From IMG/VR virus record IMGVR_UViG_3300010413_001770, positions 1-64,000 of that record: a stretch of 64,000 nucleotides of DNA. The stretch is one strand, 5' to 3'. The notes below the pieces were generated by a model, which worked only from the letters and a program-made list of their open reading frames with translations, did no database searches and was not told the origin of the DNA. This document shows, one piece after another, positions 1 through 64,000 of this stretch. Source of the stretch: a virus. The position numbers and the translations under genes are program-made. The first letter of the stretch is position 1, and the number at the start of each line of letters is the position of its first letter.

Positions 1-359
1 GCCATCAGCTTGACGTCGAACCCGTCGCCGACCGCGCAATGGGCGTCGAGCTTCATCACGTACGTGCCGCGGGCCGCCCGTACTCCAGCATTGGTGGCGG
101 CCCGCTGCCCGATCGCGGTCGAGTAGTGGAGGACGTTCACCCGAGGATGATCCGCGATCGGCGGGTCCGGCCAGTATCCGTCGCACACTGCGATCACTTC
201 CGTGTTGGCCTTTGCCGCCCGCACCACGTCCGTGATCGTGCGCTCGAGGAAGATCTCGTGGCGGGCCGGGATGATGACCGAGACATCGATCGCCGGGGGA
301 GTGGCCGCGGCAGCGACCGGGATGACTACCTCCCGAACAGTAGCTTCACCGGTCGTCAT
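1..359 (-). CDS. GT2-type glycosyltransferase, partial (runs off left edge)
   Basis: This gene starts at the ATG at 359 and continues past the left edge, so only the first ~119 residues are visible. After a short N-terminal extension they show a GT-A fold: beta strand VSVIIPARHE (residues ~25-34), ACDG-like VCDGYW, and KLDAHC near the end, matching the Asp-containing metal/nucleotide-sugar motif. The LDAHC form resembles polypeptide GalNAc-transferase and related GT2 enzymes. It overlaps the preceding gene (stop at 346) by 14 bases, so the two are translationally coupled. It is the most distal visible member of a glycosyltransferase cluster downstream of a Ser/Pro-repeat tail protein. Donor and acceptor cannot be read from the sequence. 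Confidence 0.8.
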   Translation of the reverse strand, partial: MTTGEATVREVVIPVAAAATPPAIDVSVIIPARHEIFLERTITDVVRAAKANTEVIAVCDGYWPDPPIADHPRVNVLHYSTAIGQRAATNAGVRAARGTYVMKLDAHCAVGDGFDVKLM

Positions 360-1092
360 GGAGCGGATTCCTTCTCGTCTTTCGGCTCGTCTGGTGAAAA
401 AGACCGAATGGATTGAAGTCGACATCGCCACAATAGTACCCGTTGGGAAACATGTAAATGATGGGGCGGTACGGATCGACCTTCCCCTTGCCGGCGTCCA
501 CCCACCGTTGCCACTGCTTGCGAAACAGCCGATCTTCCCCTTGTGGATACGGTCGCTCCACCAGGTCTTCCCGATACCCGCCGAGCTCCCAGAAGACGTC
601 CGCCCGCATGGCAAAGTTGTTCGTGAGCGGCTGGAGCTTCACGCCGTGGGATTGGAGTCGGATCTCAGGCAGTCCATATTTCTGCAACTCCTCGTAATCC
701 TGCGTAAACTCGCCCTCAACCGTCAACACGCCGAACTCGCGCTTGAACTGGATCTTCTGATACTTACTTTTTCGCACGGTATCGATCAACTCCCGGCTCA
801 GGATGTGGTCGATATCCGTCATCAGGAGCATCCGACCGGTCGCTACTCGAGCTCCAGCATTCCTCGCCAAGGCCCACGTCCAGGGGCGGGTGTCCCCCGT
901 CTGCAGGATGCGACACGCGAACGGCGTCGACTCCACCTCGAGTGGCGGGTCACTCCCATCGTCCACGAGCACGAGCTCGACATCGGCTGGTAACCCGATA
1001 CGCCGGAAATGCGCCACTTGCCGCCGCACCACCTCGTGAGAGTTGAGCACCGGGATGACGATCGAGACCCGGGTCTGCCGATCAACACTCAT
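346..1092 (-). CDS. GT2 family glycosyltransferase
   Basis: This 248-residue GT-A protein begins SVDRQTRVSIVIPVLNSHE and contains VLVDDGSDPP, the classic GT2 nucleotide-sugar pocket. TRPWTWALARNAGARVATG followed by LLMTDIDH supplies the expected R-N-x-G helix and the DxD-like metal site. Later EDRLFRKQW fits the ED catalytic base region. The start at 1092 is chosen because its ATG overlaps the TGA of the upstream radical SAM gene (ATGA). Family members transfer a sugar from a nucleotide donor to a glycan, lipid or protein. The substrate is unknown; the genomic context suggests virion glycosylation. Confidence 0.9.
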   Translation of the reverse strand: MSVDRQTRVSIVIPVLNSHEVVRRQVAHFRRIGLPADVELVLVDDGSDPPLEVESTPFACRILQTGDTRPWTWALARNAGARVATGRMLLMTDIDHILSRELIDTVRKSKYQKIQFKREFGVLTVEGEFTQDYEELQKYGLPEIRLQSHGVKLQPLTNNFAMRADVFWELGGYREDLVERPYPQGEDRLFRKQWQRWVDAGKGKVDPYRPIIYMFPNGYYCGDVDFNPFGLFHQTSRKTRRNPLHDDR

Positions 1093-1844
1093 GCCGCCTC
1101 CACGGTAATCGTTCGACGCTCCCTGGCGGTCTTCGGGCACGTCCGGCAATACGGTACTCGTTTCCGTCCACCCGGATGCCTAAGCCCCATCACGACGCGC
1201 ACGTGACCCTCGTGTTCCCACAGACTGGGGATCGGGTCCAGGATCGCGTTCCCCAGGTACACATCTGGTGTGATCTCGTCGCAGCACAGGCACACGTCCC
1301 CTTGGTGGTTGACGATGAGATTACCCGCCGCGTGCCGACAGTGGAACTCGAGCGCTTCGTCATGGCCGCTGCCGCCACGACTGCCAAGAAAGTGCGTACT
1401 CCGGTGCTTCCCTCCGGTGAACCGAATGGCCGTCCGGTAGAATAAACTCCGGATAGTGCCCTTCCGGCCTTCCATCTCACGACTCGGGTACAGCGCAACC
1501 CGAATCGAGTCCACCCATCCGTCCAGGTCAGCTGCCAACCGCTTAGTCAGCATATCTCCGTTCGTGCAGAATAGGACATGTGGGTATCCTAGTTCCTTGG
1601 CCATCCTGACAAACACCGGCAACCTGGGGTCCAGTGTCGGCTCATTATACAAGTTGAATGCCACCCGCCGGACATTCCCCCTCTTCCGACCGGCTTCCAG
1701 TAGACCGACCACGGTCTCCGTCGGCAGGTAATTCTGCGAGAACCACGGTTTGATCCTGTCTCGGTCCGGGTACGTCTGCCGGAGACACGTCACGCACGCC
1801 CGGTTACACCAGGACGACGTTTCAATCTGCAGAACGTGAAACAT
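1089..1844 (-). CDS. Radical SAM protein with SPASM-like C-terminus
   Basis: The 251-residue protein opens with ETSSWCNRACVTC, a CxxxCxxC motif that binds the radical-SAM 4Fe-4S cluster. NLYNEPTLDP and LFCTNGDML match later strands of the partial TIM barrel. The C-terminal third has CRHAAGNLIVNHQGD, CLCCDE and YCRTCPK, a cysteine-rich arrangement like SPASM/twitch auxiliary cluster domains. Such proteins modify peptides, sugars or cofactors by radical chemistry. It lies between a sulfotransferase and a GT2, with ATGA coupling to the latter, so a sugar- or protein-modifying role is likely. The exact reaction cannot be inferred. Confidence 0.87.
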   Translation of the reverse strand: MFHVLQIETSSWCNRACVTCLRQTYPDRDRIKPWFSQNYLPTETVVGLLEAGRKRGNVRRVAFNLYNEPTLDPRLPVFVRMAKELGYPHVLFCTNGDMLTKRLAADLDGWVDSIRVALYPSREMEGRKGTIRSLFYRTAIRFTGGKHRSTHFLGSRGGSGHDEALEFHCRHAAGNLIVNHQGDVCLCCDEITPDVYLGNAILDPIPSLWEHEGHVRVVMGLRHPGGRKRVPYCRTCPKTARERRTITVEAA

Positions 1845-1859
1845 CGGTCGCCGTCTCCG

Positions 1860-2468
1860 TCAGTCCCCAAACGTATACCCGAGTGCCTCGAGATCCGTCC
1901 GGTAGATCCCTGCTACCGTCTCCCGACTCTCATCGTCGTAGTACTCCGTGTACCGCGCGTGCCGACTGGAGTTCCGGTGCGGGAGAATGTGTGTCTCCCC
2001 GATCCGACCGGCAATGTAGGCCCAGTCCCGATGCAGATGCTCGAACCGGCCGACAAACATCTCCCGGATCGGCTCCCCTTCCCGCATGTAGGTGTAGTAC
2101 TGGGCGCGGAAATGCCGGTTCACGTCCGGACCCGTCACGCCCAACACCTCCCGCACATAGGCCGAGAAGCCCCACTGGGGCTCGATCTCGCCGCGCTGCT
2201 GTAGGAAATGGAATGCACTCACGACATAGTCGAACGGATTCCGCACAAACGTGAACCACAGCACGTCGTCCGGGCGCGGGGCGAACATGTTGTCCCAGAC
2301 CGCCTGCCAGTTACGCGGACCACGACGATACCGGACCTGCCGACCGTAGAGCACCCCGAGCATGATCGACTTCTGCGCCGTCTTGGCGTTCCCGACGCAC
2401 GCCCACTGCCCCCGAGCGTCGAGATCCGGCCGCATCCCCTCCAGATACCGAAGTGTCGCGGCGTCCAT
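1860..2468 (-). CDS. Sulfotransferase-like P-loop protein
   Basis: The protein has 202 residues. The start at 2468 overlaps the upstream methyltransferase TGA (ATGA). GNAKTAQKSIMLGVL (residues ~29-43) is a variant of the PAPS-binding P-loop of sulfotransferase family 2 (K-T-A-x-x-S). FTFVRNPFDYVVSAFHFL matches the 3'-phosphate-binding R-x-P...S motif. The rest is helix-rich, ending in KALGY-type sequence (EALGYTFGD) typical of cytosolic carbohydrate sulfotransferases. The predicted role is transfer of sulfate from PAPS to a glycan or other hydroxyl. It is within the glycosyltransferase operon. Confidence is moderate because the P-loop is divergent. Confidence 0.72.
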   Translation of the reverse strand: MDAATLRYLEGMRPDLDARGQWACVGNAKTAQKSIMLGVLYGRQVRYRRGPRNWQAVWDNMFAPRPDDVLWFTFVRNPFDYVVSAFHFLQQRGEIEPQWGFSAYVREVLGVTGPDVNRHFRAQYYTYMREGEPIREMFVGRFEHLHRDWAYIAGRIGETHILPHRNSSRHARYTEYYDDESRETVAGIYRTDLEALGYTFGD

Positions 2469-3130
2469 CAGGCGCGCTCCGATCCGCGCTGCCAGAACGC
2501 GGTCGGCTCGTAGTCCCGGGTCACGTACCAGGGCTCGATCCGGTGACAGTGCGTGTAGGCGTCGACCGCCTGGATGACGCCGGATAAGCGGAAGTGGCAA
2601 TAGTCGTGGACCATCACCAATCCGCCCGTCCGGACCTTGGGGACGAACTGGATGATATCCTGGACCGCCTCGTCGAACGTGTGGTCGCCATCGATGTAGA
2701 CGAAATCCAAGCTCCCGTCCTCGAAGCTGGGGACGGCCATTCGGCTCGTCATACGCAAGAGTGCTACATTCCGGTACTCCGCCAGGTTCGCTTGAGCATC
2801 CCGGTACACCTTCTCCTGCTCCGCCTGGTTGGTCCGATGGTACGCTTGGTACGGGTCGACGCACACGAGCTCGAGTCCCGGGATGACATCCAGCCAGATT
2901 CGTGCGGACTGGCCATACCGCGTCCCGAGCTCCAGCCCGAGTTTCAACCCCATGTCCGCCATGGCGCCCGCGAGCGCCAACCGGCCGTGATTCCGGCCGG
3001 CCCGCGGCGTAGCGAGTATCGGCATGTTGTCCCGGCCGCGGACGAACCGGAAATGCTTCTGGAGGATCCCGTACAGTTCCGCTGCTGGGTCGGTGCGTTT
3101 CCTCTTCCTCTCTTGTTCACGTTTCGGCAT
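2468..3130 (-). CDS. Class I SAM-dependent methyltransferase (Methyltransf_24-like)
   Basis: The 220-residue protein has a basic N-terminus (PKREQERKRKR) followed by a Rossmann methyltransferase core: LGLELGTRYGQSARIW (SAM motif I), LVCVDPYQ (motif II acid), LDFVYIDGDHTFDEAVQDI (motif IV/V with the DGDH signature) and GGLVMVHDY. The DGDH signature is typical of Methyltransf_24 enzymes found in cell-surface sugar loci. The start at 3130 was chosen because it gives a 14-base overlap with the upstream gene. A longer in-frame extension would intrude deep into that gene. Likely role: O-methylation of a sugar in the neighbouring glycan pathway. Confidence 0.85.
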   Translation of the reverse strand: MPKREQERKRKRTDPAAELYGILQKHFRFVRGRDNMPILATPRAGRNHGRLALAGAMADMGLKLGLELGTRYGQSARIWLDVIPGLELVCVDPYQAYHRTNQAEQEKVYRDAQANLAEYRNVALLRMTSRMAVPSFEDGSLDFVYIDGDHTFDEAVQDIIQFVPKVRTGGLVMVHDYCHFRLSGVIQAVDAYTHCHRIEPWYVTRDYEPTAFWQRGSERA

Positions 3131-3839
3131 TGTCTCCCTCGTTGAATATCTCCGTGAGATGGTCGGCGCGCCCCCAACCGGGGATCTCAATCGCTTTGAT
3201 CTCCCCGATGGAGCGCTTCAGGCCCTTACGGCCAATGTAGGTCGGTGACAGTCCTTGCGGATGCGCCACGTTCACGATCGGGTCCGATCCCCACCACTCG
3301 ACCGCCGGAACGGGTGTCACGCCGAGCTGCGTCTCGACGTCTCGGCGCCCGAGCTCCCCGGCGGCTGGACCCCCCTTCTCCCCCGGCCACTTCGTCATTC
3401 GTTCCTCGAGCGCCCCAATGATCACGTCGGTGTGCCCAATCAGGGCAAAGTTCCCCCACTTTCGGACGACGCCGAACATCGGGCGCCCCACCCAGGAGAG
3501 CACCGTCCACCGCGAACGATTGTAAGCTACCGATCCGGGTGGCGGGCGAAACTCATAGAAGTGTTTCCGCGTGTACAGCGTGTCGTCCTCCGCAATCCCA
3601 ATGTAGGGAGTACGCACAAACGTCGCAGCGTTCAACATCTGCCGGTAGACGTTCCAGCCGCTCTTCGGCTCGGTCTGGAGGATATTTGGGTCGCCGAACG
3701 CCACCGGCACTCGGGAGACCGAGATCACGGGCGCGTCGTCGACCGCGTACTTCAGCGTCTCGAGCTGGAAATCCGTCCACCGCGGCCGGAGCTCGTTGTT
3801 GGTCAGGAAGATCACGGTCAGGTCGGCAGTGTCGCTCAC
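3117..3839 (-). CDS. Putative GT-A glycosyltransferase
   Basis: This 240-residue protein begins DLTVIFLTNNELRPRW, a typical first strand of GT-A enzymes. RTPYIGIAEDDTLYTRKH contains EDD, which fits the DxD metal-binding site. Later FALIGHTDVIIGALEERM and EWWGSDPIVNVAHPQG may form the acceptor side. It starts 3 bases downstream of the stop of the Ser/Pro-repeat tail protein, so the two must be co-transcribed. That adjacency is the best clue to its acceptor. It could instead be an inactive GT-fold protein. Donor sugar unknown. Confidence 0.72.
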   Translation of the reverse strand: MSDTADLTVIFLTNNELRPRWTDFQLETLKYAVDDAPVISVSRVPVAFGDPNILQTEPKSGWNVYRQMLNAATFVRTPYIGIAEDDTLYTRKHFYEFRPPPGSVAYNRSRWTVLSWVGRPMFGVVRKWGNFALIGHTDVIIGALEERMTKWPGEKGGPAAGELGRRDVETQLGVTPVPAVEWWGSDPIVNVAHPQGLSPTYIGRKGLKRSIGEIKAIEIPGWGRADHLTEIFNEGDNAET

Positions 3840-3842
3840 CGG

Positions 3843-6545
3843 CTACCTCCTCGGCGGCAGATCGAATCGGCGCAGACGGGAGACGAGAGAGCGGAAGCTC
3901 CTCGATCGTGTCCCGATGTCGGTGAAGTCCTTGATGGCTTTGCGACCGGCGGACGGACTTGCTGACGGGGAAGCGGAGGGGGAAGCGGAGGGGGAAGCGC
4001 TGCCGCTCGGGCTAGCCGACGGGGACTGGGAGGGGGAGGCAGAAGGTGTGGCGCTCGGGCTTGCAGACGGAGTGCCGGACGGAGAAGCGGATGGACTCGC
4101 GGACGGCGTGGCGCTAGGACTGGCAGATGGGGAAGCACTCGGCGTCCCGGATGGGGAAGCGCTGGGAGTAGCCGACGGGCTGGCCGACGGACTCTCCGAG
4201 GGTGAAGCAGAAGGTGAAGCGGACGGCGTTCCGGACGGGGAAGCCGAAGGGGATGCCGATGGGCTTGCTGACGGAGATGCAGATGGACTAGCCGAAGGAC
4301 TGCCGGACGGGCTGGCTGACGGCGTGGCACTCGGGCTAGCGGATGGGCTCTCCGACGGTGTCCCGGATGGGCTCTCGCTAGGGCTAGCACTCGGACTGGC
4401 GCTAGGGCTGGCCGACGGTGAGGCACTCGGGGAAGCAGACACCGACGGACTTGCACTGGGGCTCTCCGAGGGAGACGCCGACGGACTTGCGGACGGAGAC
4501 GCACTAGGGCTGACACTGGGGCTAGCACTCGGGCTAGCCGACGGTGAGGCGCTTCCAGTTACGCTCGGACTTGCCGACGGTGTCCCACTTGGGCTTGCAC
4601 TCGGCGTCCCGGACGGGGAAGCACTGGGACTCGCGGACGGAGTGCCGGACGGGCTTCCACTAGGAGAAGCAGAGGGTGTCCCGCTAGGACTGGCACTTGG
4701 GCTTGCCGAGGGGGAGGCTGACGGACTCGCGGACGGGCTTGCCGACGGGGAAGCGCTCGGCGATGCAGACGGGCTCTCCGATGGTGTACCACTTGGACTT
4801 GCTGATGGACTCCCAGACGGAGATGCCGACGCGCTCGGACTGGCACTGGGGCTAGCCGACGGTGACGCACTCGGACTAGCACTGGGAGTACCGGACGGCG
4901 TGCCACTCGGACTCTCCGACGGAGAAGCGGAGGGAGAAGCACTCGGCGTTCCGCTTGGGCTTGCAGACGGAGACTCTGACGGGCTCGCCGACGGACTAGC
5001 ACTAGGACTAGCGCTCGGGGTACTCACCGTCGTGTCGTCATACCGTTCCCGGAACCACAGATCCTCGTAATTCGCAAGTCCTACGACGACCCAGTTGTCC
5101 TCGTGATCCTGTATGAGTGCCGTCCCGTCTGAGTACGGGTCGACATCGTCGTCCGACGCTGCTCGAGTCCGGAGGTGGTTCGCCGCAGTCCCTAGAGCAC
5201 TGACGTGAATCACCGCCCAGTACGTCACGCCGGACGACAGCTGCACGTCCCCGGTGAACTCAAAAAAGTGCTGCCCTGCCGTCGTGCCGAAGTTGGCGAT
5301 ATTGTACGACGCCGACGTGTCGAGCACCGTTCCGATGTCCGGCTCGCCTCCGCTATCCGGATGGATTTCTACCCACACGGTCCCGGTCGGGGTGCCCACC
5401 TTCCAGACGTAGGCCTCGAATCCGCAGATGTCCGCCGTTACGGACGGGACGAACGACTGGCCAACGTGGCGGAAGTCGTTGTATCCGAAATTCACATCGG
5501 AGTCTTCGTCCGTCTGTTCCTGGTCGACAATACAGTTCGGACCCGGAGAGGGGCTAGCCGACGGCGAGGCGGATGGACTCGCACTCGGTGTTCCACTGGG
5601 GCTTGCCGACGGTGTTCCACTGGGGCTGGCACTGGGAGACGCCGAGGGGGACGCGCTCGGACTTGCACTGGGCGTACCGGACGGACTCTCCGAGGGACTA
5701 GCCGACGGTGAGGCTGAAGCGCTCGGACTCGCACTGGGCGTACCGGACGGAGATCCACTCGGGCTCGCCGAGGGACTCTCTGACGGGCTTGCTGACGGAC
5801 TCGCCGACGGCGAGGCGGATGGCGACCCCGAAGGACTAGCCGACGGGGAAGCGGACGCCGAGGCGCTGGGAGACGCGCTCGGGCTCGCCGATGGACTCGC
5901 GCTGGGAGATGCGGATGGAGACGCGCTCGGGCCGCCGCCCACACTACTCGGCGCCGTGTCTCCGTTGGTGCCTACGCCCAGCTGATAGATTGTTGCCGAG
6001 GAGGTCAGACTGTAACAACTTCCACCTGCCCATCCTGCTGCTGTAGGACCGTTGGGGTCTGTTGTATCAATATCCCACCCAGGTTCCGCCCCACCATCGG
6101 CCCAGATCTTTGCTTGACACGTTGTATCACTAGATCCATTGATTCTAAATCGTACCCAATAGTCGGTATCTGCGCTTATAGTAACCCCTGTTGTTGCAAC
6201 CTGCACAGGTGTATCAGAACCGCTACAATAATAGATCCGAAACGAACTTGAAAAAACTCGGACTGCATATAGTGTAGCTGATTCGTCGCCGCCGGAACCG
6301 CGAGAAAAAAGAATGTAATTAGCGGCTGAGAGGCTGCTGAAAGTTACCTTTATTAGTATTTCTACATCATAATGATTGCCATCTTCAACATCAGTCCACG
6401 ATCTGTTAACCCAGTCATTCGTCGCGCCAGTTGTTTGAACAAGATTTCCACCAGAAACACTCCAATCCGTAGACGGACTGGTGTTGTATCGAGCTGTCCA
6501 GTCAGTTGCAAAATCGGCGAAGTCGTCAGTAAAATATGTTGCCAC
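3843..6545 (-). CDS. Large tail/surface protein with mucin-like Ser-Pro repeats
   Basis: This 900-residue protein has five blocks. Residues 1-203 look like a beta-sandwich (concanavalin/LamG-like, FTDDFADFATDW onwards). Residues ~204-336 are low-complexity SASPS/SGTPS repeats. Residues ~337-508 form a second beta-rich domain (QSFVPSV...VTYWAVIHV), similar to choice-of-anchor or carbohydrate-binding modules. Residues ~509-865 are a second repeat tract. The C-terminus is a short basic tail. The start is a GTG one base after the previous TAG. It lies at the end of the tail gene series, suggesting a receptor-binding or decoration protein. The repeats are rich in Ser/Thr and Pro like O-glycosylated mucins, and glycosyltransferase genes follow immediately. 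The DNA of the first domain is clearly AT-richer than the repeats. Confidence 0.8.
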   Translation of the reverse strand: MATYFTDDFADFATDWTARYNTSPSTDWSVSGGNLVQTTGATNDWVNRSWTDVEDGNHYDVEILIKVTFSSLSAANYILFSRGSGGDESATLYAVRVFSSSFRIYYCSGSDTPVQVATTGVTISADTDYWVRFRINGSSDTTCQAKIWADGGAEPGWDIDTTDPNGPTAAGWAGGSCYSLTSSATIYQLGVGTNGDTAPSSVGGGPSASPSASPSASPSASPSASPSASASASPSASPSGSPSASPSASPSASPSESPSASPSGSPSGTPSASPSASASPSASPSESPSGTPSASPSASPSASPSASPSGTPSASPSGTPSASPSASPSASPSPGPNCIVDQEQTDEDSDVNFGYNDFRHVGQSFVPSVTADICGFEAYVWKVGTPTGTVWVEIHPDSGGEPDIGTVLDTSASYNIANFGTTAGQHFFEFTGDVQLSSGVTYWAVIHVSALGTAANHLRTRAASDDDVDPYSDGTALIQDHEDNWVVVGLANYEDLWFRERYDDTTVSTPSASPSASPSASPSESPSASPSGTPSASPSASPSESPSGTPSGTPSASPSASPSASPSASPSASASPSGSPSASPSGTPSESPSASPSASPSASPSASPSASPSASPSASPSGTPSASPSGSPSGTPSASPSASPSGTPSASPSGTPSASPSVTGSASPSASPSASPSVSPSASPSASPSASPSESPSASPSVSASPSASPSASPSASPSASPSESPSGTPSESPSASPSATPSASPSGSPSASPSASPSASPSASPSASPSGTPSASPSASPSESPSASPSATPSASPSGTPSASPSASPSATPSASPSASPSGTPSASPSATPSASPSQSPSASPSGSASPSASPSASPSASPSAGRKAIKDFTDIGTRSRSFRSLVSRLRRFDLPPRR
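3951..5019 (-). repeat. Ser-x-Ser-Pro coding repeat tract 1
   Basis: This is a degenerate 12-base tandem repeat encoding about 356 residues of S-[AGEVT]-[ST]-P units. The protein pattern is nearly invariant, whereas synonymous codons vary strongly from unit to unit (agc/tcg/tct/tcc for Ser; ccg/cca/ccc/cct for Pro). That argues for selection on the protein repeat rather than recent DNA slippage. Confidence 0.9.
5541..5937 (-). repeat. Ser-x-Ser-Pro coding repeat tract 2
   Basis: A second tract in the same gene, of about 132 residues, linking the N-terminal beta-sandwich to the middle domain. It shows the same four-residue period and codon scatter as the larger tract. Confidence 0.9.
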
Positions 6546-6546
6546 A

Positions 6547-6936
6547 CTAGCTCTCTATATCGACCACATCACCTGCTTCGATATTTATTGTTGTGTGCAT
6601 CTGATGAACGACATAATGCAGAACCTCACGCATAGTCATCTGGTTCTTGATTGCGCTTGTTTCAAACCCAGCATGGCCTAAAGCGTTTATTGTCACATTA
6701 CGTACATTCGGCGGCAAACTCCCCCACGTATTATCAAGCGCTGTATCAGGCCACAAATAAATATCCGGATCGGCACTGAGATCAGTAAGATCGGAGGCTG
6801 CCAACTGTCCAACAGCCCAGTTGAATCCTTGTTTTGACCAAACTCGGCTGTTGCATGGGTATAGATTCGTTTTTGGAACTCTCGTTTCCTCGCCTTCATA
6901 ATCACCCATCGGGCAAACAAACCAGCGTTTCATCAC
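6547..6936 (-). CDS. Hypothetical tail-region protein
   Basis: The 129-residue protein has no family I recognise. It begins MMKRWFVCPMGDYEGEETRVPKT and has two Cys in the first 30 residues. It is mixed in composition, with no signal peptide or membrane segment. TMREVLHYVVHQMHTT near the end is probably helical. A ribosome-binding sequence (ggagaag) precedes the ATG. It lies one base upstream of the GTG of the large Ser/Pro-repeat protein, so translational coupling is likely and a chaperone or partner role is plausible. It belongs to an AT-richer block shared with the first domain of that neighbour. Confidence 0.65.
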   Translation of the reverse strand: MMKRWFVCPMGDYEGEETRVPKTNLYPCNSRVWSKQGFNWAVGQLAASDLTDLSADPDIYLWPDTALDNTWGSLPPNVRNVTINALGHAGFETSAIKNQMTMREVLHYVVHQMHTTINIEAGDVVDIES

Positions 6937-7125
6937 TTCTTCTCCATTTAGCTAATTCCGAGGACGCTGTTTTCGGCGATGACGCTAAAGACTACCGGCA
7001 TATAGACCTCCGTAAATTCTCAACTGAGTTTACTGTCCGAATCGTCTCGAAAACTCCAACAAACACTCCGACCGGACTCTTCTAAGGTCACTCCCGTCGG
7101 AGTCCCCGTCCCCGTCCGGGTCCTC

Positions 7126-7503
7126 TCACTGCCGCCGCAAATTCTTCACGCGCCCCGGCGCTCTCGGCGGTCGGAAGATCTCATCCGAGTAGTCGCTCCG
7201 CAGACCGAACGCGTTATAGGCCACTGCCGAGAAGTAGTACACTTGATACTCGTTCGGGAGCTCCACCACGAACTCCGTCACGGTGCCGGCGTCCACTTCC
7301 GAGTCGTACCCGGTCCATGCCGGATCGGCCCGGGAGCGGACGCCGTAGTAAACGATATACCCCGTGACGTTCTCTTCCGGCGGGTTGGGGTCCCACGCCA
7401 GTGTGACGGGTTCGGCGTTGGCGACCGCCGCGGCCAGAACGAGCGCCGCAACGATAAACCCCAGAACGAGTCCACGATGCCCCCGACGCACCTCAGTCGT
7501 CAT
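7126..7503 (-). CDS. Secreted fibronectin type III-like protein
   Basis: The 125-residue protein has an N-terminal signal peptide: basic RRGHRG, hydrophobic LVLGFIVAALVLAAAVANA, then a likely cleavage site. The mature part VTLAWDPNPPEENVTGYIVYYG...YYFSAVAYNAFGLRSDYSDEI is a clear fibronectin type III fold, with the W in strand B and the YxxxVxAxNxxG strand F motif. Export of a small phage FN3 protein suggests action in the periplasm or at the cell surface, or attachment to virions during lysis. The start overlaps the preceding gene by 11 bases. Confidence 0.78.
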   Translation of the reverse strand: MTTEVRRGHRGLVLGFIVAALVLAAAVANAEPVTLAWDPNPPEENVTGYIVYYGVRSRADPAWTGYDSEVDAGTVTEFVVELPNEYQVYYFSAVAYNAFGLRSDYSDEIFRPPRAPGRVKNLRRQ

Positions 7504-7708
7504 TGTCCGGGATGTCCAGCGTCCGCCGAATCATGCTACAGAGGGGGAGAATCGTCGCGTCGTCGAGCTTCGACTCCGACTTCTCCACGGCGTCCTCGAT
7601 CGCGTCGAGCGCTTTGTCGAGGCCCCCCTTGACGATCTCCGTCGGGAGAAGATTGACGAGCTGCGGCACGAGGACGTTGAGGACGTTGAGGAAGATAGAC
7701 CCTGCCAT
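7493..7708 (-). CDS. Small helical hypothetical protein
   Basis: The protein is 71 residues long. It starts MAGSIFLNVLNVLVPQLVNLLPTE, an amphipathic to hydrophobic stretch too interrupted for a confident membrane helix, followed by a charged helix (EDAVEKSESKLDD). A good ribosome-binding site (gaaggagat) precedes the ATG. It overlaps the FN3 protein gene, so the pair is co-translated. A holin or lysis-accessory role was considered because of the hydrophobic N-terminus and the secreted neighbour, but there is no positive evidence. Family unknown. Confidence 0.6.
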   Translation of the reverse strand: MAGSIFLNVLNVLVPQLVNLLPTEIVKGGLDKALDAIEDAVEKSESKLDDATILPLCSMIRRTLDIPDNDD

Positions 7709-7888
7709 GGATGATCTCCTTCGGTGAGAGGCGACTCGAACACTGCCCTCTACCTACAATGGTCCGCGCGCAGTGCTCGGTCTATGTGGACGATCCAGCA
7801 GAACTGGCAACGCGTGTTCGGGAGGCCAAACACCCATAAATTGATCAACCGCCCACACACGCATCGGGGCAGATCGGGTAGAGAGGGA

Positions 7889-8152
7889 CTAGGGCTTCTT
7901 CTCGCCGGAAGTCTTTTCTCCTCCGCCCCCTCCTCCGAGTCGCTTCACTTCCGCGATGCCCGCTAGACCAAAGTCCTTGAGCATCCCCGTGACGGCATCC
8001 ATCATGCCGGCCTCGAACAACGTCATCGACTCGTAGTTCATTCCGGACCACGTCATAGATCCGGAGTCGAACATCGGCTCCTCGTCCTCCTTGCCGATCT
8101 CCTCGACGACGAATTGTAGCTTCACGCGGTATCTGGAATCAGGTTGTGCCAT
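7889..8152 (-). CDS. Hypothetical protein
   Basis: The start at 8152 is chosen for its strong ribosome-binding site (aaaaggagac), giving 87 residues. The sequence begins MAQPDSRYRVKLQFVVEEIG, a likely beta-strand region. A Met-rich middle follows (TWSGMNYESMTLFEAGMMD), and the end is flexible and basic with a Gly run (GGGGGGEKTSGEKKP). The charged flexible tail and the position among tail genes suggest a small virion or assembly protein. No family recognised. Confidence 0.6.
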   Translation of the reverse strand: MAQPDSRYRVKLQFVVEEIGKEDEEPMFDSGSMTWSGMNYESMTLFEAGMMDAVTGMLKDFGLAGIAEVKRLGGGGGGEKTSGEKKP

Positions 8153-8256
8153 TTCCTGTCTCCTTTTCAATCTCTATTCAGGATGTTATACTTAATCGCG
8201 ACAGATAATCAGACTCTCAGGCGCTCTCTTTGTAATCAGCTAGCGGTTATCGGTCT

Positions 8257-8292
8257 ACGGTCCTACGGTCCTACAGTCCTACAGTCCTACGG
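8257..8292. repeat. 9-base tandem repeat
   Basis: Four near-perfect copies of a 9-base unit (tcctacggt / tcctacagt) just after, and slightly overlapping, the stop of the preceding minus-strand gene. On the minus strand each copy contains TAG, so the block reads as repeated stop codons in one frame. Confidence 0.8.
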
Positions 8293-8607
8293 CGTCCTCT
8301 CCGCAGGTCCGGCAGGTGCAGCTGCCGGGCCGGGACTCGGCGTCATCGCCGACAATCTGTTGACAAGGGACTGCATCGTTGCGTCGCTCGCGCCCTCTGC
8401 GGGACTCGTCGCCATGATCAGCTCAACGATCTTCCCAGTGATCGCATTGCCGATCTGGTACATGTTCGCCTGCTGGTTGACGGCGTTCGCCATCATCATG
8501 TTGGTCCAGTAAGCCGGACCACCCGAAGTCACGACCGTGTCGTTGATCTTGCGGAACTCGGTCGCTTCGGCGGCCTCTCGGCCGATTTCACCGGTGTCGT
8601 CTGCCAT
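8287..8607 (-). CDS. Small hypothetical protein, weak RebB-like pattern
   Basis: The protein has 106 residues, with an ATG preceded by ggagg. The N-terminus is acidic and helical (ADDTGEIGREAAEATEF). The middle, INDTVVTSGGPAYWTNMMMANAVNQ and following QQANMYQIGNAITGKIVELI, has the spacing of hydrophobics and NAVNQQ seen in RebB/'killing trait' small proteins. The similarity is by eye only. The C-terminus is Pro/Ala-rich. It lies between two tail-region genes, and a terminator lies upstream of it. It may be a phage structural or accessory protein of unknown role. Confidence 0.6.
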   Translation of the reverse strand: MADDTGEIGREAAEATEFRKINDTVVTSGGPAYWTNMMMANAVNQQANMYQIGNAITGKIVELIMATSPAEGASDATMQSLVNRLSAMTPSPGPAAAPAGPAERTP

Positions 8608-8683
8608 GGTTCCTCCGTATCAGAGAGAGCGCCTGAGAGTCTCGTGCCTGCCGTTCGAGTATAACCTATCCCTTGCCGCCAAG

Positions 8684-8724
8684 AAAAATCGGGGGCTGAG
8701 GGGTCGCGATTCCCTCAGCCCCCG
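8684..8724 (-). terminator. Rho-independent terminator
   Basis: A perfect 13-base stem (cgggggctgaggg at 8690-8702, its complement at 8712-8724) with a 9-base loop, followed on the minus strand by ATTTTTC. It sits 77 bases past the stop of the carbohydrate-binding tail protein and should end or attenuate the tail operon there. Genes to its left then need read-through or their own promoter. Confidence 0.88.
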
Positions 8725-8800
8725 AACGGGCTTGAACTCCCCCGACCCAGTAGGAGTCGTCGCCCGGTGCTTGGCGGGCCCGTTCATACCCAACGCCCGA

Positions 8801-9802
8801 TCAAACCTCATACGCGTAGCCGTCCAGGTTGAAATCCGTCGGCTCGTCGTCATCGATCGTGACGGTAAATTCTCCCCGTTCGTTGAGCGCGACCCACAGA
8901 TATCCGGGCCGGGCAATCGGCGTGTATGTCGCCGGAATCGACCCTCCCGAGTTGTTGTGTTGCGCGTCCCACACCACGACACCGTATCCGTCCGTGATCG
9001 TCACTTGGACGGATTCGGACGCGGCGACCTCAATCAGGTAGTACACGGCCACCTTTGTGGGCCGCTCCCCGTCCAACACCCCAGACCCGAGCGCCTCATC
9101 CGTCACCGTCACCGTGTAGGTCGTCGTCGTCGGGCTGACCGGGTCCAGTAACTGTAGCGGCGATCCCCACGCGACATTCACTCTCCCGTGGTACACGCGG
9201 CACTCGACTTGGTCGAACTTCACGTTCTGGCCCGCTACCGCAGTGGCGCCATCCCCAGCCTGGAGACGGATCTTGTAGTAGAACGCGCCGGCTGGGACAA
9301 CCGTCTGGAGACTGTACTTGTCCCAGAATGTCGGCGTGTCCCCCTCGTCCACGAGCGTGACGGTCGAGAGCGCCGCCGGCGTGGGGCTCGTGTCGTCGAA
9401 GAACAGAATATGCGCTTTGTGCGGGAGCCCCCCAGCCGAGTTCTCCCAGCTCCCCTTCACGTAGTAACTGAGCTCGAGTCGCTGCCCCTCGGCACACTCC
9501 AGGAAGGTATCGTTCGTCACCGTCCCAGTCCCGGTCGTGGCGCCGAATGAAAACTTGACGGACTGGCGCCCGTGAATCGCATCCGAGCTATCGAGTGACA
9601 ACGTTGCACTCGATTCCGTCACGTCCCAGCTATCCGGGTCGCCGTCCGCGTTGGTATCGAGCTCGAAGCTACCGTTTGCCGGGACACCTCCTCCCCCAGC
9701 TCCGATCCGACTGTTGAGGTCCGAGAGGTAGTCGATCACCCCCTCGGCCCAACTCACCTTGGTTGCTTCCCCGGTAACGGGTTTATCCGGCAGGGTCGCC
9801 AC
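8801..9802 (-). CDS. Tail protein with carbohydrate-binding-like domain
   Basis: The 333-residue protein has a helical N-terminus (WAEGVIDYLSDLNSRIG) and a Gly linker. Then comes NGSFELDTNADGDPDSWDV, the opening of a CBM4/9-like jelly-roll domain with an Asp-rich Ca-binding loop. Further jelly-roll strands (HGRQSVKFSFG, LELSYYVKG, TFWDKYSLQTVVPAG, FYYKIRLQAG) continue to residue ~215. The C-terminal ~120 residues are another beta-rich domain. Such architectures are common in receptor-binding or appendage proteins. It is downstream of the hub gene and upstream of a terminator, so it is the last gene of the main tail transcript. Confidence 0.72.
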   Translation of the reverse strand: MATLPDKPVTGEATKVSWAEGVIDYLSDLNSRIGAGGGGVPANGSFELDTNADGDPDSWDVTESSATLSLDSSDAIHGRQSVKFSFGATTGTGTVTNDTFLECAEGQRLELSYYVKGSWENSAGGLPHKAHILFFDDTSPTPAALSTVTLVDEGDTPTFWDKYSLQTVVPAGAFYYKIRLQAGDGATAVAGQNVKFDQVECRVYHGRVNVAWGSPLQLLDPVSPTTTTYTVTVTDEALGSGVLDGERPTKVAVYYLIEVAASESVQVTITDGYGVVVWDAQHNNSGGSIPATYTPIARPGYLWVALNERGEFTVTIDDDEPTDFNLDGYAYEV

Positions 9803-9819
9803 GCATCATCCTCCTATCT

Positions 9820-12702
9820 CTACACCCACACGCTCACGTCGTAGCTGTCTTCGTCATCCGGGTCGGCAAACCCGTCATCGTCGCACCAGTAGCCGGAGTT
9901 CTCCCGGGCCCACTTTTTCTCGGCGGCGGACCAGCCGCTGTCCCACTGGTCGGCACCGACCGACGTGGTGACGTCCATCCAGCTCGGGAAGTCGTTCCCG
10001 TCCTCGACCCAGAATCCAGACCGGTCCTCGAGTCCCCGCCACGGCGAGAGCACCAACCCGACTGTCCCTCCTTTGAGATCCCGGGACACCTCGAGGACTT
10101 CGTAGATACCGGCCGGAGGGAGGAGTCGGGCACCCGAGCTCGCGATCACCGACTGCGCGATCTCGACCGGATCTCCAGGGACGAGCTCGAACGCGCATGG
10201 AGAGACAGCCGGAAGATCCCAGATTCGCGTTGGACGGCCCCGCAACCCGACGATCCGCACCGCCCACAGACGCGCCGCCGGGCGGTTATAGAACGGGACT
10301 TCGTCCGACTCGGTCTTGTGGGCGGGCAGCCCTCCCCGGTACTTGTACTTATTCCCCGTGTGCGTGAACAGTCGCCCGCTATCCGCCGCCAGGTCCCGCC
10401 TGTAGGTCGCCGACGCGACAGTCCTCACGTCCCGGGCATCCACCTCCTCGATCGGTTCGCTCAAGATGTGGTCTTCGGTCAACCGAGCTTCCGCCACGTC
10501 TCCCGGTCTCGGCTGCCACGCACTCACGACGTATTGGCCGTCGAGATCCGTGTAGAAGACGCCGTTACACCAGGCGGCGATATCGGAGCACAGATCCACG
10601 AGATCGGTCGATTCATCTACGTAGAGGCTAATCTCGTGGATCGGCACGCTCAGCCCGGTGGCGTCGTCCGTGCCGAGGTTCCAGTCCGACGCTGCCGCAG
10701 CAAACGCGGCCGTATCCAGATCCGCAGCCGACCCGCCCCATGTCGAGAGCAGATCCTCGATCACGTCGGCCGGGTTGTAGATGAGCACTCCGTCTCCGTC
10801 CACGTACCCGGAGAACCACACCAGAACTTCCCCCGACACGAGCGAGCTATCCTCTTCCGCGGCGGTCGCGTCGTTTGTCCAGTTCGGAATCGTGATCGTG
10901 CCGGCGTCCAAGTCGTACGAGTACGCCACATCGACGCTGTTGACCGTGACCCGGTCCACACTCCCGATCGAGTGATACGTCGTGTCGGCGAGCTGAAACG
11001 TCCCGGTCGTGATGTTGATGCAGATCGGCGCCGCGTTCTGGATCACGCCGTACGCGAGCGGTACGACCGAGCTTTGGCTGTCGGTGTCCATGCTCGGGTA
11101 ATCGTCGCTCGAGTAGCGGTTGAGCGGAATGTTGATGCCAATCTTCTCTTTCCGGTCCTTCACGTCGAGGCGAGCGTCCGGATAGCTGGTATCCCAGCCA
11201 CGGATCGCCCACACGCCTTGCGAGTAATAGTCCGCGTACGCCATTTCGATCATGTCGCCGCCGGCACCCGGGTAGTCGATCCCGAGCTTCAGATGCGCGT
11301 ACCCGGCGTCCCAGTCGAGCTCCCGAATGGAGTCGAAGAACCCGTCTCCGTTCTCGAGCGTGATCGCGCCGCCACCGATCTGAGCGTCCGAACCGTCGAA
11401 CAGCGGCGGGATGCGGAGGTTGATCGTGGGTGCCCCCTTGATGCGCGGCTCGTAGCTCACGGGGAGAGAATCGAGGTCGGTTCGCGTGAATACCTTCCCG
11501 ACTGTGTTGGACCACTGGAATTCCACTTCCGCCTGCATGTAGTTTGACCGCGGATCGCCGCTCCCCGTCCAGGTGATCTCCCCGGTCGCCGTGTCCCAGC
11601 TCCAGTCCCCACCGTCCTGCTCGACACCATTCTTGAATAGCCGCGTGACGATCCACTCGAGCGCGGTACACGTGTAGCTGCCGTCGGAGTTCTCGACCCA
11701 GTAGGGAATGTGTTGCCGGGCCCGGACCTCGGCCAGGAACACTCGAGTCGCGTTCGTGGCGCACAGAATGCTCGTGTCCCCAGGAGTGGGGGAGGGGGAG
11801 CTCGACGGGGACGCACTCGGCGTGGCAGAGGGCGACGTGGACGGCGTCCCCGACGGGGTGCCGCTCGGACTCGACGAGGGTGTAACGGACGGGGATACGC
11901 TTGGGGTACCGCTTGGACTCGACGACGGACTGCTGCTCGGCGTTTCCGAGGGACTGGAGGACGGACTGGAGCTAGGAGTCGCAGACGGGGACGCCGAGGG
12001 GCTTGCAGACGGGGAGCTCGACGGGGACGCACTCGGGCTCGTGCTGGGGGTCCCGGAGGGGGAGACACTGGGACTCGCGCTGGGGGTCCCAGACGGAGAG
12101 GACGACGGCGTCCCAGACGGGCTTGAGCTCGGCGACGAGGATGGAGTCCCAGACGGAGAGGACGACGGCGTGCTCGATGGCGTGACACTCGGGCTCGCAC
12201 TCGGCGTACCAGACGGACTCGAACTAGGTGTTCCGGAGGGGCTTGAGCTAGGGGTTACGCTCGGGCTAGCAGATGGACTTGAGCTGGCAGTGGATTCTAA
12301 TAATTCCCACTCAGTTCCTACTGAGTCGTTGTTCCCTGGTGTTCCGTACACCCGATACCACTGATACGATACCGAGTTAGAAAACGCGATTTCATCCCAG
12401 CCGGATGTTTGAGTTAGCCCGGCCAGGGATGTTAGCGTATCCCAATCACCGTCGACACCATCCGTTGAATTGTTTGATCCCTGTAGGCTAGCGGACTGAT
12501 AGTTGTCTCTGGCTTGCTGATTAAGAATGTGTAACCGAATCGTGTTGACTATAGCTGCGTTTGACTCCAGGTCAATAGCGATATATGAGAAATTCTGAAT
12601 ATACGTCCCAGTATCATTATCCGATATGAGCGTGCCATCGGTATGACCCGGGAAGGTTGCATTCGTGTAGTGAGGGTACGCTGCGTTGGTAACGTCTGCC
12701 AC
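9820..12702 (-). CDS. Tail tip/hub protein with discoidin-like N-terminus and Ser-Pro linker
   Basis: The protein has 960 residues. Residues 1-136 resemble an F5/8 type C (discoidin) lectin fold (IAIDLESNAAIVNTIRLHI, QWYRVYGTPGNN). Residues ~137-308 are S-[STGA]-[ST]-P repeats. Residues ~309-960 form a large domain typical of tail tip/hub proteins: beta-rich PTINLRIPPLFDGSDAQIGGGAITLENGDG... and a later ALELTAE-like WQPRPGDVAEARLTEDHILSEPIEEV. The order after the distal tail protein supports the hub assignment. The GTG start overlaps the upstream TAG. The N-terminal domain DNA is AT-richer than the rest, suggesting a grafted adhesin module. Confidence 0.78.
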   Translation of the reverse strand: MADVTNAAYPHYTNATFPGHTDGTLISDNDTGTYIQNFSYIAIDLESNAAIVNTIRLHILNQQARDNYQSASLQGSNNSTDGVDGDWDTLTSLAGLTQTSGWDEIAFSNSVSYQWYRVYGTPGNNDSVGTEWELLESTASSSPSASPSVTPSSSPSGTPSSSPSGTPSASPSVTPSSTPSSSPSGTPSSSPSSSPSGTPSSSPSGTPSASPSVSPSGTPSTSPSASPSSSPSASPSASPSATPSSSPSSSPSETPSSSPSSSPSGTPSVSPSVTPSSSPSGTPSGTPSTSPSATPSASPSSSPSPTPGDTSILCATNATRVFLAEVRARQHIPYWVENSDGSYTCTALEWIVTRLFKNGVEQDGGDWSWDTATGEITWTGSGDPRSNYMQAEVEFQWSNTVGKVFTRTDLDSLPVSYEPRIKGAPTINLRIPPLFDGSDAQIGGGAITLENGDGFFDSIRELDWDAGYAHLKLGIDYPGAGGDMIEMAYADYYSQGVWAIRGWDTSYPDARLDVKDRKEKIGINIPLNRYSSDDYPSMDTDSQSSVVPLAYGVIQNAAPICINITTGTFQLADTTYHSIGSVDRVTVNSVDVAYSYDLDAGTITIPNWTNDATAAEEDSSLVSGEVLVWFSGYVDGDGVLIYNPADVIEDLLSTWGGSAADLDTAAFAAAASDWNLGTDDATGLSVPIHEISLYVDESTDLVDLCSDIAAWCNGVFYTDLDGQYVVSAWQPRPGDVAEARLTEDHILSEPIEEVDARDVRTVASATYRRDLAADSGRLFTHTGNKYKYRGGLPAHKTESDEVPFYNRPAARLWAVRIVGLRGRPTRIWDLPAVSPCAFELVPGDPVEIAQSVIASSGARLLPPAGIYEVLEVSRDLKGGTVGLVLSPWRGLEDRSGFWVEDGNDFPSWMDVTTSVGADQWDSGWSAAEKKWARENSGYWCDDDGFADPDDEDSYDVSVWV
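11781..12294 (-). repeat. Ser-x-Ser-Pro coding repeat tract in hub protein
   Basis: About 171 residues of degenerate four-residue units, here with more Ser and Thr (SSSPSGTPS, SVTPSSTPS) than the tracts at 3951-5937. It separates the discoidin-like domain from the hub body and is an obvious candidate for O-glycosylation or an extended stalk. Confidence 0.9.
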
Positions 12703-13478
12703 TAGAAGGGTTCCTCAGTGAGCTCGAGAGCTAAATCCCACAAGTGGTCTGTACCTGACCCGCCGTAGTACCGGTGGACTCGCTCTCTCAAGTTGCTGAG
12801 CTTCCCGAACCACAGCCACTCGGCCGGGTAATTCGTCGGGTCGGCTGCCAACCACACGGGGATACTGGTCCCCATCGCGTCGACCATGTCCTTGAACTCG
12901 TCGTACGTCGCTTGCGCCGCAGTAGAGAATTCCACGCGGACCTGTTCGATTTTCGGTCGGATATCGGTCCAGGTCGGGCCACCGATCGACCGACTCGTTA
13001 CAGAGAGGTCAACCGGCTGGATGACGAACCCCCCTTGGTCGATCGCGCGCGACGGCTCAAAGTAGGGGCCGAGGAACATCCGGCCGAACCGGCGCCGCTC
13101 CCCGGCGGACGATTTGGTGAAGATGAACCGCCAGTATCGGAGTGCTTGCGGACTCGCGATGTAGTGGATGAGCTTGTCCGCCGTGAAGGTGATCGTTTCG
13201 TTCACGGTGGGGGAGCCCCAGCTGTCCGACGAGTGCCCCTGGAGCTTGATCAGGGAGTCCCCGCTCGTGAGCGTGTGCGCCACGGCGGCAAACACGGTCG
13301 GCGTCATCGCAGACCCAAGATCGATCACGAGCGTCTCAGCTGCAGTCGAGTTCCCCGTCTGCCACACGCGGCTCAAGAGGTCGTCCTGCAGGTTGGATGC
13401 TGCCCCCCGAAACGTCGCGCTCGAAGCGGTCAGATCAGCGTCGTCAAACCAATTATCCCACAGCAGTCGTGCCGGCAT
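12702..13478 (-). CDS. Distal tail protein (Dit-like)
   Basis: The 258-residue protein begins MPARLLWDNWFDDADLTASS and contains RYWRFIFTK and the repeated R-F-G-R...LGPYFEPS. This is the pattern of phage proteins encoded between the tape measure and hub genes. The N-terminal half resembles a discoidin-like sandwich (VWQTGNSTAAETLVIDLGSA). The C-terminal part (VRVEFSTAAQATYDEFKDMVDAM, PVWLAADPTN) matches tail-ring proteins. It starts 2 bases before the tape-measure stop region in transcription order and ends overlapping the hub GTG (TAGTG). The functional call rests mostly on gene order. Confidence 0.7.
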   Translation of the reverse strand: MPARLLWDNWFDDADLTASSATFRGAASNLQDDLLSRVWQTGNSTAAETLVIDLGSAMTPTVFAAVAHTLTSGDSLIKLQGHSSDSWGSPTVNETITFTADKLIHYIASPQALRYWRFIFTKSSAGERRRFGRMFLGPYFEPSRAIDQGGFVIQPVDLSVTSRSIGGPTWTDIRPKIEQVRVEFSTAAQATYDEFKDMVDAMGTSIPVWLAADPTNYPAEWLWFGKLSNLRERVHRYYGGSGTDHLWDLALELTEEPF

Positions 13479-13479
13479 G

Positions 13480-15675
13480 TCAGCGCCTCGTCACGAGCGG
13501 GAGACGACCCTCTCGGGTCATGTCGACCAACACTTCCCCGAGGACGCGGTCGTTGAGGACGAGCTGGACGGGGCGGTCCCGGCCCCCCTGCATGAATTCC
13601 GTCAGATCCCGGTTCTGGTCGCGGGAGAGGATACGCTCCCCACCTTCGACGCTCACCATGGAGCGGCCGGGAGGCGTTTCCGTGAGCCCCGTATCCGCCA
13701 TCGCCTTCGAGAAGATAAGTGCACTCAGCGCGATTGCCGCCAACCCGGCCGCGAGACCAGTCGCGAGAGCGCCCCAACCGATTGCCGGGGCGTCGTGCCG
13801 CGCCGTCCCGGTAGCGACCAGTGCGGCGTTCTGCGCCGTCTCCTCCGCGAACAGCGCTCGCTTGATCGCCATCATGGTCTCAGTCGTCAGAAGCCACTTG
13901 ACCGCGATCGAGACCAGAGACTGAATCACTTGCGCCGCGATCGATTTGAAGAGGTTCTTCATGGAGTCGGCGAACGATTCTCCGTAGACGATCATCTGAG
14001 CGAACGCAGATCCTATCCCGCTAACCATTGACGACCCTAGTTGTTCTATTTCTCTCCGTATGTCCAAAACTGTCAACTGTACACTATTCGCCCACTCTAG
14101 CCATGTCGGTATACTCTCTTCTACTCTGGTATTTAATTGTAGTACTCCAAGCTCAGACAGCTCCCCAATCCCTTGAAGTGCTAACTCTGCGTTTTTTGCT
14201 AATTCTCCCATCCCTTCATTTAGTCTATCAACTACCACGAGAGTCGCCCCACCGGGCATCTCGTGGGGAAAATTCTGCTCAAACGCTTGCGGTTGGATTC
14301 CTGGGGGTCTCAACTGCCCCTGGACCGGTTCAATCCAAAGAGTTTCTGTTATCCCTTCGATCGGTTTAGCGTTTTTGGCCTTTTCTATACTGGCGACAAG
14401 TCTGTCAACAGCAGACGTGATTGAATCGAACTGACCAGGTAAAGACTCCAAACTCTTTGACAAATCATTAAATGTATCTACAAACTCATCTCCTTTTTCC
14501 GATAATTTTGGTTCCAATATCTCCAGTGTTTTTCTGTTTACATCATCCAGCTTTTTCAAGTACTTATCAGGTACGAACTTTCTCCACCAAGCGTCCTTAT
14601 CTAGTGCGTCATTTATATCTTCTATACTATTTTTGATAGCGCCCGCTTGGAGACCCTTAAACCCAAGAGACACCATCTGATACCCGGCTTTTATGGCCAG
14701 AAGAGACTTAAGGAATATCCCTGCCGCCTCCACCATAATCCTAAACGATTCTAGAACTACTTTAGCTGTATCGGCAGCCCACCGTTTGAGAGTCCCGTCT
14801 CGAATCCACTGGTCGGTCTGATCAATGAATTTACGTAACTCTTCTTGCATGACTTGGAATGGTCCTGACTCCATAACAAAGCGACCGAACCGCTCCCAAT
14901 TAGCCCGAAGTCTGGAAACTAATCCAGTCCATTTCGTCCCTACTTCGGCGGCGGCCCCTCCAGCGATCTTCTGCATACCGACAAACAACGCGTCCAGTGC
15001 CATTTTCGCGGTAATCCCTGCCCGCGTGAGGTTTTTGAATTCTTCTCCGGATAACCCCAACTCTTCCGTCAGGATCTGCATCGCCGGGACGCCGCGGTCC
15101 GCCAACTGCCGGAGCTCCTGCGCTTCCAGTTTCCCCTTCGCCGCGATCTGACCCATCGCTCGGCTGATACCCTCGAGTGTATCCCACTTCCCTCCTAACG
15201 CAGTCGCGATATCCAGAATAGTCCGCATCTGATCCATCGTCGGCTTGAGCCCCATCGCCGACATGGTCCGGAATGCCATCGCCGCTTTGTTGACGGAGAT
15301 GGGAAGACCGATCGTCGCTTGATCGATGGCGCTGAAGACATCAGCTCCATGACCTTTGGTGAGGGTGTCCAAGACAATCCGCATCTCAGCGGCGGAAGCG
15401 GCAGACTCGAGAAACGATTCTCCAATCTTTACGACCGTATTCTTGAGAGCCCGCAAGCCGATATATGTTCCAGCCAACTTGAGAACGGACCCAGTAAGAG
15501 ATCGAACAGCGCGTTCTGTTCCACGAGCTCCCGTATCCATACTTCGGAAAGCCGCTGCAGATCGGCCAGCACTACGAGTGACCGTTCGCTCCAGACGTCG
15601 AAGGTCTGCTTCCACACGACTCAGGTCTGCCCGGACGTCGATCCACAACCGCCCCAGACTGCCGTCAGACGCCAT
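13480..15675 (-). CDS. Tape measure protein
   Basis: This 731-residue protein is the longest helical protein of the tail block. The N-terminus (LGRLWIDVRADLSRVEADLRRLERTV) is a coiled coil, and the segment to residue ~250 matches tape-measure domains with repeated ITKGHGAD..ISVNKAAMAFRTMSAMG. A hydrophobic region near the C-terminus (IGWGALATGLAAGLAAIALSALIF) may insert into the membrane on ejection. The start at 15675 has a caggaggcg ribosome-binding site and overlaps the chaperone frame by 11 bases. From length, a tail of roughly 100 nm is expected (inference at ~0.15 nm per residue). The middle (14030-15060) is AT-richer than the flanks. Confidence 0.9.
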   Translation of the reverse strand: MASDGSLGRLWIDVRADLSRVEADLRRLERTVTRSAGRSAAAFRSMDTGARGTERAVRSLTGSVLKLAGTYIGLRALKNTVVKIGESFLESAASAAEMRIVLDTLTKGHGADVFSAIDQATIGLPISVNKAAMAFRTMSAMGLKPTMDQMRTILDIATALGGKWDTLEGISRAMGQIAAKGKLEAQELRQLADRGVPAMQILTEELGLSGEEFKNLTRAGITAKMALDALFVGMQKIAGGAAAEVGTKWTGLVSRLRANWERFGRFVMESGPFQVMQEELRKFIDQTDQWIRDGTLKRWAADTAKVVLESFRIMVEAAGIFLKSLLAIKAGYQMVSLGFKGLQAGAIKNSIEDINDALDKDAWWRKFVPDKYLKKLDDVNRKTLEILEPKLSEKGDEFVDTFNDLSKSLESLPGQFDSITSAVDRLVASIEKAKNAKPIEGITETLWIEPVQGQLRPPGIQPQAFEQNFPHEMPGGATLVVVDRLNEGMGELAKNAELALQGIGELSELGVLQLNTRVEESIPTWLEWANSVQLTVLDIRREIEQLGSSMVSGIGSAFAQMIVYGESFADSMKNLFKSIAAQVIQSLVSIAVKWLLTTETMMAIKRALFAEETAQNAALVATGTARHDAPAIGWGALATGLAAGLAAIALSALIFSKAMADTGLTETPPGRSMVSVEGGERILSRDQNRDLTEFMQGGRDRPVQLVLNDRVLGEVLVDMTREGRLPLVTRR

Positions 15676-16437
15676 TCTCGCCTCCTGTACCCATTCTCCC
15701 CTCCACCCCCATTCCCGCCTTCTCTCGCTCGATGATCCGCCCTTCATGCGCAATCGTGATCATCTTGGCGAGCCGCTTCATCCGCTCGACATCTGCTTCC
15801 CGGTCCGCCTTGATCGGGACGCCGAGAAGGAAATCAGACGGCTTCCACTTCTTGCCGCCGGATTTTCGGAGCGCGTTATACACCGCCGCTGTGAGTTGGC
15901 CGATCCGGTAGTCCGCCCGCTCCTCGCCGAAGGGCTCGAGCTCATAGTAGATCAGCCAATCCAGCAACTGCTGCCACGTGAGCGCCTCCAGAAGGTAGTC
16001 CGGATGCGGGAACCCGAGCGCGAGCGCGATCCGGAAGTAGATTCGTCGTCTCGGGTCCTCCCTCAGTTTTTTTTGGCGTCGTCGAGCTCCGCTTCGGTGA
16101 TCCCGCCGAGCTCCTGGCCGGCCTCGAAGATCCGCTGAATGGGCGCCAAGGACTTTTCTCGCAAGAGCTCGACGTCCTTATCCGTGAACAAGCGTTTCCC
16201 GTCTGAGTCCACCACGATCCGGGAGACGAACCACGTCCGGATCTCGGGAGGAACGCCCTCCGTCCCGGTTGTTCTCTGATAGTCGAGCACGCGGAGGCCC
16301 ATCTCTTCCATGACACCGGCGGAAGGCTGACGCACGAGGACGGCGACGGCGTCTCCGTCGGCCCATTCTGGGCACGGGACTTCCACGGTCTTCAGGTCGC
16401 TTGCTTGGATGATCTGTTCTCGGGTCAGGTATCCCAT
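15665..16437 (-). CDS. Tail assembly chaperone G-T fusion made by -1 frameshift
   Basis: The short upstream frame (16063-16437) ends at TGA right after an A-AAA-AAC heptamer. Slipping back one base continues as LREDPRRRIYFRIALALG, then FPHPDYLLEALTWQQLLDWL and IYYELEPFGEERADYRI, down to the stop at 15665. The HPDYL...W..YY.LEPFGEERAD pattern is the conserved T domain (DUF4035-like) of lambda gpGT-type chaperones. The region before the tape measure is exactly where G/GT pairs occur. The product would be about 257 residues and would coat the tape measure during tail assembly. The T frame has no credible start of its own near the tape measure. Confidence 0.88.
16063..16437 (-). CDS. Tail assembly chaperone G
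   Basis: A 124-residue zero-frame product, starting at the ATG at 16437 that follows gaggaggaagc. Sequence: GYLTREQIIQASDLKTVEVPCPEW, DGDAVAVLVRQPS, TWFVSRIVVDSDGKRLFTDKDVELL, ending in ELDDAKKN. The VLVRQPSA..GKRLFTDKDV pattern is the usual gpG-like fold (a beta domain plus helices). Most ribosomes should make this form, with a minority frameshifting to the longer G-T product. The gene sits directly between the tail-tube and tape-measure genes. Confidence 0.88.
   Translation of the reverse strand: MGYLTREQIIQASDLKTVEVPCPEWADGDAVAVLVRQPSAGVMEEMGLRVLDYQRTTGTEGVPPEIRTWFVSRIVVDSDGKRLFTDKDVELLREKSLAPIQRIFEAGQELGGITEAELDDAKKN
16066..16072 (-). promoter_or_regulatory. -1 programmed ribosomal frameshift slippery site
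   Basis: A canonical X-XXY-YYZ heptamer, A AAA AAC in the zero frame of the chaperone, immediately before the TGA stop. It lies inside a run of eight A residues. The stop codon directly after the A-site codon is common at phage chaperone shifts. Confidence 0.87.
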
Positions 16438-16484
16438 CTGTAGCTTCCTCCTCAGTTGGTGGATGATCAGGGTCGGCACCACGA

Positions 16485-17582
16485 CTAAGACAACGGTCCG
16501 GACTCAAAGTACTTACACTGAGACTGTAGCGTATTCCAATTACTGGTAATAGTAATACCTGGAGATCCGGCGGAACTCACGTATGTATTACCATTCCCGT
16601 CTACTGAATAGTCATCCAAGTCGAACACTTTCACAGAATCCAGATAACATCGTACGTTTCTCCCTTCAACTTCTATTTTCATGTCGTGCTCATCTGATAA
16701 CGGCCACTCATAGGTACTACCCGCTTGCCACTCTAATACAGCTTCTGGATCGCCTGAACTGGTCGCTTTCCTCCACCGGATCAATGAAAACCGCCCAACG
16801 TTGGAAAAGTTGTCCAAAATCTTCCACACGAAGGCGTACAGATCATCGGTTGGACTTCCGACTTCTCCGGACCCGATAGCCCGAGCCAATACTCCGAAGA
16901 AATCTCCCCCTAGTCCAGCTCCAGCTCGAAGAAACGTCCCCAACGTGTAATAGTCAGCCGACGAGTCAACCTCTTCCGCCCAGTAGTAACTCTCACCGTA
17001 AGAATCAAACGCAGACTCATTCGTGGCATACAGTAGAATAGCAGATCGTTTCGGCGGAGTTTGAAATGTACTATATGTCCAGGATTGGCCACTATCCATA
17101 GTGTGGTCGATCAGATCCGTATTGGTAGCACCGACAAAGTTATCGTAGTAACTATCCGCTACTGGAGGAGTTGGAGGAACAACTATAGGTCCTGGCTTAC
17201 CATCAATCTTTATATCTACTCTACAAATCACCTCCTCGCCGAGATCTGCCACCACGTCGACATTAACCACGAACCCGTCGAGAGTAAACGCGTCCCCCGA
17301 CTGGAGGTCGAGCGTGTAGTCCTCCGGGTCGTCGCTCTCCAACCCGTCGATGAAATCCTCATACTCTGTTCTCAGGAAATTGAGCGCGAGAGCTAGGCTT
17401 CCACCGTCCCGCATGCCGGCGATGAACTCGCGGTAGCCGCCGTCCGAGTCCATGTTCGTGACGTCGATCAGGTCTACTGCGCGCCCGTTCCAGCTCAAGT
17501 CCACAATCTCGGCAATCAGAGCCCCGCCGCTCCCAAACCCGAGCGTGGAGTTCTTGCCCGCTAGTGCACTCGAACGCGCCAT
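16485..17582 (-). CDS. Tail tube protein 2 with C-terminal LamG-like domain
   Basis: The 365-residue protein's first ~130 residues (ARSSALAGKNSTLGFG, VDLSWNGRAVDLIDVTNMDS, DGGYREFIAGMRDGGSLALA) are clearly homologous to the shorter tail tube protein encoded just upstream. After a Pro-rich hinge (GPIVVPPTPPVADSYY) comes a ~220-residue jelly-roll domain resembling LamG/concanavalin (LYAFVWKILDNFSNVGRFSLI, DEHDMKIEVEGRNVRCYLDS). The start at 17582 is chosen because it aligns with the paralogue's ARSSA start. The extra domain would project from the tail surface, like the Ig-like domain of lambda gpV. Its DNA is much AT-richer than the tube part, indicating domain acquisition. Confidence 0.85.
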   Translation of the reverse strand: MARSSALAGKNSTLGFGSGGALIAEIVDLSWNGRAVDLIDVTNMDSDGGYREFIAGMRDGGSLALALNFLRTEYEDFIDGLESDDPEDYTLDLQSGDAFTLDGFVVNVDVVADLGEEVICRVDIKIDGKPGPIVVPPTPPVADSYYDNFVGATNTDLIDHTMDSGQSWTYSTFQTPPKRSAILLYATNESAFDSYGESYYWAEEVDSSADYYTLGTFLRAGAGLGGDFFGVLARAIGSGEVGSPTDDLYAFVWKILDNFSNVGRFSLIRWRKATSSGDPEAVLEWQAGSTYEWPLSDEHDMKIEVEGRNVRCYLDSVKVFDLDDYSVDGNGNTYVSSAGSPGITITSNWNTLQSQCKYFESGPLS

Positions 17583-17737
17583 CCGACCTCCTGCTACCGC
17601 TACCACTACCGCCGCCGATCCTCAAAAAACCGCCCACCCCTACCCTCCGACGGGCCGAGGTACTGGAGAGCGAAAGGAGGGAACCCTCGTTCCCCCGGCC
17701 GCATTCGGACGTCCCAGGAGGATCGGTGCTTACGTCA

Positions 17738-18142
17738 TCATGTCGTCATGGTCGGCTGGCCCGTGATCTTGAACGTCACGGTACACAGGACAGCGTCGTC
17801 CATCGAGGACTGAATGTCGACATTCGTCACGAAGGCCGAGAAGTCGAACTCGGTCGCTCCGGAATCCCCGAAGATGATTTGGTAGGACTGCGGATCGTCC
17901 GACTCGAGGTCCACGATCAGGTCGTCGTACTCGTCTCGAATCCAGTTGAGATCGATCGACACCTCGCCGCCGTCCTTGAACGTGCTGATCCACTCCTTGT
18001 AGCCGCCGTCCGAGTCCATATTCGTCACTTCGGCCAGATCGCGGGCTCTCCCAGTCCAGTTGATGTTCTTCACCTCGGCGACGATGGTCGATCCGCGGTA
18101 GAAATCGGTGCTCTTTCCTGCGATTGCGCTTGACCTTGCCAT
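17738..18142 (-). CDS. Tail tube protein 1
   Basis: The 134-residue protein begins ARSSAIAGKSTDFYRG and contains KNINWTGRARDLAEVTNMDS, DGGYKEWISTFKDGGEVSID and LESDDPQSYQIIFGDSG, the pattern of siphovirus major tail (tube) subunits. It is upstream of the longer paralogue with the LamG-like extension and downstream of the tail terminator gene. Having both a plain and a decorated subunit suggests a mixed tube, or a tube plus a specialised section. About 130 bases of intergenic DNA separate the two paralogues. Confidence 0.85.
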   Translation of the reverse strand: MARSSAIAGKSTDFYRGSTIVAEVKNINWTGRARDLAEVTNMDSDGGYKEWISTFKDGGEVSIDLNWIRDEYDDLIVDLESDDPQSYQIIFGDSGATEFDFSAFVTNVDIQSSMDDAVLCTVTFKITGQPTMTT

Positions 18143-18175
18143 TGTGCGCGCCTCCTCGGCCGAGTCCCTGCCCGG

Positions 18176-18589
18176 CTAGACAGATGGTGTGCGGTGAATG
18201 CGGAACGAAAGCAGGTAAACGGGTCGGTCTACCTCGTCGTAGGTCACGAGCTGGATAGAGGAGGTCGGCCAGATCGCGATGTAGGTGGAGTTTCCCCAGG
18301 ATTCGGCGGTCACGAGGCGGAGGACGTCCCAGATCGCCTTGGCGGTCGCGTAGGCGGTCTGAGCCCCGGTATTGCGGACGCCGCGGACGCGGATGTTGAC
18401 GACGGGGCGCTCGTATTCGTACTCGGAGCGGCCATCCGGGTCAAACCCGGCGACGTCAAATACCGTGACGGCTGCGTCGGGGGAGGCCGGTTCGCGATGG
18501 ACGAAGAGCTCCGTTCCGAGCGTCAGAGCCAGACCGGAGTCGTCCGCCAGCATGAGTGCCACGTCGTACGCCGGAGAGTTGGCCGTCAT
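18176..18589 (-). CDS. Tail terminator / minor capsid-like protein
   Basis: The 137-residue protein begins SPAYDVALMLADDSGLALTL and contains GTELFVHREPASPDAAVTVFD, NIRVRGVRN and AYATAKAIWDVLR, the layout of siphovirus tail terminator proteins (Minor_capsid_3/gpU-like alpha-beta fold). The C-terminal IQLVTYDEVDRPVYLLSFRIHR is also typical. It overlaps the preceding gp10-like gene by 4 bases (ATGA) and precedes the tail tube gene, which is the classic order. Confidence 0.8.
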   Translation of the reverse strand: MTANSPAYDVALMLADDSGLALTLGTELFVHREPASPDAAVTVFDVAGFDPDGRSEYEYERPVVNIRVRGVRNTGAQTAYATAKAIWDVLRLVTAESWGNSTYIAIWPTSSIQLVTYDEVDRPVYLLSFRIHRTPSV

Positions 18590-19095
18590 CTCTCAGCCCC
18601 CCGCATCCGAGTGATTGCCCGACTGAGCGCGACCCGGATGTCTCGACCGATCCGGCTATAGTTGGTCATGAACGCCGTCCAGAGGAACGCATACCCGGGC
18701 CGGGCATGAACCGCCGGAGCATACACCGCCGAGTACCCCGCCATGCCGCTGATTTTCGCGCTCGCCATGAGTTGCCGATTCCGGACCTTGTGGGCCGCAA
18801 TCATCGCCGCGTGCTGGCCAATCATCTCCGGCATCGTGGGGAGGCCGCGGCCCATGCGGGGGACGAACGCCCCGTCGGATTCCACGCGTCCATCCGGAGC
18901 GGCGGTAGCGAATGCCGAAGCGCGCAGGTTCCCCTGGTCGACCGGCGTCGCGACCCGGGCCGCCCGCCGGATATCGTTCACTCCGTTCCAGATCGGCTCG
19001 GCCACCTCTTTGATCATGTTGTCCACGACCCGGACGCTGTTCTCGCGAATCCCCTCGAGCCGCACGTGTACCGTGAACCGAGCCCCGGCTGGCAT
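18586..19095 (-). CDS. HK97 gp10-like head-tail completion protein
   Basis: The 169-residue protein starts at an ATG overlapping the upstream TGA (ATGA). RFTVHVRLEGIRENSVRVVDNM is followed by DIRRAARVATPVDQGNLRAS, the hallmark R-A-A..TPVDTGxLRAS motif of HK97 gp10 family proteins. AVYAPAVHARPGYAFLWTAF fits the conserved YAxxVxx...Y/FL segment near the end. It lies between the connector and the tail terminator, as expected. Confidence 0.87.
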   Translation of the reverse strand: MPAGARFTVHVRLEGIRENSVRVVDNMIKEVAEPIWNGVNDIRRAARVATPVDQGNLRASAFATAAPDGRVESDGAFVPRMGRGLPTMPEMIGQHAAMIAAHKVRNRQLMASAKISGMAGYSAVYAPAVHARPGYAFLWTAFMTNYSRIGRDIRVALSRAITRMRGAER

Positions 19096-19445
19096 CAGAG
19101 AATCGCTTTCCGGACCGTGATCGTCCCGGCTACGTTCGGCGTGGACTGGTAGACGCGGATTGCGTACGCGGCGGCGAGGAGCATCGGGTTGGTGATCTCC
19201 TCCGCGCTCAAGCTCGAGAGGCTTCCCTTCCAGAGAACACCCCCGACCTCGAGTTCCTGGTCGGCATGCACGATCGACCGAGAGACGAACGTGTCTCCCA
19301 TACTGGTCTGGAAGCGCTCCGCCTTGTCGACCCACCGACCAGTGATCTCGACCGGCGTGTCATACGTGTAGCCGCCCGTCCCGTCCGGGGTGGGCGCCGC
19401 CCAATACACCAACGCGTGAATCAGATAACGGTCGACCCAGCTCAT
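19095..19445 (-). CDS. Head-tail connector / head closure protein
   Basis: The 116-residue protein begins MSWVDRYLIHALVYWAAPTPDG and has GGYTYDTPVEITGRWVDKAERFQTSMGD, then DQELEVGGVLWKGSLSSL. The GRW..K...F....G......V.aDqdlevGg pattern is typical of small beta-barrel head-closure proteins (gp16/gp9-like). It is followed with ATGA overlap by the gp10-like gene. In transcription order it directly follows the block of sugar-metabolism genes, so the head module is interrupted just before it. Confidence 0.77.
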   Translation of the reverse strand: MSWVDRYLIHALVYWAAPTPDGTGGYTYDTPVEITGRWVDKAERFQTSMGDTFVSRSIVHADQELEVGGVLWKGSLSSLSAEEITNPMLLAAAYAIRVYQSTPNVAGTITVRKAIL

Positions 19446-20134
19446 GCGCCAACCTTCCCGTGCCACAACTGGTTGTCCATAAAGTCTCGCACGGCAGGCC
19501 CGTTCCAAGCAAGTTCCGCCCACTCGATCACGGACTGGAGCTCCCCAAGATCCCCGCCGAGGGCTCGCGCCGGCCACACTTCCCGGAAATCGATTCCGGA
19601 GAACCGTTCCCCGGTCGTCAGGTCCCGGATGATCTCGAGTTGCCGGTCGACCCAGACACGCCACTCTTCCCGGGTCTGGTACGCCCGCATGAACGCAGTC
19701 CGCAAGCAGGAGGACACAACGTCGTCCGGGTCCCGGCGGACGATCACCCACCGAGCCGTCGGGAACGCCTCCGCCCACTCCGGCCACACGAGGAGCATTT
19801 TTGGCTCTTTGTAGAACCAAGGGCCACTCACGTACCCTTGCCGGCGAATAATCTCCAGGACGTCGCCGCGGAGATCCGGATAGGACGCTAACCGGTAGAT
19901 GTCCGGAAAGCCGCGCTGGCCGAGTGGGTCCGCCCCCATTCTCCGAAAGTAGGGCTTGATGGTCCGGTTCCGGATCTCGTTGTTCTCGAACATCCCCTTC
20001 CGGTTGTGCTTACTCGGTCCTACGAGCTCCCCTCCCCAGGCGCCACACAGTTGAATAATCCCAGCAACCAGGCTGGTGCCCGACCGCGGCATCCCGGTGA
20101 TCAGAATCGGCCGGCACGTGTGCGTTCGGTCCAT
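19442..20134 (-). CDS. Sulfotransferase (Sulfotransfer_3-like)
   Basis: The protein has 230 residues. PILITGMPRSGTSLVAGII (residues ~8-26) is a textbook PAPS-binding P-loop (GMPRSGTS). WVIVRRDPDDVVSSCLR is the 3'-phosphate-binding RRDPxDVVxS motif. GKGMFEN-like GMFENNEIRN and WFYKEPKMLLVWPEW fit bacterial and phage sulfotransferases. The start at 20134 has gggaagggtag upstream and ATGG context. It overlaps the head-tail connector by 4 bases. Predicted to sulfate a glycan or other acceptor, possibly the product of the adjacent glycosyltransferases. Confidence 0.87.
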   Translation of the reverse strand: MDRTHTCRPILITGMPRSGTSLVAGIIQLCGAWGGELVGPSKHNRKGMFENNEIRNRTIKPYFRRMGADPLGQRGFPDIYRLASYPDLRGDVLEIIRRQGYVSGPWFYKEPKMLLVWPEWAEAFPTARWVIVRRDPDDVVSSCLRTAFMRAYQTREEWRVWVDRQLEIIRDLTTGERFSGIDFREVWPARALGGDLGELQSVIEWAELAWNGPAVRDFMDNQLWHGKVGA

Positions 20135-20136
20135 GG

Positions 20137-20298
20137 CTACCCTTCCCGGTTTTCCGCAAACAGACAACAGCCGATGGAACGGAATCCTCGATAGAGACGC
20201 ACGGGTCGTCCCCCTCGGATCGGCACGGGGATGGAACACCAGCCGAAGGCGTGCTCAGAGAGCGGATTTCTGCGAATGTGATGACACGAGCCGCACAT
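20137..20298 (-). CDS. Small Cys-rich protein
   Basis: A candidate 53-residue product starting MCGSCHHIRRNPLSEHAFGWCS and ending GFRSIGCCLFAENREG. It carries a CxxC...C...CC arrangement that could bind zinc or iron-sulfur. A longer start at 20364 would overlap the preceding gene. It ends 2 bases before the next start, consistent with a packed operon. The ribosome-binding site is weak, so reality is uncertain. Function unknown. Confidence 0.5.
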   Translation of the reverse strand: MCGSCHHIRRNPLSEHAFGWCSIPVPIRGGRPVRLYRGFRSIGCCLFAENREG

Positions 20299-20324
20299 GG
20301 GGATGTCCCCGTCCGCTCTCCGGG

Positions 20325-23018
20325 TTACCCGATACCATTGCCAAGATACGCGTCCTGCACCCATCGGTCCCCTACGTTATGGGGCTTCAGTCGTCCGTGA
20401 AAGCAGATGATGTCTGCATCGGTCGGAGGGCCACCGTTCTTGAGACAGTCCCTCTTGTAGGAGTAGACGCGGGCGTACTCCTGAATCGGGCGGATCGTGC
20501 GCCCGGACTCAGCCGAGACCCGCGTGTAAATGTACTCCTGGTCGCCTCGGAATGAGTTCATGTTCGTCCGGTCGAAATCGTACAGCAAGAAGGATAGATC
20601 CCCGCGCCAAGACATAATCCCGGAGAGCCATCCGCCGCGAAGACGGCGGGCGGGAGAGAAGGGGACTAGCATACGGATGTCCGTCGGAGGGACACGAGCG
20701 GCCGCTTCCACGAGACGGTCGATCGGTTTCAGGATAACGGTATCCAGATCGAGATAGAGCACCGGATGCCGGATCGAGAAGAGCTCGAGCTTGGACCACC
20801 AGCCGGGGAGGTGCCGGTCCAACCGAATGCAGTCAAGGCCGGAAAGGTAGCGATCCGTGAGCACGACGAACGAGTACGGCGTCGTGACGTTTCGAGCGAC
20901 CATCGACTGCAACGTCCGGACGTTTTCGTCGGAATAGTCGCCGCCGGAGCGGAGGACACACGCGATGATCGGGTGGGAGCCGGCGGCGCTCTCGACGTCC
21001 TGGACCGAGAGAAACCGGCTCTTGATGCTACGGACCGGAAGAGGAGGAGACTGTTGCTCCAGCTCCGGCTGCGGTTCCAGATCTCGGATAGACGCGTGCC
21101 CGCTGGAGGATCGCTTGGCGGGTTTTCGCTCTCCGGCGGAATCGAGAGCTTTCCGCTTTGCCCGCGGCGGCTTTCTCTGTTTGCTCCTCTCTCGCTGCTT
21201 GACCCGGGACTGCACTTGCCTCTTCGCAGCGAGTGTCGGCAGCGAGACGGCCGCAGTGATGGCATCCTCAACCCGGTCTTCTCTATCCCCACTCCCAGTC
21301 CCGGCCCCGATCACCCGGATTGCTTCTGCGGCAAACTCATCCGCGGTCGACCGGTCCGTGAACACTGGCCAGTACGTTTTCCGCCGCACGCTCGGAGGAA
21401 CGATGTTCCACGCGAACCTCCTATCTACACCCCCCGTGTAGAAGTACTCGTGATACAGGAGCACAGTCGGCACACCCCACGCTGCCGACATAATCGATAT
21501 CCCGGAGTTTGCCCCTACCAGGCCGGCCGCCCCACGAATCAGCCCGAAAACCTCCTCAAGCGTCGTCTGGCCGCGAAGATCGACTGTCCCGGTCGGCATG
21601 GCGCGGATGAGAGAATTCAGAACGTCGTCCTGAAGGTCCCATTCGGCGCCCACGAACACGGGACGAGCTCCGGTCTCGGCAACGATTCTCCGGCAGGCCC
21701 GGATGATGTCCGGGAGCTTGTAGCGGCGGAACACGTACTTGTTCGTCCCCTGGAAGACCCAGTAGAAGACCAGGTAGCGGTCGCCGAAGGACCGGATCGC
21801 GTCCTCACGAACCGCCTCTTCCCGCAAGGAGATGAATCTCGGGAGATCCCACTCGACCGTCAAGTCCGGGTCCACCTCCTCGAGTGCTTTTCCGGCCCGC
21901 TGATACCCGTTCCACGTCAGGAAGTAGTCACAGCCGAGGATGTCCCGGAAGATGGTGCGCCCCTGACGCAAATATGCCTCGATCCAGATCGGGTCCCGGG
22001 CGTTGAAGCGGACCTCGTCGGCGGAGTGGAGAAACGGAAACATCTTCAGGAAGGGGAAGGACCGGGCGTGAGAGTCGAATTCCTTCGCTCGGGGTGCCGC
22101 AATGTAGGCTTCGACCGGGGGCGTGACGCCCTCCCGGCGCAGTAAGGATTGCAGCTTCGTGAGCGGCCAGTAGACGTCGCCCACGCCCGGCGGCAGGAGA
22201 ACGGATTTTCGGGCTTGCGGCGGCTTGCGGACGCGCCAGCATAATTTGGTCGGGTCCGGGTGTGAGAGTCCTGAGATCTGAAACCCGGTCGAGCGGAGAA
22301 GGTCTCGGAATTGCCCCTCCGTCCAGTACCAGATGTGCTCGATTCGCTTCCAGTGCCCGCCGTCCTCCTCGGGGCGGGACGGCCAGAAGCGGGGAATCTC
22401 GATTATGGCCTCCCCGTCCTCCGCCAGCACGCGAAAGAGCTCGGCTAGGAAGCGGTCCGGCCGAAGCGTGTGCTCCACGACGTCCATGCAGACGATACGG
22501 TCGAACGAGTCGGTCGGGAAGTGAATGTCCTCGAAGCGGCGGTAGTAGATGTGGTCGGACTGCGGGGAGTAACTGTAGCGCCCCACCTCGCAGCCGTAGG
22601 CGTCGATCCCCTCGGAACGGCAAACATCTACGAGAGCCCCGGAGCCACAGCCGACATCTAGAAACCGTCGCGCCGATCGAAGGGAGAAGCGTTGAAACAG
22701 CCGCCGGCAACGGGCGAGGTCCGACTGGTGCGTCGACACGCCGTAGTCAGCGCGAACGGGCGGGTATTGGGACGCGTAATAGTTCGCGTACTCCTCCTCG
22801 GTCGCGAACGGAAGATCCGTCTGCCGGACAACGCCGCACGACCGGCATGTCCGGATCGGGATATCGGCGGCGGACTGCGTTCCCGTCTTTTCGGTGATCA
22901 GGCCGCGGCGCTCGGATAACGTAGACCGCGTCTCGCCGCAGTAGCAGGGTAGGTTCACGGCGTGTGTTTTGAGTGCTTTCTCGGTTGGACCGAGTTCGGT
23001 GGGCGTGAACGCTACCAT
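20325..23018 (-). CDS. Trifunctional methyltransferase / GT9-like / GT8-like fusion
   Basis: The protein has 897 residues. Residues ~23-70 form a Cys-rich zinc-binding start (CYCG...CRSCG). Residues ~110-265 are a class I methyltransferase (RFLDVGCGSGALVDVC, FDRIVCMDVVEHT). Residues ~290-575 resemble a heptosyltransferase/GT9-like GT-B half (RPVFVGAEWDLQDDV, then LRGQTTLEEVFGLIRGA and AGLVGANSGISIMSAAWGVP). A Lys/Arg-rich linker (~580-690) follows. Residues ~700-897 resemble a GT8-like GT-A domain with VLYLDLDTVILKPIDRL supplying DxD. The start at 23018 has an agggagg site. Three enzymes in one chain imply sequential work on one glycan. Substrates are unknown. Confidence 0.82.
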   Translation of the reverse strand: MVAFTPTELGPTEKALKTHAVNLPCYCGETRSTLSERRGLITEKTGTQSAADIPIRTCRSCGVVRQTDLPFATEEEYANYYASQYPPVRADYGVSTHQSDLARCRRLFQRFSLRSARRFLDVGCGSGALVDVCRSEGIDAYGCEVGRYSYSPQSDHIYYRRFEDIHFPTDSFDRIVCMDVVEHTLRPDRFLAELFRVLAEDGEAIIEIPRFWPSRPEEDGGHWKRIEHIWYWTEGQFRDLLRSTGFQISGLSHPDPTKLCWRVRKPPQARKSVLLPPGVGDVYWPLTKLQSLLRREGVTPPVEAYIAAPRAKEFDSHARSFPFLKMFPFLHSADEVRFNARDPIWIEAYLRQGRTIFRDILGCDYFLTWNGYQRAGKALEEVDPDLTVEWDLPRFISLREEAVREDAIRSFGDRYLVFYWVFQGTNKYVFRRYKLPDIIRACRRIVAETGARPVFVGAEWDLQDDVLNSLIRAMPTGTVDLRGQTTLEEVFGLIRGAAGLVGANSGISIMSAAWGVPTVLLYHEYFYTGGVDRRFAWNIVPPSVRRKTYWPVFTDRSTADEFAAEAIRVIGAGTGSGDREDRVEDAITAAVSLPTLAAKRQVQSRVKQRERSKQRKPPRAKRKALDSAGERKPAKRSSSGHASIRDLEPQPELEQQSPPLPVRSIKSRFLSVQDVESAAGSHPIIACVLRSGGDYSDENVRTLQSMVARNVTTPYSFVVLTDRYLSGLDCIRLDRHLPGWWSKLELFSIRHPVLYLDLDTVILKPIDRLVEAAARVPPTDIRMLVPFSPARRLRGGWLSGIMSWRGDLSFLLYDFDRTNMNSFRGDQEYIYTRVSAESGRTIRPIQEYARVYSYKRDCLKNGGPPTDADIICFHGRLKPHNVGDRWVQDAYLGNGIG

Positions 23019-23758
23019 AACGCGATGTCCTCCCTGGAATAGCCGGCGGCGGTGAGCAACGGGTGGATGATCGAGGCTCGGTTCTTGAGGTAACGGACTT
23101 CCGCCCATTTGGGGCCGAGCAAGTGCTGGATGGCGTGGATCTCGCCGGCCGCATAGTAATCTGCGAACGGATTCCCGGGTGTCGGATCCACACGCCGCCA
23201 CTTCCGCGCGATCTTTCCGATCGTGAGTCCCCGCCGAGAGACGTCAATCCCGCAGTGGGTCGCCACTCTCCGGATAAGATCCCGGCGCTCCCAGTACGTT
23301 TTCCTGGCGTCGACCGGAAAAAAGCACACGTTCGGGTGATGCGCGAACCGCCGAGCGATCTCCACGAACCCGTCCACGATGAAGAAGTGGCGGAACTCCG
23401 GGTGGCGCGTTTCGCGCGTGAGGATCGCCGCCAGGGGGTCTCGGAGAGGGATGACGACGGGGAAGAGGGCGGCAAGTGCGAGGGCGGCGCGATACCCGAT
23501 CGACTTGTAGTTGATCCCGAGCTGTTGAACGGAGTTGAAGTCCATCTCCAGGTCGACATCTAGCGTCCGGATGATGGGGAAGTGACCGCGGACGATCGTC
23601 GGGGAGCGGAGGACGGTCGACCCGCGCGTCAAATAGGAGATGTCGAGAACAGCCGCGTCAGGACACAAGCTCCGGAGAACCGTCGTGACGAAACCAGTAC
23701 CGGTGTGCTGCACACTGAGGACGAAGATCACGGGGGGAGTGGGAAGCGTCGGCGGCAT
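23012..23758 (-). CDS. P-loop sulfotransferase-like protein A
   Basis: The protein has 248 residues. VIFVLSVQHTGTGFVTTVL contains a P-loop variant (QHTGTGF). PVVIPLRDPLAAILTRE is the R-D-P...S/T helix of sulfotransferases. Later FRHFFIVDGFVEIARRF and VCFFPVDARKTYWERRD resemble its paralogue encoded 25 bases upstream. It overlaps the start of the trifunctional enzyme. Such proteins act as sulfotransferases or as related P-loop kinases without the full PAPS pocket. The substrate is unknown. Confidence 0.7.
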   Translation of the reverse strand: MPPTLPTPPVIFVLSVQHTGTGFVTTVLRSLCPDAAVLDISYLTRGSTVLRSPTIVRGHFPIIRTLDVDLEMDFNSVQQLGINYKSIGYRAALALAALFPVVIPLRDPLAAILTRETRHPEFRHFFIVDGFVEIARRFAHHPNVCFFPVDARKTYWERRDLIRRVATHCGIDVSRRGLTIGKIARKWRRVDPTPGNPFADYYAAGEIHAIQHLLGPKWAEVRYLKNRASIIHPLLTAAGYSREDIALW

Positions 23759-23783
23759 CTTGGGCGTTTCTTCTCCCCCTCCG

Positions 23784-24509
23784 CTACCAGCGTGGGAGCA
23801 TGAGGTCGGAGTCCCGGTAGCCGACCGAGTGCAGAAATGGCAGCAGTGTCGGCAGGCATGCGCTCAAGTACGTGAGTGCCGGATGGTATTCGCCACCAAA
23901 GAGCTCGAGGATGCGGCCCCAATCCCGGGCATCGTACGCGGGGCGGAAAGGGTTCTCCTCCCCGGTCGTGTTCTCCGGTTCCCACTTCTCCGCCGTCATG
24001 CGGAGGGCGGAATCGTGAACAAACGGAGTGAGCCGACAGTGATCGACGAGAGCAAGAATCCGGGCATACCGAACTTCCAGCCGCTCCCGGTGGATGTCCA
24101 CCGGCAGACAATACACCGTCTGATACCGGGCGATGGTCGCCAGCTGCCGATAGCCATCCACCACGATCCGTAGATCCGTATCCGGCATGCGGTGTGCCCG
24201 TGTGAGGATCGCCGCGACGGGGTCCCGAACTGTAGTGACCGACCGGAGCGTGCGGCACAGAAAGGTGACGGCGTCCGCGTGGATCCCGACCCGGCGCCCC
24301 GTCCCCGGGTCGATTTCCGGGAGGTGCGTGTGGAGAATCGCTGAAGCCGGGAGGCCGCCGACCGGTTGACCGTCCGAAGAGTCCGGTCCGCGCGTCACGA
24401 TCGCCAGGCACTGGTGGATCTCCGGCAGGATTTGACGCAGAAACCGCAGCAGGAACTGCGTCCCCGTGTGGGGGACGGTCGGGACGAACACGACGCCGCG
24501 GTTCTCCAT
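23784..24509 (-). CDS. P-loop sulfotransferase-like protein B
   Basis: A 241-residue paralogue of the neighbour at 23012-23758. GVVFVPTVPHTGTQFLLRFL matches the neighbour's HTGTGF P-loop. VTTVRDPVAAILTRAHR matches its RDPLAAILTRE. VDGYRQLATIARY aligns with VDGFVEIARRF. The C-terminal third has diverged (FLHSVGYRDSDLMLPRW versus AAGYSREDIALW). Tandem duplication and divergence suggest two acceptors or a heteromeric enzyme. It overlaps no neighbour but begins next to the SDR stop. Confidence 0.7.
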   Translation of the reverse strand: MENRGVVFVPTVPHTGTQFLLRFLRQILPEIHQCLAIVTRGPDSSDGQPVGGLPASAILHTHLPEIDPGTGRRVGIHADAVTFLCRTLRSVTTVRDPVAAILTRAHRMPDTDLRIVVDGYRQLATIARYQTVYCLPVDIHRERLEVRYARILALVDHCRLTPFVHDSALRMTAEKWEPENTTGEENPFRPAYDARDWGRILELFGGEYHPALTYLSACLPTLLPFLHSVGYRDSDLMLPRW

Positions 24510-25241
24510 CTATACTCTCCGAATCACGAGCTCGGTCACGGCGGACGAGCGGTTGGGTGACACGCCGAGGCAACAGGCGTGGACGATCTGGTCGGCGGCT
24601 TCTGCGGGGTCGATCAGTTGGTGGTAGTCCGGTCGCCACGCCATCATGTCCGTCCGCAACGCGCCGACGAACACGTCGAGGAGATGGATGCCGTACCCGG
24701 TCGCCTCCAAGCGGAGAGCGGACACGAAGCCGCGGAGACCAAACTTGCTGGCCGAGTAGGCGGTCTCGTGGTGTCCGCCGCGCTGCCCGGCGAGCGAGTT
24801 CACGAACGCAATGAGCCCGGAGCGGCGGCGGGCGAACACGGGCCACAACTCCCGCGTGAGCAGCATCGGAGCGAGCAGATTCACGTCGAGCGTGAGCCGG
24901 ATCTCGTCCTCCGTGAGCGTTTCGATCGACTGCGCCACCCGGACCCCCGCGTTGTGGACCACGACGTCCACGTCCCAGACGTCGGCGGCGGTGACAAGCC
25001 GCCGACGGGTATCCCACTGCGTGATGTCGCCGTGGACACGGATCAAGCGTTCGGTGCCGTCTCGAGAAGCGGAGGTGGACCGCTCGAGGAGGATCAACCG
25101 CCAACCCAGGAGTGCGAACCGTTTGGCGATCTCCGCCCCCAAGCCTCGGTTCGCCCCGGTTATCAGCGCAGTCTTCGTGCTCGCTCGCGTTCCGTCTTGG
25201 AGGACGTTTCCGCGTTCACTTTCGGTTCTTTCGGCACCCAT
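24510..25241 (-). CDS. Short-chain dehydrogenase/reductase (SDR)
   Basis: The protein has 243 residues. After a ~22-residue polar leader, KTALITGANRGLGAEIAKRF gives the TGxxxGxG cofactor motif. VVVHNAGVRVA is the NAG motif. FVNSLAGQRG then AYSASKFGLRGFV supplies the catalytic Ser and YxxxK, and GALRTDM the PG-like loop. R/L residues after the Rossmann strand (LILLERSTS) suggest NADP preference. The start at 25241 has gggagattcc and overlaps the cupin gene by 79 bases. It likely reduces or oxidises a sugar or polyol in the neighbouring pathway. Confidence 0.88.
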   Translation of the reverse strand: MGAERTESERGNVLQDGTRASTKTALITGANRGLGAEIAKRFALLGWRLILLERSTSASRDGTERLIRVHGDITQWDTRRRLVTAADVWDVDVVVHNAGVRVAQSIETLTEDEIRLTLDVNLLAPMLLTRELWPVFARRRSGLIAFVNSLAGQRGGHHETAYSASKFGLRGFVSALRLEATGYGIHLLDVFVGALRTDMMAWRPDYHQLIDPAEAADQIVHACCLGVSPNRSSAVTELVIRRV

Positions 25242-25630
25242 GGAATCTCCCAGTCCGGCAAACGAATCGTATCGGCATCGTCGTGGTGCGTGGATATCTC
25301 GAGGAAGGTAACGGCTTTTCCGGCTCGACCTCGGAATGTGTGCGCCGTCCCGGCCGGTAGCGTGAGTGATAACCCATCCTCCAGTAAGTACGTGACAGCC
25401 CGGTTACCGGTCTCGAAGGGCCAATCTCTAGAGTAGAGCTCAAGCTCTCCTGCCACGACCCAGAACGTCTCTGTTTTCCGGAGATGGTAATGCCAGCCGC
25501 AGTGCTTGCCGGGGTTGACGGACAGCACCTTGCCGCAGTACCGGTCGTTGTTGACGATCCAGCGCTCTTCTCCCCAGGACTTTTCCACCAGGATGCGGCG
25601 CTCTAGTTGGGACATCTGCGACCCACTCAT
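25163..25630 (-). CDS. Cupin-domain protein (sugar isomerase/epimerase-like)
   Basis: The 155-residue protein has one cupin barrel: PGKHCGWHYHLRKTETFWVVAG (motif 1, with two His and Glu metal ligands), then LTLPAGTAHTFRG (motif 2, with His). The first strands (EKSWGEERWIVNNDRYCGKVLSV) resemble cupins of mannose-6-phosphate isomerase type. The end is basic and unstructured. A ggagaagggg ribosome-binding site precedes the ATG at 25630. Metal-dependent sugar isomerisation or epimerisation is most likely given the neighbouring transketolase and SDR. Confidence 0.83.
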   Translation of the reverse strand: MSGSQMSQLERRILVEKSWGEERWIVNNDRYCGKVLSVNPGKHCGWHYHLRKTETFWVVAGELELYSRDWPFETGNRAVTYLLEDGLSLTLPAGTAHTFRGRAGKAVTFLEISTHHDDADTIRLPDWEIPWVPKEPKVNAETSSKTERERARRLR

Positions 25631-25657
25631 ACGCTTCCCCTTCTCCCCCTCCCCCCA

Positions 25658-26140
25658 TCAGAAGAACGGCAGCCCGTCTCGACGCAAACAGATGGCCGCC
25701 GGCACCCCCATCAGGTACGCGTCCAGCATCGCTTTCTCGGCGGACTGTTGATCGTGCGGGAAGAACCCGTGGACGTTCTTGAATAGCCGCACCAATCCTT
25801 CCGCGTCCAGCGGCCGATGCGTCGGCCCCTGCGTTGGATAGTCCGCATTCCCTACGAGCATGACCGGCAAGTTGTGCTCATCGATATCGATCTTGATCTG
25901 CTCGAACGGTCGCTCCAGCAAGAAGGGGGTAGTGGAGTACACGATCGGCCGCAGCCCCTCCGCCGCCATCCCGGCCGCCATCGAGATCATAGACTGTTCA
26001 CAGATGCCGATGTTGATGAACCGGTCCGGCCAGCGGCGCTTGAACTCCTCCGCGTCCTGGAAGACGTCGCCGATGATCAGAAGGATGCGGGGATCTCGAT
26101 CCGCTAGCCGACAGATTGCACGACCGAATGCGCGCCTCAT
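25658..26140 (-). CDS. Transketolase subunit, pyrimidine-binding domain only
   Basis: The 160-residue protein contains ILLIIGDVFQDAEEF and FINIGICEQSMISMAAGMAAEG, the region holding the catalytic Glu of TPP enzymes. NLPVMLVGNADYPTQGPTH then matches the pyrimidine-binding fold. Split transketolase C-subunits are normally about 300 residues with a further TK_C domain. That domain is absent here, as the protein ends at LRRDGLPFF. It starts 4 bases inside the stop of the N-subunit, so the two are coupled and should form one enzyme transferring two-carbon units. Confidence 0.85.
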   Translation of the reverse strand: MRRAFGRAICRLADRDPRILLIIGDVFQDAEEFKRRWPDRFINIGICEQSMISMAAGMAAEGLRPIVYSTTPFLLERPFEQIKIDIDEHNLPVMLVGNADYPTQGPTHRPLDAEGLVRLFKNVHGFFPHDQQSAEKAMLDAYLMGVPAAICLRRDGLPFF

Positions 26141-26967
26141 GCGGATTCTCCGGTAGGGGGGCTCGAGTCGTCTAGGTCGTCATCCAGATCTACAGGCACC
26201 AGCTCCCGCATCGCCTGCCGCTCCTGCTCATCCGTCAGCCACTGCGCGTGCCACGCCGGATCGTCCTCCATAAAGCTCACGCCGCGCCCCTTGATCGTCC
26301 GCGCCATCACGAGCCGGGGGCGACCACGCGTCCTCGGGCGCAAGAGCTTCGCCGTGATGGCATCCGTGTCGTGCCCATTCACACTCATGACGTCCCACTC
26401 GAGCGTCTCGGCGACGCGGCTCAAGTGCTCCATGGGAAGGACGTCGAGGAGGCGGTCGGACCCCTGGATACCGTTCCAGTCCACAATAGCGGTTAGATTG
26501 TCCAGGCGGAAACGGGCCGCGATCATGAGGCTCTCCCACGTGGTCCCCTCCTGACACTCCCCGTCCCCGACGAGAACGTACACCTGCGTACGGACCTCTT
26601 GCCGCTTGAGCGCCATCGCCATCCCGATCGCGAAGGGGAGACCGTGCCCCAGTGACCCCGTCGTGCAGTGAATCCCGTTGGCCGGGTCCCGGACCGGGAA
26701 ACCATCCAGACGCGGGTTCAGGCCTCGCTCCCGCAGGAGAACGTAGTACGGCCAGCATCCGTGCCCCTTGGAGAGCACGAACCGGTCCTCGCTCTTCATC
26801 ACCCGGTCATAGAGGGAGATCAGGATCTCGACGCACGAGAACGCTCCGCCCCAGTGATATCCGCCGTGACTCTTGGACAGCCGAATCGTTTCTCGGCGGA
26901 GCTGGCGGCTACGGTTGTCGAGTCGAACCATGCTCGGCGTCTCCTCTTGGTTTCGGTCATCCGGCAT
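26137..26967 (-). CDS. Transketolase N-terminal (TPP-binding) subunit
   Basis: The 276-residue protein starts at the ATG at 26967 near the upstream stop. It shows RFVLSKGHGCWPYYVLL, GIHCTTGSLGHGLPFAIGMA and YVLVGDGECQEG, the start of the TPP-binding GDG motif, which closes with LTAIVDWNGIQG. AWHAQW is the conserved His segment. The NGIQ ending and short GS linker occur in split transketolases of sugar-biosynthesis loci. With the next gene (pyrimidine-binding subunit) it should rearrange sugar phosphates. The C-terminus is acidic. Confidence 0.9.
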   Translation of the reverse strand: MPDDRNQEETPSMVRLDNRSRQLRRETIRLSKSHGGYHWGGAFSCVEILISLYDRVMKSEDRFVLSKGHGCWPYYVLLRERGLNPRLDGFPVRDPANGIHCTTGSLGHGLPFAIGMAMALKRQEVRTQVYVLVGDGECQEGTTWESLMIAARFRLDNLTAIVDWNGIQGSDRLLDVLPMEHLSRVAETLEWDVMSVNGHDTDAITAKLLRPRTRGRPRLVMARTIKGRGVSFMEDDPAWHAQWLTDEQERQAMRELVPVDLDDDLDDSSPPTGESA

Positions 26968-28012
26968 CGGAGAACCAGTTCCCTGCTTCCCCTCCCGGGA
27001 CGCGGCAGTCCATGAGGACGCGGCCGGCACCGCCGAACCGAGAGGCCGATACAGCGCGCCCCACGTCCAGAAGGGAGAATCGGCGCGTGATCAGTTTGTC
27101 GATCGGCAGCCGCCCGCCGCGGTAGAGCTCCAGGTATCTCGGGATGTCGAGCTCCGGCCGAGTCATGCCGCCTTGGCTATCCAGGACGGTTTTGCCGGAA
27201 TACCGGGAGACGAACTCCGGCATGATGAAGTCCGTCCCGTGCTTCGGTTGGCCGACGAGGACCAGCCGCCCGCCCCGCTTGAGGGACCGCAGCCCCGTCC
27301 GGATTACTTCCGGGACGCCGGTACAATCGACGAACACGTCCGGAGAGTGAAATACGCTCCCCAGGTCCGTGGAGAAGTCCGTGGCGCCGAACTCGAACGC
27401 CAAAGCCGATCGGCGAGCATCCAGATCCACGCCGATGATCGGATATCCCCCGGTCAGCGACGCCCCCAGAATCGCGCTCAGTCCTACGCCGCCGCAGCCG
27501 ACGATCACGATGGATTCCCCTAGTCGAAGTTTCGCTTCCCGCGTGACGACCCCCAACCCGGTCGTGACGCAGCAACCGAGGAGGGCCGCAACGTCGAGAG
27601 GGACATCCTCCCGGACCGTCGTGACCCGGCTCTCGCTCACAACAGCGAGATCCGACCAGATTGCGACCGGACCGGCACCGACGAAGCACTCCCCGGCGGA
27701 CTCCATGACGCGATACCGGGGCGGTTCGGCCTCGATCCCGGCCCCGACGCGCCAGTGAAGGACGACGGAGTCGCCGACACGCACCGTCGTCACTCCAGAG
27801 CCCACCGCGAGGACTCGGCCGGCGCCCTCGTGACCCAGAAGGTGCGGCAAGTGCCGGTCCGGACCGGCGTGACCGTCGATCTCCCGTAACTGAGCCCCGC
27901 AGATACCAGCCCACTCGACATCCACGAGCACTTGCCCGGTCTTGAGCTCCGGCACTTCCAGATCCATGATGCGGAGAGGGGTTCCCGGTTCGACCAACAC
28001 GGCAGCTAGCAT
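26957..28012 (-). CDS. Zinc-type MDR dehydrogenase
   Basis: The 351-residue protein starts at 28012 after caaggaggag. VEWAGICGAQLREIDG and LLGHEGAGRV carry the catalytic Cys and the GHE motif. IVIVGCGGVGLSAILGA is the Rossmann GxGxxG, followed by the acidic VDLD that favours NAD. RYSGKTVLDSQGGMTRPELD and LITRRFSLLDVGRA fit medium-chain alcohol dehydrogenases. The four-Cys structural zinc loop is missing between residues ~90 and 125. It likely oxidises or reduces a polyol or sugar derivative alongside the transketolase. Confidence 0.88.
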   Translation of the reverse strand: MLAAVLVEPGTPLRIMDLEVPELKTGQVLVDVEWAGICGAQLREIDGHAGPDRHLPHLLGHEGAGRVLAVGSGVTTVRVGDSVVLHWRVGAGIEAEPPRYRVMESAGECFVGAGPVAIWSDLAVVSESRVTTVREDVPLDVAALLGCCVTTGLGVVTREAKLRLGESIVIVGCGGVGLSAILGASLTGGYPIIGVDLDARRSALAFEFGATDFSTDLGSVFHSPDVFVDCTGVPEVIRTGLRSLKRGGRLVLVGQPKHGTDFIMPEFVSRYSGKTVLDSQGGMTRPELDIPRYLELYRGGRLPIDKLITRRFSLLDVGRAVSASRFGGAGRVLMDCRVPGGEAGNWFSDAG

Positions 28013-28224
28013 CCGGACTCCTCCTTGGTCTCCTTGACAACACGATGACAACAGCAGTTTTTTGGATCGGTCGGTACGGTGCAGTCCTTACCCCCCTGAT
28101 TGTAGTATACGTCAACGATTTCTTCCCGGGTGAAGAACTTCCAATACCGGTAGCATGCCCACAAGAGTTGCGACCGCTCAGACGCTGGGGTGTCGACTCG
28201 ATCCACTGAACTGGATTCGCTCAC
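28006..28224 (-). CDS. Small Cys-rich hypothetical protein
   Basis: The 72-residue protein starts at a GTG (28224) that overlaps the upstream TGA (GTGA) and is preceded by ggagggg. It begins SESSSVDRVDTPASER and has a helical middle (QLLWACYRYWKFFTREEIVDVYY). It ends with several Cys/His (GGKDCTVPTDPKNCCCHRV) that could bind metal. It is squeezed between a DUF115-like protein and the MDR dehydrogenase. No family recognised. Confidence 0.6.
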   Translation of the reverse strand: MSESSSVDRVDTPASERSQLLWACYRYWKFFTREEIVDVYYNQGGKDCTVPTDPKNCCCHRVVKETKEESGC

Positions 28225-28892
28225 AATGACCCCTCCCGCCGCGCATCCACGATCCAGGAACGCAGGTCCACTTTCGGAAACACGTGCAGAGAGCTTCCCG
28301 GTGTGGCGTTCAGACACTCCACGCCCAGCTCATCCAAATCGGCCTTGATTCTCGGAAAACACGGCAAGAACCGACGCTCGTAGACGCTCGCCGCCGGACG
28401 GTTGTCGTGCGCGTCGTGGTAGTTGTTGCGCCCGTCCGCCGACTGGTGCATGTCGAACCCGAGGAGAATGATCCGGGAAACGCCGAAATGAACCGCGAGA
28501 TTGATGGCGGAGGCGCCGGAGCTCTTGTTCCAGCAGACATAGCGGGGGTCGGCATCCACGCCGATCGTTCGAGCGGGGGATTTCCGCACGACACGGACAC
28601 CGGGAGGAGGAAGTTGTTGCCCATTCTGACCCGTTCGATAGAGTGCCGGGCAGCACGTCGCGATCAGCCCGGGGAACTCGAGCATCTCCTTCCGGTGTTT
28701 CCGGTAGAAGCGCGCATCCCCGAACCAGCACACGTCGACCCAGTCGCCGAGCGCGAAGGCGTAGTTCACGCCGATGACGCGGTATTCCCGGATCAGCTCA
28801 AGCGGAGTATCGGATATGGAGGGGCCGCCCCCGATGATGAAGGCGGTTCGATCAGGCCACAAACGCGGGACAGTCCATGTCGCGGAGGGCAT
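28221..28892 (-). CDS. DUF115-like protein (Maf/MptE fold)
   Basis: The 223-residue protein contains TAFIIGGGPSISDTPLELI, with the GGGPS nucleotide-binding turn of DUF115/6-hydroxymethylpterin pyrophosphokinase-like and Maf-type glycosyltransferases. VIGVNYAFALGDWVDVCWFGD, CWNKSSGASAINLAVHFG and IILLGFDMHQSAD also match. Some DUF115 (Maf) proteins add nonulosonic sugars to flagellin; others make pterin or phosphosugar intermediates. The ribosome-binding site is weak, and an upstream start is possible. It is the first gene of the sugar block after the capsid module. Confidence 0.75.
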   Translation of the reverse strand: MPSATWTVPRLWPDRTAFIIGGGPSISDTPLELIREYRVIGVNYAFALGDWVDVCWFGDARFYRKHRKEMLEFPGLIATCCPALYRTGQNGQQLPPPGVRVVRKSPARTIGVDADPRYVCWNKSSGASAINLAVHFGVSRIILLGFDMHQSADGRNNYHDAHDNRPAASVYERRFLPCFPRIKADLDELGVECLNATPGSSLHVFPKVDLRSWIVDARREGSL

Positions 28893-28906
28893 CCCGAGTC
28901 CCGACG

Positions 28907-29239
28907 CTATTCTTTCGGCAAGGGTCTTCTGGCACTGGCGTCCGGATCTCCAAGGACGGCCCGGGCGTCTTCCAAGGAGAGGGGAGCGTCGTTGATTGGG
29001 TCGTCGGTCCCGAAGCGGCACACGTTATAGCGGCCGCGCCCGATGTGGACGATCTCGAGCGGATAGGCCGGCTGTGGCTCAGGGTCCGGAGGAGAAATCC
29101 GGTCCCACGTGTCGAGAGAGCCGCCGAGCTCGATCTCGGAATCGACCGTGATGACGTCTCCCGGATCGTAGCGGACGATCGGGCCGCCATTCGCCGGCCG
29201 GTGATAGTGCACTCCAGACAGTTTCCGGTAGGTCGGCAT
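28907..29239 (-). CDS. Hypothetical capsid-module protein
   Basis: The 110-residue protein begins MPTYRKLSGVHYHRPANGGPIVRYDPGDVITVDSEIE and later has YPLEIVHIGRGRYNVCRFG. This resembles the short beta-rich proteins often found beside major capsid genes in siphoviruses. The end is Ala/Arg-rich. It lies 55 bases after the major capsid stop and precedes the sugar enzymes. A head-tail or capsid accessory role fits its position. No motif allows a firmer call. Confidence 0.6.
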   Translation of the reverse strand: MPTYRKLSGVHYHRPANGGPIVRYDPGDVITVDSEIELGGSLDTWDRISPPDPEPQPAYPLEIVHIGRGRYNVCRFGTDDPINDAPLSLEDARAVLGDPDASARRPLPKE

Positions 29240-29293
29240 CGATCACCCTCAAACGAAGGGAGGCGGGGGAGGGTCGGGTTCCCCCTCTCCGGT

Positions 29294-30367
29294 TTAGGAC
29301 GCGTGCACCACGCCGCAGCGGCCGTCCTGGTCGTTCCGAATCTGCGGCACCATGATTGCCATGACCTTGAAGTTCTTGGTCAGGCCGCCATTCGAGTCCC
29401 ACTCGACCGTCATGATCGAGAGACCGATCACCATCCGGACCACGTCGGAGGTCATCTGCACCATGACGACGTTGTCGGCCGTGAGGCTGTCCGCGACTTT
29501 GATGCCCTGGATCCCGTTGACCGCGAGGATGCGCTCCCGAACGGAGCGGTCGGAGTTGGCCTTGAAATCCTCGTCGATCGAGGTGTCGAAGTTGGTCGGG
29601 ATGTAGATCTGCCAAGGCCCGTAGTACCGGGCGTTGATACTGGCCTGCTTCATGGCGAGGACGTCGGTCAGGACGTTCGCGACCGTGTCGTCCCAGTTCG
29701 CGGTCAGGCTGACCGTGTTGCGGTTGGGTTGATCCAGGTATCCCCGGATCGTCCCACCGCCGTGCGTGTACGCCGAGAGACCCGTGAACAGGATGGACTC
29801 CACCTTCTCCGCCACCTTGCGGCCCGCGAGCTCCGCCATCGTCATGTCGAGGGGGTCGCCGCGCGTCCTGCTGGCCTCGAGCGCCCGGATCGAGAACTGG
29901 AAATCCTTGTGGACGACCGGGAGGGGCAGGTAGTTGGTGTCCCACTCGGGGCGGTCCCGCGTGGTCCGGGTCTCGGCGTCCATCGTGACTTCCGCCGCCG
30001 TGATGTCGGACTGGTCCTGGTACTCGAGCACCGTCTTGCCGAGACCGTTGCTCACCTCGTAGGTGAGGCCGGCGTTGATGAGATCCGCCACCCCGACGAG
30101 GCGCGTCTGAGCGGCCTTGAGAACGACGTTGTCGATCTCGATCCACTCGTCCCGGCGGAGTGTCGCGTTGGCGACCTGGCGTTTCTGCCCCCGGATGTTC
30201 GCGTAGAAGTGGCCGTCCTTGCCGAGGTAGGGACGTAGGGAGCCGGCGTCCATGTTGGCGGCCAGGAGTCTGGACCCAACGTCGCCCGTGAGACCCTGCA
30301 TCGGCCGGATCGCACCGCCGTTCAGGGTCAGGACATCGGTTGCGGCCTGAGTCGTTTCTTTCGGCAT
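29294..30367 (-). CDS. Major capsid protein (HK97/encapsulin fold)
   Basis: The 357-residue protein contains EWDTNYLPLPVVHKDFQFSIRALEASRTRG, MAELAGRKVAEKVESILFTG and GPWQIYIPTNFDTSIDEDF. It ends NNRDQDG-like with LTKNFKVMAIMVPQIRND. The order protease/scaffold - small decoration protein - this gene and the sequence pattern match HK97-fold capsid proteins of the encapsulin-like (DUF6260/Linocin-related) branch. A strong ggagatt ribosome-binding site precedes the ATG. No N-terminal scaffold region is present, in agreement with a separate scaffold gene. Confidence 0.88.
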   Translation of the reverse strand: MPKETTQAATDVLTLNGGAIRPMQGLTGDVGSRLLAANMDAGSLRPYLGKDGHFYANIRGQKRQVANATLRRDEWIEIDNVVLKAAQTRLVGVADLINAGLTYEVSNGLGKTVLEYQDQSDITAAEVTMDAETRTTRDRPEWDTNYLPLPVVHKDFQFSIRALEASRTRGDPLDMTMAELAGRKVAEKVESILFTGLSAYTHGGGTIRGYLDQPNRNTVSLTANWDDTVANVLTDVLAMKQASINARYYGPWQIYIPTNFDTSIDEDFKANSDRSVRERILAVNGIQGIKVADSLTADNVVMVQMTSDVVRMVIGLSIMTVEWDSNGGLTKNFKVMAIMVPQIRNDQDGRCGVVHAS

Positions 30368-30437
30368 CGATCAATCTCCTTTGAGTGAGCGTGAATTCAG
30401 TGTGAGTTCACGAGGGTAAGCCGGAGTGACCGGCCGA

Positions 30438-30896
30438 TTACGAGATCTCCACGAGGATGCGTCCGGACGGGTCCGCGCCGGAAGAGCCACTCATGTCGAC
30501 GGCTTCGAGGGCAACGCCGACGATCGCTTCGACGTAGTCGGGCTCGCCGCTCGCCGCCGTGTAGACCTGGAGGGCTCCGGTTCCGCCGGACTTCAGAAGC
30601 GAGCCGACGGACGCGGTTTCCCCATCCTTGAGCAGCATGTAGAGCTGGTCTCCGGGACGGGCCGCGATGAACTGGACGCGGGCTCCGGTCGTGTAGGCGG
30701 TGCCGATTTCGTCACCTTGGAGATCGTTCTCGATTGCGACCAGCTTCGGCACTACGTTTCCGCTCGCCGTCGCATGAACCTTGACACCGGTAGAGGTACG
30801 CTCGAGCAGGTGCCCCGGAGTGATTCCTGCGTCGGCCTTCGCCTCGTTCCGCATCCACTCCGAGAGAGTTTTTACCAGGACCGTTCTGTACGCCAT
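30438..30896 (-). CDS. Putative capsid decoration protein
   Basis: The 152-residue protein begins AYRTVLVKTLSEWMRNEAKADAG and contains HLLERTSTGVKVHATASGNVVPKLVAIENDLQG and YVEAIVGVALEAVDMSG. The G.ll.....v..h.....p.lvA.e.....G..i...Y..G..V pattern is common in small phage head proteins (DUF2190-like decorators or stabilisers). It lies directly between the protease/scaffold and the capsid gene. A caaaggagg site precedes the ATG. Confidence 0.7.
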   Translation of the reverse strand: MAYRTVLVKTLSEWMRNEAKADAGITPGHLLERTSTGVKVHATASGNVVPKLVAIENDLQGDEIGTAYTTGARVQFIAARPGDQLYMLLKDGETASVGSLLKSGGTGALQVYTAASGEPDYVEAIVGVALEAVDMSGSSGADPSGRILVEIS

Positions 30897-31010
30897 CGGG
30901 TAACCTCCTTTGGAAGGTCGTTTGCCGGGTGAATACTCCGGTCAGTGTTTGTCGTCGTGATTCCGGCCGCTCGTGCTCGGACTCGTGCTCGCGCTTGAGG
31001 ACCCGAGCTC

Positions 31011-32768
31011 TTACTGCTTCAACGATGGGAGCGGCAGTGGGTCCTCGGCATCCTGCTGGGGGCGTGCGTCCAGTACACCGGCTCCCCCCGAGTAGTCGTT
31101 CCGCGACCGCGCGAGCGTCTGGAGCTTCTCGAGCTGCGGAAGATCCATGCGGCGGAGCTCGTCTTCGCCCCAGGGGCAGCCATCCAAGGCCAGAAGGTCC
31201 GTCACGATTGCGTCCTTCTGCCGGCGGTGGACCGTGAGACCGTGCGACAGCACCTCCCGGATCTCCGGGGGCGCGTTCGCGACGTATTGGTCGACCGTCG
31301 TCACGGGAACAGGAGCGGCGGGAGCGGGAGTCTTGGGCTGGAGCGCCTCCGCCCCCTTCTCGGCCGCCAGCTGCACGGGGGTCTTCTCCGGCTTGGGAGT
31401 CCCCTCGGCCGCCGCTTCCAAAAGCTCGAGAATGACCTTCTGGTCGCAGGGAGACTGCTTCTCCAACCACTCCTGGTCCGCCTTCTCGTTGAGCTCCAGG
31501 ATTCGTTTTACCGTTTCGTTCACCGCTACCTTCGGCATGCTGTTCTCCTCTTCTGCGGGAACATATTCCCGCTGCTCACGGACCCGTGTCGGGTCACCGG
31601 ACAGTTGGATATCACCGTTGTCGTCTACCGTGTACTCCTGCCGGTAGAGGGTCGAGCCGTCCTCCGTCCTCCGCTCGTACACGATCGCGTCGTCGTACAG
31701 ATCCTCGAGCATGTACCAGATGCCCTGCTCCGGCCGGTCCATAGCGTTGAGGGTTTGATGGACGCGCTCGAACAAGCTCATGATGCTCCCGTTCTGGAGT
31801 GCCGTAATGGCTTCTGCAGAACGGTCATCCGAAGCGAGAATCCCGAGTTTCGTCCTCACCCAGGAGAGAAAGGTCGGCTTTTGGTCGCGACTCACTGGAT
31901 CCCCGGTATTGTTCTCCGCCATTCCGCCTCCAGTCTGGGTCAGTATTTCGGATAGATTCTCCAAAGGTAACACACTGAGAAAACGGCTGTCACTATCCGG
32001 GGACTGAAGCTCCAGCGTGATCATGCCGTCGCGGAGAGGACCGACCCGCGCGTTCAGGTGGTGGACACGGACGCCGCAGCCGTCTTCCCAGCTGCAGGCG
32101 CCGACGCGGTCCGGGAGAAGCGCCAGATGGTCGGGACGGTAGCCGGCGAGCGTCTCCTCGAACTCTTCTCCGTTCCAGATCCCCGGAGTGCCGTCGCCAA
32201 GTCCCCAGAGACCGGTCGACACTTCGACCGGTTCGCCGCGTTCGAGCATGGAGAGGGTATCCGGGTCGACGGACTTGATCTTGTCGAGGTCGATCCAGAT
32301 CTCGGCGCGTAGACGGGGGGAGTCCCAACGGGCGTTCCAGACCTGGCCGACGACCTGGGATTCGTAGACGGGGGGTGAGTTGGCCGAGATCGGCTCGCCG
32401 TCGTCTGCGGTCGGGTGAAGGATGGGGACCGGGCGACCATTCCAGGCTTCGACGAACAAGCTGAGCTCATCGGCCGGGTAGTAGCGACCGTTGTGGACCC
32501 CCTCGACGAGCATGACGACCGGGTAGACGAGATGATCACGACCGTTGAGGTTTTCGCGGCGACTGGTGGACGGGAGACGGGAGTGGACCGTGACGGACTC
32601 GACCTGCTCGTTGGCGGCTCGTTTGCGTTTCGACCGCCGCCACTGCGAGTAGCAAACCGCGGCGCGCTGCTTCTCGTCTGGGAAGTCTCGGCCGGTGACC
32701 TCGGCCCCCATGCAACGGCTGACGAAGTCGGAGCGGGACTCATCCGATTTGGGTGTGGGAAGGGGCAT
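31011..32768 (-). CDS. Head maturation protease with scaffold (DUF2213-like)
   Basis: The 585-residue protein opens with SRCMGAEVTGRDFPDEKQ and RAAVCYSQWRRSK, a common head-module Cys motif. Residues ~75-270 match DUF2213-type proteases: VYPVVMLVEGVHNGRYYP, RPVPILHPTADDGEPIS, VSTGLWG and YRPDHLALLPDRVGACS. The rest is helical and Pro/Ala/Glu-rich like a scaffold. Two internal ATGs with good ribosome-binding sites lie at 31922 (ctggaggcgg) and 31538 (gaagaggagaac). They could give shorter scaffold products, as lambda C/Nu3 does. It follows the portal gene by 3 bases. Confidence 0.82.
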   Translation of the reverse strand: MPLPTPKSDESRSDFVSRCMGAEVTGRDFPDEKQRAAVCYSQWRRSKRKRAANEQVESVTVHSRLPSTSRRENLNGRDHLVYPVVMLVEGVHNGRYYPADELSLFVEAWNGRPVPILHPTADDGEPISANSPPVYESQVVGQVWNARWDSPRLRAEIWIDLDKIKSVDPDTLSMLERGEPVEVSTGLWGLGDGTPGIWNGEEFEETLAGYRPDHLALLPDRVGACSWEDGCGVRVHHLNARVGPLRDGMITLELQSPDSDSRFLSVLPLENLSEILTQTGGGMAENNTGDPVSRDQKPTFLSWVRTKLGILASDDRSAEAITALQNGSIMSLFERVHQTLNAMDRPEQGIWYMLEDLYDDAIVYERRTEDGSTLYRQEYTVDDNGDIQLSGDPTRVREQREYVPAEEENSMPKVAVNETVKRILELNEKADQEWLEKQSPCDQKVILELLEAAAEGTPKPEKTPVQLAAEKGAEALQPKTPAPAAPVPVTTVDQYVANAPPEIREVLSHGLTVHRRQKDAIVTDLLALDGCPWGEDELRRMDLPQLEKLQTLARSRNDYSGGAGVLDARPQQDAEDPLPLPSLKQ

Positions 32769-32771
32769 GGG

Positions 32772-34280
32772 TTACTCCTCCTCCTCGGGGGGAGACCCGT
32801 CCGCCTCGTCTTCCGGACTCATGACGGCTGGGAACTCCCCGGCGGGCTCTTCGATAAACTCCGCGTCTTCCGCGCCGTCCTCCACGCTGGCGGCAACCTC
32901 GTCGACCGACATGCCGAGGATGTAGCGCAGGAAGGCGGAGAGCGGCATGAGGGCGCGCAGGTTCCGACTGTCGGCGTACTTCACCAGCGCTTCCGCCTTG
33001 ACGCGGCTGACGATGGCCTGGTCCTTGTCGGCCGGGCCTTCGAGTGGAAGCCACTCGACCTTGTACTGGCCGCCGGCGGGGACCGGCAAGATGCCGAGCT
33101 CGATGAACGTGTCGACGGTCGGGCGGAGGATGACCGGCTCGCAGTACTCATGCCGACGGGTGTCGATCATCCGCGTCCAGTTCTTTTCGTCAAGTCGGCT
33201 GGCGAGCTCGCCGCGCTCTGTCCCGGTCAGGATCCGCTGCGGGATGCCGGTCGCCCCAGCCAGATTCCGGAACACGACTTCGACGTGGTCCTTGGGGCTG
33301 GAGACTTGGGGGCGAAGCTCCTTGATGTCGATCCCCTGTAGCCGCATGTAGCGCTGAAACCCGTGGAGGTAGTTCTGGATCTCCTCGTCGAGGTCCGTGC
33401 TGGAGTCGAGCATCGCCTCCGGGTCGATGTTGAACCCGAATCCAGGGAACGCCCCCCGCCAGAACATCTCGGCCGAGCCGCCCACGAGCATCTCGAGGGA
33501 GGCGAGGTCGTTCCAGACTGGTTCCATGCGCGGCGTGCCGTAGATGTCGGACTCGGACGTGTTGTCCGCGATGTGGATGACGCGGGAGTGATGGACCTCG
33601 AGCGTACGGGAGGAGGCGTCACCAGTGGGGGACACCTTGAGCTGGTACTCGGTCGGCTTTCCGTAGCGCGGAGAGGCGATGTTGTCGTCCCAGTGGGAGA
33701 TCTTGGCGTTTCCTTCCGCACGGGGATTCAGGTAGAGGAGTCGGTCGGTCTCGGGCGCTGCGGCGGTGAGGGAGCCGGGAAGACCGAGCAGCAGAACGCC
33801 GTAACGTCCAATTCCGGCCACGATGTCCGCGCGGGTGAGGTAGTGGACGATTCGGTGGGAGCGGTCGAGCGTCGTCCAGGCGACCGAGAAGGGGCTCTCC
33901 GGGTCGCCGTCCGTGACGATGGGGGCCCGGGACCAAGAAGCGACCGGAGGAGCGGACACGATCCGGCGGGCGACGCCCTGGCGGCGGAAACGGCCGGCGA
34001 AGTCCTCGTAGTAGAGGATCTCGGACCAGCCGAGCGCCTCGTAGAGTTTTCGTTTGGGGGTGCCGGAGCTCGAGTAATAGGAGCGGCCGAGGCGATCAGC
34101 CAGTTGCGCCCGCGACGTGATGGCGGAGGCGAGGATGGCGAGGATTTCCCGGCTGGAGACGGCCGGTTCGGTCGGTTCTGGGGGCGGCGGAGGAGTCCGC
34201 CGGGAGCCGTTACCCGCGCTTGTGGATGATTTCCGCTTCCCCGCTCCAGCTCCTGTTCCCGCTCCAGCCGCCATCAGCAT
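32772..34280 (-). CDS. Portal protein (DUF1073-like)
   Basis: The 502-residue protein starts at 34280 or the in-frame ATG six bases later (34274), which is better spaced from gagggg. After a flexible Gly/Pro/Ser N-terminus come YYEDFAGRFRRQGVARRIVSAPP and IVHYLTRADIVAGIGRYGVLLLG. Later VIHIADNTSESDIYGTPRM, MFWRGAFPGFGFNID, ATGIPQRILTGTERGELAS and RMIDTRRHEYCEPVI are all typical of DUF1073 portal proteins. The acidic C-terminus (EDGAEDAEFIEEP) is common in portals. It lies between terminase and protease, as expected. Confidence 0.87.
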   Translation of the reverse strand: MLMAAGAGTGAGAGKRKSSTSAGNGSRRTPPPPPEPTEPAVSSREILAILASAITSRAQLADRLGRSYYSSSGTPKRKLYEALGWSEILYYEDFAGRFRRQGVARRIVSAPPVASWSRAPIVTDGDPESPFSVAWTTLDRSHRIVHYLTRADIVAGIGRYGVLLLGLPGSLTAAAPETDRLLYLNPRAEGNAKISHWDDNIASPRYGKPTEYQLKVSPTGDASSRTLEVHHSRVIHIADNTSESDIYGTPRMEPVWNDLASLEMLVGGSAEMFWRGAFPGFGFNIDPEAMLDSSTDLDEEIQNYLHGFQRYMRLQGIDIKELRPQVSSPKDHVEVVFRNLAGATGIPQRILTGTERGELASRLDEKNWTRMIDTRRHEYCEPVILRPTVDTFIELGILPVPAGGQYKVEWLPLEGPADKDQAIVSRVKAEALVKYADSRNLRALMPLSAFLRYILGMSVDEVAASVEDGAEDAEFIEEPAGEFPAVMSPEDEADGSPPEEEE

Positions 34281-34293
34281 CCCCTCAACCGGT

Positions 34294-35763
34294 CTACCGC
34301 GCCCCGAATGTGCCCGCCCGCTTCACGCGCATGAGATTATTGTAGGCTTTTGCGACCGAATCAATCAAATCATCGTGAATCGACGACCCCCCAGTGATAT
34401 CGACATGATCCGCTTGCGAGATAAGATCGGCATTCCAGGGGGAGTCCACAAGGAAGACGTTACCCGCTTCCGCCGCTACAGCGAGCGGCCGATAGTAGGC
34501 TAGTTTCGACTTGGTGGTCGGGACGCCGAGGAAGTCGTGGCCGGCGAGAACGTAGCGCTTGTAGTAGTGGATGGTCGTTTTCCCGGACGCGCCGGGCTCT
34601 TCCTCCATCCGGATCGGGACGTCGAAGCCGTCGCGCGCCGCCGTCTCCCGGATGAGCTGTTCGACGCTTGCCGGAGTGGCGCGCGTGTAGGCGAGGTCGA
34701 GGACGTGGAAGTCCCCCTCCGGAGTGCGGTTGGCCCGCGTCCCGGCGGTGGCGTCCGGGCCCTTCTTCCGGGCGGTCCGGTACTCCTCCTTCGAGGGGGT
34801 GGCGGCGAGATCCCAGAACCGGATGCGGTTCTGCGGCCGGACATCCGGGGCGACCGGGATGATGCGCCACCAGTGCTTACGGAAGAGCCCGGTCGAGTCT
34901 TCCACGTCCCAGTCGCCGTCCTCGAGCTTGGCTCGGGTAGTGGCATCCAGGTGGCTGAGCGTACGGAGGTACTCTTCCCGGTCCAGGTAGGGATTATCCG
35001 CGAGTTTACTAGGAATGAACACAGTCCCTGGCGAGCGCGTCGAGGCGGTAATGTAGCGGTCCTTGACCCACATGCCGCGGATGTACTCCTCGGGTAGCGG
35101 GGGGTTGGACGCGGCGCGGAAACGGATCGGGACATCCGCGAGCGTGAGCCCGGACTGGGAGCGCGAGAGACCGCCGCGGTTCTTCGGCCGCCGGAGCCGG
35201 GAGAACATGAACAGCGCTTGATGCTCCCGGATCGAGACGGCTTCGTCGAGGCCGACGAACTGATAGGCGGCCGACTTGTGGTTGAGGTGGGCGCGTGGCT
35301 GGTCGAGAAAGGAAAACGTGAGGACGGCAGGTTCGGCGAGGGCGGACCCGCCGGGGAGAGACTTGGAGCGGTTCTTCCCGGTCGGGAACTCCCACTGGTC
35401 GTACTTACCGTTGTAGTGGGCGCCGGTGCCGGTGAACCACACTTCCGCGCGGGGGACCAAGCCGTCGGGTTTGACGAGGTTGGTGTTGGTGTCGCGGAAG
35501 AGGACGGCGGAGTAGCCCGGGACGTCGACGTACTGGAGCGCCGCCATCAGGAGGGCGTCCGATTTGCCGCCTCCGACCGCGCCCCCGTAGAACGCGTCCT
35601 CGCAGGTGAGAAGGAGGAAGGCGGTTTGCCGGGGAGTCGGCTTGTGGGGACAGAACCTAGTGGCGAGACGGGGCTTGAGTAGAGGACCCAGTTGCGTCCG
35701 GATCGCTGTCGGGGTCAGTCGCGCCGGCGTCTTCGTCTTCGGTATCAGGATTGGAGTATCCAT
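34294..35763 (-). CDS. terL: Terminase large subunit
   Basis: The 489-residue protein carries FYGGAVGGGKSDALLMAALQ, an ATPase Walker A. YQFVGLDEAVSI is Walker B with the catalytic Glu. NPPLPEEYIRGMWVK fits the coupling region. The C-terminal nuclease has IRFWDLAATPSKEE, MEEEPGASGKTTI and SIHDDLIDSVAKAYN with the metal-binding Asp residues. It starts 107 bases before the terminase small subunit stop, an unusually long overlap, with aggggacg upstream. It packages the genome through the portal. Confidence 0.92.
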   Translation of the reverse strand: MDTPILIPKTKTPARLTPTAIRTQLGPLLKPRLATRFCPHKPTPRQTAFLLLTCEDAFYGGAVGGGKSDALLMAALQYVDVPGYSAVLFRDTNTNLVKPDGLVPRAEVWFTGTGAHYNGKYDQWEFPTGKNRSKSLPGGSALAEPAVLTFSFLDQPRAHLNHKSAAYQFVGLDEAVSIREHQALFMFSRLRRPKNRGGLSRSQSGLTLADVPIRFRAASNPPLPEEYIRGMWVKDRYITASTRSPGTVFIPSKLADNPYLDREEYLRTLSHLDATTRAKLEDGDWDVEDSTGLFRKHWWRIIPVAPDVRPQNRIRFWDLAATPSKEEYRTARKKGPDATAGTRANRTPEGDFHVLDLAYTRATPASVEQLIRETAARDGFDVPIRMEEEPGASGKTTIHYYKRYVLAGHDFLGVPTTKSKLAYYRPLAVAAEAGNVFLVDSPWNADLISQADHVDITGGSSIHDDLIDSVAKAYNNLMRVKRAGTFGAR

Positions 35764-36697
35764 CGTCCCCTGCGGATGAGTTCCGTTTCGAGACTTCCGG
35801 GAGAGGCAGTCGCGGCAACAGGTCGTGAACGGCGCCGGATTCTACCAGGACGCGGAGGGTCTCGACGGCGTGCTGGTCGCTGCCGTACGGATGGTCGGCA
35901 ATGTCGGAGCCGTCGCCCTGCTGAGCGGTCCAAGCGTCGAGGGCGCGTTCGAGGAGGGCGTCCTCGCGGAAGAGCCCGAGTGTCTTGTAGAGCATCTCGA
36001 GGGCTTTCGTTTTGCTATGGAACCACACTTTGGTCGTGATGTCGGTGACCGGGGCGTCGTCGTCGGAGTGACCGAGGAGCACTCGAGACGTTACTTCCAC
36101 GCGGGCAATGGCGGCCGCGATGCCGTCGGACCACTGCCGGGGCGGAAGGATGGTCCCGTCTTCCCGGAAGAGGTCGCGGGGGTCGGCGAGTGCGATGGCG
36201 GCCGTTTCCTGGATGATGCGGTCCGAGTTGACTGCGAGCCGGCTGATACGGGCTTCCGCGCGGCGGTTGATCGCGTCCTGGACGTTGTCGCGGGCAAGCG
36301 TGTTGCGGACCCAGCGCTCGCTCACGTTGAGGGCGCGGGCGGTGGCGGCGATGTCGAAGCCGGAGCTAAAGTATTCCTCGACCGCCATGGACTCCATGAC
36401 GCGGAGGCCCGGGTAGCCGTCGACTTCCTTGTCGGAAAGCTCGTGCCGGTCGGGGAACTCGGAGTAGAAGTTGATGGCGGCGACGATGCGCTTGTCGGCG
36501 AGTAGCTTGCGGGCGCGAGCGTGGGCGGACTCGGTCGAGGTGCAGCGCGGGTAGGCGCGCATGTAGGCGGAGGTGAGGTCGGTCGAGTCCCCCTCGATGG
36601 CGATGAGCTTGGCGAACCGGCGCTGGTTACTGGTGAGGGAGAGGAGGGCGGATTCGCGGGATGGGTGGGGGAGGGTCTGGAGAGTAGGGGTGGGCAT
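35657..36697 (-). CDS. terS: Terminase small subunit
   Basis: The 346-residue protein begins with LTSNQRRFAKLIAIEGDSTD, LTSAYMRAYPRCTSTESAHA and RARKLLADKRIVAAI, a terminase small-subunit DNA-binding region. FDIAATARALNVSERWVRNTL is a second helix-turn-helix. ETAAIALADPRDLFREDGTI, TDITTKVWFHSKTKALEML and YKTLGLFRED are the typical oligomerisation segment. The acidic C-terminal tail (TEDEDAGATDPDSDPDATG) probably contacts the large subunit. It overlaps terL by 107 bases. An 18-base inverted repeat lies just upstream. Confidence 0.86.
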   Translation of the reverse strand: MPTPTLQTLPHPSRESALLSLTSNQRRFAKLIAIEGDSTDLTSAYMRAYPRCTSTESAHARARKLLADKRIVAAINFYSEFPDRHELSDKEVDGYPGLRVMESMAVEEYFSSGFDIAATARALNVSERWVRNTLARDNVQDAINRRAEARISRLAVNSDRIIQETAAIALADPRDLFREDGTILPPRQWSDGIAAAIARVEVTSRVLLGHSDDDAPVTDITTKVWFHSKTKALEMLYKTLGLFREDALLERALDAWTAQQGDGSDIADHPYGSDQHAVETLRVLVESGAVHDLLPRLPLPEVSKRNSSAGDDGYSNPDTEDEDAGATDPDSDPDATGSSTQAPSRH

Positions 36698-36705
36698 GGG
36701 AGCGG

Positions 36706-36771
36706 GATCTCCATACTGGTAGCTGAGAGGCGGTAGCAGGGAGCGGGAAGCTGGCTACCAGTATGGAGATC
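36706..36771. repeat. Perfect 18-base inverted repeat upstream of terS
   Basis: The arm gatctccatactggtagc at 36706-36723 is exactly repeated in reverse complement at 36754-36771, with a 30-base spacer. It begins 9 bases upstream of the terS start in a short intergenic gap. It has no T-run on the minus strand. It could be an operator, a packaging site bound by the small terminase, or an RNA hairpin. Confidence 0.85.
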
Positions 36772-36807
36772 GGAAGAGGGAGTGTCAAACTTGAAGCGAG
36801 AGCAGGG

Positions 36808-37080
36808 TTATCCGTAGATGAGTTCGTTCTGGTCTGGGTAGACTACTCTTCCAGTGGGTAATTCCCGGAGCGGATGACGGAAATCTCTCCAAATCGGGTG
36901 GAGTTTAGCCCAGAGGGCGGCGGCGCACGGGCGGCAGAGATCGACCCCGGGCGTGACGTCTCCGTGGGTGGGCGGGACCGGGGAGGGGGGAATCGAGTCC
37001 TCCCCGGTCCGGAACAGGAGACGGTAGGTGGAGACGGAGGTGTGGTAGCTGGTCTTCTGGCAGTGGTCGCACACTTTCAT
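36808..37080 (-). CDS. Zinc-ribbon hypothetical protein
   Basis: The 90-residue protein starts KVCDHCQKTSYHTS and later has VDLCRPCAAALWAKL, giving two CxxC pairs that should bind one zinc. Between them is a Pro-rich loop (GEDSIPPSPVPPTHGD). The ATG follows a strong gaggaggaccc site. It lies between the secreted dockerin-like gene and terS. Small zinc-ribbon proteins of this layout are frequent in phages, usually with no known function. Confidence 0.7.
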   Translation of the reverse strand: MKVCDHCQKTSYHTSVSTYRLLFRTGEDSIPPSPVPPTHGDVTPGVDLCRPCAAALWAKLHPIWRDFRHPLRELPTGRVVYPDQNELIYG

Positions 37081-37172
37081 CGGGGGTCCTCCTCCTGTAG
37101 CGCTCGAGTACTCGAGCGCTCAAGCTCTCAAGCGTGAACTCCAGCAACCGTACCCATCCCCCCGTCCAACGG

Positions 37173-37841
37173 TCAATACTCCAGTTCTTGCCGCCCGAGC
37201 TTGGTAGCGAAGAACGAGAGAAACGTCGGGTCCGGGAGTGTAAGCTCCAGCATCCAGGCCTGGAGATCCGCACCGTCCACGTCGCCGTCACCGTCGTAGT
37301 CGAATAGGAACTCGGCGGGCGGGTCGGCATAGAGGGCGGCAATCTCGGGAGCGGTTAACGGGTAGTCAAACACCCTCACGTCCTCGATGCGCCAGGGCCA
37401 GAGCTGCTCGGTGGCGGCGGTAGTGACGGGGAGTTGAGCTCCCGGCATGGACCAACAGCCGATCGGGGTAGCGTTCGACGTGAAGCAGACGGAGTCGCTG
37501 CCGGGAGACTTGGACGCCACCCAGTGATACCAGAGGGGAGGACCGGCTGAGCCGCGGTTCGTCGGGAAGTTGACCGGGGGACTGTGGATACGGCCGCCGA
37601 TGAACCAGCAGGGCCGGATAGCGGGGATGCGCCAGTAGTCAAAGACGCCGAAGCCGTCGGTCGGATAGCCACCAATCACTCCGGCCGTGGCGTGGATGGG
37701 GACGAGACGCGTGTAGGCCGGGATGGGGGCAGCGGGGTCGACGGTTAACCAGGAGCTGACGGACCAGCCGGGAGAATCGGCGAGGGAGGGGATAGGGGGC
37801 AGAAGTAGGGCGGCGACGAGCAGGAGCGTCCGTGCGGGCAT
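37173..37841 (-). CDS. Secreted LamG-like protein with dockerin-like EF-hand
   Basis: The 222-residue protein has a signal peptide (MPARTLLLVAALLLPPIPSLADS), then a LamG/concanavalin-like jelly roll (WSVSSWLTVDPAAPIP, WYHWVASKSPGSDSVCFTSNA, RIEDVRVFDYPLTAPEIAALYAD). The closing VRVFDYPLTAPEIAALY motif is the classic LamG end. It finishes with FDYDGDGDVDGADLQAWML, a dockerin-like calcium-binding repeat, and a second helix. Export and a Ca-binding dockerin are rare in phage proteins. It is the first gene of the leftward transcript. Confidence 0.82.
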   Translation of the reverse strand: MPARTLLLVAALLLPPIPSLADSPGWSVSSWLTVDPAAPIPAYTRLVPIHATAGVIGGYPTDGFGVFDYWRIPAIRPCWFIGGRIHSPPVNFPTNRGSAGPPLWYHWVASKSPGSDSVCFTSNATPIGCWSMPGAQLPVTTAATEQLWPWRIEDVRVFDYPLTAPEIAALYADPPAEFLFDYDGDGDVDGADLQAWMLELTLPDPTFLSFFATKLGRQELEY

Positions 37842-37867
37842 GGGGGGCCTCCGGGTAGCGGATGGAC

Positions 37868-38036
37868 GGTTAACGGTTGACGGTTAACGGGCAACTGTAG
37901 CTCGGCTAGCGACTAGGCGTCAACCGGAGAGTAGGCTGAGCTATGGTTAACCGTTACCCGTTAACGAGTAACCACTAACTGTAGATTGTTCTACAGTATT
38001 ATTAACCAGTTACCGAGCCGCGGTTAACCACTAGTT
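37868..38036. repeat. Cluster of GTTAAC-type motifs
   Basis: Copies of GGTTAAC or its near-inverse occur at about 37869, 37882, 37944, 37958 and 38023, with related GGTTACCC/AGTAACC words between. The same motif family recurs at 38630-38660 and 46307-46320, and as tandem or degenerate forms at 43138 and 61574. Confidence 0.7.
37978..37997. promoter_or_regulatory. 8-base stem palindrome (actgtaga / tctacagt)
   Basis: A perfect 8-base inverted repeat with a 4-base loop (ttgt), lying in the divergent region about 137 bases upstream of the leftward secreted protein gene. It is suitable as a dimeric repressor site. No T-run follows in the minus direction. Confidence 0.55.
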
Positions 38037-38410
38037 AATACCGGCCCGGATATTCGCTGTAGTGTGGAAGTGGGGGCGTATTGACGGCTGGTCAACCGTG
38101 ACCCTGGGATTCGCAAGGGGATGTTGACTCACAGTTAACACTGTCCCGGGATTCACGTAGCGGCGAAGTCGCAGGGGGGCGCCATTTTCAAACGCTGTTT
38201 GCGTCGTTGGGGCCCCACTCGAGTGGCCGCGCTGATTTTCCGGCCCCGACACGACATTAGGTAGACGTCGGGTCGACATTGCACACGACGTGAGAATGTC
38301 GGGTCGATGTCGGGTCCATGCGGGGTGATTGTCAAACGTCGTCTCGGCTGGTAGAACGGGGGCCGGAGGGGGCGGGGGCGTGGTAAGTAAGACTTACCTA
38401 CCAGCTGGGG

Positions 38411-38513
38411 GTGTGGAGCTCAAGAGGGAGAGCTCAAGAGGGGGAGGGGAGAGGGGGTTGCGCTCGAGCGCTCCAGTTGCAGCGTGGGCGCCTTCCCCTC
38501 TTGAGCTCCACAC
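38411..38513. repeat. Perfect 18-base inverted repeat, 67-base spacer
   Basis: The arm gtgtggagctcaagaggg (38411-38428) is matched by its reverse complement at 38496-38513. A partial extra copy (gagctcaagaggg) follows the left arm. The shared core CTCAAG also recurs elsewhere in the region. Confidence 0.75.
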
Positions 38514-38750
38514 TCCGGCTCACGAGCCCGGAGACGGGTCACCTTTGCGATTACCGGAGCGCTCAAGGGTAGGAGTACCCCCTCCCCATGGATCGTCCAA
38601 CCGCGGGGCCGCAAGGGGGCGGAACGGGTTAACGGTTAACCGTACGTCGACACGTTAACCGCACGTGTGGTACTCGAGGGCTCAAGTGGCCTCTCCACAC
38701 CCCCTCACACCCCAGTTAAGTAGTAAGACTGTACGACGCCCGCGACTGGC

Positions 38751-38823
38751 TACACAGTGACACGGTGACAGACCGACAGACTGACACGGGTACACAGTGA
38801 CACGGGGACAGACTGACAGACCC
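38751..38823. repeat. Direct repeats 40 bases apart
   Basis: The word tacacagtgacacgg occurs at 38751-38765 and again at 38791-38805, and both copies are followed by gacagac(c/t)gacaga variants. The block is built of tgacac/gacaga units. Confidence 0.7.
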
Positions 38824-38981
38824 GGCGGGACGTGCGGGGGAGTATCGGCCTGGCCAGCCGCGGGGGGCCGCGAGGAGGAGGAGGGGCCCGCAAGGGAGGA
38901 GAACGAGCACTCAAGCGGCCCCCCTTCCCCTCTTGAGCATCACCCTTCGTTTTTCCGCCCCCATGGCGGCTTCCGAGAATC

Positions 38982-39158
38982 CTATCCACAGGTTATCCAC
39001 AGCGACCGAGACTTATTAACAGTTTGTCAACATGTTATCCATAGGTTATCCACAGAAAAGTGACAATCTGCGTCACACGCGGGTGACAATAATTGTCACC
39101 AGCCGAAAAACGTTGAATTGACGCCACTTTTCGACGATCGGCGGGTGAGTTATCCACA
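38982..39158. other. DnaA-box cluster, putative replication origin
   Basis: Perfect TTATCCACA boxes lie at 38993-39001, 39046-39054 and 39150-39158. One-mismatch boxes are CTATCCACA at 38982-38990 and TTATCCATA at 39035-39043. All are in the same orientation. AT-rich words (acttattaacagtttgtcaacatg) lie between. This matches the layout of bacterial DnaA-dependent origins and suggests the phage recruits host DnaA, or competes for it. No dnaA gene is visible in the window. Confidence 0.7.
39082..39100. promoter_or_regulatory. Operator-like palindrome GGTGACAAT-A-ATTGTCACC
   Basis: A perfect 9-base inverted repeat around one central base. Additional half-sites TGACAAT at 39061-39067 and ATTGTCA at 39186-39192 flank it, all within or next to the DnaA-box cluster. 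It is a good candidate binding site for the XRE or RHH regulator encoded at 48634-49967, but this is inference. Confidence 0.6.
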
Positions 39159-39881
39159 GGTAAGCGTTACTTACCACTGACGTAAATTGTCAGTCGGCGA
39201 GTGTTAACCAGTGGTTAGCATCCCCGCTTGAAAATAGTTGCCCTCGCCGATTCCCTAACGATTTCAGGCGTTTGCGGGCGCGGGCCGCTCGAGAGGAGGG
39301 TAACCAAAGGTTAACTCGGCACGCCGTCTGCTTGTTAACAGGTTGACTGAACGTTGCACGGCGGAACAGACGAGTTCTTTCACAATCGAATAGGCGCCTG
39401 GTCGACACACGCCAGCACGGGGTCTCGGGCCGATGGACGCGGGGACGCGGACAGTAGCACGGCAACAAGGGGCTCTTCGAGGGGCAAACCAGGGCACAAA
39501 CACAGAGGGCGGGCGGATAGCAAACGGTGTCCGGCTCGTTTCGAGACTAAGACACGGAAAAACGGGGTGCTGTGCTGGTCGAAAAACCGAATCACCCCCG
39601 AAACGGATAGGGACAGCCCGGTAGTACAACGGTAGAACGACTCCGTTCGCGCAACCGAAACGACGACGACGAACCCGTGCTAGTAGGACGGCCGATCCAA
39701 GGAGAGGCCTGCTAGTGGCGCCCGCACCGCCCTCTTGAGTGTGAGCACAGCTGAAGCGATCGAGCCCAAACGCTACACCGGGCAGAGCACACGGACGTCG
39801 ACGCGCGCAAGGATTGCGCCCCCACGAGCCGGCTCGAGCGTTTCAACGGTTTTCACACTACAGAAGCGAAAGGGGCACAGA

Positions 39882-39986
39882 ATGAAGACACGAATGCGCG
39901 CAAAGAGAGTATGGATCGTCACGCGCGGACATCCTGCATACGGTTGTCTTCTGCCGAAACCCGTCTGGGGAAAGAGGTCCCGATGA
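39882..39986 (+). CDS. Small basic peptide
   Basis: The peptide has 34 residues: KTRMRAKRVWIVTRGHPAY then GCLLPKPVWGKRSR. The ATG at 39882 follows cgaaaggggcacaga, a member of the start-leader family seen before other small genes downstream. A longer GTG start at 39735 lacks a ribosome-binding site. It is the first rightward gene and overlaps the next microprotein (ATGA). Highly basic; possibly nucleic-acid binding. Function unknown. Confidence 0.5.
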   Translation: MKTRMRAKRVWIVTRGHPAYGCLLPKPVWGKRSR

Positions 39987-40054
39987 GATACGCGATGGTA
40001 ACTATCGGTTACACGGCCGCTATGCTGGCAGCGGCCGCTTGGTATTTACTCTAA
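39983..40054 (+). CDS. Membrane microprotein, 23 residues
   Basis: The product begins MRYAMVTIGYTAAMLAAAAW and closes with YLL. It is a single hydrophobic helix with a positively charged N-terminus. The ATG overlaps the previous TGA (ATGA) and is preceded by gggaaagaggt. Its size suits a membrane-active early phage peptide, but there is no direct evidence of function. Confidence 0.5.
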   Translation: MRYAMVTIGYTAAMLAAAAWYLL

Positions 40055-40083
40055 GGGCGCCCGGGCGCCGGAAAGGGATTCCG

Positions 40084-40284
40084 ATGGACATACAAAGGTT
40101 CGAGTCTATCTGCGAAGCACAGGCCGAAGTCCAGTTTGTGGCGGGATATCTTGAGCAGAGCGCGAAATGGTACTCGCGCCCGCTCAGTCAAGAAGAGTTC
40201 TCTCAGCTGATCGGCAAACTCCGTCACGCGACGGCCGAGCTCAAGAAACTAGTAGTGATGGAATGCCAACCGTGTGAAAGGTAA
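40084..40284 (+). CDS. Small helical hypothetical protein
   Basis: The 66-residue protein begins DIQRFESICEAQAEVQFVAG and has QSAKWYSRPLSQEEFSQLIG, KLRHATAELKKLVVMECQPCER. It is predicted helical, possibly a coiled-coil dimer, with a C-terminal CxxC. The ATG follows ggaaaggga. A strong terminator follows the stop by 5 bases. No family recognised. Confidence 0.6.
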   Translation: MDIQRFESICEAQAEVQFVAGYLEQSAKWYSRPLSQEEFSQLIGKLRHATAELKKLVVMECQPCER

Positions 40285-40289
40285 AGGGT

Positions 40290-40324
40290 GGGCGCCAACG
40301 TTTGACGGTTGGCGCCCTCTTTTT
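40290..40324 (+). terminator. Rho-independent terminator
   Basis: A perfect 10-base stem (gggcgccaac / gttggcgccc) with an 8-base loop, followed by tctttttt-like tctttttg. It is the first of several intergenic terminators in the array of small early genes. Confidence 0.9.
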
Positions 40325-40368
40325 GCGGTTCACACACACACCACACCACACCATACGGAAGGGAAACC

Positions 40369-41031
40369 ATGAAAACCGAGAAAACAGCCGAGCTCAAGAA
40401 CGTCGCACGTTTCTGCAGCGACATCGGCGTTTGGGCGATCGATCGGCCCGTTTCTTCGTGCACGCATCGATCGGCGTTCTGTCGCGCGAATTGCTACAAC
40501 GGGAAACTCTATTCCGTATACGGGCCCGGTATGAACGCAAAGGATGAGCGTTCCGAGTCCGCCTGGGAGTCGATGAACACCGATACCGTTTCGGCACTTT
40601 TCGACAAATTGGAGCGTTCCCCCCGGTTCCAAGCGTCGCGCCGACTTCGTCTTATGACACGCGGAGAAGCCCTTAGTTGCGGCGCCGATATAGACCGCGT
40701 CAAGCTTATAGCGACCGAAGCGCTGCGACGTCGCGTCAAGGTGTGGCTGCCGACGCGCGCTTGGCGGAATCGGTCTCTTTGGCCGATCGTCAAGTCAAAC
40801 CTTCAACCGTTTATCCGTAGTGGCGCCCTCCGGTTACTGGCGTCCACGGACCCGTCCGACCCGATCGGGCCCGCGGACGGTACGAGTACGATGTTCTTTG
40901 GCGATGACGACGCGACATCGGGCCGCGTCCGATGTCGCAAAACGCACGCGCACGTGAAGGGCGCATGCGCAACATGCCGCGGGGGATGTTTCTCGCCAAC
41001 CGAGCGACATATCCACTTGAAACAGCACTAG
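40369..41031 (+). CDS. Gp88-like Cys-rich protein
   Basis: The 220-residue protein has a Gp88-family appearance. After KTEKTAELKNVARFCSDIGV come CTHRSAFCRANCYNGKLY (clustered Cys), RSPRFQASRRLRLMTRGEAL, KLIATEALRRRVKVWLPTRAWRN and ALRLLASTDPSDPIGP. It ends with CRKTHAHVKGACATCRGGCF, another Cys group. Mycobacteriophage Gp88 proteins share C...C..NCY, a helical repeat and a late Cys set. They are thought to bind metal or an Fe-S cluster, with unknown activity. The start at 40369 follows cggaaggga. Confidence 0.72.
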   Translation: MKTEKTAELKNVARFCSDIGVWAIDRPVSSCTHRSAFCRANCYNGKLYSVYGPGMNAKDERSESAWESMNTDTVSALFDKLERSPRFQASRRLRLMTRGEALSCGADIDRVKLIATEALRRRVKVWLPTRAWRNRSLWPIVKSNLQPFIRSGALRLLASTDPSDPIGPADGTSTMFFGDDDATSGRVRCRKTHAHVKGACATCRGGCFSPTERHIHLKQH

Positions 41032-41146
41032 TCGAAACGGGCGCGGTATATCGGCGCGCCCGTAGCGGGGAGATTAGCGGCTCCCCGCCTGATGAGACAC
41101 GCTGCCAACCGAGAGGCGCCAAACGAGCGCCGGAAAGGGAATTCCC

Positions 41147-41416
41147 ATGGTACGCGAACGCACGCACAGAACGCCGGCCGGTTATGCGGACGAACGCCTC
41201 GCCGGCGAACCGGTAGAGTGTCCGGTCTGTGATTCGGACGACACGAGTCATTACCTAAGCGATCTGCAAGGTTCGTTCGACGTCGTTTGCCGACACTGCG
41301 GGTCCACGTGGGTAGAGTGCTGGAAGTCGGGCGCGCCTGTTCTCTACCGGCGCTTGACGGCCGTGCCGATTCGGTCGATTGAACCGAGATTGCGACTGCG
41401 CGCCGGTTGCCGATAG
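41147..41416 (+). CDS. Zinc-ribbon protein
   Basis: The 89-residue protein contains VECPVCDSDDTSHYLSDL and FDVVCRHCGSTWVECWKSG, two CxxC pairs 22 residues apart in the form of a classical zinc ribbon. The flanks are basic. The ATG follows ggaaagggaattccc. A similar zinc ribbon is encoded at 42917. A nucleic-acid-binding or adaptor role is possible. Confidence 0.65.
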   Translation: MVRERTHRTPAGYADERLAGEPVECPVCDSDDTSHYLSDLQGSFDVVCRHCGSTWVECWKSGAPVLYRRLTAVPIRSIEPRLRLRAGCR

Positions 41417-41438
41417 TAACGTTTGACGCGTTTGGGTA

Positions 41439-41473
41439 GGGGCGGACGATAACCGGTGTCCGCCCCCTCTTTG
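41439..41473 (+). terminator. Rho-independent terminator
   Basis: A 9-base perfect stem (ggggcggac / gtccgcccc) with a 10-base loop, followed by cctctttg. It is preceded by cgtttgacgcg and followed by cgccaaccgtacacga, the recurring frame of these intergenic cassettes. Confidence 0.85.
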
Positions 41474-41519
41474 ACTCGCCAACCGTACACGAGCCACACG
41501 AACGAAAGGGATGCACGCC

Positions 41520-41747
41520 ATGAGAACGCTACTTTCGGCAAGAACGCGGGGCAGTCGATACACCATTTACCTCATCGAAAACTCGGACGGGTCTTTTCGA
41601 GTCCAAGAATGCACGCATGGAAAGGAAACGGCCGCGGCCGTTCGATACGACCGGATAGATGCGAGAAACGAGTTTTTCCGTCGTATTGAAAACGCCAAAC
41701 GTTTTGACGGTATCAACTACAACGTAGACTCCCCCACCTACTTTTGA
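41520..41747 (+). CDS. Small hypothetical protein
   Basis: The 75-residue protein begins RTLLSARTRGSRYTIYLIEN and continues SDGSFRVQECTHGKETAAAV. It is likely beta-rich at the start and helical later (RNEFFRRIENAKRF). The ATG at 41520 follows the cgaaagggatgcacgcc start leader. No family recognised. The stop is followed within 12 bases by the next gene. Confidence 0.6.
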   Translation: MRTLLSARTRGSRYTIYLIENSDGSFRVQECTHGKETAAAVRYDRIDARNEFFRRIENAKRFDGINYNVDSPTYF

Positions 41748-41759
41748 GGAGAACATGCA

Positions 41760-42173
41760 ATGACACGCGATGGACGGGGAAACGTTTTGACGGCCGAAGA
41801 GAGGGAAGCCCTCGCGGCGGGGATCAGCGCTCTAGCTGGCAGCACGATTTTCAGTGTCGAGTTTCTCAAGAAAGACGGTAGCGCGCGCCGGATGACGTGT
41901 CGGCTGGGGGTTCCCTACCAGCGCAAGACGGCCGATCCGACGAACGACGACCCGGGCCGCGCGCTGACGTACTCCCAGGTTCGCGACAAGGGACTCCTGC
42001 CGGTATTTGAGATGGTAGGGAAACCCAGGGTGCGTCGACACTTTGAACGCTCCCTGTTACCACCCGCGCTAACGGAGGAACTCGAAGAGCCTAAATTCAA
42101 GTGTTTCGACCTGGAAACACTCCAAACGGTCCGCGCTCACGGCCGTGATTATCGGCCCGAAGAGCTCTACTAG
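41760..42173 (+). CDS. WYL_2/Sm-like SH3-barrel protein
   Basis: The protein has 137 residues. FSVEFLKKDGSARRMTCRLG, VPYQRKTADPTNDDPGRALT and KGLLPVFEMVGKPRVRRHFE match phage WYL_2 (Sm-like SH3 fold) proteins, which carry F.KKDGS.R.M.CR.GV followed by a strand ending in a PVFEM-like motif. The N-terminus is helical. Such barrels may bind nucleotides or nucleic acid. The ATG follows tgaggagaacatgca. An outer gttgacg/cgtcaac repeat and a terminator follow. Confidence 0.65.
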   Translation: MTRDGRGNVLTAEEREALAAGISALAGSTIFSVEFLKKDGSARRMTCRLGVPYQRKTADPTNDDPGRALTYSQVRDKGLLPVFEMVGKPRVRRHFERSLLPPALTEELEEPKFKCFDLETLQTVRAHGRDYRPEELY

Positions 42174-42190
42174 TTGACGCGTCAAGGCAC

Positions 42191-42229
42191 GGGGCGCCCC
42201 CTCGTTAGTTGCGGGGCGCCCCCCTCTTT
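42191..42229 (+). terminator. Rho-independent terminator
   Basis: Self-complementary arms ggggcgcccc at 42191-42200 and 42213-42222 with a 12-base loop, followed by ccctctttg. An outer gttgacg/cgtcaac inverted repeat (42175 and 42234) encloses it. Confidence 0.85.
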
Positions 42230-42284
42230 GAAACGTCAACTGTACACGACGCACGAGTCATCCGACACGAAGGGAGCATACACC

Positions 42285-42467
42285 ATGAAACGGCTAGAGT
42301 ACGCCATCGCGTGGACGAACGCGGACGGGATTCGTAAGGTTTCAACGGGTATCTGCAGTTATCGCCCGCAAGAGGCGCCCGAAGAGACGCGGGCGCGCGT
42401 TCTCTCATTTCACGGTCCGCAGGTTCGCGCAACCGTGAACGCTGTTTCGTGGACAGTCGTTTTCTAG
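42285..42467 (+). CDS. Small hypothetical protein
   Basis: The 60-residue protein begins KRLEYAIAWTNADGIRKVST and has GICSYRPQEAPEETRARVLS. The ATG follows cacgaagggagcatacacc, a member of the start-leader family. It is predicted to be a small alpha/beta protein. No family recognised. Confidence 0.55.
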   Translation: MKRLEYAIAWTNADGIRKVSTGICSYRPQEAPEETRARVLSFHGPQVRATVNAVSWTVVF

Positions 42468-42478
42468 ACGCCAACCGA

Positions 42479-42575
42479 TACGCTACCCGTCGCGCCGATC
42501 GTAGGCGCCCGTTGCGACACGGGCGGACGGCCGAAGCGCTCTCAGACCGCGCGCGGGCGCCGGGTAGCGTACTTT
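42479..42575 (+). terminator. Long-loop terminator or structured RNA
   Basis: An 11-base perfect stem (tacgctacccg at 42479-42489 and cgggtagcgta at 42561-42571) closes a 71-base GC-rich loop that has internal complementarity, followed by cttttcg. It lies between two small genes. Confidence 0.6.
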
Positions 42576-42593
42576 TCGAGAAAGGGGTGAGCA

Positions 42594-42707
42594 ATGACAC
42601 GACGCGAGATCGTCCGACAAGCGGCTCGGCTGGGATTCACTGGACGTCGGCTGCGGACCGCGGTCCGCAGCTGGGAGCGGTACGCCAGCACGGGGGCGCG
42701 CTGGTAG
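42594..42707 (+). CDS. Small basic peptide
   Basis: The 37-residue product begins TRREIVRQAARLGFTGRRLR and ends SWERYASTGARW. The ATG follows cgagaaaggggtgagca, a good ribosome-binding site. It is strongly basic and probably helical. It ends before a stretch of tandem repeats. It may be real, but no homology is evident. Confidence 0.42.
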   Translation: MTRREIVRQAARLGFTGRRLRTAVRSWERYASTGARW

Positions 42708-42740
42708 CGGGGGACTCGCCCGGGCGGGGGGGGGGCTCAG

Positions 42741-42902
42741 CCTCTCGCCCTCTCGCCCTCTCGCCCTCTCGCGGTCCCCCGCAACCCCGCGGCCCGGCGC
42801 CCTACAGCTGGGAGTCTCTGTCTTCACGAGTCCACTGTCTCTGTCAACGGAGGGTCACTGTCTCTGTCAACGGTCCTCTGTCTTCACGAGTCCTCTGTCA
42901 AC
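42741..42902. repeat. Tandem ccctctcg units and repeated tctctgtc words
   Basis: Four copies of the 8-base unit ccctctcg lie at 42741-42772. From about 42824 the words tctgtcttcacgagtc (two copies) and actgtctctgtcaacgg (two to three copies) alternate up to the next ribosome-binding site. The same ctctgtct texture continues into the start of the following gene. Confidence 0.7.
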
Positions 42903-42916
42903 GGAAGGAGCACGCC

Positions 42917-43138
42917 ATGTCTCTGTCTCTGTCTTCACCCTCTGTCTCTGTCGACGACTTCCTCTCCCCCTTCTCCCTCTCTTGCCCGGTCTGCGGCGAC
43001 GACCGGTTCGACGTCCTCGGGACGCTCGGCCTCCTGACCTGGATTCGCTGCCGCGCTTGCGGGTCTGAGTGGACGGACGGGGTCGCCCCCTCGGACGGGG
43101 AAGTGGAGCTCGACTCGCGCCTCCCGGCGTGGGCGTAA
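42917..43138 (+). CDS. Zinc-ribbon protein
   Basis: The 73-residue protein begins with a Ser-rich stretch (SLSLSSPSVSVDD) encoded by the repeated tctctgtct sequence. It then has SLSCPVCGDDRFDVLG and WIRCRACGSEWTDGV, a two-CxxC zinc ribbon resembling the one encoded at 41147. The ATG follows cggaaggagcacgcc. The stop is followed by a tandem taacggg array. Confidence 0.65.
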   Translation: MSLSLSSPSVSVDDFLSPFSLSCPVCGDDRFDVLGTLGLLTWIRCRACGSEWTDGVAPSDGEVELDSRLPAWA

Positions 43139-43183
43139 CGGGTAACGGGTAACGGGTAACGGATAGCCGGTAACGGGTAACCG
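43138..43183. repeat. Tandem taacggg array
   Basis: Three to four direct copies of the 7-base unit gtaacgg(g), then a diverged ggtaacgggtaaccgg. It is the tandem form of the GTTAAC/GGTAACC motif family found in other intergenic regions. Confidence 0.75.
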
Positions 43184-43272
43184 GTTGACAGTTGCACGTC
43201 GGGGACCGGTGTTTACGGACCAGTCCCCGGTCTGGAGCTGCCAATCACCCCCACACGAGAGGAGCACACGCC

Positions 43273-43467
43273 ATGAACATGACTGTCGACCCGATTGGCC
43301 CCTGCGTCGTCATTCTGCCCAACGACGGCGGCAAGATCGGATGGCTCGAGTACACGATCGTCGACCGAGGACGCGCCGTCGAGCAGTGGGGCGTCGATGA
43401 GGACGATCCCTGGGCGAGCTTTGGGCAGCCCACCAGTGTCTGTGTCCACGTAACCCGAGACCGCTAA
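43273..43467 (+). CDS. Small hypothetical protein
   Basis: The 64-residue protein begins NMTVDPIGPCVVILPNDGGK and has IGWLEYTIVDRGRAVEQWGV. It appears beta-rich, like small SH3-type proteins. The ATG follows acacgagaggagcacacgcc, an almost perfect match to the start leader of neighbouring genes. No family recognised. 12 bases separate it from the next gene. Confidence 0.58.
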   Translation: MNMTVDPIGPCVVILPNDGGKIGWLEYTIVDRGRAVEQWGVDEDDPWASFGQPTSVCVHVTRDR

Positions 43468-43479
43468 GGAGCACACGCC

Positions 43480-43809
43480 ATGCAAACCCAGCCGACCCAA
43501 CCGAGAACCGCGGACCTGCACACGGTGCCCGTTCTGGACCGCTGCCACGGCTCCTCCGCCGTCTACGTGACCCGCATCCTGGGGACCTACTCCACCGGTC
43601 GCCCGGCCGATACGGTCGGCGTCCACGCCCACGACGTGACGGAGTGTCGGCTCTCCAAGCCCCGGCGACTCACGCGGGACGACGGCTCGGAGTTCTGGAC
43701 CCGGACGCTACGGGTCACGACGGCGGACGGGCAAGTCCTTACGCTGTCCCTGTACGGCGACACCCGGGAAGAGTTGGCGTTCATCTGGGGCGAAGCGATG
43801 AACGGTTGA
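43480..43809 (+). CDS. Hypothetical protein
   Basis: The 109-residue protein has a polar N-terminus (QTQPTQPRTADLHTVPVLDR). The middle and end look beta-rich (AVYVTRILGTYSTG, EFWTRTLRVTTADGQVLTLSLYGDTREEL). The ATG follows ctaaggagcacacgcc. A terminator follows the stop by 9 bases. No family recognised; it may be a small barrel protein. Confidence 0.58.
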   Translation: MQTQPTQPRTADLHTVPVLDRCHGSSAVYVTRILGTYSTGRPADTVGVHAHDVTECRLSKPRRLTRDDGSEFWTRTLRVTTADGQVLTLSLYGDTREELAFIWGEAMNG

Positions 43810-43818
43810 CGGTTTTGG

Positions 43819-43852
43819 GTAGGCCCCCGGGTATCCTCCAGGGGCCTACTTT
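43819..43852 (+). terminator. Rho-independent terminator
   Basis: A 9-base perfect stem (gtaggcccc / ggggcctac) with a 13-base loop, followed by tttg. It is preceded by ggttgacgg and followed by acgccaacccaacacga, the shared cassette frame. Confidence 0.82.
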
Positions 43853-43885
43853 GAGCACGCCAACCCAACACGAGAGGAGCACACG

Positions 43886-44200
43886 ATGGACGTCACCAGA
43901 GAGACCGCCCGTAAGCCGCTCGCCGCGGTCTACGCCGCCCAGAACCCCAACCACACCGAGCGTATCATCGCCCGGTTCACCGACGGCGCCGAGCTGATCC
44001 TGGTGAGTCGTAGCGTCATCGGTCGTTGGAACTGGGCGTCGCGACGCCCGGGCCCGGAAGACGGCAATCTGTTCCACAAGATCACCCTCCACGCCACCGA
44101 ACGCTCAGCCCGGAGTCCCATGGCCTGGAGCTACCCGTCCGAGCAGGCCGTCAAAATCGAAAGGAGACGCCCCGATGCGAACCCCCATGACGACCGCTGA
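43886..44200 (+). CDS. Hypothetical protein
   Basis: The 104-residue protein begins DVTRETARKPLAAVYAAQNP and has TERIIARFTDGAELILVSRS, WSYPSEQAVKIERRRPDANP. The ATG follows cacgagaggagcacacg. It overlaps the next gene by 26 bases. It is predicted alpha/beta with a basic C-terminus. No family recognised. Confidence 0.58.
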   Translation: MDVTRETARKPLAAVYAAQNPNHTERIIARFTDGAELILVSRSVIGRWNWASRRPGPEDGNLFHKITLHATERSARSPMAWSYPSEQAVKIERRRPDANPHDDR

Positions 44201-44459
44201 AGCTGTTGAGCGCTTCCCCTGCCGGTGCGACATGACCGACCCGGACTGGTGCGGCTGCAGCTGCACCGAGTCCTCCACTTGCTCGACCCGCTGCGACGGT
44301 TGCGGAGAGCGGGTATGGTTTGCCGGTTCATGGTCTGACAGTCTCATCCCGCCGACCTTCCGGTGCCCGACGTGTGGGCGTGTGCTGTTCAATCCGTTCA
44401 GCCGGGACGGCCGCGACCAGGTTCGGCGTTGGAGGGCGAAGTTTGCGGACGACCGGTAA
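44175..44459 (+). CDS. Multi-Cys zinc-binding protein
   Basis: The 94-residue protein has CRCDMTDPDWCGCSCTESSTC, CDGCGERVW and RCPTCGRVL, twelve Cys in a compact region that could bind two or three zinc ions. The ATG follows aaaggagacgccccg, within the previous gene. The C-terminus is basic. Multi-zinc-ribbon proteins of this sort are common early phage products. Function unknown. Confidence 0.65.
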   Translation: MRTPMTTAEAVERFPCRCDMTDPDWCGCSCTESSTCSTRCDGCGERVWFAGSWSDSLIPPTFRCPTCGRVLFNPFSRDGRDQVRRWRAKFADDR

Positions 44460-44492
44460 CCGGTCAACCGATTCACACACTGTCACGCATGG

Positions 44493-44531
44493 TGGGGAGT
44501 CCGGTTCGACTAGGGGCTCCCCCCTCCTTTT
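44493..44531 (+). terminator. Rho-independent terminator
   Basis: ggggagtcc pairs with gg(g)gctcccc across a short loop, followed by cctccttttcc. A run of Cs and the ribosome-binding site of the next gene follow directly. Confidence 0.72.
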
Positions 44532-44573
44532 CCACTCACCCCCCCCCCCAATTCCTGTAAGGAGAACCGACTC

Positions 44574-44843
44574 ATGAAAACCTATCACGTCCGAGTATCC
44601 AGTGCGTCCATCTCGGGACACCCGAGTCCCTATCTCCACGTCGCCGTCATGCGCCACCGGGAAGGACCGACCGAGGATCACCCCTACGCAATCCGAAACA
44701 CCAAGAAGTGGGAAGTCGTCATGGATTGGGGGCGGTGTCACCTCGGCTGGAAACCGAAGGGAAATACAGCGGGACAGCGCGCTATCCGAGAGGCGGAAGC
44801 GTATGTCGCCAAGCTCGAGAAAGAGGAGGAGAACCGACCATGA
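44574..44843 (+). CDS. Hypothetical protein
   Basis: The 89-residue protein begins KTYHVRVSSASISGHPSPYL and has HVAVMRHREGPTEDHPYAIR, WEVVMDWGRCHLGWKPKG and a C-terminal helix (EAEAYVAKLEKEEENRP). The ATG follows taaggagaaccgactc, a second leader family shared with 44840 and 45639. It overlaps the next gene (ATGA). No family recognised. Confidence 0.58.
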   Translation: MKTYHVRVSSASISGHPSPYLHVAVMRHREGPTEDHPYAIRNTKKWEVVMDWGRCHLGWKPKGNTAGQRAIREAEAYVAKLEKEEENRP

Positions 44844-45034
44844 TTATCTGGGACTTCGACCGCATCGACTGCCGCTCGGTGATCGTTATCGTCGACACGA
44901 ACCGCCCCGGCAAGAAGCTCGGGGACGAGTCCGGACCGTGGTACTTCCAGACCACGCAAGAGGCCGCCGCCAAGATCCGAGAGCTCAAGTTGGAGCTCGC
45001 GTCCGACGCATCCGAAGAGGAGGTGATCCGATGA
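44840..45034 (+). CDS. Small hypothetical protein
   Basis: The 64-residue protein begins IIWDFDRIDCRSVIVIVDTN and has GPWYFQTTQEAAAKIRELKL. It combines beta strands with a C-terminal amphipathic helix. The ATG overlaps the previous TGA and follows gaggagaaccgacc. No family recognised. Confidence 0.58.
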   Translation: MIIWDFDRIDCRSVIVIVDTNRPGKKLGDESGPWYFQTTQEAAAKIRELKLELASDASEEEVIR

Positions 45035-45237
45035 GAACCGCATGGGAAAAAGCAATCGTTTCGGCGTGGCTCCGGCGAACACTTCCGCCTGTCTGGATCC
45101 CGAACACCTGGAACGAGAACACCCAACTAAGGGGCTACTATGCCAGAAACCACGACTATCATCCTGCCAGAGCTCAGCTGATCTTCCGCCGATGGCCGCA
45201 CATCATTCGCGGGGCGCTCATGGAGGTGGAACCGTGA
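45031..45237 (+). CDS. Small basic hypothetical protein
   Basis: The 68-residue protein begins RTAWEKAIVSAWLRRTLPPV and continues WIPNTWNENTQLRGYYARNH. It is rich in Trp, Arg and His. The ATG overlaps the preceding TGA and follows gaagaggaggtgatccg. No family recognised. The C-terminus overlaps the next GTG start. Confidence 0.55.
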   Translation: MRTAWEKAIVSAWLRRTLPPVWIPNTWNENTQLRGYYARNHDYHPARAQLIFRRWPHIIRGALMEVEP

Positions 45238-45467
45238 GAGGGCGTAAGTTCAACGTAGGCGACCGGGTCGCCTATGCCCGTACGTTCCTCCAATCGACCG
45301 GCATGATCACCGGAGAGGTTCCGTTCCTCCGCGGGACGGTGGACGGGACGCTGGAAATCGGCGGGCGACAAGTGGCCCACGTCCTCTGGGATGGACACGA
45401 CGAGCCGATACACGTCTTGTCGTCGAACCTGTGGCCGGCCGACAAGCTCCACCTTGAGCCGGCCTGA
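45234..45467 (+). CDS. SH3-like small protein
   Basis: The 77-residue protein starts at a GTG overlapping the previous TGA (GTGA) after ggaggtggaacc. RKFNVGDRVAYARTFLQST, GMITGEVPFLRGTVDG and RQVAHVLWDGHDEPIHVLSS match a KOW/SH3-like barrel (V-GD-V-A ... G-V ... V-W-D). Such small barrels bind nucleic acid or protein. A structured RNA candidate follows the stop. Confidence 0.6.
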   Translation: MRGRKFNVGDRVAYARTFLQSTGMITGEVPFLRGTVDGTLEIGGRQVAHVLWDGHDEPIHVLSSNLWPADKLHLEPA

Positions 45468-45483
45468 ACCGAAACCGAACGCC

Positions 45484-45596
45484 GCCCGGTGTTTTCGCGC
45501 CGGGCACCAGGAAGCCCCGTCGATGGACACGCGCGGGTGCCGGGCCCACAAGCGTAAGTCCAGGTCGCGCAACACCAGAGGGGCTTCCTGTTTTTG
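45484..45596 (+). ncRNA. Candidate structured RNA ending in a terminator
   Basis: The intergenic stretch has a hairpin gcccgg...ccgggc (45484-45505). An 11-base perfect stem follows (caggaagcccc 45508-45518 with ggggcttcctg 45580-45590) enclosing a 61-base loop that itself can fold (gtgccgggcccac), then ttttt. Total about 113 bases. It could be a small RNA with intrinsic terminator, an attenuator, or simply an elaborate terminator. Confidence 0.5.
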
Positions 45597-45638
45597 ACGA
45601 CTCGTTTACCCCCCCCCCCCACGCAAGGAGAACCGACC

Positions 45639-46238
45639 ATGAGAATCGACCCCCGTTTCAAGCTCGACCTCGCCGTGTCGCGAGAAGATCGTCCCGCGAT
45701 CCAACACGTGTATGTCCACCGGAGAGCCACAGACGGTCGTCCGACCGCAGTCGCGACCGATGGTCACATCTTGGCGCTCGTCCCGGTCGAGCCCACCATG
45801 AACGCCGAGACGGGGGCGGAGACCTCCGAGGTTCCCCCTGTCACCGAGCCCGGCCTCCTGATTCCGCCCGACGCGCTGAAGCACGCGCAGAAGAAAGCGA
45901 ACCACGGCCAGTTGAGCCTAGCCGTCGGGGAGCAGAACGGAAAGCCACAACGGGCCGTGTCGACCCCTGACGGCCGCGGGTGGGCGATCCCGACCGGAGA
46001 GGACGCGCCAACATACCCGGACTACCCGAACGTGCTCCCGGACGAGGGACGCCCGTCCGGCTACCGCGTGACGCTGGATGCTCAGTTGTTGTTCAACCTG
46101 GCGCGAGCATTGGGGGCGAGTGACCACCACGTGACGCTCGAGTTCGGGAAGTCCAACCTGGACGCGATCCGCGTCACGCCGGCCAATCCGGTCGAGGACG
46201 AGTTCGGCATCTTGCTGCCTGTCTACATGAGCCGGTAA
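45639..46238 (+). CDS. Beta sliding clamp-like (DnaN-like) protein
   Basis: The 199-residue protein contains VHRRATDGRPTAVATDGHIL, the ATDGHrLA-like segment of DNA polymerase III beta subunits. ALVPVE, a middle clamp repeat (QLSLAVGEQNGKPQRAVSTP) and a terminal EDEFGILLPVYMSR also resemble the ILMPM clamp end. It is about half the size of a bacterial clamp (around 370 residues), suggesting a one- or two-domain clamp that multimerises. The ATG follows caaggagaaccgacc. It could support the PolA-type polymerase encoded downstream. Confidence 0.6.
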   Translation: MRIDPRFKLDLAVSREDRPAIQHVYVHRRATDGRPTAVATDGHILALVPVEPTMNAETGAETSEVPPVTEPGLLIPPDALKHAQKKANHGQLSLAVGEQNGKPQRAVSTPDGRGWAIPTGEDAPTYPDYPNVLPDEGRPSGYRVTLDAQLLFNLARALGASDHHVTLEFGKSNLDAIRVTPANPVEDEFGILLPVYMSR

Positions 46239-46259
46239 TCCTACTCCCGACTCCCGGTT

Positions 46260-46301
46260 GACGCCGGGCCCCCAGCGTGGATATCGTGGGGGCCCGGCGT
46301 C
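46260..46301. terminator. Strong 15-base hairpin
   Basis: A perfect 15-base stem (gacgccgggccccca and its complement) with a 12-base loop, directly after the clamp-like gene. It lacks a downstream T-run (gatctgttaacgg follows), so it may act as a processing site or a Rho-dependent pause. Two GTTAAC motifs follow it. Confidence 0.6.
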
Positions 46302-46359
46302 GATCTGTTAACGGTTAACTGTCATTCTCACTCTCACCCGTTCAGGAGGATTCCTCACG

Positions 46360-46533
46360 ATGCTGCTGACCGCACTCTACCTGGCCGCCTTCTTCGGCGG
46401 CGTATCCGGCTGGACCGTCTTCGGGATACTACTGTCCATCGACCGGGAAGTGGGTCGTGTCTGGGTATATTCGGTCGCCCAGCTCGGGTGCCTGCTGATT
46501 GTTCTCCGGTCACTCGAATACTTTGGAGGATAG
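46360..46533 (+). CDS. Two-helix membrane protein
   Basis: The 57-residue protein starts MLLTALYLAAFFGGVSGWTV, continues FGILLSIDREVGRVWVYSVA and ends QLGCLLIVLRSLEYFGG: two hydrophobic segments with a charged loop. The ATG follows caggaggattcctcacg. The stop is 2 bases before the GTG of another membrane peptide. The size and topology resemble small holins, but position in the early region argues for another membrane role. Confidence 0.55.
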   Translation: MLLTALYLAAFFGGVSGWTVFGILLSIDREVGRVWVYSVAQLGCLLIVLRSLEYFGG

Positions 46534-46535
46534 CC

Positions 46536-46661
46536 GTGTCCATCCTGACGCTACTGTCGCTACTGTTTTCCACGATCGGCTGGGTCGTCCGGCTCTCAGT
46601 CCTGGCGGCCGTTCTCACGCTCAGCTGGGTTGTCGACTTTCTCTGCCGCTCGGACGGGTGA
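46536..46661 (+). CDS. Single-helix membrane peptide
   Basis: The 41-residue peptide starts at a GTG after tttggaggatagcc: SILTLLSLLFSTIGWVVRLS then VLAAVLTLSWVVDFLC. It is one or two hydrophobic helices ending with RSDG. It is coupled at both ends (2 bases to the previous gene, TGATG to the next). No family recognised. It probably acts with the preceding membrane protein. Confidence 0.5.
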   Translation: MSILTLLSLLFSTIGWVVRLSVLAAVLTLSWVVDFLCRSDG

Positions 46662-47086
46662 TGGGGGCCCCCGCTCGACCGCGGCGCATCCCCTGGGTCG
46701 TCCGCTGCGAGAACCCGGCGTGCGACTGGGACGACTACGAGTTTACCGAGGAGGTGGACGGTTGGCCTCAGACGGAGATCGCCAACCGAGAACCGTTCTT
46801 CTGTCCGCACTGCGGGTATCCGGCCGTCCGAGGGGCGGGCGTCTATCGCATGGGCGCGGGCAGGACTGACCCGAGAGGAGAATCCACTATGAAGATCCAC
46901 TCATCCATCACACTTGCTCGAGTGCTGGCCCTGGCCGCCGAGGACGACTACATCGGCGTCTGTGTTCACTGTGGTGCAGAGACGTCCGGCGTGGAACCGG
47001 ACGCGCGCGAGTACCCGTGCCTAATGTGCGGCCACCAGTCTGTATTCGGCGCCGAACAGATCGCGGTCGAGTTCAACATCGACTAG
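46661..47086 (+). CDS. Double zinc-ribbon protein (possible fusion)
   Basis: The 141-residue frame contains VRCENPACDWDDYEFTEEVD, FFCPHCGYPAVRG (first zinc ribbon) and GVCVHCGAETSGVEPDAREY, PCLMCGHQSVFGAEQIAVEF (second). An internal ATG at 46889 has the strong leader gagaggagaatccact, so the second ribbon (65 residues) is probably also made alone. The CVHCGAE.sGvEPDAReYpC..Cg pattern is a common stand-alone phage protein. The two may be separate genes that lost an intervening stop. Function unknown. Confidence 0.65.
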   Translation: MGAPARPRRIPWVVRCENPACDWDDYEFTEEVDGWPQTEIANREPFFCPHCGYPAVRGAGVYRMGAGRTDPRGESTMKIHSSITLARVLALAAEDDYIGVCVHCGAETSGVEPDAREYPCLMCGHQSVFGAEQIAVEFNID

Positions 47087-47108
47087 TTACTCGAGAGGAG
47101 ATTCCATC

Positions 47109-47441
47109 ATGTCCGTTCGATACCGTAGAAAGAGAACTCATCGCCCGGCGTCCGTCGCCAAGCTGGGCGTCCCGGGCGTCACCATCCCCCGAGACACTCG
47201 CCCTGTCCCCGGCGTCCGCCTCTCCGCCATTACCTACTGTGGCCGACAGTGGCCCGAGCCCATCTACCGTGTCGTCACGGCGTGGTCGGCCGTCACCTGC
47301 CGCCGATGTCGTGCCCGGCAGCGGCTCGACCAGGAAGCAGCGGGTCGGCGGGCAGCAAGAGAGCGCCGGGAGCGGGAACGGGAACATGAACGCCGGCAGC
47401 GGGAACGGGAGCGGGAACGGGAACAGGAGCGAGCAGCATGA
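47109..47441 (+). CDS. Basic protein with Arg/Glu coiled coil
   Basis: The 110-residue protein begins SVRYRRKRTHRPASVAKLGV and has YCGRQWPEPIYRVVTAWSAV, then TCRRCRARQRL, a possible zinc-binding CxxC. It ends in a long Arg/Glu repeat (REREREHERRQRERERER) that should form a helix. The ATG follows gagaggagattccatc. It overlaps the isomerase gene (ATGA). Function unknown; possibly nucleic-acid binding. Confidence 0.6.
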   Translation: MSVRYRRKRTHRPASVAKLGVPGVTIPRDTRPVPGVRLSAITYCGRQWPEPIYRVVTAWSAVTCRRCRARQRLDQEAAGRRAARERREREREHERRQREREREREQERAA

Positions 47442-47959
47442 GGGCGGCAGACTACGTCCTCCAGACGGCCGCTCAACTCCTGGAGAGAACGGCCGACCAA
47501 TTAGGGGCCGCATGCTCCCACGCCGTGGACCTCATCCTAGCGTCCCGCGGCTATGTAGTCGTCACTGGGATGGGCAAGAGCGGCTACCTTGCGCAGATGA
47601 TCGCGGCGGATCTCCGGTCTGCCGGCACTCCAGCACTCTTTCTCCACCCGGCCGAGGCGGTTCACGGAGACCTCGGGATTCTGCGCCCCGGCGACACCGT
47701 CCTCGCCGTCTCGCGCTCCGGAGAAACAGCCGAGGTGCTGGCCCTCTTGCCGACAGTACGGCGGCTCAAGCTTCCACTGATAGCAATCACGAGCCGACCG
47801 GACTCCACGCTCGGGCGCGCCAGTGACGCGGTTCTCCACCTCCCCGTGACGGTGGAAGGGGACCCACTCAACCTCGCTCCGATGGCGTCGACGACCGGGA
47901 CTCTAGCGATGGGGTATGCGCTTGCCGTGGCGGTCCTGGAAGCACGCGCGAACCGATGA
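47438..47959 (+). CDS. SIS-domain sugar isomerase (KdsD/GutQ-like)
   Basis: The 173-residue single SIS domain has VVVTGMGKSGYLAQMIAADL, TPALFLHPAEAVHGDLGILR, VLAVSRSGETAEVLALLPTV and NLAPMASTTGTLAMGYALAV. The HPAEA.HGDLG..R..D.VLA.S.SGET and APMASTT motifs are specific to D-arabinose 5-phosphate isomerases, the first step toward Kdo. The C-terminal CBS domains of full-length KdsD (about 325 residues) are missing. It should interconvert ribulose and arabinose 5-phosphate. It is far from the sugar enzymes of the structural region but fits the same theme. Confidence 0.88.
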   Translation: MRAADYVLQTAAQLLERTADQLGAACSHAVDLILASRGYVVVTGMGKSGYLAQMIAADLRSAGTPALFLHPAEAVHGDLGILRPGDTVLAVSRSGETAEVLALLPTVRRLKLPLIAITSRPDSTLGRASDAVLHLPVTVEGDPLNLAPMASTTGTLAMGYALAVAVLEARANR

Positions 47960-48024
47960 TCGACACTTCTGCGACACTTCGGTTTCTCTTCTTCCACTCT
48001 CGAGCTTCCAAGGAGACCGCCTCT

Positions 48025-48414
48025 ATGAACATCCACTGTCAACGAATGTCGGCCACGATCTCGGACAAATCTTGCCGGAGCTTCCGCGCCTGCGCCCGCG
48101 ATACCATCGAGAAGTTCCGCTCCGGCACCCCCGTCTGGGAGATCCAGGAGCATTGTCTCGACCGGCTTCTCGTCTGCGGCGTCTGTGCCGGAATGGTGGA
48201 CTCTCAGCTGATCGGCGAGATGATGGGCCAGGTCGCCGACCGGGCCGACGCAATCGTCCGCTACCTCATGCGCGAGGACGACTACGGGTCCCGGGAGGAG
48301 AGGGCCCGGGCTCGGAAGCTCCGCTGGTATCATGCCAACCGAGAAACGGAAATCATCAACCGGCGAGAACGCCGGAGGAGGCAACTAGAATGCGATCAAC
48401 ACCTCGAAGCATAG
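48025..48414 (+). CDS. Hypothetical protein
   Basis: The 129-residue protein has several Cys/His: NIHCQRMSATISDKSCRSFR, ACARDTIEKFRSGTPVWEIQ and EHCLDRLLVCGVCAGMVDSQ. It ends with a basic helix (RARARKLRWYHANRETEIIN). The start at 48025 follows ccaaggagaccgcctct. A longer start at 47956 overlaps the isomerase stop but lacks a ribosome-binding site. No family recognised. It may bind metal and nucleic acid. Confidence 0.58.
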   Translation: MNIHCQRMSATISDKSCRSFRACARDTIEKFRSGTPVWEIQEHCLDRLLVCGVCAGMVDSQLIGEMMGQVADRADAIVRYLMREDDYGSREERARARKLRWYHANRETEIINRRERRRRQLECDQHLEA

Positions 48415-48641
48415 TAGCGCGATTCATCGGGGGCCCGAAGGACGGCGATCTGCAGATCCTTCCGGGATTGCCGCAGGAGTTCTCGGTCCACGTGCTCGAC
48501 CGGAGCCGCGATCAGAAAACCGAGTCGGTTGTCCCGGTAGACACGATGACTGTCCTCTACGACCTGATCGGCGTGGACCACGAGGCGGCCATCTACGTGG
48601 CGCGCCCGGAACCCACCCGGTCGGCTGGCCGCCGTGGGTGA
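48390..48641 (+). CDS. Small hypothetical protein
   Basis: The 83-residue protein begins RSTPRSIVARFIGGPKDGDL and continues QILPGLPQEFSVHVLDRSRD. FxGGPxDG is a recurring start in phage and bacterial small beta proteins. The end is basic (YVARPEPTRSAGRRG). The ATG follows ggaggaggcaactaga, inside the previous gene. No function known. Confidence 0.58.
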   Translation: MRSTPRSIVARFIGGPKDGDLQILPGLPQEFSVHVLDRSRDQKTESVVPVDTMTVLYDLIGVDHEAAIYVARPEPTRSAGRRG

Positions 48642-49410
48642 TCGGAGCCGAGACCAGAACGGTCGCTGGAAGCGGGGGAACGGAAACGGTAGCTCCCTCC
48701 CCCGCCTCCCGTTCGCCCGTTCTGTCCATGTCGAGCGGGACTGGATCACGAGCCGCCAAGCTGCCTATCTGGCCGACCAAGACCGCCGCCGGGCTGAGTT
48801 CACTCGCCGAGTGGAAGCTGGAGACCCGCCGGGCGTGGCTCGGTCTCTCCAGTCCATCACGCGGCTGCTCTCGACCCCGAACCGCAGCTACCTTGACGCC
48901 GAGACGCCGGAAGGCCTACACCAGAAGGGGCAGTCGACCGACCGGGACGTGGACCTGGACGACCCGGCCGCAACCGGCTATTCCTTGGAGGACGTACCGA
49001 TGAAAGATCGCGTCGTGTTCGGGGCGCAACGCCGCCCCGGTGTGATATCGGACCGGAAGCTCGCCGAGGCGACGGGATACACGCCGGCCCACATCAGCTA
49101 CCTGATGACCGGGAAGCGCAACCCGTCGCTCGAGTGCCTGAGTCGCTTGGCTGTAGTACTCCAGTGCTCGCTCGACGAGGTTCACCAGTACATTCAGGAG
49201 CGGGTCCGCGGCCGCTACATGAACCGGTCCGACATCGTGGTCCCCGTTCCACCTCCCCGGGTGCCGCCACCGCTAGAGACTCCCCCGACGGCGCCCAAGA
49301 CTCCCTCTCCCGACCCCACTCCAGTACACGTGCAGAAGCTCCAGATTGGACTGTCCCTACTCGAGCCCGACGACCCGGACGACCCGAACGACCGGCTGAC
49401 GGACGAGTAG
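48634..49410 (+). CDS. XRE-type helix-turn-helix regulator
   Basis: The 258-residue frame starts at a GTG inside the previous gene. Its conserved part is RKLAEATGYTPAHISYLMTG then KRNPSLECLSRLAVVLQCSL, a classic XRE/HTH_3 domain. An internal ATG at 49000 with ttggaggacgtaccg would give a 136-residue version starting KDRVVFGAQRRP, which contains only the HTH and a Pro-rich C-terminal tail. The first 120 residues are polar and low-complexity. It is likely a transcriptional repressor of early or late genes. Confidence 0.75.
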   Translation: MGDRSRDQNGRWKRGNGNGSSLPRLPFARSVHVERDWITSRQAAYLADQDRRRAEFTRRVEAGDPPGVARSLQSITRLLSTPNRSYLDAETPEGLHQKGQSTDRDVDLDDPAATGYSLEDVPMKDRVVFGAQRRPGVISDRKLAEATGYTPAHISYLMTGKRNPSLECLSRLAVVLQCSLDEVHQYIQERVRGRYMNRSDIVVPVPPPRVPPPLETPPTAPKTPSPDPTPVHVQKLQIGLSLLEPDDPDDPNDRLTDE

Positions 49411-49457
49411 ACGGACCACCACCCTACCGAGAACCATTCGCTCGAGGAGGATTCCGT

Positions 49458-49967
49458 GTGTATGACCCCAGGGAGAAGGAATTCAATGTCCCGGCCTCGG
49501 ACGTCCGCGGCCACAACACACGCGTGCAGTTCCGGATCCAGCCGGGGCACGCGCAACAACTGGATTCGGTCGTGGCGAGCAAGAAGTTCCCGTACCGCTC
49601 GAGGGGGGATCTGTACCGACACGCCCTCTTGCGTCACCTGAAGTGGCTGGAGGCGCAGGACGGGAGCATCCCGAGCGTGTTGCGCCAGGTGGAGGTGATA
49701 CTCGAGCTCGTCCGGCAGGACGAGTTCCAGGTTGAGTTCGACATGGTGTTCGACCGGCTGCACACGCTGGTGAGTCAGCACATCGCGGCCAAGCGGGAGA
49801 ATCAGGCGCGGAGGTTGATTTTGGACGTGAAGCACCAGATAGCGCTCATGCCGGACTGTCAGGCGAAGGAGGAGTATCAGAAGGCGCTGGAGGAGCGGTA
49901 TTCGCACCTGATGAAGGGTGTGGTGCTGTTCCCGGAGCGGGATCGGGAAGCGGAAGGAGGAGAGTGA
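49458..49967 (+). CDS. Ribbon-helix-helix regulator
   Basis: The 169-residue protein starts at a GTG after ctcgaggagg. TRVQFRIQPGHAQQLDSVVA then SKKFPYRSRGDLYRHALLRH match RHH DNA-binding proteins (VQFRI..e....ld.....FPYRSrgDL.RhAl). After it, LKWLEAQDG and long helices (VRQVEVILELVRQDEFQVEF) form an oligomerisation domain. It is a likely DNA-binding regulator paired with the XRE gene upstream. Confidence 0.75.
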   Translation: MYDPREKEFNVPASDVRGHNTRVQFRIQPGHAQQLDSVVASKKFPYRSRGDLYRHALLRHLKWLEAQDGSIPSVLRQVEVILELVRQDEFQVEFDMVFDRLHTLVSQHIAAKRENQARRLILDVKHQIALMPDCQAKEEYQKALEERYSHLMKGVVLFPERDREAEGGE

Positions 49968-50293
49968 CGAATGAAATTCAAAGTGACCACCGGGAGTGAA
50001 AAGCGGGAGGCCTAGGTCCCCAGTTATTCCCGGGCTGGGGGGACTCCACGCAGTGCCCGGCCAGATGCTCCCATGTCAGCCTCCCTGGGGAGCCCACGCG
50101 ACAAAGAGGATACCACTTGTAGGGTGCCCCGTCACTGGTCTAAGCGAAAGGCGTCTGGCACGAAGCCAATATCTTGCCCTTTGGCGGGTAGGTCAGGAGA
50201 TCCGGGTTCGAGGCCCGGGTGATGAAAAACAGGGCGAGTGGCCATAGTCCTGGGGCATCCCATCTTCTAATGCTCAGAGAAGGGAGCGAGTCG
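49968..50293. other. Noncoding gap with tRNA-like T-arm
   Basis: This 326-base gap holds a 14-residue micro-frame (49971-50015) behind ggaggagag that could be a leader peptide. It also holds the word ccgggttcgaggcccgg (50202-50218), which has the form of a tRNA T-arm. No full cloverleaf could be folded around it: the only nearly complementary acceptor is 97 bases away, and there is no anticodon loop with T33. The rest shows no gene-like sequence. The purpose of the gap is unclear. Confidence 0.5.
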
Positions 50294-51808
50294 ATGTTCC
50301 CCACCGATATGCAACCATCCCATCTTGGATTCCGTCAACCATCCTGGCGGCCCGGCCAGCTCCCCGCCATTGCCAGGATCACGGATAGCCGCCAGTCAAC
50401 TCGATTCTCCGGTCTCAGTGCTCCCACGGGATTCGGCAAGTCCCTCGTCTACCTCGCCGCCGCCAAGCTCATCGGTCGCACCGTCGTCCTCACCTCCACG
50501 AAAGCACTCCAGGATCAGCTCGTGCGCGACGTCCCGGACGCCGTCACGGTCAAGGGCCGGTCCGAGTTCCCCTGTCTCTACCACGGCGGCCGCCACACGG
50601 CCGAGGCGGGCGTCTGCCGGATGCGCGTCCGCTGTCCGTACAAAGATAACGGCTGCCGCTACTGGTTACAGATCGAGTACGCCAAGCTCGCCGATCTGGT
50701 GATCACCAACTACGCGTTTTGGCTGACCGCTCGAGCGGCAGATCTCAGGGACTTCGACCTATTGGTGCTCGACGAAGCCCACACGGCGACTGATTGGCTC
50801 GACGAGGCGCTCACCGTCCGGTTGAGGGAGCCGACGATCCGGACCCGGCTCCCCGACTCCGAGGACCCGGCCGAGATCGCGTCCTGGGCTCGGGAACGGG
50901 CGGCCGTTCTTCCGGCACCGCCCAATAACGACCCGTCCGCGATCCGGCGGTTCCTGCGCGCCAAGTCCCTCCTGGAGTCGGCGGCCCAGGCCGGGAAAGG
51001 TTGGGTAGCGGAGCGCATCAAGAACGGCGGCGGCCCGGGCGGGATCGACATGGCGCCGATCTGGAGCGGGACCGGGGAAGGGAAGACGCGGCTGTTCGGC
51101 GACCTTCCGAGAGTGCTACTCACGAGCGCCACGCTCACGCGGAAGACGGTCGAGCTTCTCGGCGTAGCGGCGGATGAGCTCGACTGGCAGGAGCATGAGC
51201 ATGGAACGCCGGTTGATAACCGTCGGTTAACCTGGGTCCCCACCGTCCGTGTCAATCACCGGACAACCCGTAGTGAAATGATGGAGTGGGTGCGGCGCAT
51301 TGACCAGATTTGTGGTGGACGCCTAGACAGGAAGGGGGTTATTCATACCGTCAGCTACTCGCGATCACAGCTGGTGCTCGAGAGGAGCGCATACTCGGAG
51401 TTAATGGTGGGGCACACGAGCGGCGGACTGGCAGCAGCGGTGACTCAGTACCTGAGCGGTGACCCGCCGCAGATCCTTGTCAGCCCCGCCGCGACCGAGG
51501 GGATCGACCTACCGGGTGACCAGTGTCGCTACCAGGTGCTCGGCAAGATCCCCTACCCGTACACCGCAAGCAAGGTCATGCAGGCCCGGATGGCGCGGGA
51601 CGCGGACTATGCGGGTTACCTGGCCATGAGCGCCCTTGTCCAGGCATGCGGGCGCGGGGTACGGTCCGCCGACGACTGGTGCGAGAACCTCATCATCGAC
51701 GACAACATCCAGTGGTTCGCGCGACGCAACGGACGGTTCGCGCCCAAGTGGTTCATGGACGGCTACTGTGAGCGCTCCACGATTCCCGAGCCCCGGGAGA
51801 TTTGGTAG
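50294..51808 (+). CDS. DinG/Rad3-type superfamily 2 helicase
   Basis: The 504-residue protein has WRPGQLPAI...SAPTGFGKSLVYLAAAKLIG, a Walker A. VVLTSTKALQDQLVRDVPDA is motif Ia. CLYHGGRHTAEAGVCRMRVRC...C may ligate an Fe-S cluster. ADLVITNYAFW and FDLLVLDEAHTATDWLDEAL give the DEAH box. VLLTSATL is motif III. ILVSPAATEGIDLPGDQCRY and LVQACGRGVRSADDWCENLI are motifs V and VI. The start at 50294 follows agaagggag. It likely acts at damaged or recombining forks. Confidence 0.9.
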   Translation: MFPTDMQPSHLGFRQPSWRPGQLPAIARITDSRQSTRFSGLSAPTGFGKSLVYLAAAKLIGRTVVLTSTKALQDQLVRDVPDAVTVKGRSEFPCLYHGGRHTAEAGVCRMRVRCPYKDNGCRYWLQIEYAKLADLVITNYAFWLTARAADLRDFDLLVLDEAHTATDWLDEALTVRLREPTIRTRLPDSEDPAEIASWARERAAVLPAPPNNDPSAIRRFLRAKSLLESAAQAGKGWVAERIKNGGGPGGIDMAPIWSGTGEGKTRLFGDLPRVLLTSATLTRKTVELLGVAADELDWQEHEHGTPVDNRRLTWVPTVRVNHRTTRSEMMEWVRRIDQICGGRLDRKGVIHTVSYSRSQLVLERSAYSELMVGHTSGGLAAAVTQYLSGDPPQILVSPAATEGIDLPGDQCRYQVLGKIPYPYTASKVMQARMARDADYAGYLAMSALVQACGRGVRSADDWCENLIIDDNIQWFARRNGRFAPKWFMDGYCERSTIPEPREIW

Positions 51809-51815
51809 GGACGGT

Positions 51816-52103
51816 ATGCTGACCGATCGGACGGACCACGTCCGGCCTGTTCTGGACTGTGAGGTAACCGTGGCGCCCGACGGATCGGACATCCAGTCCA
51901 TCCGCTGCCACACATGTGAGCGAATCACGCTCGAGCCTCTGTATCGGCTCTCGATCGGCCGAGAACCCGGCTGGAGCATGCACCCGGTTCTCTGTCTCGA
52001 GTGCGTCAGCCGGTTAACCCTTGCAATCTCAACCAGTGTGCGCGACCAAACCTTCGACGGGGAGGCGACAACTCAGGGAGCCACAACCACATCCAGAACC
52101 TAG
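51816..52103 (+). CDS. Zinc-binding hypothetical protein
   Basis: The 95-residue protein begins LTDRTDHVRPVLDCEVTVAP and has IQSIRCHTCERITLEPLYRL, GWSMHPVLCLECVSRLTLA, two CxxC pairs. The C-terminus is a Thr-rich tail (GEATTQGATTTSRT). The ATG is 8 bases after the helicase stop and lacks a strong ribosome-binding site. No family recognised. Confidence 0.55.
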   Translation: MLTDRTDHVRPVLDCEVTVAPDGSDIQSIRCHTCERITLEPLYRLSIGREPGWSMHPVLCLECVSRLTLAISTSVRDQTFDGEATTQGATTTSRT

Positions 52104-52230
52104 CGCGATGGGCGGCAGCTTAAGGGGTGGATACCCTATCGTCCAGTTCAAGTCGGTAGCGCGCCGCAGCGGGATGGACCGGAAAACGCGCACTTCCGGT
52201 CGCCCGCAGGAGAACTCGACGAAAACGCGA

Positions 52231-52262
52231 ATCCCTCGAGGGGGGTGAGAAGCCCCCCACTT
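52231..52262 (+). terminator. Rho-independent terminator
   Basis: gaggggggt pairs with agcccccca across a short gagaa loop, followed by actttatta. It separates the helicase operon from the recombination operon. A four-copy gccgcga tandem repeat (52268-52295) follows. Confidence 0.7.
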
Positions 52263-52267
52263 TATTA

Positions 52268-52295
52268 GCCGCGAGCCGCGAGCCGCGAGCCGCGA
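52268..52295. repeat. Tandem gccgcga repeat
   Basis: Four exact copies of a 7-base unit just downstream of a terminator and about 70 bases upstream of the SSB-like gene. Its origin may be slippage. No role is evident. Confidence 0.8.
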
Positions 52296-52363
52296 CAAGT
52301 GACACGCAGCACGCTCATCAGGGGCAATCGATTCCCCCGACCAACCACAGAGGAGAACTACCC

Positions 52364-53164
52364 ATGGCAGGAATCAGTCTCAACCCGGAAACCTTCGTAG
52401 AGGGCGGACTCCTGGACGATGCCGACGTCGTGTTCAAGGAGGCCGCGTTCGAGCTCTGGGACTACCAGGGAAAGTCCCCCGTCCAGGTCCCCGCTCTCAA
52501 GCTCACGATGGAGCTCGACGGCGGCGACACGTTCGAGCAGTACTACTCGATGGGGAGCGCCAACGACTGGATGCCGAGCGAGGACGGCAAGAGCCTGATG
52601 GCGGTCGGCGGCGCGACCGGGATTCGGAAGTCGACGAACGGGAGCCTGTTCCTGACGAGCTTGGTGAATGCCGGCTTCCCGGCCAGCAAGCTCGGCGATG
52701 ACATCACGGTGATCGTGGGGACCAAGGCCCACATGATTCAGAAGGCGCAGCCGAAACGGGCCGGCCTCGAGGGCGGCGACAAGCGGAAGGGTGCGGACGG
52801 CAAGGAGTACGACCGGACGCTGCTGGTGGTGGAGTCGATCAAGGAGTTGCCGAAGGGCGTCGGGAAGGTAGCGGCTGGAGGAGGGAAGACGGCCGCCGGG
52901 AAGGGCGCCGGGAAAGCGGCCGCTGCTGCTACGGCTGAGTCCGAAGAGGGCGGCGCCGAGGACGTGGCGGTCGCGACGATCCTGCAGCTCCTGGCCGAGT
53001 CCCCCGTCCTCGAGAAAACGAAGCTCCCGGCCGAGTGCTTCAAGGTGATCAAGGGTAACCCGCACCAGGCGGCCGTGCTCAAGCTCGTGTTCTCGGATGA
53101 GTTTCTGGGCGCGGATGGCCGCCCCTGGAACTACGCCGATGGAGTGGTGTCGGCGGCCGGGTAG
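52364..53164 (+). CDS. Putative single-stranded DNA-binding protein
   Basis: The 266-residue protein has a beta-rich N-terminal ~125 residues: FKEAAFELWDYQGKSPVQVP, ALKLTMELDGGDTFEQYYSM, LFLTSLVNAGFPASKLGDDI. The linker is Ala/Gly/Lys-rich (GKVAAGGGKTAAGKGAGKAA). The C-terminal domain is helical (VAVATILQLLAESPVLEKTK). It is two genes upstream of a Sak4-like ATPase, a common SSB neighbour. No canonical OB motif is visible, so the call rests on context and layout. Confidence 0.55.
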   Translation: MAGISLNPETFVEGGLLDDADVVFKEAAFELWDYQGKSPVQVPALKLTMELDGGDTFEQYYSMGSANDWMPSEDGKSLMAVGGATGIRKSTNGSLFLTSLVNAGFPASKLGDDITVIVGTKAHMIQKAQPKRAGLEGGDKRKGADGKEYDRTLLVVESIKELPKGVGKVAAGGGKTAAGKGAGKAAAAATAESEEGGAEDVAVATILQLLAESPVLEKTKLPAECFKVIKGNPHQAAVLKLVFSDEFLGADGRPWNYADGVVSAAG

Positions 53165-53205
53165 TGACCAACGAGTGAGGAATCCCAGTCCCTCATAACC
53201 TCGAG

Positions 53206-53269
53206 CCCCCCGGGGAGGCTGAACCGACAACCGGATACCAGCCGATAGATCCCCGGGGGTTTCTTTTTG
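53206..53269 (+). terminator. Rho-independent terminator with long loop
   Basis: ccccccgggg pairs with ccccggggg across a ~36-base loop, followed by tttcttttt. It follows the SSB-like gene, with the next ribosome-binding site only a few bases away. Confidence 0.75.
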
Positions 53270-53296
53270 CCTGGGAGGAAGAGGAGGAGGGAGTCA

Positions 53297-53533
53297 ATGC
53301 CGATGGAGGATCCCAGCCTGTCCGAACAGCTATCCGAATTGGACCTGACGCAAGATTACCTGGTCGTCTGTGACGAGGTCATCGAGGACCTGGAGGCGGT
53401 AGTCAATCATCTCATGATGATCGGGTGGAAACCGACGGGCGGCGTGTCGGTGAGTGTGTGGCCCAACGGAGATCTAGGAGGTACTTACTATGCACTGTAC
53501 ACTCAAGCGATGATCAAGGGGGCGTCCGAATGA
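53297..53533 (+). CDS. DUF1737-like protein
   Basis: The 78-residue protein contains YLVVCDEVIEDLEAVVNHLM and MIGWKPTGGVSVSVWPNGDL, matching DUF1737 (y.vv....eeLe..VN.li..GW.p.GGvsv...). It ends YYALYTQAMIKGASE, like the YyQAmvk end. The ATG follows gaggagggagtca. It overlaps the next gene (ATGA). Function unknown, but the family is widespread in phages and bacteria. Confidence 0.75.
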   Translation: MPMEDPSLSEQLSELDLTQDYLVVCDEVIEDLEAVVNHLMMIGWKPTGGVSVSVWPNGDLGGTYYALYTQAMIKGASE

Positions 53534-53811
53534 AATCACTTCAGCTGCGTTCAATAGACTCTGTAGGAGATCTACGCCGATGGCTTGAACCTCTGCCGGA
53601 TGATCAAATGATAGAAGTTGATATTGTTTTGCTAGATGATCCAGACATTTCTAACGCGCCTATGGAGAGTTTGAAAACTTGGATTGTGACTCGAGACTCC
53701 TGGAGACATCCTGCAAAAAAAGAATGGAGACGAAGATACGGTTTCGACTTTCCTCGATACGGTAGTGGTCCCGACCAAGTGGAGGACACTCAGACAGGAT
53801 ATATCCCATGA
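53530..53811 (+). CDS. AT-rich inserted hypothetical protein
   Basis: The 93-residue protein begins KSLQLRSIDSVGDLRRWLEP and has DDQMIEVDIVLLDDPDISNA, then WRHPAKKEWRRRYGFDFPRY. Its DNA is clearly AT-richer than its neighbours and uses rarer codons (ata, aga). It starts atgaaatcact, as does the next gene, as if it had inserted at that start. Both ends use ATGA/TGA-ATG overlaps. No family recognised. Confidence 0.6.
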   Translation: MKSLQLRSIDSVGDLRRWLEPLPDDQMIEVDIVLLDDPDISNAPMESLKTWIVTRDSWRHPAKKEWRRRYGFDFPRYGSGPDQVEDTQTGYIP

Positions 53812-54500
53812 AATCACTCGAATCGGTCGGCTTCACGACGGAGCGCTCCACGCCCAAGCGCCGGATGCTGCTCTCGATCTGCGGCCGAGAAAAACAAGGC
53901 AAGACACACTTTGCGCTTACCGCCCCCGGCCCTATTGCTCTCATCGACATGGACATCGGGACCGAGGGCGTGATCGAGAAGTTCGCCGACAAGAAGATCT
54001 ACTACCTCGACTTCAAGCCGCCCGAGGACCGCGCCCTCGCCGAGTCCGATTGGGACCGCCTCGTCGAAGGCTACTCCGCCGTCCTGGAGCACCCCGAGAT
54101 CCGGACGCTCATCTGGGACACGGCGACCGAAGGGTGGGAGCTCCTGCGGATGGCACGGTTCGGGAAACTCTCGCAAGTGATGCCGCATGCGTACGGGCCG
54201 GTAAACGCAGAGTGGCGGCGGCTGATCCGGAAAGCGTATGACGCGGACGTGAACCTGATCCTATTGCACAAGATGAAGCGCATGTACGTGAACGACAAGT
54301 GGAACGGGAAGTACGAGCGGTCGGGATTCTCGGATATCGGGTTCCTGGCGCAGTGTAACGCCGAAGTGAGTCGGAACGCGGAGACGGGCGAGTTCCGCTG
54401 TCACGTGATCGACAGCCGACAGAACCCGGATCTCGCCGGGATGGATCTCGAGGGGCCTATGTGTACGTTCGAGACGCTGCTCGATTTGGTGTTCTCATGA
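53808..54500 (+). CDS. Sak4-like RecA-fold ATPase
   Basis: The 230-residue protein has RRMLLSICGREKQGKTHFAL, a Walker A of the G-x-x-x-x-GKT/S kind. IALIDMDIGTEGVIEKF, then IRTLIWDTATEGWELLRMAR give the Walker B region. NLILLHKMKRMYVNDKWNGK is the expected sensor strand. Sak4 proteins are single-strand annealing recombinases that act with a phage SSB and helicase or nuclease. The SSB-like, ERCC4 nuclease and Rad50/Mre11-like genes nearby support this role. Confidence 0.82.
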   Translation: MKSLESVGFTTERSTPKRRMLLSICGREKQGKTHFALTAPGPIALIDMDIGTEGVIEKFADKKIYYLDFKPPEDRALAESDWDRLVEGYSAVLEHPEIRTLIWDTATEGWELLRMARFGKLSQVMPHAYGPVNAEWRRLIRKAYDADVNLILLHKMKRMYVNDKWNGKYERSGFSDIGFLAQCNAEVSRNAETGEFRCHVIDSRQNPDLAGMDLEGPMCTFETLLDLVFS

Positions 54501-54763
54501 GCGGGAAGTTCCACTCCAGCATCGGCGTGATCCGCGCGGTCGAGGAGTGCTTCCAGGTGATCGCGGAAGGGGTTGACGAGGCGCTGGAGACCCTCTACGG
54601 AGAGCGCCGCGGGTTCGTGCTGCTCACGTTCGAGTTTGACGCTCCTGGACTGGGAGCGTACGTGAGCAACGGGAATCGGTCCGACGTCGTCCACTGCCTA
54701 CGCGAGTTCCTGGACCGGTATGAACGCGGCGAAATGATCGGGAGAGCGGAAGGGGAGGCGTGA
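54497..54763 (+). CDS. Small hypothetical protein
   Basis: The 88-residue protein begins SGKFHSSIGVIRAVEECFQV and has GFVLLTFEFDAPGLGAYVSN, then HCLREFLDRYERGEMIGR. The GLGAYVSNGNRSDVV segment resembles a phage family with a short beta hairpin plus helices. It overlaps the ATPase by 4 bases (ATGA). Function unknown. Confidence 0.62.
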   Translation: MSGKFHSSIGVIRAVEECFQVIAEGVDEALETLYGERRGFVLLTFEFDAPGLGAYVSNGNRSDVVHCLREFLDRYERGEMIGRAEGEA

Positions 54764-54767
54764 GCGC

Positions 54768-55034
54768 ATGAGTGAACGCAAGGGAGACCCGCTACCCTCC
54801 GCCCGCGACCAGGCCGGTCAACCGATAACCATTCTCGGCTCTTGGGTCCGCACGTGTGGGCACTGGGATGCTGCGGTGCTTCCCCCTCCACTCCTCTACA
54901 TGGAGGTCCGGAGCCTGGACGAGCAGATGGAAGCCGAGACGGACTTCGGCATGACGGTCGCCGAGATCCGGATGGAGGGGCGACCGCAGTGCGCGCAGTG
55001 TGGGGAGCCGCTCGAAGGAGAGTCCAGTACATGA
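54768..55034 (+). CDS. Hypothetical protein with C-terminal CxxC
   Basis: The 88-residue protein begins SERKGDPLPSARDQAGQPIT, has LYMEVRSLDEQMEAETDFGM and ends RPQCAQCGEPLEGESST, a zinc knuckle-like CxxC. The ribosome-binding site is ggggaggcg. It overlaps the next gene (ATGA). No family recognised. Confidence 0.58.
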   Translation: MSERKGDPLPSARDQAGQPITILGSWVRTCGHWDAAVLPPPLLYMEVRSLDEQMEAETDFGMTVAEIRMEGRPQCAQCGEPLEGESST

Positions 55035-55201
55035 GACTATTTATACTGAAGCATATAGTGCTCACTCTTCCAGTTATAGGAGTTGGGGTGATTTTGGGCC
55101 TATCAGGTTTTGGAATAGACCGTTGGGAGACGTGGGCGGTTGTGACTCTTACGGCTCTTGCCGGTCATGCTGGATTTTTAATTGGGGAGCGCTGCACGTG
55201 A
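55031..55201 (+). CDS. AT-rich two-helix membrane protein
   Basis: The 56-residue protein begins MRLFILKHIVLTLPVIGVGV and ends WAVVTLTALAGHAGFLIGER, two hydrophobic segments with a short loop. Its DNA is AT-richer than the neighbours. It overlaps both neighbours (ATGA at the start, GTGA at the end). It looks like a recently inserted small gene in a recombination operon. Function unknown. Confidence 0.58.
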   Translation: MRLFILKHIVLTLPVIGVGVILGLSGFGIDRWETWAVVTLTALAGHAGFLIGERCT

Positions 55202-55938
55202 TCCTCATCGACGACCGCATCGGGAGCTCCCATCTCGGCGACCACCTCCGCCCGGGGATTCTCCACTCCCTCACCCGGCTCGAGTACGCCGACTGCATGT
55301 GGGCGGGGAACGGTCCGACCGGGTCGACACTCGTCGGCGTCGAGCTCAAGACCTTGAGCGATCTCCTCTCGAGCATGCAGTCCGGGAGGCTGATGGGGCA
55401 TCAGCTCATCGGCATGGCGCAAGAGTTCCCCTACCGGTATCTGGTCGTCGAGGGGAGCTGGCGGACCGACCAGGACACGGGGACGCTCGAGACCTGGAGG
55501 CCGGGCGGCTGGCGGCCCTTCACGCTCGGGAACCGACGCTTCACGGGCCGCGAGCTGGAGGCGTTTCTCGTCGCGGTCGGAGCAGTCGCCGGCACTCACG
55601 TCATCCAGACCCGCGGCCGAGCCCACACCGGGGAGTGGGTCAGCACGTGCTACAGCTGGTGGCAGAAGGAGTGGAAGCGCCACCAGACGACCAGTGCGTG
55701 GAAGACCATTTCGGAAGAGGGGGCGCCGAAGAACGCGTTCCTGGTGCGGCCGAACATCGTCATGCGGGTCGCTAAGGAGATCGACGGCGTCGGCTGGGAT
55801 CGGGCGCGTAAGCTCGGGGAGCGGTACTCAAGCGTCCTCGAGCTGGCACTGGCGACCGAAGACGAACTCATGACCGTGGACGGTATCGGCAAGAAGGTAG
55901 CCGCCGAGATCCGGAAAGCGATGACGATGGTCGGGTAG
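55198..55938 (+). CDS. ERCC4-type nuclease with HhH domain
   Basis: The 246-residue protein starts at a GTG overlapping the previous TGA. ILIDDRIGSSHLGDHLRPGI and TGSTLVGVELKTLSDLLSSM provide an ERCC4 (XPF/Mus81) PDDEXK-like core, with the E-x-K-x-x-x-D spacing. YRYLVVEGSW is a later strand. The C-terminal 60 residues contain GVGWDRARKLGERY and VDGIGKKVAAEIRKAM, two helix-hairpin-helix motifs. It likely cuts branched DNA at recombination or replication forks. The active site is slightly atypical, so nuclease activity is inferred. Confidence 0.83.
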   Translation: MILIDDRIGSSHLGDHLRPGILHSLTRLEYADCMWAGNGPTGSTLVGVELKTLSDLLSSMQSGRLMGHQLIGMAQEFPYRYLVVEGSWRTDQDTGTLETWRPGGWRPFTLGNRRFTGRELEAFLVAVGAVAGTHVIQTRGRAHTGEWVSTCYSWWQKEWKRHQTTSAWKTISEEGAPKNAFLVRPNIVMRVAKEIDGVGWDRARKLGERYSSVLELALATEDELMTVDGIGKKVAAEIRKAMTMVG

Positions 55939-55997
55939 CTGATCGAGATCCGACCTCCGACCCCCAACTCTAGCTCCCGCTCCAGTGAGGACTCCCG

Positions 55998-58900
55998 ATG
56001 CCCGTCTCCCGTAACCAGTTCACCTGCGCCGCCTGTCCCCTCCACACGACCCGCCGTCAGATCGTCTGGGGAGCCGGCGACCCCCACCAGGCCTCGGTCG
56101 CCTTCATCGGGGAAGCCCCCGGCGAACAGGAAGACCTCGACGGGAAACCGTTCGTAGGCCGCACCGGCCGCATCTTAGAGCACCTCATCCGCCGCACCGG
56201 GATGGCATACCAAGCCCACCGCGTGTATCTCACCAACGTGGTGAAGTGCCGGCCACCCGCAAACCGCGACCCCACCCCGATCGAGTTCAACACGTGCCGG
56301 AAACTCTGGCTCCGGGATGAGATAGCCGACATGGCGGCCGACGTGATCGTCCTCCTGGGGCGGTTCGCGATCCGGCAAGTGTTATCCGCCGACCTGACCG
56401 TCGAGCTCTCTACCGGCATCCCCTACCGGCTCCCGGTAGGCGGCCGCTCCCGCATCCTCCTCCCGATCATGCACCCGGCCGCCGGCCTCCGCTCCCCGGA
56501 AGACATGGCGGTCGTGATGGACGGCTTCGACACGCTCGCCCGCCTCCTCCGGGGAGACTATCCGGCGGACCAGATCCGAACCACTGTCCTCGGAACGACG
56601 AACGGAGAATACCGTCTGATCAACAATCACATGGAGCTCGACGCGGAACTGTTCGCGGCGAACTGGATCGACCGGGCGACCATCTGCGTCGACACGGAAA
56701 CAACCTACGACGGCCGCGCACTATTCGTCCAGCTCAGTTGGGAGTCCGGGCACGCCATCGTCGTTCCCGCCGACAATCCCGATCTCATGCGCCTCGTCGC
56801 CCGCGTCCTCGCCAAGCCGACGATCACTACGGTCGTCCACAACGCGATGTTCGACCTCCCGGTCCTCGAGTCCGTCGGGATCCGCCCCTACCGCACGCTC
56901 GACACGATGGTGATGGCATACTTGAGCGGGCAACCGCAAGGTCTCAAGCCGCTCGCGTACCGGATCGCCGGCATGGCGATGGACAGCTACTCGGACGTCA
57001 CGGCAGTGGCGGGGACGGAGAAGTACGTCGAGTTCCTGGGCCGGATGGTGGAAATGGAGTGGCCTACACCAGAACCGGAGCTCTCCTTCACGGCGGACGG
57101 GGAGCCGAAGGTCCGGAAACCTCGCGGACCGGCGAGTCGCGCCAAGAAGGTGCTTGCCGACATCGAGAAGGCAGCGGCGGACGGCACTTCAGTCGATATC
57201 CCCGCTCGGGTCCAGAAAATCATCACCGACCTGGGGGACATGATCTCTCCAGTCCTGACGCTCCCAGGGACCGACCTCCGCGATATTCCGCTCGACGACG
57301 CCGTCCACTACTCCGGCCGGGACGCGGACGCGACCACACGAGTGTACCCGGAGCTTCACCGTCGCGTGTCGGATCTCGGCATGGAAGAAACGCTCGAGCG
57401 CGACATGCGAGCACTCAAGCTCTGCGACCAGATGCAGCGAACCGGCTTCCAGGTCGACATTCCCTACATGGAGGGGTTGAGCGACTACTTCTTCAGCCGG
57501 ATGGCGGAAGTGGAGGAACGCGCGCATCGGATCGCGGGTCGGTACGTGAATCTGGGCTCTCCGGATCAGGTGGCTGAGTTGCTGTACCGGGATATGAAGT
57601 TCCCCGACCAGGGCACGACCGACGCGACGGCACTCCAGAAGCTCAGCTACGACGACCCGTCCGGGATTTGCCTGACCGTGCTCGAGTACCGCCAGTTCCA
57701 GAAACTCCGGTCGACCTACTCGAGCGTGATCCCCCGGCTGGCGCGCTCAGACGGTCGCGTCCATGCCGACATTCGGATCACGCGGACGAGTACCGGGAGA
57801 CTGAGCACCGCCAACCCCAACCTGATGGCGATCCCGGTGCGGACCGATGAAGGCCGGAAGATCCGGGGAGGGTTCGTCGCGCGCGAAGGATTCTCGCTGG
57901 TCTCGGCCGACTACTGTCTTGTCCGCACGACACCGGTCGTCACGACAACCGGGATCAAGCCGATCGGGGACGTCACTCCGGGTGACGGTGTCCTGTCGAA
58001 CCGAACCTCGGACGACACTCTCCGGTTCTCGAGCGTGATCCGGACACTCTCGTTCCCAGTTCCCAAACAGAACTTACTCCAACTGTATTTGTGCGGCCGG
58101 AAGAAACCCGTTATCTGTACATCGGATCACGAGTGGATCACGTTTTCTGGAGATCGCGTCAAGACTGCGGATCTGAGACCGGGCGACAGACTTCGACACG
58201 TGAAAGCGGGTCATGCGGGACGGGCAAAGTACCCGACGTGGTATACGAGATCCAATCGATCTTACGTTTACAAGCACCGAATCTGTGCCGAGTATGTACA
58301 TGGGGAACAGCCGGATGACTGTCACGTGGATCACATTAACGGAGACGTAGAAAACTGGACAGAAGGCAATCTCAGATACCTTCCGGCTAGAGAGAATCAC
58401 GCACAAGGAGGTCGACGCTATTGGGCCACCGTAAAAGCGGGGGAGAGATCCGACGAGAACCGACTCAACGGTCTCCGGGTCGGGCTGTCCAAGCGGCGGT
58501 CGTACTCTGGAGAAGGGAATCCGAATTACGGAAAACGAAAAGGAGAGGACCGGACATGTCCGCAGTGTGGGGAGATTTTTTACGCACCTCCGTGTCGGTC
58601 CTCCAAGTTCTGCTCCGGGACTTGCTACCACGCGAGTCGACGGAGAGTTAGCGAAAATTACGTAGTGGATCGCGTCGAACCTCACGACAGAGACGAAGTA
58701 GTCTGTCACCTGGAGGTTGCGGAGGATCACACGTTCGTACTCCAGAGCGGGCTCGTGAGCGGTAACTCCCAGATCGAGATGAAAGTAGCAGCGTTCGTCA
58801 GTCAAGATCCCAACATGCTGGAGGTCTTCCTTTCCGGTGATGATCTCCACACGAGAACCGCCATGTGGATGTTCGGGATTGACGACCCGGCCAAGGTCGA

Positions 58901-59489
58901 CAAGGAGAAGCACCGCTACCCGGCGAAACGTGTCGGCTTCGGCGTTCTCTACATGATCTCGGCACTCGGTCTCCAGCGCCAGCTGGTCGCCGAGACGGGG
59001 GACGCGGCCTACTGGACGGTCGAACGCTGTCAGGACGCGATCGACCGCTGGTTCGGGGCGTTCGGCCGCGTCCGCGACATGATCGAAGCGTTTCTCTCCG
59101 AAGCCCGGATGACCGGCATGGTGACGGACCTCTTCGGCCGCAAACGCCGCGTCCCTTGGTGCCGAATCCCGCCGAACGTGGACGGTAAGCTCCACGAGGA
59201 GGGGCTCAAGCAGGCCGGGAATGCGCCGATACAATCAGGAGCGCAAGGGTTGATGAAACAGGCGATGGGGGACCTGGTCGAGATCCTTCCGGCATTCGAG
59301 GGGGTCGTGTACCCGGTACTCCAGATCCACGACGACCTCTTGTGGGAAGTCCGGGACGACGTGGTCGAGGATTGGCTCGGCGTGCTCATCCCGGTGATGG
59401 AGTCCGCCGACCAGAGCGCGGGCATCCCGATGGGGATTCCCATCACGGTCGACACAAAGGTAGGGAAGCGGTGGAACGAACTCGAGTAG
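55998..59489 (+). CDS. polA: UDG-PolA fusion DNA polymerase containing an intein
   Basis: The precursor has 1163 residues. Residues ~1-195 resemble family 4 uracil-DNA glycosylase (CAACPLHTTRRQIVWGAGDP, FIGEAPGEQEDLDGKPFVGR, LTNVVKCRPPANRDPTP). Residues ~205-400 are a 3'-5' exonuclease (CVDTETT, VVHNAMFDLPVLES), closed by YSGRDADATTRVY. The family A polymerase core follows, with motif A SADY/SQIEMKV split by the intein at residues 640-923. Motif B is HRYPAKRVGFGVLYMISALG (Phe at the position of E. coli 762), and motif C is QIHDDLLWEV. The SPO1-like UDG-PolA architecture is known. It should be the phage replicase. Confidence 0.93.
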   Translation: MPVSRNQFTCAACPLHTTRRQIVWGAGDPHQASVAFIGEAPGEQEDLDGKPFVGRTGRILEHLIRRTGMAYQAHRVYLTNVVKCRPPANRDPTPIEFNTCRKLWLRDEIADMAADVIVLLGRFAIRQVLSADLTVELSTGIPYRLPVGGRSRILLPIMHPAAGLRSPEDMAVVMDGFDTLARLLRGDYPADQIRTTVLGTTNGEYRLINNHMELDAELFAANWIDRATICVDTETTYDGRALFVQLSWESGHAIVVPADNPDLMRLVARVLAKPTITTVVHNAMFDLPVLESVGIRPYRTLDTMVMAYLSGQPQGLKPLAYRIAGMAMDSYSDVTAVAGTEKYVEFLGRMVEMEWPTPEPELSFTADGEPKVRKPRGPASRAKKVLADIEKAAADGTSVDIPARVQKIITDLGDMISPVLTLPGTDLRDIPLDDAVHYSGRDADATTRVYPELHRRVSDLGMEETLERDMRALKLCDQMQRTGFQVDIPYMEGLSDYFFSRMAEVEERAHRIAGRYVNLGSPDQVAELLYRDMKFPDQGTTDATALQKLSYDDPSGICLTVLEYRQFQKLRSTYSSVIPRLARSDGRVHADIRITRTSTGRLSTANPNLMAIPVRTDEGRKIRGGFVAREGFSLVSADYCLVRTTPVVTTTGIKPIGDVTPGDGVLSNRTSDDTLRFSSVIRTLSFPVPKQNLLQLYLCGRKKPVICTSDHEWITFSGDRVKTADLRPGDRLRHVKAGHAGRAKYPTWYTRSNRSYVYKHRICAEYVHGEQPDDCHVDHINGDVENWTEGNLRYLPARENHAQGGRRYWATVKAGERSDENRLNGLRVGLSKRRSYSGEGNPNYGKRKGEDRTCPQCGEIFYAPPCRSSKFCSGTCYHASRRRVSENYVVDRVEPHDRDEVVCHLEVAEDHTFVLQSGLVSGNSQIEMKVAAFVSQDPNMLEVFLSGDDLHTRTAMWMFGIDDPAKVDKEKHRYPAKRVGFGVLYMISALGLQRQLVAETGDAAYWTVERCQDAIDRWFGAFGRVRDMIEAFLSEARMTGMVTDLFGRKRRVPWCRIPPNVDGKLHEEGLKQAGNAPIQSGAQGLMKQAMGDLVEILPAFEGVVYPVLQIHDDLLWEVRDDVVEDWLGVLIPVMESADQSAGIPMGIPITVDTKVGKRWNELE
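57915..58766 (+). mobile_element. Intein with HNH endonuclease in PolA motif A
   Basis: The 284-residue intein begins Cys (CLVRTTPVVTTTGIKPIGDV) and has block B VICTSDHEWITFSGDRVKTA. An HNH-type endonuclease follows (CHVDHINGDVENWTEGNLRY), then a Cys-rich zinc finger (CPQCGEIFYAPPCRSSKFCS). It ends EVAEDHTFVLQSGLVSGN just before Ser of the host motif. Block G lacks the usual penultimate His. It sits exactly in the catalytic SADY/SQIE motif, so splicing is needed for polymerase function. The DNA is AT-richer than the flanking exteins. Confidence 0.9.
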
Positions 59490-59511
59490 GACGACGCGAC
59501 AGGAGGATGCG

Positions 59512-60096
59512 ATGTCCCAACAGCCGCCGAATGGTCATCCTTGGAAGTTTGCATGGAAGCGGGGGGCAACCGAGTCAGCCGAGTCAGCCGAGTCGACCGC
59601 AGCAGCCACCCCCATCCCGGAATCCCCCAACCGTCCGCCCGAGTCCGACCCGGCCGCTTGGCTCGCCGCCCACGCCGCCGATCTCCTCGACTGCCCCCTC
59701 GGCCCTCTTGGTATCCGCATCCTCCCCGCCGCATGCGCCGCTCGCCAACGAGCCGCCAAGATTCACTGCCGGTGCGTCGACCCTCCAGTCTCCTCGGCAG
59801 ACCGGGAGGGCTCACTCGCCGGGGATGCCGACCACTATCAACTCAAGGCCCGCCGCGGGAGTCTGGCGCAGAAGTACGGCCGGCACGCGGCGGACCAGTT
59901 CTCAGAGGCCGACGCCCCCGCCGAGCTCAAAGGGACAGCCGGGACGACGAGACGGAAAGCGACAAAACGACCAGAGAACGGAGAGTCCGCAGGAGGAGCG
60001 GAGTTCGTTCCGGATCGGGAAGCGGAAACCTGGCAGAGGAGAGAAGAGGACCGGGAATTGATCCGGGACATCATGAGCGGGAGGATATGGGCATGA
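59512..60096 (+). CDS. Hypothetical protein
   Basis: The 194-residue protein has an N-terminal low-complexity part (ATESAESAESTAAATPIPES) and a middle with LLDCPLGPLGIRILPAACAA and KIHCRCVDPPVSSAD (several Cys). A basic helical end follows (REEDRELIRDIMSGRIWA). The ATG follows caggaggatgcg. It lies between polA and the rad50-like gene. No family recognised. It may bind metal. Confidence 0.6.
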   Translation: MSQQPPNGHPWKFAWKRGATESAESAESTAAATPIPESPNRPPESDPAAWLAAHAADLLDCPLGPLGIRILPAACAARQRAAKIHCRCVDPPVSSADREGSLAGDADHYQLKARRGSLAQKYGRHAADQFSEADAPAELKGTAGTTRRKATKRPENGESAGGAEFVPDREAETWQRREEDRELIRDIMSGRIWA

Positions 60097-60281
60097 TGTG
60101 CGAACACGGAACAGCAAACAGGTTCAGTTGTGACGACAACGTAAAACCTAGGTTTTTCTACGGAATTGAATACACCCTGTGTGACCACCACTACATCGTC
60201 ATGCTCGGTAAATTCCAGAACGAGAAGGATTTCCGCTATCAGATACTAGCAGAAAGCAAGAAACGGAAAATTGTAGGATGA
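60093..60281 (+). CDS. AT-rich small Cys/His protein
   Basis: The 62-residue protein begins MMCEHGTANRFSCDDNVKPR and has FFYGIEYTLCDHHYIVMLGK. Four Cys/His groups could bind one zinc. The DNA is AT-richer than both neighbours. The ATG overlaps the previous stop (ATGA), and the stop overlaps the next ATG. It looks like a cassette inserted between the polymerase-linked gene and the rad50-like gene. Function unknown. Confidence 0.58.
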   Translation: MMCEHGTANRFSCDDNVKPRFFYGIEYTLCDHHYIVMLGKFQNEKDFRYQILAESKKRKIVG

Positions 60282-61372
60282 AACGACTGTCCAGACTCAA
60301 GCTCCACAACTTCCAGGCCCACCGGGACACCGAGCTCGACCTCTCGTCCGACATCACGGTCCTCATGGGTCCCAATGACTCCGGCAAGTCCTGCGTCTGG
60401 CGCGCGCTCTACTGGGTCGCTACCAACCGCCCGACCGGCAGCGGTCTCCAGTCCACCTGGTGCGGCCACACGCGCGTCGACGTGGAGCTCGCCGACGGGA
60501 CGGTCGTCTCCCGGATCAAGGACGGGCGGATGAACAGCTACCGGATCGGGAAGCACGAGTACAAGAGCTTCGGCACCGACGTCCCGGCCGCCGTGACGCA
60601 GACGCTCGGATGGGACCCCTCGATCAACTTCCAGGCCCAGGACGACGGTCCCTTCCTCCTCTCCCTCTCGCCGGCCGCCCGGGCCGAATCCCTCTCTGCT
60701 CTCTACGGGATCGCGGACGCGGACCGGATCATGGCGAACCTGGAGTCGACGCGCCGGTCCCTCGCTGCCGAGATCCGGACGCAGCGCGCCATCCTGGAGA
60801 CCGACGAACCGGAGTGGGAGAGCCGCCACACCGGCCTCCAGGATTCCAAATCCGGCCTGGAAGCGACGAGAGCGGTCTACCAAGCCTTGGAGTCCGAGGA
60901 AGACGAGCTCGGCGCTCTACGGGCGGAGATTGCGTCTCTCAAGCGATATGCCGGGCAAGTGTCGGTTCTCGAATCGGCGCACGGGCCCTTGGCGGAGGCA
61001 CTCGAGCTCTGGGGGCCGGTGAGCCGGGAGGCGAAGGGGGTGGACCGGCTCGACAGCTGGGTCCGGGAGGCCCGGCAGGCGGAGCAGCGGATAGGAGAGT
61101 GCGGGGAGCGAATCCCGGCGATTCAAGCCGCCATCCGAGTGTGGAGCGAGTACCGACAGGCCGCACTCGAGATCGAGAACCTGCAGGTGATGGTGGGGCG
61201 GGGCCGGGAAGCGCACGAACGGGAAAGGGAGTGTCAGGCCGGGATCGAGGACCTGCGCGCCGAGATCCAGAGCATGGGCCTGAGCGTGTGCCCGACGTGC
61301 GGGCAGCCGGTCGAATCTGCCGACGCGTTCCTGACTGGACGCCTAGACACCCGAGACGAGAGGATGAGCTGA
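60278..61372 (+). CDS. N-terminal half of Rad50/SbcC with zinc hook
   Basis: The 364-residue protein begins KRLSRLKLHNFQAHRDTELD and has SSDITVLMGPNDSGKSCVWR (Walker A) and INFQAQDDGPFLLSLSPAAR (Q-loop region). A coiled coil of about 180 residues follows, closing with GLSVCPTCGQPVESADAFLT, a CPxC zinc hook. A full Rad50/SbcC would continue with a second coiled coil and the C-terminal ATPase lobe (Walker B, signature). Here it ends 24 residues after the hook. The partner lobe is not visible nearby. The Mre11-like gene lies 1.3 kb downstream. Confidence 0.83.
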   Translation: MKRLSRLKLHNFQAHRDTELDLSSDITVLMGPNDSGKSCVWRALYWVATNRPTGSGLQSTWCGHTRVDVELADGTVVSRIKDGRMNSYRIGKHEYKSFGTDVPAAVTQTLGWDPSINFQAQDDGPFLLSLSPAARAESLSALYGIADADRIMANLESTRRSLAAEIRTQRAILETDEPEWESRHTGLQDSKSGLEATRAVYQALESEEDELGALRAEIASLKRYAGQVSVLESAHGPLAEALELWGPVSREAKGVDRLDSWVREARQAEQRIGECGERIPAIQAAIRVWSEYRQAALEIENLQVMVGRGREAHERERECQAGIEDLRAEIQSMGLSVCPTCGQPVESADAFLTGRLDTRDERMS

Positions 61373-61575
61373 TGAACGGACCGATGAACGAACCGATCTA
61401 CCGGGACTACGTCTATGAGGGGGGAACCATCCGAGTCCATACGCGGACCGGCGTGGAGGAGTGGACCTCCAGGCGCTGGAAAGAGAAGCCGGACCGGCGA
61501 TTACGCGGTGACCTCAAGGCGGTTTTTCGGGAGGACGCGTCGGAAAGCTGGTCCTCGTCGCCGACTATTCGATAA
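61372..61575 (+). CDS. Small hypothetical protein
   Basis: The 67-residue protein begins NGPMNEPIYRDYVYEGGTIR and has VHTRTGVEEWTSRRWKEKPD. It is probably beta-rich at the start and helical and basic later. It overlaps the rad50-like stop (TGATG) and follows agaggatgagctg. The end is Ser-rich. No family recognised. Confidence 0.55.
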   Translation: MNGPMNEPIYRDYVYEGGTIRVHTRTGVEEWTSRRWKEKPDRRLRGDLKAVFREDASESWSSSPTIR

Positions 61576-61809
61576 CCAGTAACCAGTACCGGTAACCGTT
61601 ACCCAGTCATCAGACCCCCAGCCGGGCATTGTGCCCCTACTCGCCCTCCTACGTGTGGTGTGGGCTCGCTGCAGATCGATGGTCGGATCAGACACCCGGA
61701 CTGTCTCTGTCTGCAGCGGGCGGGACGTACGTGAGTAGTGTTCCCGGGCGTTCCGGGAACAGGCTGGGACTGTTGTTGACTGATCGAGGAGCACGAAGGA
61801 GACGCCGGG

Positions 61810-62151
61810 ATGGACAACCTCACCGACTATCAGAAATACCGGGGTAGATGTCGAGAACTGGCCGAGGAAGCCGTCAAGCAGAATCCGACGCTCACGCTCG
61901 TGCGGGGACACTACTATTGTCCCGTATGGGGCAAACAGCCTCATTGGTGGGCGAAGACGCCAGAGGGAGAAATCGTTGATCCGAGTAAACGGCAGTTCCC
62001 GTCCAAGGGGATCGGAGACTACGAAGAGTTCGACGGGATGGTCGAGTGCTCAGAGTGTGGCACGCGGATACCGGAAGAGGAGGGGGATTACGAGAGCAAC
62101 TACGTGTTCTGCTCCTACGAGTGCCACGGTCGCTTTGTCGGTGTCCTATAA
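61810..62151 (+). CDS. Phage zinc-finger hypothetical protein
   Basis: The 113-residue protein contains RGRCRELAEEAVKQNPTLTL, VRGHYYCPVWGKQPHWWAKT, then FDGMVECSECGTRIPEEEGD and NYVFCSYECHGRFVG. The second half is a two-CxxC-like zinc finger. The LVRGHYyCP.WG.QPHWW stretch recurs in unrelated phages. The ATG follows cgaaggagacgccggg. Function unknown. Confidence 0.68.
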   Translation: MDNLTDYQKYRGRCRELAEEAVKQNPTLTLVRGHYYCPVWGKQPHWWAKTPEGEIVDPSKRQFPSKGIGDYEEFDGMVECSECGTRIPEEEGDYESNYVFCSYECHGRFVGVL

Positions 62152-62185
62152 TCACTGCTAGCCGCTGAAGAGGAATCCCGACCCC

Positions 62186-62398
62186 ATGCGTGGAAAACGA
62201 GCCCGCCTGCTCCGGCAAGAATACCAACCCCCCGGTCGCGGCCGGGAAATCCAGTACCGGATTCTCAAACGCGACAAAGCTGGGAATCCCGTCGCGATCG
62301 CCGCCGTCGCGATCCCGGAAACACGCCGACTCTATCAGGAGGCCAAACGAGAATGGAACCGCCGACCCAGACCCGACCGGCGAAGGGCTAACCCGTGA
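62186..62398 (+). CDS. Small basic hypothetical protein
   Basis: The 70-residue protein begins RGKRARLLRQEYQPPGRGRE and has IQYRILKRDKAGNPVAIAAV. It is strongly basic and probably binds nucleic acid. The ATG is about 12 bases after agaggaatcc. The stop overlaps the next GTG (GTGA). No family recognised. Confidence 0.55.
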   Translation: MRGKRARLLRQEYQPPGRGREIQYRILKRDKAGNPVAIAAVAIPETRRLYQEAKREWNRRPRPDRRRANP

Positions 62399-62706
62399 AA
62401 GCAGAGATTGAATGGCATCCAGTATCTGATCCGCCGGAGGAGAAATGCGGCTGGTTTTTGGCGGCCGTCAATCCGGAGAACCACGAGAGCGTGTCGGCTT
62501 CCAGGTTGGACAGTTGGCGAGAATTATATGGAGTAGCCGTCGCGTGGTACAACAAGGATTCTCTGGACAAGTGGTATTGGAAGGATCGGCCACACAACCG
62601 GTATGACCACGGCCGCGGAGATCGGGCCCTTCCGCTCAGGGGTAGGATTACACATTGGGCCCGATTTCCTGCCGTGCCCAAACTCTTTCAGAGGAACGAA
62701 TCATGA
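62395..62706 (+). CDS. DUF551-like hypothetical protein
   Basis: The 103-residue protein starts at a GTG overlapping the previous TGA. IEWHPVSDPPEEKCGWFLAA resembles the W.pvsd.PP...G.fLva start of DUF551-type phage proteins, and RITHWARFPAVPK the THWmPlPepP end. The middle contains several Trp/Tyr. The DNA is slightly AT-richer than neighbours. Function unknown. Confidence 0.6.
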   Translation: MKAEIEWHPVSDPPEEKCGWFLAAVNPENHESVSASRLDSWRELYGVAVAWYNKDSLDKWYWKDRPHNRYDHGRGDRALPLRGRITHWARFPAVPKLFQRNES

Positions 62707-63728
62707 AACTCATCCTGACCGCCGACACACATATCCGGTCCGGGCGCCCCCGGTGCCGGCGTGCGCCCGCGCTCGAAACACTGGGCGCCAAGCTCGGCTG
62801 GATGGCCAACCTCCAACGTGAGCTCGACGGTGCCCCCGTCTTGTGCGCGGGAGACATCTTCCACACGTGGGACACGGACGTGCCGTCCCTGGCGCTAGCG
62901 TTCCGCCACATCCGGAACTGGATCGTCACGCCGGGGCAGCACGATCTCCCGCACCATCGGATCGAGGAGCTTGAGCGCTCCCCACTCCACGTCCTGGAGG
63001 TCGGCGGCCGCGTCGAGATCCTCTCGGACTGTACATGGGCCGACCCCCTCCCGGGAGTGCGCGTGTACGGTATTCCGTACGGGCGGCTGGAAGAAGATCT
63101 GCCACGCCTGATCTCGCTCGCCCGCCAGCCGTCGCACGTCGGATTTCGCGTCCTACTGCTGCACCACTTCGTCTACTCCGGGAGGCCGCCGTTCCCCGGA
63201 GCTGAGTCTCTCGGGGTGGAAGCGCTCGAGCTGATCCGCCGCACAAAGGGGATGTTCGACCTGATCGTGACGGGTGATCACCACGTGAGATTCATTGTCC
63301 AGGACCCGGAGAACCCGCGCACGATGCTCGTCAACCCGGGCCCGATCTACCGGACGACGGCGGATGAGGTGGAGTTCGCCCCCGCCGTGGCCGTGTGTGA
63401 TCCGGAGGCGGAGTGTACCGAGGATATGTTCGACGTCTACCGGGTGCCGATCTCCGAAAACGTGGAAGACGACTTCGATCTACAAGTCGTCGAGTTGTAT
63501 CGGAGGGGGTCGCGGTCGGTGCATCGGGAGTTCACGTCCGGGCTGGGGGACGAGACCGAAGACACACCGTCCGCCGAAGCTCCCACTCCGGAGTCCTGGT
63601 CCGCCGTCCCGTTCGAGGAGCGCCTCCGCGCTCTCCTGGCCGGTATGCCGCCGGAAGTGCAAGCGGAAGTCCGGCTGGCGTGGAAAGCCGACGTGGACAC
63701 GCACGACCGCAACCGGAAGAGGAGATAA
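62703..63728 (+). CDS. Mre11/SbcD-like metallophosphoesterase nuclease
   Basis: The 341-residue protein shows KLILTADTHIRSGRP (motif D-x-H), LGWMANLQRELDGAPVLCAG with DIFHTWDT (GDxxD/H-like), TPGQHDLPHHRIEELERSPL (GNHD-like GQHD), RVLLLHHFVYSG and FDLIVTGDHHVRFIVQD (GDHH). These are the five phosphoesterase motifs. The C-terminal third is acidic then helical. It is the likely partner of the half-Rad50 encoded upstream, processing DNA ends. It overlaps the previous gene by 4 bases. Confidence 0.87.
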   Translation: MKLILTADTHIRSGRPRCRRAPALETLGAKLGWMANLQRELDGAPVLCAGDIFHTWDTDVPSLALAFRHIRNWIVTPGQHDLPHHRIEELERSPLHVLEVGGRVEILSDCTWADPLPGVRVYGIPYGRLEEDLPRLISLARQPSHVGFRVLLLHHFVYSGRPPFPGAESLGVEALELIRRTKGMFDLIVTGDHHVRFIVQDPENPRTMLVNPGPIYRTTADEVEFAPAVAVCDPEAECTEDMFDVYRVPISENVEDDFDLQVVELYRRGSRSVHREFTSGLGDETEDTPSAEAPTPESWSAVPFEERLRALLAGMPPEVQAEVRLAWKADVDTHDRNRKRR

Positions 63729-63734
63729 CCGCTC

Positions 63735-63971
63735 ATGCCCATCGACCCCGACATTGCCCTCAAGATGACGCGCCTCCAGTCCAAGCTCGGGACCCTACAG
63801 TCCGACCTGGACGCCGCCCGTGGCGCCTACCAGTCCGTCCTGGAGCGCATCCAGGCGGACTACGGGTACGAGTCCCTCGAGGAGGCAGAAGAGGCACTCA
63901 CGAGCCGACTTCTCACGCTTCAGACGTCCGTCAACCAGCTCAAGAACATGATCGCGAAGATTCAACTGTGA
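63735..63971 (+). CDS. Small coiled-coil protein
   Basis: The 78-residue, almost wholly helical protein begins PIDPDIALKMTRLQSKLGTL and has ERIQADYGYESLEEAEEALT. It ends LLTLQTSVNQLKNMIAKIQL, a heptad-like coiled coil. The ATG follows aagaggagataaccgctc. It lies directly after the Mre11-like gene, so it could support the Rad50/Mre11-like complex. No family recognised. Confidence 0.62.
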   Translation: MPIDPDIALKMTRLQSKLGTLQSDLDAARGAYQSVLERIQADYGYESLEEAEEALTSRLLTLQTSVNQLKNMIAKIQL

Positions 63972-64000
63972 ACCCCGGTTCCGGTTCCCCCCGACTGGCC

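Follow-up and report, generated by a model that had tools for sequence, protein, structure and literature searches.

Alternating-serine tracts in tail-region proteins and an adjoining glycosyltransferase cluster in an uncultured tailed phage: a putative virion O-glycosylation module

Serine-rich-repeat proteins (SRRPs), such as Fap1, GspB and PsrP, feature alternating serines split by A, V, T, E and other residues. They are encoded next to a variable set of glycosyltransferase (GT) genes, and are O-glycosylated inside the cell (PMC6973325). Staphylococcal Ser-Asp (SDR) proteins are similarly glycosylated at Ser dipeptide repeats by SdgA and SdgB, which are encoded next door, and are shielded in this way from proteolysis (PMC3794999). 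Glycosylation of phage virions has been shown so far in few phages (mycobacteriophages). According to two reports, the mycobacteriophages Che8, Corndog and Myrna decorate their own virion proteins by means of their own GTs (PMC12363180, PMC12619734), and the glycans are reported at the C-termini of capsid and tail-tube subunits (PMC12619734). The locus described here resembles the mycobacteriophage systems for the presence of phage-encoded GTs near virion genes, but differs from them because the putative sites are (S-x)n tracts, and not protein C-termini.

The window, i.e. the whole stretch of DNA that was analysed, covers positions 1 to 64,000 of a virus record of 67,331 bases (IMG/VR IMGVR_UViG_3300010413_001770). 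Terminase, portal, capsid, major tail and tape-measure genes are all present in the window, and the DNA is therefore that of a tailed phage, with a GC content of 62%. No end repeat was found in the 67,331-base record. A GT2 gene is cut at base 1, and comparison with the closest relative, L002, located the remainder at the far end of the record (L001 6708-7331), leaving about one base unexplained where the two ends meet. Since both ends fall inside the same GT2 gene, the record probably represents a nearly complete circular map. A 1,163-aa ORF (window 55998-59489) joins a uracil-DNA glycosylase domain to a DNA polymerase A, and includes an HNH endonuclease motif. Two genes resemble major tail protein genes (16485-17606 and 17738-18142), and the product of the longer one carries an additional domain at its C-terminus, beta-rich by eye. 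In L002, a gene judged by eye to be sulfotransferase-like (1946-2584) is flanked by the presumed genes for the major tail protein and the tape measure.

Serine tracts and the adjoining gene cluster

Two minus-strand genes encode the putative acceptors. Tail B (3843-6545, 900 aa) is made of an N-terminal beta-rich domain (residues 1-196), modelled with low confidence (pLDDT 52), a first tract (197-336), a middle domain and a second tract (505-867). The two tracts, 140 and 363 aa long, are composed of S/T/P/A/G and contain 31 and 86 S-x-[ST]-P motifs, respectively. Tail A (9820-12702, 960 aa; phrog_8917) is encoded after the tape-measure gene and the gene in the Dit position. Its N-terminal domain is followed by a tract of 173 aa (residues 136-308, 43 S-x-[ST]-P motifs) and by a conserved tail-tip-like body. 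The density of motifs in the tracts is far above chance, and the statement of an earlier note on this DNA, that two tail proteins carry long tracts of this type, is borne out. The same note called the tracts mucin-like, which fits less well than a likeness to bacterial serine-rich-repeat glycoproteins. Alternate positions are Ser or Thr in about 99% of cases, while the x lane accommodates A, P, G, E, V and some S, P being common. The repeat is better described as (S-x)n, often with Pro at x, than as S-x-[ST]-P.

AGY and TCN serine codons are mixed in the tracts in a ratio of about 1:1, and the 12-nt units share only 47-54% identity with one another. These features rule out recent DNA slippage as the origin of the tracts, so the pattern is an old one, maintained at the level of the protein. 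Long open frames with LADG-type repeats on the opposite strand (3796-5070 and 11708-12364, both plus) are a by-product of the tract codons. Tract sequences were not found by text search in published papers.

Tail B ends 3 bases before the first gene of the cluster, p6 (3117-3839, minus). The p6 protein matches no family in Pfam, PHROG or NCBIfam, and no PDB sequence in a profile search. Its AlphaFold2 model, built with 11 homologues, has a pLDDT of 87, and Foldseek comparison to the PDB retrieved the GT-A glycosyltransferases SpsA (E 2e-6), WrtF, B4GALNT1 and EXTL2. An EDD motif is nearly invariant across p6 homologues. The confident model predicts a GT-A fold for p6, a putative enzyme whose family has no name and whose EDD corresponds to the acidic metal-binding motif of GT-A enzymes. 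In the cluster, p6 is a candidate first or dedicated transferase. The earlier claim that a tract gene ends 3 bases before a GT-A gene is thus upheld at the level of the predicted fold.

Five more genes, assigned by profile search, follow on the minus strand. They encode a Methyltransf_24/TylF-like methyltransferase (2468-3130), a sulfotransferase of the Sulfotransfer_2 type (1860-2468), which matches also the PHROG galactose-3-O-sulfotransferase (E 2e-14), a radical SAM protein with a SPASM domain (1089-1844), a GT2 glycosyltransferase (346-1092), and the 5' part of a second GT2 (1-359). Gene starts were placed by comparison with L002, those of the methyltransferase, the sulfotransferase and both GT2 genes being refined in this way. 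Neighbouring genes overlap by a few bases or are separated by 15-base gaps, as in coupled operons, and the whole cluster comes after the tail module. The chain listed in the earlier note is confirmed, except that the last GT2 is interrupted by the contig end, with the other half at the opposite end of the record.

A second island of sugar genes is found between capsid and major tail genes (18586-29021). All the following members are on the minus strand, and are possible contributors to the same chemistry: a Sulfotransfer_3 sulfotransferase (19442-20239), a methyltransferase fused to a GT9-like domain plus a PHROG glycosyltransferase region (20325-23201), an SDR, a cupin isomerase-like gene and a split transketolase, all pertinent to sugar biosynthesis (24510-27030), and a sialyltransferase-like gene (phrog_4603, E 1e-31; 28221-29021). 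With the addition of this set, many phage genes appear devoted to glycan chemistry.

Tracts and glycosyltransferases in other genomes

Two pattern scans of IMG/VR for S-x-[ST]-P identified tracts in many viruses. A strict in-frame filter was passed by 53 loci, and 53 records matched by the same patterns, but lacking a true tract, served as controls. The gene-neighbourhood search that the earlier note had recommended revealed a clear link: 31 of 47 tract records carry GT2 genes, often within 600 bp of the tract, compared with 7 of 53 controls (p=4.8e-8), the contigs being fragments and partly non-independent. The nearest GT2 is 39-550 bp from the tract in several records. In three of them (L031, L114, L139) a gene judged by eye as capsid-like is followed by the tract gene, and this directly by GT2; in L031 an epimerase, a methyltransferase and a p6 homologue come next. 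The pairing of tract and glycosyltransferase recurs in dozens of other environmental phages.

The p6 profile matched ORFs in 14 of the 53 tract loci, and in none of about 165 other loci. A wider search, carried out with an alignment seeded with proteins from tract loci, retrieved 80 p6 loci. A tract was present within the fetched +-10 kb in 62 of these, always on the p6 strand, and four further loci carry shorter tracts; several tract-less loci end close to a contig edge. The 80 loci fall into 33 clusters at 60% identity, of which 28 include a tract. Sugar-nucleotide genes, GT2 and methyltransferases are the typical neighbours of p6. A census of 145 neighbouring proteins counted GT2 (36), Methyltransf_24 (16), other methyltransferases, TOD1/MUCI70 (6), RGP (4), UDP-glucose dehydrogenase (2) and SPASM (2). 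Queries of the p6 family gave zero matches among 50,697 GenBank phage records, and the system was not found in GenBank phages by any of the queries used, namely p6 homologues, one GT2, the body of tail A and a tract protein of the head-linked type.

The link was also monitored in 23 records that share the capsid family of the window phage, or are close to it. GT2 is present in all five records with a tract vs 5 of the 18 without (p 0.0075, or 0.017 when a near-duplicate is left out). Among the five, p6 is found in the window phage and L002 only. The other three have GT2 and lack p6, so p6 is not required everywhere. The tail A body occurs without a tract in L380. In the within-family test on tail A the sole tract-less relative is distant, and located on a 6-kb contig.

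A single scan of 84,980 species genomes with p6 alignment A4 resulted in seven confirmed cellular matches, all in Patescibacteria MAGs; a tract gene is near p6 in three of the seven. Among sampled Patescibacteria genomes, p6 was found in 4/287. Part of the phages hosting p6 and tracts may infect Patescibacteria. The MAG contigs L367 (17771-20656), L368 (16489-17616) and L371 (13336-20304) feature p6-family islands along with very long alternating-serine genes, which could be either prophage or surface genes; one of them encodes 2,323 aa.

Proposed function and alternative explanations

Tracts, operon, predicted GT-A fold of p6, recurrent linkage and selection on serines together make it probable that the phage encodes a module for protein O-glycosylation, and that the alternating-serine tracts of its own tail-region proteins serve as acceptors. 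Once these proteins have been translated in the infected cell, p6, alone or with one of the two GT2 enzymes, would transfer a sugar from a nucleotide-sugar donor to Ser/Thr hydroxyls in the (S-x)n tracts, which would be unfolded. The remaining GT enzymes would extend the glycan, and the methyltransferase and the sulfotransferase would cap it, methyl and sulfate steps being possible on the basis of the gene families. The glycosylated product would become part of the tail, where it would form an extended spacer, coated with sugars, between domains, and either protease shielding or stiffness of the spacer is the likeliest benefit. As judged from sequence, sugars attached by the phage probably decorate its own particle. 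The earlier note had advanced the same idea, of a phage glycan attached to the repeats of the phage's own tail; the coupling of the two gene sets is sustained by GT2 enrichment, p6-tract linkage and serine selection, while attachment stays a putative step.

Alternatively, the tracts may be nothing more than disordered spacers that separate lectin-like domains, with the GT cluster acting elsewhere, e.g. on the host surface, as a surface-modification or conversion cassette. This is unlikely, yet several observations favour it. The breadth of the GT2 family, whose members have many targets, counts against glycosylation of the tracts. For 11 of the 32 records with S-type tracts, no GT2 lies closer than 10 kb (two of the 11 have a distant GT2, and most, not all, are short fragments), and the neighbours sampled at ten S-type loci without a nearby GT2 were ordinary head and tail genes plus an epimerase, with no GT. 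Only 3/12 T-type tracts vs 21/32 S-type tracts have GT2 within 10 kb (p 0.02), so S/T/P-rich linkers can exist alone. GT2 genes are also found without tracts. The earlier note had indicated repeats lacking GTs, and GTs lacking repeats, in related phages as findings contrary to its proposal. Both are thus encountered, but two proteins related to tail A and tail B that have no tract conform to the proposal, with no GT2 in their records, one of which is only 6 kb. Moreover, the similar islands of Patescibacteria genomes probably serve surface proteins, and sugar genes of Patescibacteria phages have been read as host-surface genes (PMC12911398).

Selection on the serines speaks against this alternative. 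Strictness of the serine lane is not something a spacer requires, and still purifying selection on this lane is strong, whereas the x lane drifts. Among L222, L228 and L231, which have homologous tracts, 230/245 positions are identical in the serine lane and 133/245 in the x lane. Silent and non-silent codon differences are 125 and 15, respectively, in the serine lane vs 84 and 112 in the x lane (p 2e-19, from three pairs that are not independent). A strict serine lane would be needed for a modified hydroxyl, and unneeded for a mere flexible linker. The link between p6 and tracts holds in addition in both directions, and the tract of tail A sits inside a protein of the tail module. All this argues against plain spacers.

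It is very unlikely that the serines are modified without sugar, e.g. by phosphorylation or sulfation, or that the alternation is structural, so that the serines line one side of an extended chain. Alternating residues would indeed place serines on one strand face, and the cluster includes a sulfotransferase. However, GT2 is the commonest family at p6 loci, and neither kinases nor acyltransferases are among the 25 families shown. Hardly credible is the assumption that the cluster puts sugars on phage DNA (hypermodified bases), tract adjacency being incidental: phage GTs often act on DNA (cited in PMC12619734) and the methyltransferase of the cluster (2468-3130) has a weak PHROG DNA-methyltransferase label, but homologues of thymidylate synthase/hydroxymethylase (PF00303) are absent from the record, in a search in which positive controls worked, and the linkage to serine tracts would be left unexplained. 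A search for TET/JBP (PF12851) gave no match either in the record or in any control.

Beyond the window phage, we lean towards the view that tract glycosylation represents a widespread, undescribed phage system, which combines a non-Pfam GT-A family with alternating-serine tracts in head- or tail-associated proteins, is found in diverse uncultured phages and shared with Patescibacteria loci, and would be the viral counterpart of SRR glycoproteins. If so, the (S-x)n tract plus p6 would be a sequence signature of glycosylated virions across many uncultured phages, and p6 plus an (S-x)n peptide a defined minimal pair for testing protein O-glycosylation by a phage enzyme. Phage 'auxiliary' sugar genes now taken as host-surface genes, e.g. 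those of Patescibacteria phages, would also be open to another reading.

Comparison with SRR and SDR glycosylation

The phage locus shares with SRRPs the alternating-serine repeat domain, Ser/Thr occupying about all alternate positions, and the adjacency of the putative acceptor gene to GT genes. It differs from them in that the proteins belong to a phage tail region, Pro is frequent in the x lane, and p6 is of another GT family. The proximity of p6 to tail B is likewise reminiscent of SDR proteins, where GT genes adjoin the acceptor gene, but the x lane holds A/P/G/E/V in place of Asp, the GT families are others, and the proteins are of phage, not of the cell wall. No protein of the cluster matched the GtfA/GtfB priming pair in Pfam or NCBIfam, and Asp is not listed in the x lane of the tracts. 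The system is therefore not a member of either group; by analogy, it appears to work like SRR-adhesin and SDR glycosylation, with tail-region proteins as the putative acceptors.
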